Program-made: the position numbers and the translations under genes
The notes under the pieces: generated by a model
The model's database searches: none
Told to the model about the DNA's origin: nothing
Seen by the model: the letters and a program-made list of their open reading frames with translations, nothing else
In this document: in pieces, positions 1 to 34,621 of the stretch
Layout: every line of letters begins with the position of its first letter
Position numbering within the stretch: position 1 is the first letter of the stretch
Origin: Planctomycetota bacterium
Lineage (GTDB): Bacteria > Planctomycetota > Phycisphaerae > Phycisphaerales > Phycisphaeraceae
Length of the DNA stretch: 34,621 bases
Reading direction: 5' to 3'
Assembly (NCBI GenBank): GCA_021413865.1
Contig: JAIOPN010000054.1
Location: 1 to 34,621, forward strand

Positions 1-513
1 GTCCTAGGCTTGGCATCCAGCGGCATCCACTCCAACGGCTACAGCTTGGTCCGCGCAATCGTCAAGGAAGCGCAACTCGATCTCGACAAGGTCTATCCGG
101 AGCTGGAGACCACGCAGACTCTTGGCGAGGTGCTGCTGACCCCCACGCGCATCTACGCCCAGTCGATTGTCAACGTCCTGCATCAATACAGGGTCAAGCA
201 GGTCGTCACCGCGATGGCCAATATCACCGGCAGCGGCATCCCCGGCAACGTCCCGCGCACGCTCGGCTCCCACCTCAACGCCCGCATCGAGCGCTCCGCC
301 TGGCAGCCCCCGCCGGTCTTCGGCTTCCTCCAGAAGCATGGCTCGGTGGACGACACCGAGATGTTCAACGTCTTCAACATGGGCGTGGGTTACACGATGA
401 CCGTCAACCCCGTCTTTGCCGACTCCATCCTCGACCAGCTCCGCCGCCTGGGCGAGGAGGCCCGCGTGATCGGCAAGATCGTCAAGGGTACGGGCAAGGT
501 CGTTCTCGTCTGA
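1..513 (+). CDS. purM: Phosphoribosylformylglycinamidine cyclo-ligase (AIR synthase), C-terminal part
   Basis: This is the 3' portion of the AIR synthase gene, the purine step that closes formylglycinamidine ribonucleotide to aminoimidazole ribonucleotide with ATP in the cytoplasm. The frame is open from base 1 (V-L-G-L-A-S-S-G-I-H-S-N-G-Y-S), so the start lies outside the window and about 170 C-terminal residues are visible. GLASSGIHSNGYSLVR is the family signature that opens the C-terminal ATP-binding half. The later segment ITGSGIPGNVPRTL and the NMGVGYT motif are also typical of PurM. The stop is TGA at 511-513. The next gene is convergent 39 bases on, so this is the end of its transcription unit. 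Identification is secure; only the N-terminal half is missing. Confidence 0.95.
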   Translation, partial: VLGLASSGIHSNGYSLVRAIVKEAQLDLDKVYPELETTQTLGEVLLTPTRIYAQSIVNVLHQYRVKQVVTAMANITGSGIPGNVPRTLGSHLNARIERSAWQPPPVFGFLQKHGSVDDTEMFNVFNMGVGYTMTVNPVFADSILDQLRRLGEEARVIGKIVKGTGKVVLV

Positions 514-552
514 AGCCAAGCCCGCTGATGAGGCCGCGAGCCGTTGGGGTCT

Positions 553-1560
553 TCACGCCCCCACCGCCGCGCGCCCGCACACGCGCCACCACAATTCCTG
601 CCCGATCCCGATGAAGCTGCGGTGGTTGAGCGGGAACTCCAGCAGCACGTGGGCCATGCTCAGGAAGAGCAGCCACTTCACCCCCAGCGCGTAGTCCCAC
701 GCGTACACCCCGACCGACGCCAGCCAGAGCACGGCGACGGCCGCCATGCGCAGCCGCGACACCTCGTGCCAGCGGATGATCGAGGTCTTGGAGAACCAGT
801 TGAGGTAGTGATAGACATAGGCGAAGCCGATGAAGCGCATCAGGACAAGGTTCGCCGGCTGGGCGAAGAAGTCCCGCCCCGAGATCGGGCTGACGTGGAG
901 CATGTTCAGCACCACCCGGTTGACCGCCGCGAAATAGGCGTAGCTCTCCCGCACATAGCCGCTCACGACATAGTCCGACGCGTCCGGCCGGACGACCAGG
1001 AAGCTCGCCGCGCAGAGCAGGAACACCGCCAGCGACACGTACCCGCTGACGCTCCTGCTCCTGAGCGCCCCCAGCAGGATGAAGGCGCCGGTAAACACGA
1101 AGACGTGGATCAGCGTCGGCACGAAGACGAGGAAGATGAGGAGCCAGATGTTGTCCAGGCTCTGCGCCGGGTCGTGCAGGAAGAGGGTCAGCAGCAGCAG
1201 GCCCATCGCCGCCGCGAGGCGGGCCTTGACCGACTTGAGCGTGACGAGGATCAGTGACAGACCGAAGGCGAAGAGGATCAAGTCGCCGCCCAAGTCCTCC
1301 AGCGCCTTGACCTGGTACGGTCCCATCACGATGTCCGTTCCCAGCAGCAGGAGCACGGCCAGCGCCGCGATCGGCACCCAGTCCCACCTCCGGTTACAGA
1401 AGTATTTGCGGTCGTGGAGCCAGGAGATTTCCGTGAAGTAGTGAAGCGGGCCGAGCACGGCGTAGGCGAAGAGGAACAACTCGAACGGCACCACAAACGC
1501 CGCCGCCGCGGAGGCGACCATCAGGCCGATGTTCAGGTAGTTGATCCGGTCGGTGGTCAT
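553..1560 (-). CDS. Polytopic membrane protein with conserved-looking histidine motifs
   Basis: The product has 335 residues, with roughly eight to ten hydrophobic segments spread over its length, so it is an integral inner-membrane protein. I do not recognise a named family with certainty. Notable polar residues sit at membrane edges: HYFTEISWLHD at residues 40-50, an HVFVFTGAF segment mid-protein, HYLNWFSKTSIIRWHEV near residues 250-265, and HVLLEFPLNHRSF towards the end. Recurrent His with Glu/Asp near helices recalls membrane metal enzymes such as the Brp/Blh or fatty-acid-hydroxylase type, but that is only an analogy. The ATG at 1560 faces the gene at 1630 across a 69-base divergent gap that must hold both promoters. 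No strong ribosome-binding site is visible. The gene is convergent with purM. Confidence 0.85.
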   Translation of the reverse strand: MTTDRINYLNIGLMVASAAAAFVVPFELFLFAYAVLGPLHYFTEISWLHDRKYFCNRRWDWVPIAALAVLLLLGTDIVMGPYQVKALEDLGGDLILFAFGLSLILVTLKSVKARLAAAMGLLLLTLFLHDPAQSLDNIWLLIFLVFVPTLIHVFVFTGAFILLGALRSRSVSGYVSLAVFLLCAASFLVVRPDASDYVVSGYVRESYAYFAAVNRVVLNMLHVSPISGRDFFAQPANLVLMRFIGFAYVYHYLNWFSKTSIIRWHEVSRLRMAAVAVLWLASVGVYAWDYALGVKWLLFLSMAHVLLEFPLNHRSFIGIGQELWWRVCGRAAVGA

Positions 1561-1629
1561 GACGAGCCGGTTCGATCATACCCTCGCTCCGAGCGACGGA
1601 GCGCCGTGCCCGCGTGATACATTGATGCC

Positions 1630-2898
1630 ATGGCGATCCCCCTCCCGCCCGAAATCCAGGTTGTCGAACTGGCCGACGGGGTGCGGTACGTCCTGCCGCG
1701 GCGCAATCTGGGCCCGCTGCGGTTCATCAGTTTTGTGCCCATGCTCTTCGGGTTGCCGTTCCTTGCCGGGGGATTGTTCACCCTCTCGACAGGCGTTGGG
1801 AAGGTCATCCACGGCGGGACCGGCGAGATATTCGAGGCGATCTTCCTCGCGCTGTTCGCCACGCCGTTCCTGCTTGTGGGGGTGTTTGCGACCGGCGCGG
1901 GGATCATCATCGCGATGGGGCACACGGAGGTCGAGATATCCGGCGGGCAACTCCGCGTCAGGGAGCGTGCCGGGCCGGTCCACTGGACGGCGTTGCGCAG
2001 GCTCGAAGACCTGAGCCGGATCAGTGTGTTCAACGCGTTTCTGGGGGACCTCGGCGCCGCCAACCCGCGTTTGCGGCCCGCCGAAGCCCCGCCGCGCGTC
2101 CTCGCCAACAAGGCCCGCGCGATCATCGCCGAGTGCAAATCCAAACCGCTGCTCAAGATCGCTGGCGGCTACCCGCCCGAGTGGCTCGAACCCCTCGCCG
2201 ACGACCTCACGCAGCGCATCAACGACCTGCGCCTCACCGCGATGCCCGGCTCTCTCCCCGTCGAACTGGCGGACGTGCCGCAGGCCGTGCTCGACTCCCC
2301 CGCGGTTGCACCGGCCGAGACCGCCGCCCCGCCGCCGCGCGAACCGATCCAACAACCCACCGGCAGCCGCTGCACCTTCGAGCCCCGGCCCAACGGCCTG
2401 ACCATCACGGTCCCCGCCCTGGGGATGCGCGGCCACCTCTGGGGCTTGCTCATCATGGGGCTGATCTTCACCGCCATGCCCATCGGGATGTTCATCCTCA
2501 TCACCAAAAAACCCGGCGGCCCGCCGATCTGGTTCATCGGGCCGTTCTTCTCACTCTTCCTGGCGGTCGGGATCGGACTCACGCTGACGGCGCTGAACCT
2601 CGCCACGCGCCGCGCGATCATCGACGCCGTCGCCGGCACGCTACTGGTCACGCAGGCCGGGCTGTTCGGCCGCAAGCAACGGGAGTGGCCCGCCGCCGAC
2701 CTCGCCGCCCTCTACCGCGGTCCCAGCAACATGAAGGTCAACAACCGCCCGCTCCTGCAACTCACCGTCGAGCCGCGCGACGGCAACGTGATCGGCCTGA
2801 TGGCGGGCAGTAACGAGGACGACCTGGCGTGGATCGCTGACGTGCTGCGGCGCACGCTCGGAGTGCCGGCGAGCCGTGAGGAAAACGCCGAAGCATGA
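1630..2898 (+). CDS. Internally duplicated membrane protein, possible PH-like domains
   Basis: The product has 422 residues and the same layout twice. Residues about 15-175 hold a strand-rich start (VVELADGVRYVLPRR), two hydrophobic helices (about 30-52 and 68-96), then a soluble segment beginning HTEVEISGGQLRVRERAG. After a Pro/Ala-rich linker (about 215-245) come CTFEPRPNGLTITVPA, two more helices (about 265-290 and 298-320), and a soluble segment beginning RRAIIDAVAGTLLVTQAG. A two-helix hairpin inserted before a beta-rich half resembles bacterial PH-like membrane proteins; this is inference from pattern, and no catalytic motif is visible. The ATG at 1630 is preceded by an out-of-frame ATG at 1625. 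The stop at 2898 is only 7 bases from the end of the convergent surface-protein gene. Confidence 0.85.
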   Translation: MAIPLPPEIQVVELADGVRYVLPRRNLGPLRFISFVPMLFGLPFLAGGLFTLSTGVGKVIHGGTGEIFEAIFLALFATPFLLVGVFATGAGIIIAMGHTEVEISGGQLRVRERAGPVHWTALRRLEDLSRISVFNAFLGDLGAANPRLRPAEAPPRVLANKARAIIAECKSKPLLKIAGGYPPEWLEPLADDLTQRINDLRLTAMPGSLPVELADVPQAVLDSPAVAPAETAAPPPREPIQQPTGSRCTFEPRPNGLTITVPALGMRGHLWGLLIMGLIFTAMPIGMFILITKKPGGPPIWFIGPFFSLFLAVGIGLTLTALNLATRRAIIDAVAGTLLVTQAGLFGRKQREWPAADLAALYRGPSNMKVNNRPLLQLTVEPRDGNVIGLMAGSNEDDLAWIADVLRRTLGVPASREENAEA

Positions 2899-2905
2899 AA
2901 ACCGC

Positions 2906-4498
2906 TTACCCGACCGAGACAAACCCGAGGATATTCACACCGTCGGAGATCTGACCGATCGCCTCGTGGTCGGTGTAGTTGTACACCTTGAGCTTCTTGC
3001 CCTTGAGCGCCGAAGGGCCGCCCTCGTTGCCGTAGTAGAGATAGAACGCCTGGTAGGAGGGCTGCTGGCCGTCGGTCCACTGCAGGCCCAGGATGCCGGT
3101 CTCAAAGGGGGTGGCGTTGTTGTTGCTGTAGCTGTAGGTCCCGTGGCGGCCGTTGCCGTCCACGAAGTTGCCGATCTTCTGGCTCACGCCGTTGACGCCG
3201 TCGCCGGAGCCAGCGGTTTCACCGGAGAAGACGACCAGGTCGCCGATGATCGGGGCGTTGATGGTCGGGATGCTGGGCGTGAACCCGCTGCCGACAACGG
3301 CCACGTTGTTGCCCGCGTCGTCCCCGCCAACGGTAGTCACGGGCGTGATCGTGATCTCGACGTCGTAGAGCACGCCGTCGATCAACAGGAGCGGGACGGT
3401 GAAGGGCACCTTGACGGTCTTGCTGAACCCCGCCTTGGCGGTGAAGGGGATGCTGGAAACGCTGGCGAGCGGGACGTCCGCGTACCCGCTGGCCTTGGCG
3501 ACCAGCGCGACGCCGACCGTGCCCGTCGCGGCGACGTTGCCGGCGTTGAAGACCGTGATGCTCACCACGATCTTCGCCCCCGCGGGGATGGTCCCCGGCG
3601 CCGTGTAGGAGCCGCCGGTGATCCCCAGGTCGGCGAAGGCGGGCGAGAGCGTGAAGACCTCGCTCCCGATCACGGTGTTGTTGGTCTCATCCGTCTCGGC
3701 GAGCGCGTCGAGCGTGTCGATGACGGTCACGATGCGATACTGGCCCGAGGCGATCGCCGCGTCGAGGGTGAGTTTGCCCGTATAAGCCTTGGACGCACCA
3801 CCCGCGAGCGCGGCCGCCTGGTTCACCAGCGAGCCGATCGCGATGTCGCCCGAGGCGTCGTCGTTGGCGTTGGCCGCGGGGCGGAGGAAGAAATTGATGT
3901 TGATCTTCGCCGCCGAAGGAATCTTGATCGTGCCGTTGTTCGTGAGGGTCAGCTTGACCGTGCCCTTGCTGATGACGCCCTGCACAAGGCTGAGGTTGAG
4001 CTTGGGCGTGGCCGTCGCGCCGCTCAGGTCGTAGTCGGGCTGCGTGACAACGATCGCCGCGCCCGCCGCGGTGTTGTTGGTCTCGTCGTCTTCGGCAACC
4101 TTGTCGGTCGTGTCGATCTTGGCGAAGAGGAAAATGTCACCCGCATCCATCCCCGGCGAGAGCTTGATCTTCTTGAAGACCAGGTCCTTGAACGCCATCG
4201 GGTTGAGCTTGCCGAGCTTCGCGGTGGCGACCTTCGTGTCCGCCTGTGTGTCGAGCGTGTCGTCGTCGGAGAGGTAGATATCGACCACCGCACCGGACGC
4301 CGACGCGGTGTCGATGCTGTTGTTCTGCACGTGCAGCGTCACGGGCGGGACGGTCTGCCCCGAGAAGACGGCCGGCAAGAGATCGAGCCCGGTCCACGCG
4401 CCGGACAGATCCGCCGCGAGCAGCGCACGCCGCTCAAGCGGCTCAAGCCCCGCGAACCGCGCACGCACCGCACGCCGTACATCCTTGATGGTTCCCAT
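2906..4498 (-). CDS. Planctomycete LEPR-type surface protein with CARDB-like repeats
   Basis: The product has 530 residues from the ATG at 4498. That start has a good ribosome-binding site (AAGGGGAG about 5 bases upstream), whereas an upstream in-frame ATG at 4582 has none and would add an unlikely 28 residues. The N-terminus is basic and then reads GLEPLERRALLAADLSG, the signature planctomycete surface and secreted proteins carry instead of a classical signal peptide. At least three CARDB-like adhesion modules follow, marked by repeated DETNNT near domain ends (about residues 145, 275 and, degenerate, 400). The C-terminal 120 residues form a separate domain rich in Gly, Asn and Tyr (GTYSYSNNN, FYLYYGNEGG). 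No PEP-CTERM-type tail is seen. A cell-surface or extracellular adhesive role is likely; the ligand is unknown. Confidence 0.9.
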   Translation of the reverse strand: MGTIKDVRRAVRARFAGLEPLERRALLAADLSGAWTGLDLLPAVFSGQTVPPVTLHVQNNSIDTASASGAVVDIYLSDDDTLDTQADTKVATAKLGKLNPMAFKDLVFKKIKLSPGMDAGDIFLFAKIDTTDKVAEDDETNNTAAGAAIVVTQPDYDLSGATATPKLNLSLVQGVISKGTVKLTLTNNGTIKIPSAAKININFFLRPAANANDDASGDIAIGSLVNQAAALAGGASKAYTGKLTLDAAIASGQYRIVTVIDTLDALAETDETNNTVIGSEVFTLSPAFADLGITGGSYTAPGTIPAGAKIVVSITVFNAGNVAATGTVGVALVAKASGYADVPLASVSSIPFTAKAGFSKTVKVPFTVPLLLIDGVLYDVEITITPVTTVGGDDAGNNVAVVGSGFTPSIPTINAPIIGDLVVFSGETAGSGDGVNGVSQKIGNFVDGNGRHGTYSYSNNNATPFETGILGLQWTDGQQPSYQAFYLYYGNEGGPSALKGKKLKVYNYTDHEAIGQISDGVNILGFVSVG

Positions 4499-4890
4499 CG
4501 AACTCCCCTTTCCCAAAAAAATAGTGCGCAACGCCTCGACCCATTCACCCGAACATGCCCACGCGTCGTGGCGTAGGAACAAAAGAAGTGATCCCGTCAG
4601 CGGAACGTCATTTTACCGCGCAGGGCCGTAAACAGGTGACAAACCCCCTCGAAATTTTCGCCCGTGAGCCCCCGCTTGATACCCCGGGGCCGTGAGGGCG
4701 CACATACGAATCTCTCCATCCGTGCCGACACCGCCGCCCGCACGCCTGCAATCCCCCGACCGATCGACGTTCGCACTCTCTTCTGAACGTCAGCGCTGCA
4801 CCCCACATCTCATCCACGGCCAACACCCCACGCCTCCTCTCGTCCGCGTCGTGTTGCGGTATTCCTCTGCCCCATTTTTCGGAGGTCCAT
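4499..4890. other. Divergent intergenic region between surface protein and membrane protein
   Basis: These 392 bases hold no convincing gene; the short open frames here have no ribosome-binding site or coding character. The stretch must contain the promoters of the surface protein (minus strand) and of the membrane protein at 4891 (plus strand). Its middle (about 4580-4650) is AT-richer than the flanks. On the minus strand, TTGTCA and TAAAAT occur in the right order but 21 bases apart, too far for a standard promoter. The two ribosome-binding sites lie at either end: AAGGGGAG facing 4498 and GGAGG at 4881-4885 facing 4891. I see no riboswitch that I recognise. Confidence 0.6.
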
Positions 4891-6087
4891 ATGGAATCCT
4901 CTCATCATCCATCCCACACCATTTTCGATCGCCGCCCCTGGGTCCTCGGCGGTTCCATTTTCTATCTCGCCAGTGCGGTCTGCATCCTCACCGGCGTCTA
5001 TCAGATCATCGTCCCCATCTATAAAAACGACGCCGCCGCGATGGAGAAATTCGGCTGCCTCCTCACGCTCAACGTTTACGAACTGCTCCTCCTGGCCGTC
5101 ACGCTGCTTATCGTGGTCTGGCGGCACGTCACCGACGACGCCATCCTGCTGACGTTCCTCATCGCCGCGTTCCTGATCGGCTCGGCGACCGCGCTCGACA
5201 CCGTGGCGCCGGGCTTCCCCGGGCCCACGCTCGCGTTCGGTGCCGCCGGGCTCCTGCTCGCGGCGGGCAAGCTCTACGCGATGGGACGCTGGATCACCGG
5301 CCGGCTCGGCTGGCTCACCCTCGCAGGCCTGGGCGCACTGCTGGCGTGGAATTCCCTCATGCCCGGCCTGCTCGGCCTCGTCATGGCCCAGGGCCTGCTC
5401 GTTGTGCCACTGCGCGAGGCTTGGCTCGCGGGCGGATTGGCGACCCTGGCCGGCGGCGTGCTGCTCATCGCGGCGGCATGGCGCGTCCCGACGGGCCACG
5501 CGGGGGTCAACGACTACGACCGGCCGTTCCTCTGCACCGCCGCCATGCGCTGGGCGGTCATCCTGCTCCTGCTAGTCGGCGTGTTCATCCATCAATACGC
5601 CCTGAACTGGGCGTTCGGCCTGAACTTCCGCGTCGCCGATATGCTCCCGGCGCTGGCGCTGCTGTCGTTGCTCTTCTTTGAGCTGCGGCGTGGCTACGCG
5701 TTGATGCGGCGAATGCGCGACCTCACCCCGCTCTTCGTCCCCCTGGTCGCGGTGATCTTCTGCATCGCGGGCCACCTGCAATCAGTCCGGTTCGCGTGGA
5801 ACCTCGGCGTGCTCTACTCCGCACCGTTCGTCGCGATCGCCACCGCTGTCGTCATCGAGACGATGGCCCTGCTGCGCCACAGGCCCAGCCTCCACGCGCT
5901 GGCACTGGGCTACCTCGTCACGGGCTTCTGGGGCGTCATCGTTTCCACGCAGGCTTTGCAATACATCCGCACCGGCTGGCTGTTCGTGGCACTCGCGTTC
6001 CCCATCCTGCTGCTCGGCGCACTGGTCAGTCTCTGCAAGCCCCGGCCGCGCGCGGCGGAACCGGTGCTGGAGCCAGTTTCAAATTGA
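4891..6087 (+). CDS. Polytopic integral membrane protein, unknown function
   Basis: The product has 398 residues. The ATG at 4891 follows GGAGG at 4881-4885 with ideal spacing, so the start is secure. About ten to twelve hydrophobic segments run through the whole protein with only short loops, and a short polar N-terminus contains HHPSH. I recognise no family motif, transport signature or catalytic residue. The layout, with evenly spaced helices, charged loops such as RRGYALMRRMRDL near residue 270, and a short Arg-rich tail, suggests a permease-like or sensor-like membrane protein, but no function can be assigned. It appears to be a single-gene transcription unit: a strong hairpin terminator follows at 6114-6149. 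Confidence 0.85.
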   Translation: MESSHHPSHTIFDRRPWVLGGSIFYLASAVCILTGVYQIIVPIYKNDAAAMEKFGCLLTLNVYELLLLAVTLLIVVWRHVTDDAILLTFLIAAFLIGSATALDTVAPGFPGPTLAFGAAGLLLAAGKLYAMGRWITGRLGWLTLAGLGALLAWNSLMPGLLGLVMAQGLLVVPLREAWLAGGLATLAGGVLLIAAAWRVPTGHAGVNDYDRPFLCTAAMRWAVILLLLVGVFIHQYALNWAFGLNFRVADMLPALALLSLLFFELRRGYALMRRMRDLTPLFVPLVAVIFCIAGHLQSVRFAWNLGVLYSAPFVAIATAVVIETMALLRHRPSLHALALGYLVTGFWGVIVSTQALQYIRTGWLFVALAFPILLLGALVSLCKPRPRAAEPVLEPVSN

Positions 6088-6113
6088 TGCCCCATCAGGC
6101 GGTCGCTTCCACC

Positions 6114-6149
6114 GGCCCGCGGCGGCGCACACCGCCGTGGGCCGTTTTC
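6114..6149 (+). terminator. Rho-independent terminator after the 4891 gene
   Basis: A stem of GGCCC-G-CGGCGG (6114-6125) pairs with CCGCCG-T-GGGCC (6132-6143). That gives twelve pairs including one G-U, around a CGCACA loop, and it is followed by GTTTTCT. It lies 26 bases past the stop of the membrane protein and before the phosphoesterase, so it should separate the two units. Confidence 0.75.
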
Positions 6150-6230
6150 TACCCCGCGGACGCCGCGGAACCACGCCGAAAACCGCCGAAATCTCGCCCG
6201 TTAGCCGCCTGTTTGCCGATGGTGAGTCCC

Positions 6231-6716
6231 ATGAAGGTCGGCGTCATCAGCGACACCCACGACCGCCTGCCCACCTTCCGCCGCGCCGTGGCGCTCTTCA
6301 AGCGGATGAAGGTTGATGCCCTGCTCCACGCCGGCGACTACGTCGCACCCTTCGCCGCCAAGCTCATCACCCCCGACCAGCTCGACATCCCGCTCCACTG
6401 CATCTACGGCAACAACGACGGCGAACGCAAGGGCCTCAAGGCGATCCTCCCCGGCATCGCCGACGGCCCCATGACGCTCAGCCTCGGCGGCCGGACCATC
6501 GTCATGCACCACTTCATCGACTGGCTCAAGCCTGCCGACTACGCGACCGCCGACGTGGTCATCACCGGCCACACCCACTCGATCGTCAACGAAGTGAAAA
6601 GCGGCAAGCTCTTCCTCAACCCCGGCGAGTGCTGCGGCTGGCTCACCGACCGCTGCACCGTGGCCACCCTCGATCTCGACACCCTCAAGGCGGAAATCAT
6701 CGAGGTCCACGAGTAG
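6231..6716 (+). CDS. YfcE/MJ0936-type metallophosphoesterase
   Basis: The product has 161 residues, the usual length of the small calcineurin-like phosphodiesterases of the YfcE/MJ0936 group. These are cytoplasmic enzymes with two metal ions and, in most members, an unknown natural substrate. All metal-site motifs are present: SDTHD (D8, H10), HAGDY (D36), GNND (N61), HH at 93-94 and GHTHS (H114, H116). The start at 6231 is preferred over an in-frame ATG at 6219, because GGTGAG at 6220-6225 gives the former a ribosome-binding site and the protein then begins MKVGVISDTHD, as family members do. It is transcribed apart from the previous gene, which ends in a terminator. Confidence 0.92.
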   Translation: MKVGVISDTHDRLPTFRRAVALFKRMKVDALLHAGDYVAPFAAKLITPDQLDIPLHCIYGNNDGERKGLKAILPGIADGPMTLSLGGRTIVMHHFIDWLKPADYATADVVITGHTHSIVNEVKSGKLFLNPGECCGWLTDRCTVATLDLDTLKAEIIEVHE

Positions 6717-6776
6717 CCCTCTTCCCCCTCGCCCCTCCGGGGAGAGGGTGGCAAGTCCGCGAGCCGGGTGAGGGGC
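6717..6776 (+). repeat. REP-like palindromic repeat directly after a stop codon
   Basis: It begins at the stop of the phosphoesterase. Bases 6726-6748 form a hairpin (CCCTC-G-CCCC, loop TCC, GGGG-A-GAGGG). The following GTCCGCGAG and CCGGGTGAGGGG complete a layout common in dispersed bacterial intergenic repeats. A degenerate relative starts at 21015, also directly behind a stop codon. Confidence 0.6.
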
Positions 6777-6904
6777 GGGTCGCCAGTCACATTACCGCGC
6801 CTCCGGTTTATCGCCTCCGGCCGGCTGCGTGTGATCCCTCCAAAGAGCGCACCCGCGGCGCAGCCGCTACGCGACGAACCGACCGCGAACGCCGACCCGT
6901 TCAT

Positions 6905-6932
6905 TTGACAGTCCCCCCCGAATGCCTACAGT
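6905..6932 (+). promoter_or_regulatory. Sigma-70-type promoter of tRNA-Asp
   Basis: A perfect -35 box TTGACA (6905-6910) is separated by 16 bases from TACAGT (6927-6932). Transcription would begin near 6939, leaving a leader of about 30 nt before the tRNA at 6970. It is the best-matched promoter in the window, as expected for a stable RNA gene. Confidence 0.65.
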
Positions 6933-6969
6933 GTTCGGCTCACGCGAAGGCGTGCTCCGGGCCGATCCC

Positions 6970-7043
6970 GGGGGCGTAGCTCAATTGGTTAGAGCACCGG
7001 ACTGTCGATCCGGAGGTTGCGGGTTCGAGCCCCGTCGCCCTCG
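6970..7043 (+). tRNA. tRNA-Asp (anticodon GTC)
   Basis: The complete cloverleaf has 74 nt. The acceptor arm GGGGGCG (6970-6976) pairs with CGCCCTC (7036-7042, one G-U), and G at 7043 is the discriminator. The D arm is GCTC/GAGC. The anticodon stem CCGGA/TCCGG encloses CTGTCGA with GTC at 7004-7006. The T arm is GCGGG-TTCGAGC-CCCGT. CCA is not encoded. GTC reads aspartate codons. An AT-richer patch carrying a DUF3800 gene begins right behind it, but I found no second copy of the tRNA 3' end that would mark an integration site. Confidence 0.97.
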
Positions 7044-7104
7044 CTTTTCTCCCCTGTCTGACGGGCTGTGATACGGCACGACACGTTTAGATGCCAAAAA
7101 AAGT

Positions 7105-7131
7105 GGGCGACCCGATTTACCGGCGTCGCCC
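7105..7131 (+). repeat. Strong hairpin between tRNA-Asp and the DUF3800 gene
   Basis: GGGCGAC (7105-7111) pairs with GTCGCCC (7125-7131). Inside it, CCG (7112-7114) pairs with CGG (7121-7123), leaving an ATTTAC loop and one bulged C. It is preceded by a run of seven A. It may be a 3' processing or termination structure, or the edge of the AT-rich insertion. Confidence 0.5.
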
Positions 7132-7143
7132 AGCGCTAGACTC

Positions 7144-7173
7144 ACGCCCTAGTGGGCGTTATCTGTTTTATTT
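7144..7173 (+). terminator. Probable terminator downstream of tRNA-Asp
   Basis: ACGCCC (7144-7149) and GGGCGT (7154-7159) form a six-pair stem with a TAGT loop, followed by TATCTGTTTTATTT. The T-rich side is on the plus strand, so it would stop tRNA transcription about 100 nt downstream of the tRNA. It would also shield the convergent DUF3800 gene, which ends at 7172. Confidence 0.55.
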
Positions 7174-7858
7174 AATCGGACACTGCTGTCCGAGACCTAA
7201 GATCATAGACGCGCTTCTTATCAGCGTCAATGTGAGAAGCGAGAAATCCAGCCAAATACCGCTTCGTATTAGAATCCGTAAGTTTTTTATTATCAATATG
7301 TTGCAGCCGAAGTTCGGCGTAATCATGTCGAATTTTGGGGTCATCCCACAACAACGATGTTGCGCCAAGAAGTAAGTCAGCACACTGAAGACAATCATTG
7401 TTAAGGCTGTCGAGGTGATAACAACGGGCAATGTTGCCTGTTCGTCGAATGCTGTTCTGGATATTCGCGGCGGCATGTTCGTTATCGAAATCCAGAAATG
7501 TTACGACGTTGAATGGGGCTTTGAGCCGCTTTACTCGACAAAATCGGCTCAAGAAATCAAGTACTACAAATTCCTTTGTTTGCCCCGGCAACCATGGGCG
7601 ACGGTAAAAGCGAACACCCGTGTGCTGGAAGACGCGATATATCCACTGCTCGGTAACCGGCAGCATATCGAGCCGTGGACGATTCCATTTAACTTCGTGG
7701 GGCCGAAATTCCTTCGCCCCAGTGATAAGGGTAGGGGCAAAGCGGCACAACCAAAGCTTGTGAGTAAATGATGGAGAATTGGGCACAGCCAAAAAGCCAA
7801 GAGCGAAGTCGCTCTTAACTTTTCGATCATCAACATAAATGTCCCACGGAACAGTCAT
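7172..7858 (-). CDS. DUF3800 family protein, probably horizontally acquired
   Basis: The product has 228 residues. It resembles the DUF3800 family, whose members begin with a short beta strand carrying acidic residues and end with a D-S-x-x-x-x-x-Q-x-A-D-L-L-x-G segment. Here the acidic strand is IYVDD near residue 8. The C-terminal signature is LDSLNNDCLQCADLLLGA near residue 165, with further acidic residues (FLDFDNEHA) between. An RNase-H-like nuclease fold has been suggested for the family; the function is unproven and members often occur in mobile or defence-associated DNA. Base composition and codons are clearly AT-richer than in every neighbour, and the gene lies just behind a tRNA, so transfer is likely. 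No ribosome-binding site is evident at the ATG at 7858. Confidence 0.8.
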   Translation of the reverse strand: MTVPWDIYVDDRKVKSDFALGFLAVPNSPSFTHKLWLCRFAPTLITGAKEFRPHEVKWNRPRLDMLPVTEQWIYRVFQHTGVRFYRRPWLPGQTKEFVVLDFLSRFCRVKRLKAPFNVVTFLDFDNEHAAANIQNSIRRTGNIARCYHLDSLNNDCLQCADLLLGATSLLWDDPKIRHDYAELRLQHIDNKKLTDSNTKRYLAGFLASHIDADKKRVYDLRSRTAVSD

Positions 7859-7913
7859 GTCGTAAGATTATCTCGCCCCGCATCAGTTACCGCAACACCC
7901 CCGAGAGCACGCC

Positions 7914-9104
7914 ATGACGCCACGCTCATGCCGCATCGTTCTGGATGAACCGGTCATCGTCGCGCAGGCGGGAGCGGACGTGAATGGCTGGGGGCCCTAC
8001 CAGTTCTGCGGCCTCGAACGGCTCACCGACGGCACCGTCCACCTCAAGTTCCACGTCGAGGCGGACTCCGCCAAGGCGTACGGCCTGAACATGGGCCACG
8101 CCTTCTCCAACGACGACGGAAAAACCTGGCGACGCGTCGAAAACCCCTCCGGCCAAACCGACCTCTACCTGCCCGGTCAAGGCGTGCTCCTGCCCAACGG
8201 CGACCGCCTCGTTTACTCCAGCCTCGAGTCGCCCTCGATGAAGGGGCTGCGCTTACCTAGACCCGTAGGTGAGGTCGCGGCGTCGTACTGCCACTACACG
8301 TTCTACCGCATCGAAGAGATGGGCGAGCACCGGCTGCCCTGGCGGTTCTACCGCTTGCCGCGCGGGCAGTCGCGCTGGATCGAGGAGCACGCCGACGTGG
8401 AGTTCGACGGGCAGCTGCTCTACACGGTCGAGGAGGTGCTCCCCGCGCCGCAGATGTGGCGCATGCGCCTCATGGCGGATGGCTCGCTCTGGGGCATGCA
8501 ATACCCCTGGAAACTGGTCAACGGCAAGGTGGACCCGAAGATGCGCGTGCAGTTCCTCCGTTCGACCGACAACGGCCACACGTGGACCTCGCACGGCGAG
8601 ATCCCCTACCAGCCCATCGCGAGTGCCGACCCGCTGGCCGCAAAACGCGACGGCTTCTCCGAACCCGACGCGACCTTCCTCCCCGACGGCTCGGTCTTCG
8701 CCCTCTTCCGCACACAGGACGGCAACGGTAACGGGCCCTCCTATTGCAGCCGATCGACCGACGGCGGGCGGACGTGGTCCACGCCGCGCATCTTCGACGA
8801 GCGCGGCGTCTGGCCGGACCTGCTGACGCTGAAGTGCGGCGTGACGCTCGCGGCCTATGGCCGGCCGGGCCTCTTCGTCCGCCCCACCGCCGATCCCACC
8901 GGCGAGACGTGGCAGGAACGCGTCACCGTCGTCCCGCCCGCCGAACAGATGGGCCTGGACACCTGCGCCTACTCGGCGCTGCTGCCGCTCTCCGATCACG
9001 AGGCGCTGATCGCGTACTCCGATTTCAAGGTCCCCGGCCCCCACGGCACGCCACGCAAGACGATCATGGCGCGGCGCGTGCGGGTCGAAAGCGGACACAC
9101 ATAA
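7914..9104 (+). CDS. Sialidase-like (BNR/Asp-box) glycoside hydrolase family protein
   Basis: The product has 396 residues. Three Asp-box turns of the form S-x-D-x-G-x-T-W are visible: SNDDGKTW near residue 66, STDNGHTW near 220 and STDGGRTW near 283. Such turns mark the six-bladed propeller of sialidases and related exo-acting glycosidases. The segment EPDATFLPDGSVFALFRTQDG is also typical of this superfamily. No N-terminal signal peptide is visible (MTPRSCRIVLDEPVIVAQAG), so the enzyme appears cytoplasmic, unusual for a sialidase. Substrate is therefore uncertain; a general exo-glycosidase or a non-catalytic propeller is possible. It is convergent with the heparinase-like gene and probably part of the same polysaccharide locus. 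A rare-codon palindrome sits in the frame at 8252-8273. Confidence 0.85.
   Translation: MTPRSCRIVLDEPVIVAQAGADVNGWGPYQFCGLERLTDGTVHLKFHVEADSAKAYGLNMGHAFSNDDGKTWRRVENPSGQTDLYLPGQGVLLPNGDRLVYSSLESPSMKGLRLPRPVGEVAASYCHYTFYRIEEMGEHRLPWRFYRLPRGQSRWIEEHADVEFDGQLLYTVEEVLPAPQMWRMRLMADGSLWGMQYPWKLVNGKVDPKMRVQFLRSTDNGHTWTSHGEIPYQPIASADPLAAKRDGFSEPDATFLPDGSVFALFRTQDGNGNGPSYCSRSTDGGRTWSTPRIFDERGVWPDLLTLKCGVTLAAYGRPGLFVRPTADPTGETWQERVTVVPPAEQMGLDTCAYSALLPLSDHEALIAYSDFKVPGPHGTPRKTIMARRVRVESGHT
8252..8273 (+). repeat. In-frame palindrome made of rare codons inside the sialidase gene
   Basis: CTTACCTA (8252-8259) pairs with TAGGTGAG (8266-8273; one G-U) around GACCCG. It is read in frame as TTA CCT AGA CCC GTA GGT GAG (L-P-R-P-V-G-E). 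TTA, AGA, GTA and the T-ending codons are scarce in the surrounding GC-rich gene. A small inserted palindrome is possible; a synonymous-codon coincidence cannot be excluded. Confidence 0.45.
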
Positions 9105-9122
9105 AACCCCAAAGCCCTTGAA

Positions 9123-11057
9123 TCACAGCTCCGCCCAGCGCGGCGCCGTCGTTTCGATCCCCGTCAGCGCGAACTTCCGCCGACCGTCCGCAGTGGGCAA
9201 TGAAACCTCCACACGGTCGCGCGACACGATCGCCTCGGGCGCTGCTGGCGTCGCTTCGCCGTTGCGTGACACCTGCAGCACCGTCACGCTCACGATCGAC
9301 TCGGCCTTGTCGGGTAATTCCAGCCGCAGCGCCGAGAGCGTCCGCCCATTGTGCGGCCCGATGCTCTCGATTGGCTGTTGCGCGACCGTCGCCCGCACCT
9401 GCTGCGGGGCGAGGCACGAAAGCCGCACGCCATACTCCTTCAGCTTCGCCTCCCAGCTCCGCGGCCCGACCGGCCTCCACTCCTGTTCGGCGTGGTACCA
9501 CCACTCGAACGCCGCGGGCTTGCCGTCGCGCAACATGTCTGCGACCACCACCGTACCCGGCTTGAGGAACAGCACCGCGCGCACCAGGCTTCGCCCCGGC
9601 GCGGCCTCGTACGCCTGCGTCATGTCGCCGACAACCTGGTCGAACGCGGCCGTGTGCTCGAAGCGCGTCACGCTCGGCCCGCGACCTGTGCGCCGCAGCT
9701 CGATGTTCTCGAACCACTCCCCGCCGTCGCCGGTCTGCCCCGTGCCGTTGACGAGGATCGTGTTGCGATACTTCGTGTGCTTGATGCAGTACCCGCCGTC
9801 GGGGATGAGCCACTCGCCGCCCGCGATGATCTGGAACGAGCCCGTGTCCGGCTGCATGTGGCCGCCGCCGACGTCGCTCGTGAAGTTCCGCATCGCGTGG
9901 TGGCCCGAGTGCGGCCCGCAGCGGAAACCCAGGATGATGTCCTCCTCGTTCCACGACGAGCGCATGAGGACCAGCCCGTTATCTTCGAAGTGGCGCGCGG
10001 TCGGTAGCGCCTTGGCCGGTGGGATCGGCGTAACCGCCGGGTCATGCCACAAGATGTTCAGGTAGGGCGCGTTGTCGGGGCACTGCACGGTGTCGGAATC
10101 GGTCTCGTCGGCGATCCATTGCGCGACGCCGTCGCCGTACACCGAGGCGAGTCGGCGCATGAAGTGCGCCGGGCCGAACCAGTCCCACTTCACGCCATCA
10201 CCGAAACACATGTGGTAGGGCACGTTGGCCCAGTGTTTGCGGCTGAACTGGCTGTAGGCATAGAAGAGCGGGAGCCGCCGCATCCAGGGCGTGGACTTGA
10301 AAAGGTCCACCCCCAGGAGTTCCTGGCAGAGCGTGAGGATTTTCGTGAAGCTGTGGGCGTAGTAGCCGCCGTAGCAGATGCCCTCGGAGGAGACGCCGTC
10401 GGGCCCGAGCGACGAGGCCATGAGCCGCACGCGGTCGAGGGCGACCTTGGCCCACGGGCCGGCGTCGGGCACCTCGCCGTAGAGCGCGCAAACGGACCCG
10501 ACCAAGTCGGTGTGGATGTTGCTCGTGTGGTTATGGCCCAGGGCGTTGGCGAAGAAGACGCGCTGCAGGGCGATGTCCTCGATCGTCTGCGACGCGCCTT
10601 TGGCGAGCGCGTCGCGTAGCCGGTCTCGCAGCGCCGGATCGAGGCCGTGGTAGAGCCAGTCGTAGGCGAGTGAAGTTTCAAAGAGGACGTGCCCCATGAA
10701 GAAGCTCCCCTTCTCACGCGGGGGCTTATTCCACTGCTCGGCGGCGGCGATGAATTCGATGCGCTTCGACGCCGCATCGAGGTAACGCCGGTCGTCGGTG
10801 AGCAGCCACATCATCGCCAGCGAGGGCAGGACATTGGCGGCGGCGGAAATCTGCGCAGGGTCGGGCTTGGCCTCGACAACCGCCTCCGCGATGCGTTTGA
10901 GGCGGTCGAACATCCGCTTCCAAGGCTGTTGCGTGAGCCGTGTGCGCAGCAGGGCGATCCGCGTCGCGTCGGCGTAGAGCCGTGGGTGGACGCCGGCGAG
11001 TTCGTTTTCGAGCGGGCTGACGCCGGTGATGACGTCGCCGTAGGTGGTCGGTGGCAT
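9123..11057 (-). CDS. Heparinase II/III-like polysaccharide lyase
   Basis: The product has 644 residues. The N-terminal part starts near HPRLYADATRIALLRTRL (residues 24-41), the opening of the DUF4962-type alpha/alpha toroid, and runs to about residue 340. It includes HNHTSNIHTDLVG-like and YGGYYAHSFTK segments with His and Tyr residues of the kind used by these lyases. The second part (about 350-520) is the heparinase II/III beta-sheet domain, with GHHAMRNFTSDVGGGH, GEWLIPDGGY and the H-T-K-Y-R-N-T segment. Family members cleave uronic-acid polysaccharides by beta-elimination. No signal peptide is visible, which suggests cytoplasmic action on imported oligosaccharides. The start is the ATG at 11057, with only a weak GGAA upstream. 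Substrate is unknown. Confidence 0.88.
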   Translation of the reverse strand: MPPTTYGDVITGVSPLENELAGVHPRLYADATRIALLRTRLTQQPWKRMFDRLKRIAEAVVEAKPDPAQISAAANVLPSLAMMWLLTDDRRYLDAASKRIEFIAAAEQWNKPPREKGSFFMGHVLFETSLAYDWLYHGLDPALRDRLRDALAKGASQTIEDIALQRVFFANALGHNHTSNIHTDLVGSVCALYGEVPDAGPWAKVALDRVRLMASSLGPDGVSSEGICYGGYYAHSFTKILTLCQELLGVDLFKSTPWMRRLPLFYAYSQFSRKHWANVPYHMCFGDGVKWDWFGPAHFMRRLASVYGDGVAQWIADETDSDTVQCPDNAPYLNILWHDPAVTPIPPAKALPTARHFEDNGLVLMRSSWNEEDIILGFRCGPHSGHHAMRNFTSDVGGGHMQPDTGSFQIIAGGEWLIPDGGYCIKHTKYRNTILVNGTGQTGDGGEWFENIELRRTGRGPSVTRFEHTAAFDQVVGDMTQAYEAAPGRSLVRAVLFLKPGTVVVADMLRDGKPAAFEWWYHAEQEWRPVGPRSWEAKLKEYGVRLSCLAPQQVRATVAQQPIESIGPHNGRTLSALRLELPDKAESIVSVTVLQVSRNGEATPAAPEAIVSRDRVEVSLPTADGRRKFALTGIETTAPRWAEL

Positions 11058-11100
11058 GAAGGGGTTCCGGGTGTAGGAAAGCGTGATAGTCTATCGAATC

Positions 11101-11204
11101 GAACCACGGAGACGCGGAGCAACGCGGAGATAGCGGAGCGGCAAAACGAATAATTTCCCGGTTCTTCTCCGCTTTCTCGTCTTCCCTCCGCGCCTCCGTG
11201 GTTC
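11101..11204. repeat. Inverted-repeat element in a divergent promoter region
   Basis: GAACCACGGAGACGCGGAG (11101-11119) and CTCCGCGCCTCCGTGGTTC (11186-11204) are inverted copies with one mismatch, 66 bases apart. The CCACGGAG-type arms resemble dispersed repeats seen in many GC-rich bacteria. It fills most of the gap between the divergent heparinase and esterase genes. A separate perfect dyad GATAG-T-CTATC lies next to it at 11085-11095. Confidence 0.65.
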
Positions 11205-11226
11205 TCTTTGAAAAAGGGACACCCCC

Positions 11227-12015
11227 ATGGCCATCGAAACGATGCGCGAGATGGTGTACACGACGCACCGTGGCACGCCGCTGCATATGGACCTGCACAA
11301 ACCCGCCGGCGCGACCGGGCTCCTGCCCGTGATCCTCTGGCTGCCCGGCGGCGGCTGGCGCAACAGCCGCAGGTGCGAGGGGCCGTTCTGGGCGGCGGAA
11401 CACGGCTTCGCCATCGCCAGCATCAACTACCGCGTCACACCCGGCGCGACCGCGCCGGCCAACATTCACGACTGCAAGGCCGCGGTGCGCTTCCTGCGCG
11501 ACAACACGCAATGGTTAGGTGTCGACCCCGCGCGGATCGGCGTCTGGGGCTCCTCGGCGGGTGGGCACCTGGCGGCAATGGTCGCGCTCAGCGCGGGCGT
11601 GAGTGAATTGGAAGGCGATGGCGTTGCGCAACCGGCCGCGGTGCGGGCCGCGTGCGATTACTGTGGGCCATCGGAACTCACGCGTTGTGCCAAACCCGTG
11701 AACCGCGAAAAGTTCCCGGCGCTCTACGAGGTGACGGAGGCCTATCTGGCAGGCCCCGTGCTGGAACGACGCGAGTTGGCGAGGCTCGTCAGCCCGCGGA
11801 CCTACGCCCGCCGCGATGCGCCGCCGATGCTGATCGTCCACGGGAAAAAAGACGACATCGTGCCCTTCGAGGAGAGTGCGATTCTTTACGAGGCGTTGCG
11901 TGACGCCGGGGCGCCGGCACGGCTGACGCTCCTGCCCGAGGCGAACCACAGCCTGCACCTGCACGGGCCGCACGAGGATGTCATCGCCTTCTTCCGCGAG
12001 ACGCTCCGCGCATGA
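11227..12015 (+). CDS. Alpha/beta hydrolase, carbohydrate-esterase/lipase type (BD-FAE-like)
   Basis: The product has 262 residues. The oxyanion-hole region LPGGGW (about 37-42) corresponds to HGGG in this family. The nucleophile elbow is G-S-S-A-G-G-H (about 112-118), the acid lies in HGKKDDIVPF (about 206-215), and the histidine in NHSLHLHG (about 241-248). All parts of an esterase triad are therefore present. The fold matches the BD-FAE/carbohydrate esterase group, which removes acyl groups from sugars or xylan side chains. No signal peptide is visible, like its neighbours. Position next to the lyase and sialidase genes suggests deacylation of the same imported glycan; that is inference. 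Confidence 0.87.
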   Translation: MAIETMREMVYTTHRGTPLHMDLHKPAGATGLLPVILWLPGGGWRNSRRCEGPFWAAEHGFAIASINYRVTPGATAPANIHDCKAAVRFLRDNTQWLGVDPARIGVWGSSAGGHLAAMVALSAGVSELEGDGVAQPAAVRAACDYCGPSELTRCAKPVNREKFPALYEVTEAYLAGPVLERRELARLVSPRTYARRDAPPMLIVHGKKDDIVPFEESAILYEALRDAGAPARLTLLPEANHSLHLHGPHEDVIAFFRETLRA

Positions 12016-12031
12016 GGCGAGGGCCGGTGTC

Positions 12032-12037
12032 TATAAT
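12032..12037 (+). promoter_or_regulatory. -10 box for the copper-type operon
   Basis: A perfect TATAAT lies 16 bases past the esterase stop and 42 bases before the ATG at 12080. No convincing -35 box is found at normal spacing, which would fit an activator-dependent promoter. I see no CueR-like dyad. A small CGGGC/GCCCG hairpin follows in the leader at 12046-12059. Confidence 0.45.
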
Positions 12038-12079
12038 CCAGGTATCGGGCTGTGGCCCGGATCGAACGGATCGCCATCC

Positions 12080-12493
12080 ATGCGTCCACTCTTCCAACAA
12101 CTCACCGCGGCGCTCACGGCCATCGTCCTGCTCGCCCTGTCGGTGAACTGCCTCTGCGCCGCGAACCCGCCGATCGCAACAGCCGCCACAACGAAGAACT
12201 CCCACAATTGCTGCGATCAACCGTCATCGCCTTCATCCGCCTCAACACCAACGAAACACGACGACCATTCCCGCAACTGCCCGCACTGTGGTGATGCCCC
12301 GACCGTGCGGGCCAATCCGGCGCCGGTCGCCCCCGCCGATCTCCCTTCGCCCGCCCCGCTGCCCTTTCTGCTCGCGCTGACCGACATGCCCAGCGCCCGG
12401 CGATTTATGCCCGCTGGATTGGATGCACGTCAGGCCGCGCACCTGCGCGCCCAAGCCACCCTCCTGGGGATGCACTGCGCGCTGACGGTCTGA
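12080..12493 (+). CDS. Small secreted Cys/His-rich protein of the copper-type operon
   Basis: The product has 137 residues. It opens with a basic residue and a hydrophobic stretch (LTAALTAIVLLALSVNCLCA), a likely signal peptide, so the mature protein should be periplasmic or exported. Next comes a short region with NCCDQ and then KHDDHSRNCPHCGD, giving clustered His, Asp and Cys residues suited to binding a soft metal. The rest is Pro/Ala-rich with no domain. I recognise no named family. It is the first gene of a co-directional set with a TolC-like lipoprotein and a multicopper oxidase, so a copper-binding or sensing role is a reasonable inference. An ATG at 12080 is the natural start. Confidence 0.75.
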   Translation: MRPLFQQLTAALTAIVLLALSVNCLCAANPPIATAATTKNSHNCCDQPSSPSSASTPTKHDDHSRNCPHCGDAPTVRANPAPVAPADLPSPAPLPFLLALTDMPSARRFMPAGLDARQAAHLRAQATLLGMHCALTV

Positions 12494-12604
12494 CCTCCCC
12501 TCTTATTCCCTCTCACAGTTCAGCCCGTGGATGACGCACCTATCACGTCTCCCGCACGGCGCGATCCGTCTCTTTTCAAACCCGTTCCCCTTTGAGGATT
12601 GACC

Positions 12605-14017
12605 ATGATCCCCATCCGATCGAGGCGTTCGTGTGTGGCGTTGCTGGCCGCTTGCGGCTTAGCGCTCCTCCCCGCATGCACCGCCGTCCAGCGCGATGCC
12701 GGCTTTTCCGATGTCTCCCGCGTCGCCATCGAGCGCACCGGCAAGGACATCCACTGGCTGCGCGGCGGCCCCGAGGATGCCGCAGTCGCCAAGCGCGTGC
12801 ACGAGATGCTGTCGCGCGAGTTGACCGTGGAGGATGCCGTGCAGGTCGCGCTGCTGAACAACCGCGGCCTGCAGGCGACGTATGAAGACCTGGGCGTCGC
12901 GCAGGCGAACCTCGTGCAGGCCGGGCTGCTGAGCAACCCGGTGCTCAGCGGGCAGATCAAGCCGGCGCTCAGCGGGCCCGGACCGGAGATCGAGCTCTCT
13001 CTGACGCAGAACTTCCTGGAGCTGCTCTACATCCCGATGCGGGAGAAGGTCGCGGCAGCGAAGCTCGACGAGGCGAAGCAGCGCGTCGCCTCCGAGGTGC
13101 TCGATTTGGCCGCGCGTGTGCGCGTCCAGTTCCTCCGGGCGCAGGGCGATGCCCAACTTGTTGAGCTCCGCCGGCAGGTCGTGCAATCCACCGACGCCTC
13201 CGCCACGCTCGCCAGGCGGATGCACGAGGCGGGGAACATCACCGACGCGATGCTCGACGCCGAACATTTATTGCACGAGCAGGCGCAGCTCGACCTGGCG
13301 GATGCGGCGACGGCCGCGGCGCTCAGCCGGGAGCGGCTCTCTGAAATCATGGGTGTGGACGGCGACCACCCCGCGTGGTCCATCGCCGCGCATTTGCCCG
13401 ACCTGCCGAAGGAGGAGATCGACGCCGCCGGTGCGGAGCAGAAGGCCGTGGACCGCAGCCTCGACGTGGCGGCCGCGCGGCTGCGCGTCGAATCATCCGC
13501 AAAAGTCGCGGGGCTTACCAAAGCCTCCGCCCTGGTGCCGGACCTGAGCGCCGGCGCCGCCGCCAAGCGAGAGACCAGCGGCGACTGGCTCCTGGGCCCG
13601 GCGTTCACGCTGCCGATCCCGCTGCTCGACCAGGGGCAGGCGCGCATCTCGGGAGCGCAGGCGGAGTTCCGCCGCGCCCGGTTCGAGCACGACGAGGCCC
13701 TCGTGCGCGTGCGCGCCGCCGCGCGATCGGCCGTCATCCAACTCCACGCAGCTCACGCGAAGGCCGTGAAATACCGCGACGCCATCGTCCCACGACGGCA
13801 CAACATCACCGAAGAGACGCAGAAGGAATACAACGGCATGCTCGTCGGCGTGCTCCAACTGCTCGACGCGCGACGGCAGGAGATCGACGCCGGCCGGCGC
13901 TCCGTCGAGGCCCTGCGCGACTACTGGGTCGCCCGCGCCCGGTTCGATTCCATCCTCTCGGGCCGCATCCCTTCGAACACCGATCCCGTCAGCACCACCG
14001 CCAACGCAGGAGAATGA
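12605..14017 (+). CDS. TolC/CusC-family outer-membrane efflux lipoprotein
   Basis: The product has 470 residues. The ATG at 12605 follows GAGGA at 12594-12598, so an in-frame TTG at 12599 is rejected. The N-terminus is a lipoprotein signal (RSRRSCVALLAACGLALLPAC) with two possible lipobox cysteines, LLAAC and LLPAC. Two long helical repeats follow, each with the N-N-R-x-L/L-S-N-P-x-L-S pattern of outer-membrane efflux proteins (LLNNRGLQATYEDLGVAQANLVQAG, split over about residues 81-105). The second half has GPAFTLPIPLLDQGQARISGA, also a family signature. The partner is usually a CusBA-type RND pump, but none is encoded here. Its stop overlaps an ATG, and it is probably translationally linked to the oxidase. 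Confidence 0.9.
   Translation: MIPIRSRRSCVALLAACGLALLPACTAVQRDAGFSDVSRVAIERTGKDIHWLRGGPEDAAVAKRVHEMLSRELTVEDAVQVALLNNRGLQATYEDLGVAQANLVQAGLLSNPVLSGQIKPALSGPGPEIELSLTQNFLELLYIPMREKVAAAKLDEAKQRVASEVLDLAARVRVQFLRAQGDAQLVELRRQVVQSTDASATLARRMHEAGNITDAMLDAEHLLHEQAQLDLADAATAAALSRERLSEIMGVDGDHPAWSIAAHLPDLPKEEIDAAGAEQKAVDRSLDVAAARLRVESSAKVAGLTKASALVPDLSAGAAAKRETSGDWLLGPAFTLPIPLLDQGQARISGAQAEFRRARFEHDEALVRVRAAARSAVIQLHAAHAKAVKYRDAIVPRRHNITEETQKEYNGMLVGVLQLLDARRQEIDAGRRSVEALRDYWVARARFDSILSGRIPSNTDPVSTTANAGE
12648..12664 (+). repeat. Copy of the stop-proximal repeat inside lipoprotein signal codons
   Basis: CCGCTTGCGGCTTAGCG is identical over 17 bases to the intergenic repeat at 32144-32160 and has the same orientation relative to transcription. 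Here it encodes part of the hydrophobic core and first possible lipobox (A-A-C-G-L-A) of the TolC-like lipoprotein. A 17-base identity by chance is very unlikely in a window of this size. Confidence 0.6.
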
Positions 14018-14019
14018 CC

Positions 14020-15330
14020 ATGCCCACACGCAGAGACATCCTCACTTCCACGGCCGTGCTTGCCGGCGGCGCGATGCTTTCACGCCTCGCCCCGGCGCGC
14101 GCCGCCGACACCATGCCCACGACATTGCCTATCGACGCCGACGTTGATCCCGGCGTCCCCGGCCGGGATTACACGCCCGTCGTCACGCCCAACAACGTCA
14201 CGCTCCCCTACAAGCTCGTGGACGGAGTGAAGGTGATGCACCTGATCGCGGAAGAGGTGGACCATGAGTTCGCTCCCGGCCTGCGCGCGAAGTGCTGGGG
14301 CTACAACGGCCGGACGCCCGGGCCGACTATTGAGGCCGTCGAGGGCGACCGGCTGCGCATCTTCGTCACCAATCGATTGCCCGAGCCGACCACGATCCAC
14401 TGGCACGGCGTCCTCCTGCCCAGCGGGATGGACGGTGTCTCGGGTCTCACGCAAAAACCAATCGCGCCCGGTGAAACCTTCCGCTACGAGTTCACACTCC
14501 GCCAGCACGGCACGCAGATGTACCACCCGCACTTCGACGAGATGACGCAGGTCGGCCTGGGCATGATGGGCATGTTCATCATCCACCCGCGCCGCCCCGA
14601 AGGCCCGCGCATCGACCGCGACTTCGTCTTCATGCTCAGCGAGTGGCGCATCAGGCCCGGCACAAGCCGGCCCGACCCGACGGAGATGACCGATTTTAAC
14701 GTCCTGACCTTCAACCACCGCGCCTACCCCGGCACGGACGCGCTGGTCGCGCGGCTCGGCGACCGTGTGCGCATGCGGTTCGGAAATCTCAGCGCGATGG
14801 ACCACCACCCGATCCACCTGCACGGGCACCGGTTCAAGATCGTCGGCACCGACGCGGGGCCGATCCCGGCGTCGGCGCAGTGGCCGGAGGTCACGGTGCT
14901 GGTACCCGTAGGGAGCACTCGCGCCGTCGAGTTCAGCGCCGACAACTCGGGCGACTGGGCGATGCACTGCCACATGGTCCACCACATGATGAACCAGATG
15001 GGCCACGGGCTGCCGAATCTCCTGGGCGTAAACACCGCCGGCATTGACGACAAGATTGCGCCGCTGTTGCCGTCGTACATGACGATGGGCGAGACCGGCA
15101 TGGGTGGCATGGGCGAGATGGGGATGAGCGTGCCGCGCAACAGCCTGCCCATGCGCGGCGGGCCCGGACCGTTCGGCTACATCGACATGGGCGGGATGTT
15201 CACCGTGCTCAAGGTGCGCGATGGGATCACGGGCTATGACGACCCGGGGTGGTACAAGCACCCCGATGGCAGCGTCGCGGGCCCGGCGTCAGTCGATGAG
15301 TTGAAGACTCTGGGTTTGAGTGCGCCGTAA
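14020..15330 (+). CDS. Tat-exported multicopper oxidase with Met-rich tail
   Basis: The product has 436 residues. AGGAG at 14008-14012 sits correctly for the ATG at 14020, whereas the ATG at 14014 (overlapping the previous stop) is too close. The N-terminus TRRDILTSTAVLAGGAML is a twin-arginine signal, so the folded enzyme goes to the periplasm. Copper ligands: HWHG (127-130), HPH (169-171), HPIHLHGH (263-270) and HCHMVHHMMNQM (316-327), which supplies the type 1 Cys, His and Met. HPH replaces the commoner HSH/HCH. A Met-rich segment (about 353-378) with five M within MGGMGEMGM-like repeats is typical of copper-tolerance oxidases (CueO/CopA). Probable role: oxidising Cu(I) to the less toxic Cu(II). 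Confidence 0.93.
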   Translation: MPTRRDILTSTAVLAGGAMLSRLAPARAADTMPTTLPIDADVDPGVPGRDYTPVVTPNNVTLPYKLVDGVKVMHLIAEEVDHEFAPGLRAKCWGYNGRTPGPTIEAVEGDRLRIFVTNRLPEPTTIHWHGVLLPSGMDGVSGLTQKPIAPGETFRYEFTLRQHGTQMYHPHFDEMTQVGLGMMGMFIIHPRRPEGPRIDRDFVFMLSEWRIRPGTSRPDPTEMTDFNVLTFNHRAYPGTDALVARLGDRVRMRFGNLSAMDHHPIHLHGHRFKIVGTDAGPIPASAQWPEVTVLVPVGSTRAVEFSADNSGDWAMHCHMVHHMMNQMGHGLPNLLGVNTAGIDDKIAPLLPSYMTMGETGMGGMGEMGMSVPRNSLPMRGGPGPFGYIDMGGMFTVLKVRDGITGYDDPGWYKHPDGSVAGPASVDELKTLGLSAP

Positions 15331-15338
15331 GCGCCGCC

Positions 15339-16397
15339 TCACACCACCTGCACGGCCTGCTCGAACATCTGGCTGAAGCGTGGGGCCTTGCGGTCTTTCC
15401 AGCCGCCCTTGTGGTAGGCGTACCCGGCGATGAGCGGGACGGCCAGCGTCGCCTCGCTGTACACCATCTGTTCCCACGCCAGGTCCACCTTGCCCCAGGA
15501 GGAGGCCTCCTTGAGCGTCGAGCTGGAGAGCGCGCCGTCGCGCACGTCAGCGACGGTGATCTGCACGGCGTATTTGTGCATGGGCACGTCGTGGCCGAGC
15601 ACCTCGGCGGCGACCACGATGTCCTGCACGAAGTTTTTGGGCACGCCGCCGCCGATCATGAAGAGGCCCGTGTTGGGGTTCTTGAGCTTGATCTGCGTCA
15701 GCTCATAAAAATCCTTGGCGGAGTCGAGCGAGATCATCGGCTGGCCCGCCTGCGTGCGGTTGTGCTGGTGCGCCACCAGGCCGAAGCCGGCGGAGCAGTC
15801 GCTGAACGCGGGGCAGAAGATCGGCACGTCGTTCTCATAGGCGGCGAGCACGATCGAATCTTTCGTCTTTCCGTGCTTGGTGAGATAGGCGCCCATCTCG
15901 CGGATGTACTCACGGGAGGAGTATGGCCTGGGCTCCAGCGCGTCGGCGATCTTCTGCGTCGTCTCGTCGCAGAACCGCAGCTCCTCCTCGTCGATGAACG
16001 TGTCGTAGATGCGGTCGATCATCAGTTCGCGCAGCTCGGCGTCGTACATACCGGACTTGTACTTCTCCTCGGCGATGTAGTGACGGAAGCCCAGCCCCTC
16101 GAAGAAGTCCTGATCGACGATGTTCGCCCCAGTGGAGACAACCGCGTCAACCATGCGGTTGCGGATCAGATCGACGAAGACTTTCTTGAGGCCGGCGGAG
16201 ATCAACGAGCCGGCGAGCGTCAGGATGATGCCGCACCCCTTGTCGCGGATCATCATGTCGTAGATCGACGCGGCGCGGTGCAGGTCGCGCGCGGTGAAAG
16301 CCATGTTCTTCATGGAGTCCACCGTCGGGACCACGTTGTTCTTCGTGATGTCGAAGTGCTCGATGGTCTGGGAAAGAAGCTGTTTTTTGTCGGCCAC
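15339..16397 (-). CDS. Deoxyhypusine synthase-like protein
   Basis: The product has 352 residues from a GTG at 16397, chosen because AGGAGG lies seven bases upstream; an in-frame ATG at 16466 would add 23 unrelated residues. The sequence has the deoxyhypusine synthase hallmarks: STGAN at 88-92 and DCSAGFG near 200 in the NAD-binding region, GGGVPKN at 249-255, and S-W-G-K at 300-303, where the Lys corresponds to the catalytic residue that forms the imine with the spermidine aminobutyl group. Bacteria lack eIF5A, so the protein more likely acts in polyamine metabolism, for example making homospermidine-type products; this is family knowledge plus inference. It is convergent with the oxidase gene (8 bases apart) and lies downstream of the KDPG aldolase gene. 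Confidence 0.92.
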   Translation of the reverse strand: MADKKQLLSQTIEHFDITKNNVVPTVDSMKNMAFTARDLHRAASIYDMMIRDKGCGIILTLAGSLISAGLKKVFVDLIRNRMVDAVVSTGANIVDQDFFEGLGFRHYIAEEKYKSGMYDAELRELMIDRIYDTFIDEEELRFCDETTQKIADALEPRPYSSREYIREMGAYLTKHGKTKDSIVLAAYENDVPIFCPAFSDCSAGFGLVAHQHNRTQAGQPMISLDSAKDFYELTQIKLKNPNTGLFMIGGGVPKNFVQDIVVAAEVLGHDVPMHKYAVQITVADVRDGALSSSTLKEASSWGKVDLAWEQMVYSEATLAVPLIAGYAYHKGGWKDRKAPRFSQMFEQAVQVV

Positions 16398-16499
16398 GGT
16401 GGAACCTCCTGATCGGGGCGCGGGCTGTGTTGAGATGCCGCGCCGCCCGGACACGCGGGGCGACACGGTGAAACGCGTCGCAAGCCCCGCGATGGGTGC

Positions 16500-16505
16500 A
16501 TTGTA
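16500..16505 (-). promoter_or_regulatory. -10 box candidate for the deoxyhypusine synthase-like gene
   Basis: On the minus strand this reads TACAAT, about 100 bases before the GTG start at 16397. No clear -35 box is present. It would allow transcription separate from the aldolase gene upstream. Confidence 0.3.
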
Positions 16506-16560
16506 GCGAAGTGGGACGGGAGCGCGACGTGGGATTTTGGTGAGGAAGACAGGAAAGAGG

Positions 16561-16580
16561 GGACGCTAAGCCGCGAGCGG
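16561..16580 (-). repeat. Stop-proximal repeat, copy after the aldolase gene
   Basis: On the minus strand it reads CCGCTCGCGGCTTAGCGTCC, followed by CCTCTTTCC. It begins 2 bases after the stop of the KDPG aldolase gene in the sense direction. The core can fold as CCGC-TC-GCGG or as CGCT...AGCG. Further copies lie at 31086 and 32144. Confidence 0.7.
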
Positions 16581-16582
16581 TG

Positions 16583-17239
16583 TCAGGCGCCGCGGGCCTG
16601 CTTCACCACATCGACGAACTGTTTGGCGAGTTTCGTCAGGCCGGCCCAGTCCTTGGACTTGATGAGGTCTTTCTTCACCAGAGACGAGCCGACGCCCAGG
16701 CAGGCCGCGCCGGCCTTGAGCCAGTCGCCGGCCGTGGTCAGGTCCACGCCGCCGGTCGGGGTGAGCTTGAGTTGCGGCATGGGGGCGAGGACATCCTTGA
16801 AATACTGCGGGCCGAACAGGTTCGCGGGGAAGACCTTCACGAGGTCGGCGCCGGCGGACCAGGCGGTAATGATCTCGGTGGGCGTCAGCGCGCCGGGTAT
16901 GATCGGCTTGTCGTAACGGTGCGCCATCGCGATGACGTCGAGGTTGAGCGTCGGGGCGACGACGTACTGCGCCCCGGCGAGGATCGCCGCCCGCGCGGTC
17001 TCGGCGTCAAGCACGCTGCCCACGCCGATCAGGCAGTCCTTCCCGAGCTTCTCGGTGGCGCGGTGGATGGCCTCCAGCGCCCCGGGCGTGGTCATGGTGA
17101 TCTCGGAGACGTCCACCCCGCCGTCGCGCAGGGCGGCGCAGACATCGACGAGTTGATCGGCGGAGTCGGCGCGGATGACGGCGACGAGCCCGGAGGTTTC
17201 CATGCGTGCGACGGAGGCGTTGCGGCCGGTGAGTCTCAT
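16583..17239 (-). CDS. eda: KDPG/KHG aldolase (Entner-Doudoroff type)
   Basis: The product has 218 residues, the usual size for this class I aldolase, which splits 2-keto-3-deoxy-6-phosphogluconate to pyruvate and glyceraldehyde-3-phosphate in the cytoplasm. The fold signatures are clear: VAVIR with R23, SEITM with E46, IGVGSVLD (71-78), PGALTPTEI (115-123) and LVKVFPA with the Schiff-base lysine K135, then LTPTGGV. All catalytic positions are in place. The neighbours include a polyamine-type enzyme and membrane proteins, not other Entner-Doudoroff genes, so the physiological substrate could also be 2-keto-4-hydroxyglutarate or KDPGal. The ATG at 17239 has no strong ribosome-binding site. Confidence 0.93.
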   Translation of the reverse strand: MRLTGRNASVARMETSGLVAVIRADSADQLVDVCAALRDGGVDVSEITMTTPGALEAIHRATEKLGKDCLIGVGSVLDAETARAAILAGAQYVVAPTLNLDVIAMAHRYDKPIIPGALTPTEIITAWSAGADLVKVFPANLFGPQYFKDVLAPMPQLKLTPTGGVDLTTAGDWLKAGAACLGVGSSLVKKDLIKSKDWAGLTKLAKQFVDVVKQARGA

Positions 17240-17269
17240 TTCAAATCTCGGGAAAATAAACGGGAAGCG

Positions 17270-17671
17270 TCAGTGCGCGGGTTTACAGCTTGTCATCCTA
17301 CCCAAACAACGACGCGGCGAGGGAAACATCCCCCGTGCCGCCGGTTCACCTGAGACGGAACTCAAGCAGCCGCCGCCGTTCACGCCACAGGAGCAGGCAG
17401 TCGGCCGCAAAAAAGACAATGACACCGGGAAAAAAACCCAGATACCGAGTTCAAACAAAAACACCATAGCTTGAAATAACGGATGCACCGCTGGATTGCC
17501 CAGGCTGCCGATGATCATCATCGGCGCTTGCAAAAGCACGCCGACTACCAAGACAAGAAATGCTATCACGTGCAGACGCCCGCGCTTCGGTAGCACCGAC
17601 GCCACAATGCAAACAGTAAGGACCACCGCCGCCGCGACACATTCCCCAATACCGGGAAGCACAAAGCCCAA
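17270..17671 (-). CDS. Small membrane protein, unknown function
   Basis: The product has 133 residues. Three hydrophobic segments are visible (about 9-28, 33-57 and 66-88), followed by a 45-residue tail with several cysteines (CSCGVNGGGC). The likely start is a TTG at 17671: the sequence AGGAG lies nine bases upstream on the minus strand, and no ATG occurs before the first helix. I recognise no family. The gene is upstream of the KDPG aldolase gene in the same direction with a 30-base gap, so the two may be co-transcribed. The hydrophobic pattern supports a real gene, but codon use is less GC-biased than neighbours, and the confidence is moderate. Confidence 0.55.
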   Translation of the reverse strand: MGFVLPGIGECVAAAVVLTVCIVASVLPKRGRLHVIAFLVLVVGVLLQAPMMIIGSLGNPAVHPLFQAMVFLFELGIWVFFPVSLSFLRPTACSCGVNGGGCLSSVSGEPAARGMFPSPRRCLGRMTSCKPAH

Positions 17672-17702
17672 AGCGCGTCACTCCTTCACGTCGCACCATT
17701 CT

Positions 17703-17740
17703 AGTTAAACAACGACGCCGCGCGGGTCTGCGCGGCGTCG
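17703..17740 (-). terminator. Rho-independent terminator after the 17775-18320 gene
   Basis: CGACGCCGCGC (17713-17723) and GCGCGGCGTCG (17730-17740) form a perfect 11-pair stem with a six-base loop. On the minus strand it is followed by TTGTTTAACT. It lies 34 bases past the stop of the upstream minus-strand gene. Confidence 0.75.
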
Positions 17741-17774
17741 CGAAAGCATTGTGTTGTCCGACCAGTCCGCTGAC

Positions 17775-18320
17775 TCAAAGAACCTCGAAGATCGACTGCG
17801 TGCGGAGCACCAGGCCGGTCGCGCCGATCAGGTGGTAGCTCTGCAGGTGGAACTCGCTCTTGTACTTCTGGGCGTCGAGCAGCGTCATATTGGACGAGCC
17901 CTCGGCGTCCTTCCACTCGTGCATCAGGCACTGGCTCTCGGCGGCGAAGTCTCGCATCTCGCGGAGCGTCGCCATGAAGAGGTTGTCGGTCAGCGACTCG
18001 GTCTGGATGGTGGTCACATAATTCACGTTGCCCTCGGGCTGGCCGAGCTCGTAATCCTTCTCGCCCAGGCAGGGCAGGGCGTGGATCAGGCCGGTCTCGG
18101 GCAGGTGGTCGGCGCTCTCCAACACCGCCTCGGTCAGGCAGTTATCGCCGAACTGGAACCGCGCCACATGGCCCGCGGGGGCGACCCAGGTTTCGACCTC
18201 GTACTCGCCGTGCCGATGGGTGCGGCGGCCCTGGAGGTCGAACAGCTCGGGGTGCAACGCCCGGCGGTAAACCATGAGACGGAAAAGCTGTGCGTTTGAG
18301 GACTTATGGCTGACACTCAT
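17775..18320 (-). CDS. Conserved protein of unknown function (DUF2617-like)
   Basis: The product has 181 residues, soluble, with no signal peptide or membrane segment. The order of features (RRALHPELFDLQGRRTHRHGEYEV near 19-42, GHVARFQFGDNCLTEAV near 50-66, then a GCLG-like and SQCLMHEW region) resembles a planctomycete and actinobacterial family I know as DUF2617; I hold that name tentatively. No catalytic motif is recognisable. The ATG at 18320 is preceded by AGGGAT, an acceptable ribosome-binding site. It ends in a strong terminator, so it is a single-gene unit, and it is divergent from the HEAT-repeat gene. Confidence 0.75.
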   Translation of the reverse strand: MSVSHKSSNAQLFRLMVYRRALHPELFDLQGRRTHRHGEYEVETWVAPAGHVARFQFGDNCLTEAVLESADHLPETGLIHALPCLGEKDYELGQPEGNVNYVTTIQTESLTDNLFMATLREMRDFAAESQCLMHEWKDAEGSSNMTLLDAQKYKSEFHLQSYHLIGATGLVLRTQSIFEVL

Positions 18321-18503
18321 GTTTTATCCCTGACTGCCCGGAAGGGGGAGGTGTAGGGGCCTTAATGAATCGCGGATTATATCCAATCACTAGCGGGACT
18401 GAAAGCATTTTCGTTCTTATTTCGGCGATTTTCTAACCGGCTGTACACAATGTAGCGGTTTTCGGGCCATGGTCGATAAGAACACATACGCGGCAACCGG
18501 CGG

Positions 18504-18532
18504 CCGGGATCGTATCCATACCCCGGTTTTTT
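18504..18532 (+). terminator. Attenuator-like hairpin and T-run before the HEAT-repeat gene
   Basis: CCGGG (18504-18508) can pair with CCCGG (18522-18526), directly followed by six T. An alternative GGAT-CGT-ATCC hairpin lies inside the loop. It lies 38 bases before the ATG at 18570, where a terminator would act on the gene's own leader. Confidence 0.35.
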
Positions 18533-18569
18533 CGGCACGGCCAGCTCGGCACCAGACTTCCCCTAACTT

Positions 18570-20498
18570 ATGCGTCAAACAAGGGATATTTTCAAGGTCA
18601 TCATCAATCTGCCGGACCCTTCGGTGGATCAGGCCCTGGCGGACGCCCTCGCGACCGCCGAGCCGGACGACACCACCAGGATCGTCGCCACCCTGCTCCA
18701 AAGACGTCGGCCGCAGGGGCTGGTTCCCATGATCCTGCACTTCCACCAGCTCCCCCAGGACGCGCAATCCGACATCCTCACGCACGCCACCGATCTTTCC
18801 CACTCACTCCGTGAGGCGATGGCCGCCGACAACGGCCGGGGGGCCTCCAACGTCATCCAGATCATCACCCGCGCCCGGGCGGCGAAGCTCGCCTACCTGC
18901 TCTCGGACCAATTGCGTCACGGCCCGGCCGAACTGCGGCCGCTGGCCGCCAAGGGGCTGCTCGAGCTCGCCGAGAGCGCGCCGACAAATCAGCCCCAAGT
19001 CATGGAGGCGATCCAGTCCGCCGTGCGCGAGGCGCTGATCTCCTTCAAGGTGCACGGGCAGACGGGCGTGCTCCTCGCGCTGGCGGCCCTCGCGCCGCGC
19101 GACATGGCGGCGGCCGTCTCCATCATCGAGGACCGCAACCACGCCGCGCTCGAGCCGATGCGCAGGCTCATCACCATCGAGCTGCCCCCCGAGATCCGGC
19201 GCGGGCTGCTCGCCTGGGCGACCGTCAAACAGTTCACCCCCGCCGCCGTCACCGGCCTGGACCGTGCCTGCGGCGCGGGCCACCTGGGCGACGTCCTGGC
19301 CGGGGCGCACCTGCTCGCGCACGGGCAGGCGGCCCTCGCCGTCCGGAAGCTCCTCATGCCGCGACAGGCCCTGCCGTCGCGTGAATCGATCGCCGTGATG
19401 CCGCCCGAGCGGCTCCACTGGCTGCCCGCCTGGATCACCGCCCTTCAACTCGAGCCCGCGCAGCGCATCGACGCGCTCGCCTCGCTGCATACGGCCCCCG
19501 ACCCCGCGACCCGGCTGGCCGCGCTGCGCCGCCTGCTCGACCTCGCCTACCGCGCCCCGGGTATGCCGGCCACCTCGGGGGTTCCCCTGGCAACCATCGC
19601 CGCGGTCACCGCGCGCAGCGACATCGCCGTCGCCCGCTTCTGCGGCGATGAAGACCCCGCCATCGCGCGCATCGCGGTGCGCCACCTCGTGGGCCGGCGC
19701 TGGCCGGGGCTCACCAAGCTGCTCCTGCAACTGGTCAAGTCGCCCCACGAAGAAATCCGCAGGCTCGCCGGCGCCCACCTCGCACCGCTGGGTTTCACGC
19801 ACCTCTGGGACGCCTGGCCCCGCCTCAACTTCGCCCAGCAGATCGCCGGCGGCACCGCGCTCATCAAGCTCGACCCCGCGTTCCACCGCATGCTGGGCGA
19901 AAAGCTCGCCACCCCGCTCCGCGCCACGCGCCTGCGCACCATCTCCATCATCCAGACCCTCAACCAGACCGAGTTCTTCGTCGCCCCAATGGTCGCCCTC
20001 ACCGCCGAGAACGACGAGATCGTCGCCTCCGCCGCCGTGAAGGCGCTGGGGGCGGTGGACAAGCCCGAGTCGATCACAGCGCTGAACAAGGCGCTGACGC
20101 ACCACGACGCGCGCGTGCGCGCCAACGCGGTCGAGTCGCTGCACCAGTTGAAGCACCGCGACCACGAGGAGCGGTTGCTTGAGATGGCCCGCGAGGAGGC
20201 CAACCGCCCGCGTGCCAACGCGATCGGGGCGCTGATGGACATGCGTACCGCCGAGGCGCTATCGTCGCTCGTGAAGATGCTCGCCGACCCGCAGCCGGCG
20301 CAGCGCGCCAGCGCGCTCTGGCTGGTGGACCACATGGGGCTGATCGAGGTCGCCCGGCACGTCGCCGAGCTGGCCGTCGCCGACCCGGACTACGAGATCA
20401 AGTCCCGCGCCTCGGGTGTGATCCACCGTTTGATCGATTCGCTCAGGCCCAACGGCAAACCGGCGGGCGACGCCGAGCCGCGTCCCAAGGCGGGGTGA
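18570..20498 (+). CDS. HEAT-repeat scaffold protein
   Basis: The product has 642 residues, almost all alpha-helical. It has a repeated pattern of paired helices with the HEAT signature of a proline or alanine turn, such as ELRPLAAKGLLELAE (about 115-129), IARIAVRHLVGRRWPGLTKLLLQLV (split across about 362-386), and EIVASAAVKALGAVDKPESITALNKAL, followed by DARVRANAVESLHQLKH near residues 525-540. Such repeats make solenoids that bind other proteins; no enzymatic domain is present. There is no signal peptide, so it is likely cytoplasmic or membrane-peripheral. The next gene (20554) encodes a one-TM protein in the same direction and may be a partner; this is inferred from position. Specific function unknown. 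Confidence 0.87.
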   Translation: MRQTRDIFKVIINLPDPSVDQALADALATAEPDDTTRIVATLLQRRRPQGLVPMILHFHQLPQDAQSDILTHATDLSHSLREAMAADNGRGASNVIQIITRARAAKLAYLLSDQLRHGPAELRPLAAKGLLELAESAPTNQPQVMEAIQSAVREALISFKVHGQTGVLLALAALAPRDMAAAVSIIEDRNHAALEPMRRLITIELPPEIRRGLLAWATVKQFTPAAVTGLDRACGAGHLGDVLAGAHLLAHGQAALAVRKLLMPRQALPSRESIAVMPPERLHWLPAWITALQLEPAQRIDALASLHTAPDPATRLAALRRLLDLAYRAPGMPATSGVPLATIAAVTARSDIAVARFCGDEDPAIARIAVRHLVGRRWPGLTKLLLQLVKSPHEEIRRLAGAHLAPLGFTHLWDAWPRLNFAQQIAGGTALIKLDPAFHRMLGEKLATPLRATRLRTISIIQTLNQTEFFVAPMVALTAENDEIVASAAVKALGAVDKPESITALNKALTHHDARVRANAVESLHQLKHRDHEERLLEMAREEANRPRANAIGALMDMRTAEALSSLVKMLADPQPAQRASALWLVDHMGLIEVARHVAELAVADPDYEIKSRASGVIHRLIDSLRPNGKPAGDAEPRPKAG

Positions 20499-20508
20499 TA
20501 AAGACGGT

Positions 20509-20531
20509 GCCCCGTCATTCCAATGCGGGGC
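20509..20531 (+). repeat. Single REP-like hairpin between co-directional genes
   Basis: GCCCCG-T-CATT-CC-AATG-CGGGGC folds into a ten-pair stem with one bulged T next to the outer stem. The layout (GCCCCG, one bulged base, CAT...ATG, CGGGGC) matches each arm of the double-hairpin element at 28147-28223. It may be a solo copy of the same family. Confidence 0.6.
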
Positions 20532-20553
20532 TGCTGAGAATCGGAGTCCGACC

Positions 20554-21012
20554 ATGTTCCGCACGATGATCCTCGCCGCCGCAAGCACGCCGCCCATGGA
20601 CGAGCGCCAGGCGCGCCTGGAGCAGGTGACCCGGGGGTTCAGGCACCAGCCCTGGGGCGCCACCGAGATGATCTTCGTGGCGATCCTGGTGCTCATCGTG
20701 CTGATGGCGTACGTCCTCTACCGCTGGCAGCGCGAGCGCCGCCAGCGCTCCACGCCGATGCTCACCTTCCATTACGCCGCCGAGCAGATGGGGCTGGAGA
20801 TGCGCGACGAGCTATTGCTGGCGAGGATCGCCCGCGTGCAGGAATTGCCCTCGCCCCTCACGCTGATGCTCTCGCGCGGCACACTGCGTCACCACACCGC
20901 ACGCTACCTCAAGACGCTCTCCCCCGGCCAGGCGGCCCGCATCAACCGCCGCATCGAGGGCGTGGAGCGTCTGCTCTTCGAGAGCAATGCGGGCGTGAGA
21001 CAAGCCGTCTGA
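20554..21012 (+). CDS. Single-pass membrane protein, unknown function
   Basis: The product has 152 residues. A short N-terminal part is followed by one transmembrane helix (WGATEMIFVAILVLIVLMAYVLYRW, split about residues 34-58) and a basic stop-transfer sequence RERRQR. The remaining 85 residues form a soluble helical cytoplasmic domain, with FHYAAEQMGLEMRDELLLARIARV and SPLTLMLSRGTLRHH. I do not recognise a family, although the soluble part has the look of a conserved domain rather than a random tail. It follows the HEAT-repeat gene by 55 bases, separated by a REP-like hairpin. The ATG at 20554 has GGAG (20533-20536) too far upstream to be certain. Confidence 0.7.
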   Translation: MFRTMILAAASTPPMDERQARLEQVTRGFRHQPWGATEMIFVAILVLIVLMAYVLYRWQRERRQRSTPMLTFHYAAEQMGLEMRDELLLARIARVQELPSPLTLMLSRGTLRHHTARYLKTLSPGQAARINRRIEGVERLLFESNAGVRQAV

Positions 21013-21014
21013 CG

Positions 21015-21034
21015 CCTCGCCTCTCTGGGGAGAG
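21015..21034 (+). repeat. Degenerate REP-like repeat directly after a stop codon
   Basis: CCTCGCCTCTCTGGGGAGAG matches the hairpin at 6727-6746 (CCTCGCCCCTCCGGGGAGAG) with two mismatches. It begins two bases after the TGA of the preceding gene, as the 6717 copy begins right after its gene. Confidence 0.55.
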
Positions 21035-21115
21035 CGGGAGCACGATCGTTTGCGTCCATCGGCCCCGTGCCGTTACATTCCCCCACCCGCCGAGGCGGGG
21101 GACGAGGAATCCCGC

Positions 21116-21688
21116 GTGACCATAGAGATCGAAGCGAAGATGCGCGTGGACGACCGGGCGGCGCTCGAGGAGCGTCTCGCCAAGGCCGGCGCCCGTGCCG
21201 GCCCGGTGATCCACGAGACAAACACCTTTTTCGACACCGCTAAGGGCACGCTCAAGCGCTCCGACCAGGGCCTGCGCATCCGCGTCGAAGTAACCGGCGA
21301 CAACAAACGCACCGTCACCATCACGCACAAGGGCCCGCGCGACCAGGGCCGGATCAAACGGCGCATGGAGACGGAGCTCATCGTCAACGACGACCGCACC
21401 GCTTCCGAGATGCTCACCGCGCTGGGCTACGCGGTCGTGCTCAGTTTTGAGAAGACCCGTCGCCGGTGGGAGCTGGACGGCTGCCACGTCGATCTCGACA
21501 CGCTGCCGTACCTGGGGGATTTCGTGGAGATCGAGGGCCCGGACGACCAGGCGGTGCTCGCCGTGCGTGAGAAGCTGGGGATGGGCGCTTCCCCGCTGAT
21601 CCGCGCAAGCTACATCTCGATCCTCATCGACTACCTGACGCAGCACCACATCGAGTCGCAGCACGTGAAGTTCGACGACGCGAAGTGA
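21116..21688 (+). CDS. CYTH-domain protein (class IV adenylyl cyclase/thiamine triphosphatase-like)
   Basis: The product has 190 residues from a GTG at 21116, which has GAGGA at 21104-21108 in the right place. Upstream in-frame codons lie before any ribosome-binding site and would spoil the family start. The protein begins VTIEIEAKMRV, giving the E-x-E-x-K signature of CYTH enzymes. Next come FFDTAKGTLKRSDQGLRIRVE, KRTVTITHKGPRDQGRIKRRMETE, and a C-terminal GCHVDLDTLPYLGDFVEIEG. These supply the Lys/Arg and acidic rows of the triphosphate tunnel. Members act on ATP or other triphosphates (cAMP synthesis, thiamine triphosphate hydrolysis, inorganic triphosphatase). Which reaction applies here cannot be decided from sequence. 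It is convergent with the aminotransferase gene, 26 bases away. Confidence 0.93.
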   Translation: MTIEIEAKMRVDDRAALEERLAKAGARAGPVIHETNTFFDTAKGTLKRSDQGLRIRVEVTGDNKRTVTITHKGPRDQGRIKRRMETELIVNDDRTASEMLTALGYAVVLSFEKTRRRWELDGCHVDLDTLPYLGDFVEIEGPDDQAVLAVREKLGMGASPLIRASYISILIDYLTQHHIESQHVKFDDAK

Positions 21689-21714
21689 ATTGATTTATCT
21701 GGACGCCACACTCG

Positions 21715-22563
21715 TTACAGCTTCGTAATCCGCCGCATGAGCAGCTCGTGCATGCGGCGCGTGACCGGGCCCACGCGGCCGTCGCCGATCGGGCGGCCGT
21801 CGAGTGTCACCACGCCGGCGACGTGCGTCGTCGTCCCGCAGATGAACAACTCGTTGAGCTTGGACAGCTCCACCCAGGGCACGGCCGACTCGTTCACCGT
21901 CACGCCCGCCAACTTCGCCTCCTCGATCAGGATCGCGCGGGTGATGCCGCCGAGGATCCAGTGGTCCGCCGGGTGCGTCCATAATTCCCCGCCACGCACG
22001 GCGAAGACGGATGTGGAGGTGCCCTCCGTGACCCGGCCGTCGCGGAGAAAGATCGCCTCCTGCGCCCCCTTCTCCAGCGCGGCGTTCTTGGCCAGCACGT
22101 TGGGCAGGAGCATCAGCGACTTGATCGAGCAGAGCGACCAGCGCTGGTCCTCGTGCGTGACGCAGGCGATGGCGCGCGGCGGCGCGGCGGGGTCGGGCGG
22201 CGCGGCGGGGTAGGTGATGACCAGCACGGTCGGCGTGGTGTTGCGCGGGAAGCTGTGCTCGCGTGGGGCGACGCCGCGGGTGATCTGCCAGTAGGCCTTG
22301 GCGCTGTTGTAGCCGTTGCGTTTGAGAAGGTCGTCGGTGATGCCGCCGAGTTGATCGAGCTCCGCCGGGACGGGGATGTGGATGGCGTCGAGGCTGCGGC
22401 GGAAGCGATCGATGTGCTCGCGCAGGGCGAGCGGCCGGCCGTCGTAGTAGCTGACGACCTCGTACACGCCGTCGGCGAAGAGCGTGCCGCGGTCTTCGAT
22501 GTCGAGCGTCGCGCGCGAGCGTGGCAGGACCTGACCATTGAGATAAACGAAGGGCGCGTCCAT
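21715..22563 (-). CDS. dat: D-amino-acid (D-alanine) aminotransferase, class IV PLP enzyme
   Basis: The product has 282 residues, matching the D-alanine transaminase length. The ATG at 22563 has AGGGAA upstream and gives the usual start, MDAPFVYLNGQVLPRSRATL. The catalytic lysine K148 lies in SIKSLMLLPNVLAKNAALEKG, nearly the same arrangement as in bacillary D-amino-acid aminotransferase (DIKSLNLLG...LAK). GRVTEGTSTSVF (E180, T-S-T-S) supplies the cofactor phosphate and carboxylate contacts. The reaction is exchange of D-alanine and 2-oxoglutarate for pyruvate and D-glutamate, feeding peptidoglycan synthesis. A branched-chain aminotransferase is less likely given the closer match to the D-specific motif. 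It lies just downstream of galK in the same direction. Confidence 0.9.
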   Translation of the reverse strand: MDAPFVYLNGQVLPRSRATLDIEDRGTLFADGVYEVVSYYDGRPLALREHIDRFRRSLDAIHIPVPAELDQLGGITDDLLKRNGYNSAKAYWQITRGVAPREHSFPRNTTPTVLVITYPAAPPDPAAPPRAIACVTHEDQRWSLCSIKSLMLLPNVLAKNAALEKGAQEAIFLRDGRVTEGTSTSVFAVRGGELWTHPADHWILGGITRAILIEEAKLAGVTVNESAVPWVELSKLNELFICGTTTHVAGVVTLDGRPIGDGRVGPVTRRMHELLMRRITKL

Positions 22564-22623
22564 GCGGTGTTCCCTGTCGCTGCATTGTCGCGGGGAGGGC
22601 GCGGGAGTCAAAGCGGGAGAAGT

Positions 22624-22679
22624 GAAGCGAAGACCCCGGGCCTTCGCGGACCCGGGCCCGGGCATAGATGGAAGCGAAG
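22624..22679 (-). repeat. Palindromic element with 9-bp flanking direct repeat after galK
   Basis: A hairpin of CCCGGG-CC, loop TTCGC, GG-A-CCCGGG occupies 22635-22656 and continues as CCCGGGC. It is flanked by GAAGCGAAG at 22624-22632 and again at 22671-22679, one base before the galK stop. On the minus strand the loop reads GTCCGCGAAG. It lies between galK and the aminotransferase gene. Confidence 0.55.
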
Positions 22680-23891
22680 TCAGACGAGCGTAATCGCCCG
22701 TGCGCCGGGGGCGGGGCGGGTGACGAAGAGGGTGGGCTCGATGGAGGTGCGTTTCTTGTACTGGTCGTGCATGTATTGCGCCACGCGGTCGGCGGCGTCG
22801 GTGCGGACGAGCGTGACGGTGCAGCCACCGAACCCCCCGCCGGTCATGCGCGAGCCGAACACGCCGCCCGTGGTTTTGCCGGCCTCGCCCGCAAGCTCCA
22901 CCATCAGGTCGAGCTCGGCACAGGAGACCTCGAAGTCGTCCCTGAGCGAGGCGTGGCTCTTGTGCATGAGCCGTCCGAACGCGGTCCAATCACCGGCGAG
23001 CGCCGCCTCCGCCGCCTGCTGCGTCCGCGCGATCTCGCCGACAACGTGGTACGCCCGCCGGTATTCATCCTGGGTCATCTTGCCCTTCGCGCCCAGCAGC
23101 GCCTTCATCGGCAGGTCGCGCAGCGATTTCACGCCCGCCGCTCTCGCCGCCGACTCGCACTCGGCGCGGCGCTGGGCGTATTCCCCGCCGGTCAGCTCGT
23201 GCTTCACGTTTGTATTCGCGATAAGCACGCTCACGTTCGGGTCCGCCAGCGGCACCATGCGCGGGGCGAACGAGCGGCAATCCAGCAGCATCGCGTGCTC
23301 CGGCTGCGCGAGCACGGCGATCGCCTGGTCCATGATCCCGCAGGGGACACCCGCGTAATTGTGCTCGGCGGCCTGGCAGAGCCGTGCCTTGTCCATCGGC
23401 GGCAGGGTCTTGCCCGTCATCGCCTCCATCAGCGTCGCGGCCGCAACCTCCAGAGATGCGCTGCTGGACAGCCCGCCGCCCAGCGGGACGGTCGAGTCGA
23501 TCACGGCATCAAACCCGCCGGGGTCCAGGCCCGCGGCGAGGCAACCGGCGATAACACCACGCACATAATTTGACCACGGATCGGCGGCCCCGGCCCTGGT
23601 GACGGGGTGCGCGAGCGAAAAGATGACGGGTTTGTCGCCGCCGGAGTTGGCGCTCATAAGACGGACGGAGCGGGAAGGTTCGGGGGTGGGACCGGCGACG
23701 ATGACGGTCTGTCGTTGGATGGCCATGGGGAGGACGAAGCCGTCATTGTAGTCGGTATGCTCGCCGATGAGGTTGACGCGTCCGGGCGCGGCCGCGGCGA
23801 AGCGAGGGGAACGGCCGAACTGCCGGGTGAAGCGTGCGGCGGCGCGGGCGACCTGCTCATCCAACACGGGATCGGGGGCGGATTGGGGCAT
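22680..23891 (-). CDS. galK: Galactokinase
   Basis: The product has 403 residues and is a GHMP-family kinase that phosphorylates galactose at C1 with ATP in the Leloir pathway. The galactokinase signature GRVNLIGEHTDYNDG is at residues 37-51. The GHMP ATP-binding loop PLGGGLSSSAS is at 136-146, the catalytic aspartate lies in CGIMDQ (D188), and the C-terminal GGVFGSRMTGGGFGGCTVTLV carries the third motif. The gene is complete and no residue is missing. No other gal gene is present, and the neighbour downstream is an aminotransferase gene. The start is the ATG at 23891. A 33-bp inverted repeat covers the upstream promoter region. Confidence 0.97.
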   Translation of the reverse strand: MPQSAPDPVLDEQVARAAARFTRQFGRSPRFAAAAPGRVNLIGEHTDYNDGFVLPMAIQRQTVIVAGPTPEPSRSVRLMSANSGGDKPVIFSLAHPVTRAGAADPWSNYVRGVIAGCLAAGLDPGGFDAVIDSTVPLGGGLSSSASLEVAAATLMEAMTGKTLPPMDKARLCQAAEHNYAGVPCGIMDQAIAVLAQPEHAMLLDCRSFAPRMVPLADPNVSVLIANTNVKHELTGGEYAQRRAECESAARAAGVKSLRDLPMKALLGAKGKMTQDEYRRAYHVVGEIARTQQAAEAALAGDWTAFGRLMHKSHASLRDDFEVSCAELDLMVELAGEAGKTTGGVFGSRMTGGGFGGCTVTLVRTDAADRVAQYMHDQYKKRTSIEPTLFVTRPAPGARAITLV

Positions 23892-23920
23892 GCGGGCTCT
23901 GCGGTGTGCGTCTGGTGAGA

Positions 23921-23926
23921 ATGATA
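23921..23926 (-). promoter_or_regulatory. -10 box candidate for galK
   Basis: On the minus strand this reads TATCAT, 30 bases before the start. The -35 position 17 bases further up falls at about 23944-23949, inside the first arm of the inverted-repeat element at 23942. No independent -35 match is seen. Confidence 0.35.
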
Positions 23927-23941
23927 CCTCGGGAGGGTGTT

Positions 23942-24056
23942 TCCCATAGCCCCCGGCTCGGCCGGAGGGTTCTTCGAGCGATCACCGAACATCGGGCATG
24001 CACCGTGATGACGGTGGTCCAACAAGAACCCCCCGGCCGAGCCGGGGGCTATGGGA
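23942..24056. repeat. Double-hairpin inverted-repeat element, copy 1
   Basis: Two 33-base arms (23942-23974 and 24024-24056) are inverted copies with a single mismatch. Each arm starts TCCCATAGCCCCCGGC at its outer end, contains its own palindrome (CCCCCGGC-TCG-GCCGG), and has inner end TTCTT. The 49-base spacer begins CGA and ends CAAC, and includes the perfect hairpin CACCGT-GATG-ACGGTG (24001-24016). The element fills the divergent gap between galK and the amidase. A second element with the same inner ends lies at 28147. Confidence 0.8.
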
Positions 24057-24093
24057 CAGTGCAAGGCCCGAGATTTTCGCGGTTTTCAGGGGT

Positions 24094-24131
24094 GGCTCCG
24101 CATTCTTTTCACCCCGGAACCGGGCGGAGCC
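24094..24131. repeat. Palindrome next to the double-hairpin element
   Basis: GGCTCCG (24094-24100) pairs with CGGAGCC (24125-24131). Inside the loop, CCCGG-AA-CCGGG (24112-24124) forms a second stem, giving a compact branched structure. It lies between the inverted-repeat element and the amidase promoter. Confidence 0.45.
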
Positions 24132-24172
24132 GATGTGATAAGGATGGCATGGAGCGGGGGCGCGTGACCGGG

Positions 24173-24178
24173 TAGAAT
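24173..24178 (+). promoter_or_regulatory. -10 box candidate for the amidase gene
   Basis: TAGAAT lies 54 bases before the ATG at 24233, with no obvious -35 box. The same box, with weak -35 sequences, precedes other genes in this window. Confidence 0.35.
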
Positions 24179-24232
24179 ACAGGATTGCGGGGAGGGGTAC
24201 GACCTGCAAAATTCAGCACAGGAAGCGGTGGC

Positions 24233-24985
24233 ATGAGTCTGTCTCGACGCGATTTCGTCCTGCTTGGAATGGGGCTGATGGCCGCCGGCTGCGCGTCGCA
24301 GCAGCAGACGCAGAACGAGACCCCCGATGTCCTTTGGCCCGGGCACCTGGACCGACCGGTGCCGACGGGTCCGGGCTCTGCCACGCTGCCGACACACCCG
24401 AACACCGGTGCGATCCAGCCACCCCGCCAGCAGGTCGTTGAAACCCCCGTCGCCGGCTCCATCCAGGCGATCCCCCGCTCGCGTTGGGCGGCCGCGGGTC
24501 CGATCATGAGCAAGATGATCCCGATGAACGGGATAAACCGGATCACCGTCCACCACGAGGGCTGGACGCCCGTCTATTTCACGGACGCCGCCACCACTGC
24601 CTCGCGCCTGGAACGCGTGCGTCAGGGCCATCTGAGCCGCCTGAGCGCGGGTGATATCGGCTACCACTTCGTCATCGACCGCGCCGGCCGCGTCTGGCAG
24701 GGCCGTGACCTCCGCTACCAGGGCGCCCACGTCAAGGCGAACAACGAGCACAACATCGGCGTCATGTGCCTGGGCAACTTCGACCAGCAGTCCCCTTCCG
24801 ATCCGCAGCTCGTTGCGCTGCGCGACACGGTCTCCAAGCTCATGCGTCAGTACCACGTCTCGTCGAACCGGAACATCAAAATGAGCCGAGTGCAGACGCA
24901 CCAGGAAATCAACCCCACGCGCTGCCCGGGCTTGGCGCTCCAGCCGAAGATGGTCTGGCTGCGCCAGAACGGCTACCTGGGCTGA
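24233..24985 (+). CDS. PGRP/amidase-2 type N-acetylmuramoyl-L-alanine amidase lipoprotein
   Basis: The product has 250 residues. The ATG at 24233 has AGGAAG at 24220-24225. The N-terminus SRRDFVLLGMGLMAAGC carries a twin-arginine motif and a lipobox with cysteine C20, so the enzyme should be an envelope-anchored lipoprotein. A Pro/Gln-rich spacer runs to about residue 80. The amidase-2 domain (about 80-250) has the zinc ligands HH at 107-108, H223 in QTHQEINPTRCPG, and C231 as the cysteine ligand of the PGRP family. GYHFVIDRAGRVWQGRDL is also typical. The reaction removes the peptide stem from MurNAc. It probably serves wall remodelling or recycling in the periplasm. Confidence 0.92.
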   Translation: MSLSRRDFVLLGMGLMAAGCASQQQTQNETPDVLWPGHLDRPVPTGPGSATLPTHPNTGAIQPPRQQVVETPVAGSIQAIPRSRWAAAGPIMSKMIPMNGINRITVHHEGWTPVYFTDAATTASRLERVRQGHLSRLSAGDIGYHFVIDRAGRVWQGRDLRYQGAHVKANNEHNIGVMCLGNFDQQSPSDPQLVALRDTVSKLMRQYHVSSNRNIKMSRVQTHQEINPTRCPGLALQPKMVWLRQNGYLG

Positions 24986-25287
24986 TCGCCTGTCTTGTTT
25001 TGTAGTTCCTCGCCCGCTTCTTTCCCCAACATTCAATCCGCCTGTCTCTAATGTGTTCCCCTATGCGTCGTGTGGAGTTTTATAAAGCGCGACGCGGTCG
25101 TCGGTGTTTTTATGCCCGGCGCGTTGATAGGAAATAGACTCTCCGAAATGCCACTCTCGCCGCGTCGTCGCGGACGCCGCGAGATGGGGTTCCAGAGATA
25201 CGCGTTCGGCAATGCGGGGCCGTTGAGGGGTATCTGAATAAGCGGGCGGGCAGCACGCTCGATCCGCGAGGGGAGGGGGTTCAGGTT
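24986..25287. other. Intergenic region between amidase and WYL regulator
   Basis: About 300 bases with no convincing gene. The first 150 bases are AT-richer (runs such as TTTTGTAG, TTTTATAAAG and GTTTTTATG) with no clear stem and T-run as terminator for either convergent gene. A half-palindrome CAATGCGGGGCCGTTGAG at about 25211-25228 resembles CAATGCGGGGCTGCTGAG next to the hairpin at 20509-20531, but the matching GCCCCG half is missing. It may be a decayed copy of the same repeat. Confidence 0.5.
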
Positions 25288-26376
25288 CTACGAACCGAGA
25301 CGTGGCTGCCCGCCCTTTCCCATTTCGACCTCCTTGAGACTCTCGGACTGGTCATCGGACGACGGGGAGCCCGCGGGCGCAGGGGGCTCCCGCACCCATA
25401 TTTTCGGCGCTCGGTCCGGCGTGTCCGCCCGCGTCTGGCGCTCCGCCGCGGCCTCGTGCATGTGCCGCACCATCTCCCTGAGTTGCACCGGCATTAGCAC
25501 CGTCACCTGGTCGGCGTAGCCGCATATCCACCAGGCGATCTCGTTTAGACCATCCACCTCGAACCGCACCACGCAGCCCCCGCCGGGCAGCTTCGTGACC
25601 TGTTGCGTGCGGTGCCAGCGCACCTCGCTGACGTTGACCGCCACGCGCGGCGTGAACTCCAACTCGACCTGATACTCTTTCCCCTCGGGGATGAGCTGCC
25701 ACGCCCGCCCGAGTTTGTCCTCCACCCGGAAGCCCGTTGGCCGATGGAACCGCTGCTCCGTCGGCTCCATCGACACAATCCTCGCCAGCTTCAGCACGCG
25801 CACCTCGTCGTGTGCGTCGGTACGCCCCAGCACATACCACGCACGCGCCGCGAAGTGCAGCCCGTAAGGCTCGAATGTGAATGTTGATTCTTCCGCCTCC
25901 GCCGGGCTTTTGTATCGCACGCGGCAGGTCCGCCCCTCGTCGATCCAGCGGTGCAGCTCCGCGTAGTGGCGGCTGTCGTCGTCGCCGACGGATTGCGCGC
26001 CGTCATCAACCGAGACGTGCTCCATCATCTCGATGCACGCGCCGCGGATCGGCTCGGGCACCATCGCGATGAGCTTGTGGATCCCGGAGACCGCCGCGCC
26101 CGCCAGCGGCCGACGGCCCTGCGCGCCGACCGTCTTGCTCAAGAGCAGCAGGCCCAGCGTCTCGGGCACCGTCAGGTTCACCGGCGGGAGGAAGAACCCA
26201 TCGCCCAGCCGATAGCCGCGTCCCGGCTCGTGGTAGTACGGGATGCCCGCCAGTTCCAGCATCTTCAGGTCCCGGAAAAGCGTCCGCCGGCTGACCTCCA
26301 GCGTCCGCATTAATTCTTCCGTGCCCGGGCCGCACCCTGTTTGCAACAAGAGAATCAAACGCAACAGACGATGCAC
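25288..26376 (-). CDS. YafY-type transcriptional regulator with HTH and WYL domains
   Basis: The product has 362 residues from a GTG at 26376, which has AGGAA about ten bases upstream. The N-terminal 60 residues form a winged helix-turn-helix of the HTH_11 type (LLRLILLLQTGCGPGTEELMRTLEVSRRTLFRDLKMLE, split over about 4-41), with GRGYRL as the wing. Residues about 160-310 form the WYL region, with TCRVRYKSP, FEPYGLHFAARAWYVLGR and the C-terminal extension (VRWHRTQQVTKLPGG, WICGYADQVTVLMP). WYL domains bind ligands such as nucleic acids or signal molecules and are common in regulators of stress and defence genes. Residues after about 320 are disordered and Pro/Ser-rich. Its target is unknown; the divergent operon (dehydratases) is on the same strand, so no obvious partner is present. 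Confidence 0.92.
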   Translation of the reverse strand: MHRLLRLILLLQTGCGPGTEELMRTLEVSRRTLFRDLKMLELAGIPYYHEPGRGYRLGDGFFLPPVNLTVPETLGLLLLSKTVGAQGRRPLAGAAVSGIHKLIAMVPEPIRGACIEMMEHVSVDDGAQSVGDDDSRHYAELHRWIDEGRTCRVRYKSPAEAEESTFTFEPYGLHFAARAWYVLGRTDAHDEVRVLKLARIVSMEPTEQRFHRPTGFRVEDKLGRAWQLIPEGKEYQVELEFTPRVAVNVSEVRWHRTQQVTKLPGGGCVVRFEVDGLNEIAWWICGYADQVTVLMPVQLREMVRHMHEAAAERQTRADTPDRAPKIWVREPPAPAGSPSSDDQSESLKEVEMGKGGQPRLGS

Positions 26377-26726
26377 GCGGCTGGTATTCCTGAGGGCTCG
26401 TAATCCAACGCTGAGTTAGTGAGGCGCAGAGTGATATGCCGTCGCCCGCGTGACGCTTCAGACCCAATTCACCCCATCGACGTGGATAGGGAGAGCCTCT
26501 CCTGCTAAATGTCTAATCAACTCATCAACCGCAATATGATTCACCGACCCCGACTTCTCCCGTCCCTCTCGGTTCCCATCGATGCCAGACATGTCCCGGA
26601 AGGCACCTGATTCACTATGACCATTCGTCGGATGAAAAGCAAGGAAAACTTAAACCCGTGTTTCCAATTACCCGACCGCCCTCAGCGCATCGCGAAAAAG
26701 ACTTGAAACAAAGGGAATTGACGAAT
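26377..26726. other. AT-richer gap between the WYL regulator and dehydratase genes
   Basis: About 350 bases with no gene above 25 codons that carries a ribosome-binding site. The base composition is visibly less GC-rich than the flanking genes. It probably includes the upstream control region of the WYL regulator, which lies downstream on the minus strand. No hairpin, repeat or recognisable remnant of a gene was found. A ketosynthase, the usual next member of a dehydratase/ACP set, is not here. Confidence 0.5.
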
Positions 26727-27227
26727 TCAGAATCCGCTCTGCCGGATCAGATTCATGAACTGGTCAGTGAAAACAAAATTATGTTCAGGGAATTCCAGAC
26801 CGGCGCGGTTCTTATCGATGTGGCTGAACATGAGATCGATGTGCGCGAGCGGAACAATCGAAGCATCGGCGGGATTGATACGTTCAACAACGCCCGTGGT
26901 CGATGCGCCCGTCGCGTCGATGCGGTCCATCGTCGCGCTGTATCGGATCGTGTAGCCGGGCCATGCGGCGTCGGTGAACGCTGCGCGGCCGACCTTGGCG
27001 AGGATCACCTTCTCGGAAAAATCGTACGCGTGGCCGACCATGATGCCGGCGGTCTGCGCCATGCCCTCGATGATAAGCGTGTTGGGCAGCACGGGCATCG
27101 CGGGCCGCGTGGCCGTCGCGGGGAAGTGGTCGTGCAGCACCTCCTCCGCCAGCGACACGTTCTTGATCGCGACGCAGCGCTTGCCTTTTTCGAGCTCGAG
27201 AATGCGGTCGATCCAGATCCAGCGCAT
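26727..27227 (-). CDS. FabZ/FabA-type 3-hydroxyacyl-ACP dehydratase, atypical
   Basis: The product has 166 residues in a hot-dog fold, with the dehydratase histidine H34 in HDHFP and the acid residue E54 in LIIEGMAQTAGI. In classical FabZ the motif is HFPGxPVxPGV, but here six extra residues (ATATRPAM) separate HFP from PVLPN, so the substrate pocket is probably altered. It is the last gene of a three-gene minus-strand operon (dehydratase, ACP, dehydratase), with a 27-base gap to the ACP gene. It probably acts on a special acyl chain bound to that ACP rather than in bulk fatty-acid synthesis. The start is the ATG at 27227. Confidence 0.85.
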   Translation of the reverse strand: MRWIWIDRILELEKGKRCVAIKNVSLAEEVLHDHFPATATRPAMPVLPNTLIIEGMAQTAGIMVGHAYDFSEKVILAKVGRAAFTDAAWPGYTIRYSATMDRIDATGASTTGVVERINPADASIVPLAHIDLMFSHIDKNRAGLEFPEHNFVFTDQFMNLIRQSGF

Positions 27228-27254
27228 AGGGATTGTTTTCGCGGCGGAGCGACC

Positions 27255-27641
27255 TCACGCCGTCTTCGACTGCACGAACGCGACCAGGTCGCTCACCTTG
27301 ATGAAGTTGGGGAACTCGTTCTTGTTGCGGTTCTTGTCGAAGGCGTCGAGATCAATGTAGGGCAGGACCTTCCGCAGCTCGGCCATGCCGCCGTCGGTCA
27401 CCTTGTCGCCCTGCACGAACTGCGGGTTGTTCAGCACGCTCTCGGGGAAGAGCTCGCCCTGGTTAACCTTGATGCTAAACGCCTTCTCGAGGCGGAAGAC
27501 GATATCGAGGAAGTCGATCGACTCCGCGCCGAGGTCTCCGACCAGCGTCGCCTCGGGCGTCACCTCTTCCTCATCAACGCCCAGCGCCGCGGACAGCTCG
27601 ACCTGAACCTTCTTGAACGCCTCTTCGTTACTCATCGCCAT
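27255..27641 (-). CDS. Acyl carrier protein with C-terminal extension
   Basis: The product has 128 residues from an ATG at 27641, with GGAG eight bases upstream (TTG at 27662 and ATG at 27635 are alternatives). The carrier-protein core is residues 1-80, with the phosphopantetheine serine S41 in DLGAESIDFLDIVF. Ordinary ACPs are about 78 residues; this one continues for another 45 residues, including LRKVLPYIDLDAFDKNRNKNEFP and a short helix. Such extended carriers are known in specialised lipid or polyketide clusters. It lies between two dehydratase genes in one operon and is presumably their substrate carrier. Confidence 0.9.
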   Translation of the reverse strand: MAMSNEEAFKKVQVELSAALGVDEEEVTPEATLVGDLGAESIDFLDIVFRLEKAFSIKVNQGELFPESVLNNPQFVQGDKVTDGGMAELRKVLPYIDLDAFDKNRNKNEFPNFIKVSDLVAFVQSKTA

Positions 27642-27672
27642 GACCGGCACTCCGTTATCCAAAAGTTGATAT

Positions 27673-28068
27673 TTACTTCCAAGGCGGGCTCAGCGGCGTG
27701 AGCCGAAACCGGCCCTGCACCGCCACCTTGTCGCCCACGCTGCCCACGCCCTCGAACTCGTATCCCTTCTCGTCGCGCTTCCGCAGCGTGACCTCGACCT
27801 TCAGGCTCTCGCCCGGCCGGACCATGTTGGAGTAGCGGATGTTCCGCACCTCGCCAACCACCAGCGGGGCGTCCGGGCCCCCATCGTTCCGTCCCGCGAC
27901 CAACGCCCGGCCGGCCTGCGCCAGCGTCTCGAGCATCATCACCCCCGGCAGCACCGGGAACCCCGGGAAATGATCGGCCAGATACTCCTCGGCGCTGGTG
28001 ACATTCTTGATTGCCACCACCCGCTCGGGGCTACGCTCCAGCACCTGATCGATCAGCTCGAAACGCAC
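27673..28068 (-). CDS. fabZ: FabZ-type 3-hydroxyacyl-ACP dehydratase
   Basis: The product has 131 residues from a GTG at 28068, chosen because CAGGGG lies seven bases upstream; an in-frame ATG further back would add about 70 non-homologous residues. The classical motif HFPGFPVLPGVMMLETLAQAG spans residues about 33-53, with H33 and E47 as the catalytic pair. The enzyme dehydrates 3-hydroxyacyl-ACP to trans-2-enoyl-ACP. It is the first gene of a three-gene operon with an extended ACP and a second, atypical dehydratase, so it may serve a dedicated lipid pathway rather than general fatty-acid synthesis. A likely promoter lies at 28103-28131 and a double-hairpin repeat lies beyond it. Confidence 0.9.
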   Translation of the reverse strand: MRFELIDQVLERSPERVVAIKNVTSAEEYLADHFPGFPVLPGVMMLETLAQAGRALVAGRNDGGPDAPLVVGEVRNIRYSNMVRPGESLKVEVTLRKRDEKGYEFEGVGSVGDKVAVQGRFRLTPLSPPWK

Positions 28069-28102
28069 GCACAAACCCCTGTTTCCACGGGAAAGATCGC
28101 CG

Positions 28103-28131
28103 AGTGTAGCCCTATACCGAACACCACGCAA
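28103..28131 (-). promoter_or_regulatory. Promoter candidate of the dehydratase/ACP operon
   Basis: On the minus strand TTGCGT and TACACT are separated by exactly 17 bases, a fair sigma-70-type match, 35 bases before the GTG at 28068. The double-hairpin element begins 16 bases upstream. Confidence 0.4.
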
Positions 28132-28146
28132 ACCCCGCTCGGAGAG

Positions 28147-28223
28147 AGCCCCGCCATGCAAATGCGGGGCTTCTTCGATGTGTGGAGCGTCAACAAGAAG
28201 CCCCGCATTTGCATGACGGGGCT
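28147..28223. repeat. Double-hairpin inverted-repeat element, copy 2
   Basis: Two 29-base arms (28147-28175 and 28195-28223) are inverted copies with one mismatch. Each arm is itself a hairpin (GCCCCG, one extra base, CAT-GCAA-ATG, CGGGGC) and ends TTCTT at the inner side. The 19-base spacer CGATGTGTGGAGCGTCAAC starts CGA and ends CAAC, as in the copy at 23942. It fills the gap between the divergent dehydratase and ceramidase-like genes, upstream of both promoters. Confidence 0.85.
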
Positions 28224-28233
28224 GCGAAAACAT

Positions 28234-28239
28234 TACAAT
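28234..28239 (+). promoter_or_regulatory. -10 box candidate for the ceramidase-like gene
   Basis: TACAAT lies 29 bases before the ATG at 28268. The expected -35 position (28211-28216) falls in the right arm of the double-hairpin element and has no TTGACA match. Confidence 0.35.
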
Positions 28240-28267
28240 CTCCCGTCTCATCGCAGGAGTTCCGCAC

Positions 28268-29590
28268 ATGGCCAAGCCCCACGCCTCTAAAGGCTGGAAG
28301 ATCGGTTACGCCCAGGGCGACATCACGCCCAAAAAAGGCCAGACCCTCATGACCGGTTTCGGTCGTGAGCGCTACGCAGAGGGCACGCTCGCCCCGCTCC
28401 GCGCCCAGGCCGTCGCCCTGCGTGACACCAAGGGCAAGACCGCCCTGCTGATCACCGCCGACATCCTGGGCTTCGACCGGCGGAGTGTCGAGTTTCTCCG
28501 CCGCACGCTAGCCGCCAGGCACAAGATCGACCCGCAGGCCGTCATGCTCGCCGCCTCGCACACCCACTGGGGCCCGCCCACACTCTTCCGCGTCACCGCC
28601 GCAGTCGGTGCGCTGGACCCGTGGTACGTCGTCGGCCTCGAACGCAGGCTCGCCGCCCTCGCCGATGAGGCGATCAAGTCCCTCGCCCCCGGTGCGGCGA
28701 GCTACGGCTTCATCAACGCCGCCATCGGCCACAACCGCCGCCTGCCCCAGGACGACGGCACCATCGGCTGGGGCCCCTACCCCGAGGGCTTCTACGACAA
28801 CCACACCCCCGTCCTCCGACTCTCCCGCTCGGCGCGCGACGTGGACGACATCCTCCTCGTCGGCCACGCCTGCCACCCCACCAGCTCGGGCGGCATCAAC
28901 AAGTTCACACCCGACTACCCCGGCTCGATGCGCGACCGCATCGAATCGAAGCTCGGTCCGCGCAGCCGCGCCCTCTTCGTCATGGGCTGCGGCGCCGACG
29001 CCAAGGTCACCCACCTCGATGCCAAGTCGGGCCAACTGGTCTTCACCGCCGATCCCAAAAACTCCGCCAAGCGCGGCCGGGCCCTCGCCGACGACGTGCT
29101 GAAACACCTCGCCGACAAACGCGCCCAACGCCTCGACCTCCCCGCCTCGCTCCGCTGCAAGGTCGTCTCCGGCAATCTCACCATGACCAAGGCACGCAGC
29201 CCCGCCGAGATCGAGGCGATGGCGATGCGGCCCGACAACGGCGGGCACGAGGTCTGGTGGGCGCGGCAGATGCTCGCCTTCCCCGACGCTCGGCGGAAGC
29301 ACTACTACGAGGCGCAATCCTGGGTGCTGGGCAACGCGCTCACCGTGCTCGCGCTCGAGGGTGAAGTCTGCAGCCCCCTGGGCCCGCTGGCGCGCGGGCT
29401 GGCGCGGACGCCGCACGCCATGACCATCGCCTACGCCAACGAGGTGCAGGGCTACATCCCCACGAAGCGGATCGTGCTCGAGGGCGGCTACGAGGGCGAA
29501 TCCTCCCACCGCGCCTACTTCAAGCCCGCCCCCTTCACGACGCGCGTCGAGGCGGAGTTCAAAACGATTGTCCGCCGCGCGGTGAAGTAG
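28268..29590 (+). CDS. Neutral/alkaline ceramidase-type N-terminal domain protein
   Basis: The product has 440 residues. AGGAG at 28253-28257 supports the ATG at 28268. The protein begins GYAQGDITPKKGQTLMTGFGR, matching the opening of the neutral/alkaline non-lysosomal ceramidase N-terminal domain (a G-x-x-D-I-T-P strand). ASHTHWGPP near residue 97 and VGHACHP near residue 198 supply the zinc histidines, and NEVQGYIPTKRIVLEGGYEGE near the end is also typical. No signal peptide is visible, unlike secreted ceramidases, so substrate and location are uncertain; many planctomycete members of this family have unknown hydrolase activity. It is divergent from the dehydratase operon and separate from the downstream kinase-like gene. 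Confidence 0.88.
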   Translation: MAKPHASKGWKIGYAQGDITPKKGQTLMTGFGRERYAEGTLAPLRAQAVALRDTKGKTALLITADILGFDRRSVEFLRRTLAARHKIDPQAVMLAASHTHWGPPTLFRVTAAVGALDPWYVVGLERRLAALADEAIKSLAPGAASYGFINAAIGHNRRLPQDDGTIGWGPYPEGFYDNHTPVLRLSRSARDVDDILLVGHACHPTSSGGINKFTPDYPGSMRDRIESKLGPRSRALFVMGCGADAKVTHLDAKSGQLVFTADPKNSAKRGRALADDVLKHLADKRAQRLDLPASLRCKVVSGNLTMTKARSPAEIEAMAMRPDNGGHEVWWARQMLAFPDARRKHYYEAQSWVLGNALTVLALEGEVCSPLGPLARGLARTPHAMTIAYANEVQGYIPTKRIVLEGGYEGESSHRAYFKPAPFTTRVEAEFKTIVRRAVK

Positions 29591-29630
29591 TTATTCCCGG
29601 CCCCGCTAACGCCTCCCCAATACCTCGATC

Positions 29631-29636
29631 TATAAT
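29631..29636 (+). promoter_or_regulatory. -10 box candidate for the kinase-like gene
   Basis: A perfect TATAAT lies 105 bases before the ATG at 29741 and 41 bases past the ceramidase-like stop. No convincing -35 box is seen, as at 12032. Confidence 0.4.
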
Positions 29637-29740
29637 GTTCACGGTGGTTAGTCCGCATTGCCGACAAAAGCCCAACGGTTTTCGGACCGATCCATACTTC
29701 CGGGGGGCGGGGCCGCGTAATTCCACCCGAGACGGTGCGA

Positions 29741-31078
29741 ATGATTCAATCGGTCGGCAACTCGAAACGGTGGTGGTCCTGGCGGCCCTGGGGGCGTTCC
29801 GGCTGTGAGTCGTCGGCGCTGGTCCCCGTGGTCGTCGAGCACTTCTCCCGCACCAACGCCGAGTACCAGCGCATCCGCTCGCAGACCTCCTCCAACGGCC
29901 ATCCCGGCCTGGTCGATTTCCTCTTCGCCGACCCCGACTCGCCCCACTCCCCCGAGACCGTCTTCGACCGCCTCCGCTGGGGTGGCCTCTTCATCTACGT
30001 CACCAGCCGCGCCCAGGACGCCGCCGTCTGCGCCCAGCAATTCCGCGCCGGGCGAGGCTTCGTCATCGAGACCCAGCCCACCTCCATCCGCGCCGACGAG
30101 CACCGCCTCTTCCGACGGGCCAGAAGGGCGCATTACTTCATCGCACGCAAGATCGACCTCATCCAGATCGGCCAGACCACCGACCGCTTCACCTACCACG
30201 TCTATCTCACCAAGCGCCCCGACCCAGAGCAGGGCTGGGTCGTCTGCAAGGAAATCCCCGACACCGACAAGGTCATCACCCGCCTCCGCGAACGCTTCCC
30301 CGAGGCCACCGAGGAGATGATCACCAAGAACGCCCGCAAGCTCGTCGAAAAGGTCTTTCCCGTCTTCCTCACCCGCGAGGCCGCCTTCCTCCGCATCCTC
30401 CAGCGCGACCTGCCCCCCGAGTTCCAGAACCGCCTGCCCAAGCTCTACGAATACGAAAAAGACGCCAACGGCTTCGTCAAACGCATGTACATCCAGTGGC
30501 TCCGCAACGGCGGTTGGCCCATCACGCAGATCGAGTTCGCCAAGCAGTCCGCCAAGCTCCTGGAAATCCTCCACGAACGCATCGGCGTCATGCACCTGGA
30601 CCTCCGGCTGGACAACTTCGTCATCACCAAAGACGGCGTGGGGTTCGTCGACTTTGGCTCGGCCGTCCGCGTCGGCGAGGACCTCACGCAGAGCCCCATG
30701 CTCGCCCGCCTCTTCGACGAGATGATGACCACCTCGCAGATCCAGCGCGACCTGGGCCGGATGAAAAAAACCGGCCGCGTCACGTCCAAACTCTTCTGCG
30801 ACAACCACGAGAAGGTCGACAAGGCCGTCGACCTCTTCTACCTCGCCATGCAGATGAACGATCCGCACGCCAACCCCGACTTCGTGGACCTGGTCGAGTT
30901 CCACCGCGGCAGCGAGGAGACCCGCCTGCTCGCCACGCTCACCCGCGAAATCCTCCAGCCCACCGACCCGCAGAACCCCGCCTACCGCACGGCGACCGAC
31001 ATCCTCAACGGCATCGAGCGCGTCGAGGCGGAACTCAAACACCTCGCCCCCACGCCGGCCGCAGTTCCCGCGGCATGA
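29741..31078 (+). CDS. Protein-kinase-like protein with methyltransferase-like N-terminus
   Basis: The product has 445 residues from the ATG at 29741; a GTG six bases earlier is also possible. The N-terminal 110 residues include VDFLFADPDSPHSPETVFDRLRWGGLFIYV, split at about 58-88, a layout resembling the end of an SAM-dependent methyltransferase fold, but the glycine loop is absent. From about residue 140 comes a kinase: a short N-lobe with VVCKE as the ATP lysine, a helix with REAAFLRIL, a hinge, then H-L-D-L-R-L-D-N (catalytic loop, about 286-293) and DFGSA (about 305-309). All catalytic residues of a small-molecule or LPS-type kinase are present. Substrate unknown. It is not fused to a sensor and has no membrane segment. 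Confidence 0.82.
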   Translation: MIQSVGNSKRWWSWRPWGRSGCESSALVPVVVEHFSRTNAEYQRIRSQTSSNGHPGLVDFLFADPDSPHSPETVFDRLRWGGLFIYVTSRAQDAAVCAQQFRAGRGFVIETQPTSIRADEHRLFRRARRAHYFIARKIDLIQIGQTTDRFTYHVYLTKRPDPEQGWVVCKEIPDTDKVITRLRERFPEATEEMITKNARKLVEKVFPVFLTREAAFLRILQRDLPPEFQNRLPKLYEYEKDANGFVKRMYIQWLRNGGWPITQIEFAKQSAKLLEILHERIGVMHLDLRLDNFVITKDGVGFVDFGSAVRVGEDLTQSPMLARLFDEMMTTSQIQRDLGRMKKTGRVTSKLFCDNHEKVDKAVDLFYLAMQMNDPHANPDFVDLVEFHRGSEETRLLATLTREILQPTDPQNPAYRTATDILNGIERVEAELKHLAPTPAAVPAA

Positions 31079-31085
31079 CCGCCCG

Positions 31086-31105
31086 CCGCTCGCGGCTTAG
31101 CGTCC
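31086..31105 (+). repeat. Stop-proximal repeat, copy after the kinase-like gene
   Basis: CCGCTCGCGGCTTAGCGTCC starts 7 bases past the stop of the kinase-like gene, in the sense direction, followed by TCTCTTCTCC. It is identical over its 20 bases to the copy read from the minus strand at 16561-16580. Confidence 0.75.
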
Positions 31106-31123
31106 TCTCTTCTCCCCGCCACG

Positions 31124-31152
31124 CCCGATGACGAGTCCGCGAGTCGTCGGGG
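31124..31152 (+). repeat. Bulged hairpin with GTCCGCGAG loop
   Basis: CCCGA-(TG)-ACGA pairs with TCGTCGGGG around GTCCGCGAG. The loop sequence recurs at 6754-6762 and, on the minus strand with AAG, in the element after galK. A long pyrimidine tract follows to the start of the DapA-family gene. Confidence 0.5.
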
Positions 31153-31212
31153 TCCCCTCCTCTCCCCCCTTCCCCTTTGCATCCCCTTTCTTTTTGCGTT
31201 TGAATTCCCCCC

Positions 31213-32127
31213 ATGCCCCACCACCCCGAACTCCAGCACGCCCTCGCCTCGCCCATACCCTCCATCCGCACCCCCTTCCTCCGCGACGGGGCCATCAACT
31301 ACCCCGGCCTGCGCGACTATGTCGAACGCTGCATCGCCCACGGCGCCCAAGCCCTCATGCTCACCTACGGCGACAGCCTCTTCTCCCTCCTCACCGACGC
31401 CGAGCTCGCCGACGTCACCCGCGCCGTCGTCGAGCAGGCGTGTGGCCGCGCGAAAATCATCGCCGCCGACCGCCAGTGGTGGACCGGTAAATGCGTCGAG
31501 TGGGCGAAGTTCTGCCGCGAGATCGGCGCCGACATCGTGATGGTCTATCCGCCCGACTGGGTGCAGTCCTGCACCATCGAAACCCTCGCGGACCACTACA
31601 CCGCCGTCTCCCGCGAGCTGCCCGTCATGCTCGTCACCATCGCGCTCATCAAGCGTGACGAGGAGTTCCGCATGGAGCTTGTCCGCAGGCTCTACGAAAA
31701 CTCCCCCGGCGTGGTCTCGGTGAAGGACGACATCTGCGGCCCGTTCGGCCAGCGCATGGCCGCCGCCGTCCACGACCGCTGGACCGTGATCGCCGGCGGC
31801 ACCAAACAAATCCACTTCGACCTCGCCCCGCACGGCTGCCGCGGCCACCTCTCCACGCTCCTCGTTTACAAGCCCGACATCGCCCGCCGCTACTGGTCCG
31901 CCGTCACCGCCGGCGACACGGCCGCCGCGAAAAAAATCGTGGACGACTACGACATCCCCATGTTCGCCGCCATGTCCGCCCTCCCCGGCTCCTTCGACGC
32001 CGGCATGCACGCTTGGTCCGAGCTCGCAGGCATCCACCCGCGCTGGCGCCGTGCCCCCTACTACAACCTCACCGACGCCGAAATGAACTCCTTCGCCGCC
32101 CAACTCGAGAAACTCAACCTCCTGTAA
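31213..32127 (+). CDS. DapA/NanA-family class I aldolase, atypical
   Basis: The product has 304 residues, the usual size for the TIM-barrel dihydrodipicolinate synthase/N-acetylneuraminate lyase family, which forms an imine with pyruvate. The Schiff-base lysine is K171 in GVVSVKDD. Two other hallmarks differ: the GTTGE pocket loop is TYGDS (51-55), and the strand before the catalytic site is VTIALIKRD, without the Tyr of the usual Y-N-x-P motif. Catalysis could still proceed, but the substrate is probably not the lysine-pathway one. The upstream region holds the stop-proximal repeat and a CT-rich tract, and no Shine-Dalgarno is visible before the ATG. The next gene in the same direction encodes a dioxygenase. 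Confidence 0.88.
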   Translation: MPHHPELQHALASPIPSIRTPFLRDGAINYPGLRDYVERCIAHGAQALMLTYGDSLFSLLTDAELADVTRAVVEQACGRAKIIAADRQWWTGKCVEWAKFCREIGADIVMVYPPDWVQSCTIETLADHYTAVSRELPVMLVTIALIKRDEEFRMELVRRLYENSPGVVSVKDDICGPFGQRMAAAVHDRWTVIAGGTKQIHFDLAPHGCRGHLSTLLVYKPDIARRYWSAVTAGDTAAAKKIVDDYDIPMFAAMSALPGSFDAGMHAWSELAGIHPRWRRAPYYNLTDAEMNSFAAQLEKLNLL

Positions 32128-32143
32128 AATCCCCCGTCCCCCG

Positions 32144-32163
32144 CCGCTTGCGGCTTAGCGTCC
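32144..32163 (+). repeat. Stop-proximal repeat, copy after the DapA-family gene
   Basis: CCGCTTGCGGCTTAGCGTCC starts 16 bases past the stop in the sense direction, followed by CCTCTGCTCTTC. It differs from the 31086 copy only in T for C at one position. The first 17 bases are identical to those inside the signal-peptide codons at 12648. Confidence 0.75.
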
Positions 32164-32214
32164 CCTCTGCTCTTCTTTCCCTTTTCATCCACTCACCCAA
32201 CCCGAACCACTCCC

Positions 32215-32952
32215 ATGCCCAACCTCGGCCAACCCCACCTCACCCGCCTCGAACACCTCAACCGCTACGGCTACTACACCGACCACGACCTCTTCACCCC
32301 CGACCACCTCGGCCGCCTCCGCGACGCCCTCGCCCGCCTGCAGCGCGACGCCAAGCCCGAGTACGACCACGCCCACCAGACCTATTTCCCCAACATCATC
32401 GAGTTCGACGACGCCTTCGCCGAGGTCCTCGACAACACCAGGCTCCTCGAAGGCCTCTTCGAGGTCATCGGCCCCGACGTCCAGCTCTACGCCAACGAGG
32501 TCCTCGTCTCCAAGCCCACCGGCAAGGCGCTGGGCTGGCACCGCGACAAGATGAGCATCGGCAAGCACTGCCCCAACATGTTCCTCAAGGTCTGCCTCTA
32601 CGTGGACGAGCTCACCATCGACGCCGGCCCCACCGGCGTCGTCCCCGAGAGCCACTTCGACATCTACAAGGGCGAGGAGTTCTACCCCCACAAGATCGAC
32701 TTCCTCGCCAAGCCCGGCTCCATGCTCGCCTTCGCCGCCAGCACCATGCACCGCGCCGGCCTGCACGTCGAGGGCAAGCCGCCACGCCCCGCCATGTTCT
32801 TCGTCTTCATCCCCTGGTGGATCAAACAGGCCGTGTACTACACCGGCCACAAGTGCCAGAAACTCATCGACACCGCCTCGCCGATGCGGCTGCAACTCCT
32901 GGGCGTGCAGATGCGGCCGGGGATTTCGATGGATAGTTTTACGAGCGTGTGA
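32215..32952 (+). CDS. Phytanoyl-CoA dioxygenase (PhyH) family protein
   Basis: The product has 245 residues. The 2-oxoglutarate/Fe(II) dioxygenase facial triad is visible as WHRDK (H109, D111) and MHRAG (H179), with R191 in KPPRPAMFFVF as a likely 2-oxoglutarate contact. GWHRDKMSIG and PGSMLAFAASTMHRAGLH are typical of PhyH-type enzymes. These hydroxylate diverse small molecules, and phytanoyl-CoA need not be the substrate here. No signal peptide. The gene follows the DapA-family aldolase gene by 87 bases, and the region before it contains the repeat and a pyrimidine-rich tract instead of a Shine-Dalgarno. Pairing with the aldolase suggests a common small-molecule pathway. Confidence 0.9.
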   Translation: MPNLGQPHLTRLEHLNRYGYYTDHDLFTPDHLGRLRDALARLQRDAKPEYDHAHQTYFPNIIEFDDAFAEVLDNTRLLEGLFEVIGPDVQLYANEVLVSKPTGKALGWHRDKMSIGKHCPNMFLKVCLYVDELTIDAGPTGVVPESHFDIYKGEEFYPHKIDFLAKPGSMLAFAASTMHRAGLHVEGKPPRPAMFFVFIPWWIKQAVYYTGHKCQKLIDTASPMRLQLLGVQMRPGISMDSFTSV

Positions 32953-33000
32953 TCCGTTCGGTCATTTCCAACCTCCGAGCCGGCGGCCATTGCTTTAGGC

Positions 33001-33006
33001 TAGAAT
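33001..33006 (+). promoter_or_regulatory. -10 box candidate for the methyltransferase gene, possibly leaderless
   Basis: TAGAAT ends only seven bases before the ATG at 33014, so transcription could begin at or within a base or two of the start codon. There is no ribosome-binding site in that gap. A leaderless mRNA is plausible. Confidence 0.4.
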
Positions 33007-33013
33007 CGTCATC

Positions 33014-33862
33014 ATGACCCGCTTGGCAGAACAACCTCTCTTCGACATTCGTCCAAAGGGCTGCGCCGTCCATGTCGGTGATGCGTTGGCCATTCTGCCA
33101 ACTCTCCCCGAAAATGAGTTTCGCTGCTGCGTTACGAGCCCGCCGTATTGGGGGTTGCGTGATTACGGAATCACAGGACAGATCGGCGCGGAAGAAAGTC
33201 TGGATGAGTACGTCACGAACCTTGTCGGTGTTTTCCGTGAGGTTCGACGGGTGCTCGCGGACGATGGAACCTTGTGGTTGAACCTCGGGGATTCCTACAC
33301 CAGTGGCAACCGGCGATGGAGGGAAACGGATCGCAAAAACCCTGCCCGCGCGATGTCGTATCGGCCACCCACCCCGCGCGGCCTCAAGCCCAAGGATTTG
33401 GTCGGTGTGCCGTGGCGGGTCGCATTTGCGCTCCAGGCCGATGGGTGGTATCTGCGCTCAGACATCATCTGGCATAAACCCAACTGCCAGCCCGAGTCCG
33501 TCAAGGATCGCCCCACGCGCAGCCACGAATACGTGTTCCTCCTGACAAAATCCGAGGAGTATCACTACGACCACGAGGCGGTCCGCGAGATTGCTGACAT
33601 CCCGGGACAGCGCCGTAATCGACGCACTGTTTGGTCAATTAATACCGAGCCGTTTAGCGGTGCCCATTTCGCCACCTTCCCCACCGCGCTGGTCGAACCC
33701 TGCGTCCTCGCGGGCACCACGAAAGGCGATCAGGTTCTCGACCCATTTTTCGGCTCAGGAACGGTCGGCCAGGTGTGCCTCAGGCTCAAACGCCGTTTCA
33801 CCGGGATCGAACTTAAGCAGGAATACGCCAACATCGCATTCAAGCGGTTGGGCTGGGAGTGA
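33014..33862 (+). CDS. Site-specific DNA methyltransferase, N4-cytosine type (XcyI/Cfr9I-like)
   Basis: The product has 282 residues. The catalytic motif is TSPPYW (41-46), as in N4-cytosine and some N6-adenine enzymes. The SAM-binding motif VLDPFFGSGT lies at 241-250, so the order is catalytic motif, target region, then SAM site (beta class). The segments GLRDYG...GQIG, LADDGTLWLNLGDSY, and WHKPNCQPESVKDRPTRSHEYVFLLTKS match the CCCGGG-specific methyltransferases of the XcyI/Cfr9I group as I recall them. The product would be m4C in the host recognition site. Base composition is less GC-rich than the neighbouring chromosome, consistent with recent transfer. The next gene, six bases on, is the probable cognate restriction enzyme. 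Confidence 0.9.
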   Translation: MTRLAEQPLFDIRPKGCAVHVGDALAILPTLPENEFRCCVTSPPYWGLRDYGITGQIGAEESLDEYVTNLVGVFREVRRVLADDGTLWLNLGDSYTSGNRRWRETDRKNPARAMSYRPPTPRGLKPKDLVGVPWRVAFALQADGWYLRSDIIWHKPNCQPESVKDRPTRSHEYVFLLTKSEEYHYDHEAVREIADIPGQRRNRRTVWSINTEPFSGAHFATFPTALVEPCVLAGTTKGDQVLDPFFGSGTVGQVCLRLKRRFTGIELKQEYANIAFKRLGWE

Positions 33863-33868
33863 GCACGG

Positions 33869-34507
33869 ATGCCCGCCAAACCACAACCGATATTTCCCAC
33901 GCTCACACCAAGCCTCCAGATTTCATTCTCACAACGCCTCGCGATATTGCGCGGCGAATATCTCGCCGAGGCATTATCCAGAGCGGTTGATCAATGCGAC
34001 CTCGAACAACTTGACGGCGAGCTCCGAAAGCTTGTTCCACTGAAAACTCTCCGACGTCTTGCCTCGACAGGATTACGCGGCGAATTGTTCTTTCCCGTGC
34101 CTTTGCTCCTGCGAACCGCTCCCCGGCTGTTGGGCTACTACCGGCTCTTTATGGGGTTCTCCCAGAAAGAGTTTTACAACAAGGGGCCATTCGGCCGCTT
34201 CCGACGCCTCGAAGAAGACGGGATCGTTCTCGAACCTTTGGCTGACCTCCTTTTCCCTTTGTGCATGAGCCTGATCGCCTCGGCGGCCCAACTCGTTGAT
34301 TCAATGCAACAACCGTCCCCGACAACCCTGCACGACCTACAGCTGTTGACCTTGGGCGCACAACTTCGCGGCAGCAAGCTAAACCAACTCGGACAGGACG
34401 CGACCAAAGCGGTCTTCGACCTCCTCAAAGAGATTGCGCGTGGCCCCACTACGCAGGTCACGGCACGCCGTATCAGCATCACTAGAGCATTCCTATTCCG
34501 TCTGTAG
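33869..34507 (+). CDS. XcyI-type restriction endonuclease, C-terminal part apparently lost
   Basis: The product has 212 residues. The segments PVPLLLRTAPRLLGYYRLFMGFSQKEFY (split, about 77-103) and LHDLQLLTLGAQLRGSKLNQLG (about 154-175) are characteristic of RE_XcyI-type enzymes, as I recall the family; full-length members are about 300 residues or more, with their catalytic (D...E-x-K) part in the last third. Here the reading frame ends after ARRISITRAFLFRL, and an IS630-like transposase runs in from the other side, overlapping the last bases. A TA at 34483-34484, the target dinucleotide of such elements, matches the point where the family resemblance stops (residue 205). So the enzyme probably lacks its catalytic domain. 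The methyltransferase immediately upstream looks intact. Confidence 0.75.
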   Translation: MPAKPQPIFPTLTPSLQISFSQRLAILRGEYLAEALSRAVDQCDLEQLDGELRKLVPLKTLRRLASTGLRGELFFPVPLLLRTAPRLLGYYRLFMGFSQKEFYNKGPFGRFRRLEEDGIVLEPLADLLFPLCMSLIASAAQLVDSMQQPSPTTLHDLQLLTLGAQLRGSKLNQLGQDATKAVFDLLKEIARGPTTQVTARRISITRAFLFRL

Positions 34508-34621
34508 CGTATACCCGCAGTGGCGGAAGCAGTTCATCGCGTCTGAAGCCGTCACGCGGTCCAGCACGCCCTGCATCGCCGACCACAGGGCCTCACCGGT
34601 CCGGCAGGCCAGCGAGCGCAG
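34485..34621 (-). mobile_element. Partial IS630-like insertion sequence (3' end)
   Basis: The window ends within an element whose transposase enters from the right on the minus strand. The outer end is proposed just after the TA at 34483-34484. The inverted terminal repeat cannot be confirmed because the other end lies outside the window. Confidence 0.6.
34493..34621 (-). CDS. IS630-family transposase, C-terminal fragment
   Basis: The frame is open from the window edge to a TAG at 34493-34495, giving 42 residues. It reads LRSLACRTGEALWSAMQ and ends TASDAMNCFRHCGYTLQTE. The closing W/F-F-x-H-C-G-Y pattern is the C-terminal signature of IS630 (DDE_3) transposases as I know them (for example ...NWFAHCGY...). 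The catalytic DDE residues lie outside the window. The stop overlaps the restriction-enzyme frame on the other strand by 15 bases. Confidence 0.75.
   Translation of the reverse strand: MRSLACRTGEALWSAMQGVLDRVTASDAMNCFRHCGYTLQTE

Follow-up and report, generated by a model that had tools for sequence, protein, structure and literature searches.

What are the two double-hairpin elements that lie between divergent genes in this stretch of DNA, and how could they have come to be there? The stretch, hereafter the window, is 34,621 nucleotides long and corresponds to contig C59 of a planctomycete assembly of 4.37 Mb (67 contigs, 95% complete). An earlier sequence-only reading had offered two answers, namely REP/MITE-like mobile pairs or structured regulatory DNA that acts on both flanking genes. 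We find that the elements, here called A and B, very probably belong to two REP-type families, often arranged as REPINs, which occupy intergenic sites and are linked to RAYT genes; we propose that RAYTs mediated their spread.

Architecture and copies of the two elements

Element A covers positions 23942-24056. Its left arm (23942..23974, plus strand) starts with the head CCCATAG, continues with the hairpin CCCCCGGC-TCG-GCCGGAGG and ends in GTTCTT; a 49-nt spacer without strand (23975..24023) separates it from the inverted right arm (24024..24056, minus strand), the head of which points outward. Element B (28147-28223) follows the same plan, with a left arm (28147..28175, plus strand) that reads AGCCCCG-C-CAT-GCAA-ATG-CGGGGCT, one base being bulged, and then TCTT, a 19-nt spacer without strand (28176..28194) and an inverted right arm (28195..28223, minus strand), again with its head outward. 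The arms are 33 nt long in A and 29 nt in B, and both pairs are 97% complementary with a single mismatch. Thus the plan given by the sequence-only reading, two inverted arms with one mismatch each and every arm a GC hairpin, is seen both in the sequence and in the list of inverted repeats, in which the A and B arm pairs are conspicuous among the 19 found in the window. A solo arm at 20508..20532 (plus strand), which lies between two called genes, 9 nt past the stop of the first and 21 nt ahead of the second, had been likened to an arm of the second type, and it does fit the B-arm pattern with one mismatch.

Every arm of A and B is self-complementary, so that by base complementarity each could form its own hairpin. 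The predicted best fold of both elements is the long arm-to-arm pairing and not two individual hairpins, and both elements fold much more stably than shuffled sequences on both strands (z of -9.4 to -10.7; -3.4 for the solo hairpin).

The elements are far from unique in the genome. With up to two mismatches the B-arm pattern has 42 matches genome-wide and its reversed form none; with up to three mismatches the A-arm pattern has 125 matches and its reversed form 3, so that a few A places may be due to chance, and double-foot palindromes score on both strands in these counts. A BLAST search of the genome with element A gave 84 rows, 40 of 105 candidates being scored, and the alignment holds 40 A copies including that of the window. 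These 40 copies are a partial set, as are the 64 A places studied below, which come from the first 100 of the 125 matches listed. Beyond this genome, 12 of 60 relatives gave BLAST matches to an A copy, mostly single arms (at most 14 candidates scored per genome), and in a wider contig collection the exact A-arm pattern was found only in Planctomycetota bacterium B28T1B8, twice and each time as a single arm.

The aligned A copies have an approximate consensus CCCATAGCCCCCGGCTCSGCCGGGGGGTTCCGCGAGCGATCACC...GATCCAACGAAGAACCCCCCGGCSGAGCCGGGGGCTATGGG, and the head CCCATAG is present in 93 of 104 A arms, which had been preselected for a head within about one change. The B arm has the consensus AGCCCCG[T/C]CATGC[C/A]AATGCGGGGCT. 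It mostly continues with TC and most often has CCGG or CCGC ahead of it, which are also the chief 4-mers ahead of AGCCCC in 43 B arms. Both families consist of short imperfect palindromes. Their unpaired 5' head ends in AG, the sequence being CATAG in A and, for the most part, GCAG or GGAG in B; the 3' tail mostly starts with TTC.

At its 64 places family A appears as doublets with heads outward (37), as single arms (17) and as double-foot palindromes (10); of the 29 B places, 10 are doublets with heads outward, 3 are doublets with heads inward and 16 are single arms. The numbers of single arms are maxima, because the pattern misses a partner arm that has diverged. In fact, three "single" A places (C4:356606, C30:34759 and C4:62106) align over most of element A. 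The inverted heads-outward doublet that marks a REPIN is therefore a form that both families take.

Does a shared inner sequence unite A and B? In the window both elements read TTCTT|CGA...CAAC|AAGAA, and these common inner ends had been taken as a link between them. Genome-wide, the string TTCTTCGA-N8..38-CAACAAGAA occurs at one place and in none of 40 relatives, over a range that is too short for the A spacer. Among the 40 aligned A copies, TTCTTCGA is present in 2 and CAACAAGAA in 5, both together only in the window copy; the commoner inner strings are TTCCGCGAG (18/40) and CAACGAAGAA (20/40). We thus rejected the exact TTCTTCGA...CAACAAGAA as a family signature: it is peculiar to the two window copies. 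What stands is a looser likeness, of TTC tails and of spacers that resemble each other beyond shuffles. When 11 B spacers were aligned to the pattern-caught spacers of 30 of the 40 A copies, the mean score was 22.4 as against 17.2 +/- 0.7 for mononucleotide shuffles, none of 200 scoring as high, and fixing the terminal five bases changed little (shuffled 17.9 +/- 0.7, 0/200).

The suggestion that structure is under selection gains support from compensated changes in the A-arm stems. At stem pair 5, 90 of 104 A arms have C-G and 8 have G-C, with double changes rarer at other pairs; the arms had been selected to have 6 or more of the 8 pairs, which biases the paired share, and the covariation is read without a shuffle control. 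Because some copies (L041, L056) carry a stem change in one arm only, as judged by eye in the alignment, the pattern suggests that structure is conserved at the level of the single arm and not of the two-arm pairing.

Putative transposase genes wrapped in hairpins

The sequence-only reading had proposed to look for a RAYT-type transposase, and for type B a candidate was found. The RAYT of G015:C28, a gene that has B-like hairpins on both its sides, served as query against 61 genomes and detected a RAYT-like gene in the genome of the window (G000:C26:7721-8236, 39% identity). This C26 gene is enclosed by B doublets at 7631-7700 and 8264-8333; both are heads-inward, unlike those of the window, and have an identical 20-nt sequence between their heads. 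Type B therefore has, in its own genome, a gene with the same hairpin on both sides. Within the clade, the 15 loci inspected by eye, out of 30 given, show hairpins on both sides in 12 cases, on one side in 2 and on neither in 1. The C26 gene has no match in Pfam, NCBIfam or PHROGs at E values up to 1; a search with PF01797 missed it because no Pfam or NCBIfam model matches. Its G015 relative is recognised almost as poorly, at 22.3 bits against the cut-off of 80 for the NCBIfam REP-transposase model.

For type A the evidence comes from relatives. When 52 Y1_Tnp loci were scanned, A-type hairpins lay beside the gene only in G009, on both sides, and in G033, on one side; the G009 matches are two loci of one place, and the nine relatives had been chosen for having A-type matches. 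G015:C28 was the sole locus with a B-like hairpin near the gene. The G009 gene, P0001, scores 25.1 bits with PF01797 and 24.6 bits with the NCBIfam REP-transposase model (cut-off 80), and has one weak transposase match in PHROGs (E 0.24). Together with its six next-best places in the 61 genomes (36-59% identity), it spans seven genera, and in all seven (G009, G029, G008, G015, G002, G011 and G036) A-type or A-like hairpins of the form AGCCCC-stem-GGGG bracket the gene. The stems are lineage-specific: AGCCCCGGGCTCTGCCCGGGG in G009, AGCCCCCGGTTCCACCGGGGG in G029, AGCCCCCGGCTCCGCCGGGGG in both G008 and G015, AGCCCCCCGTCACTGACGGGGGG in G002, AGCCCCGGGTCAGTGACCCGGGG in G011 and AGCCCCGGGTCAATGACCCGGGG in G036. 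When one change was allowed, the A core pattern was present at 3 of the 30 given P0001-match loci, all three within the best four matches.

An A-type RAYT was not found in this 95% complete assembly, where the search gave one weak match of 26% identity, inside valS. As a separate observation, the valyl-tRNA synthetase carries a RAYT domain in frame. We also considered the five genes of this genome that match PF01797 as a source of A or B, and rejected them: in their loci the patterns gave no more than a B arm about 7 kb from the gene and a doubtful A match over 3 kb off.

In 16 chosen and aligned RAYTs of both clades, the C26 protein included, H83, H85 and Y162 are invariant, and in nearly all of them the tyrosine is followed by xxxH. 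A profile of these 16 matches four chains of solved structure (best E 4.4e-4), each named only transposase, which we take to be IS200/IS605 enzymes. It is on homology, these HuH and tyrosine residues and the flanking hairpins that we call the C26, P0001 and G015 genes putative RAYTs.

How might such enzymes have spread the repeats? We envision that the RAYT, as a HuH, single-tyrosine transposase, would bind the hairpin in single-stranded DNA, where the AG-ending 5' head would guide cutting. The doublet would be the unit that is moved or copied into intergenic sites, and no target duplication would result. In this scheme the C26 RAYT (G000:C26:7721-8236) would act on family B, while the spread of family A would go back to a RAYT of the G009/G008/G015 type that has since been lost or is unassembled here. 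A single RAYT, that of C26, could instead mobilise both families if its stem specificity were relaxed and it read the AG head and the TTC tail. We consider this rather improbable; if true, family A would be kept up without any RAYT dedicated to it.

The flanks of the copies bear directly on the mode of insertion. Direct repeats of 2-10 nt were absent from 37 of 38 scored A copies and one copy had a repeat of 2 nt, 2 of the 40 having been dropped for an unrecognised end. This absence fits the proposed RAYT mechanism. It speaks against classical MITEs, which would derive from a DDE transposon and combine terminal inverted repeats with target duplication, even though inverted termini of 29-33 nt, lengths of 77-115 bp and numerous copies are what such elements would show. 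In addition, many places here are single arms, heads-inward pairs or double-foot forms, and the genes wrapped by hairpins are of HuH type, so that we regard a DDE origin as very improbable. Of the earlier suggestion of REP/MITE-like mobile pairs, the REP part is supported by copy number, intergenic sites and hairpin-flanked RAYTs, and the MITE part, in its strict sense, falls with the missing flank repeats.

Genomic positions and neighbouring genes

All positions refer to gene calls made by a codon-usage script, for which 319,972 bases of fetched loci served as training set. These calls confirm that elements A and B both lie in divergent gaps, as the sequence-only reading had it. At the 93 element places in the fetched loci (64 A and 29 B, part of all copies), no overlap with a called gene exceeds 15 nt; 5 lie at locus edges.

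Two full elements in two divergent gaps would be in keeping with regulators of divergent promoters that act on both flanking genes. The wider sample does not bear this out. The A places comprise 31 in tandem, 19 in convergent and 11 in divergent gaps, with 3 at edges; the B places 18, 4 and 5, with 2 at edges. Background gaps of at least 20 nt (n=125; 83 tandem, 18 convergent, 24 divergent) come from loci picked around the elements and are thus not a random sample of the genome. Against them, neither family is enriched in divergent gaps (11/61 for A and 5/27 for B, background 24/125; Fisher p = 1 for each). With a divergent share at background and tandem copies that hug the upstream stop, a role at divergent promoters is hardly credible for either family, and the predicted preference for such gaps is not seen. 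The positions of copies in a single window can indeed mislead on function.

The copies do have a preference of another kind, for the ends of genes. Convergent gaps are enriched for A (19/61 versus 18/125 in the background, Fisher p 0.011). At the 31 A places in tandem gaps of up to 600 nt, the median distance is 10 nt to the upstream stop and 52 nt to the downstream start; 23 of the 31 are nearer the stop and 19 lie within 15 nt of it, and random placements were equally close on average in 0 of 5000 trials. The 12 of 18 B places in tandem gaps of that size, with median distances of 18.5 nt to the upstream stop and 81.5 nt to the downstream start, were all nearer the stop (p 0.0012). The closeness is overstated for A, in that at a few places the TAG of the element is itself the stop of the gene (distances of -5 to -7).

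Could the repeats then be kept by the host as bidirectional terminators or stabilisers of mRNA 3' ends? The convergent excess, the A copies just past stop codons and the compensated changes in A-arm stems would suit such a function, and the TTCTT tail is similar to a weak T tract. However, the commoner A tail TTCCGCGAG has no T run, and a terminator scan of positions 20000-34621 scored a single A arm and none of the B arms among its 11 sites, with 9.5 expected from shuffles; part of the stop proximity is inflated, as just said, by the TAG of the element. Selection at gene ends alone would also leave the hairpins that wrap RAYTs unexplained. We therefore consider it a minor possibility, less probable than not by a wide measure, which is compatible with the REP-type reading and may add to it. 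If the repeats are REP-type elements spread by RAYTs, effects on neighbouring genes would be a side effect, likelier at mRNA 3' ends than at promoters.

Comparison with known REP systems

A literature search returned nothing relevant on REPINs in Planctomycetota, nor on REP palindromes in Phycisphaer-. Better-known systems offer several points of comparison. In the part of the work on Pseudomonas fluorescens SBW25 drawn on here, REPINs are extragenic inverted REP pairs, predicted to form a hairpin over the whole pair and linked to RAYTs (PMC3116915). A and B share the inverted extragenic pairs, the whole-pair fold and the RAYT link with the REPINs so described, and differ from them in their heads (CATAG or G[C/G]AG), in that no A RAYT was found in the assembly, and in their many single arms. 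RAYT genes have also been described between two inverted REPs with GT(A/G)G heads (PMC2817692, in the portion considered); here, too, a HuH/Tyr gene is wrapped in genome-repeated hairpins, the stems of which vary by RAYT lineage, but the heads are not GT(A/G)G.

A parallel in position is to the GTAG- and CGTC-tagged REPs, for which the sections of PMC3733652 used here report HH and TT dimers as well as single units, intergenic sites, and REPtrons with a RAYT. Those repeats lie mainly in unidirectional and convergent gaps near the 3' ends of ORFs, and the TAG of the element is sometimes the stop codon (PMC3733652). In A and B we likewise see dimers and singles in intergenic sites near gene ends, with the element's TAG as stop in A and a RAYT wrapped in copies of B; unlike the superfamilies in those sections, neither family has either tag, although the A foot ATAG and the TTAG of relatives are each one base off GTAG. 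As a GT[AG]G foot occurs in neither family, we rejected membership of the GTAG-tagged superfamily.

TnpA-Y1/REP systems with atypical hairpins include a class 3 in Planctomycetes, with a CnGA foot and a Y----Q motif, and a double-foot REP is viewed as an inverted dimer after central deletion (PMC6006769, in the excerpts consulted). The genes and repeats described here resemble these in that planctomycete HuH-Tyr genes are flanked by non-canonical genome-repeated hairpins and in their double-foot forms. Class 3, as characterised in those excerpts, was rejected too: the feet here end in AG and the clades have Y---H, the tyrosine being followed by xxxH. A and B are new families of a known kind, REP, outside the GTAG and class 3 groups. 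From little-studied bacteria they bring in two families of REPs whose feet are unusual, together with two clades of RAYTs that standard models hardly detect, and the pairing of RAYT lineages with their hairpins makes guide recognition testable.

A RAYT domain within valyl-tRNA synthetase

Contig C4 of the source genome, G000, carries a 1220-aa open frame (L207:1293-4955, also seen in the fetched stretches L083 and L205) in which a RAYT/Y1_Tnp domain (PF01797 match, E 5e-9) sits in frame within a valyl-tRNA synthetase (NF004349, 1019 bits for the remainder). By eye, REP-like inverted repeats lie at the borders of the domain. Our literature search found no earlier report of a RAYT domain within this enzyme.

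Relatives G004 and G032 have the insert at the same position as G000, after ...VTDDxxRGxALRAM and before ...YAKTFxxWHxNxRDWCISRQ, and the downstream edge of the G036 insert matches it. Long frames, each with KMSKS and an HuH motif, occur in G015, G033 and G040; no such frame was found in the stretch fetched from G029, nor an HuH motif in that from G048.

Hairpin pairs beside other Y1_Tnp genes

Upstream of the RAYT-like gene flanked by B doublets (G000:C26:7721-8236) lies a gene at 5914-7548 (L086:915-2549), presumably groEL from its sequence. Near-identical Y1_Tnp genes begin C64 (L081:1-481) and C6 (L082:1-481); they probably represent a repeat at which the assembly is broken.

Inverted hairpin pairs distinct from those of elements A and B adjoin Y1_Tnp genes elsewhere in G000, on C28 (L084:575-666), C56 (L080:3811-3895 and 4420-4540) and C64 (L081:547-715). 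These other pairs suggest several additional REP families in this genome.
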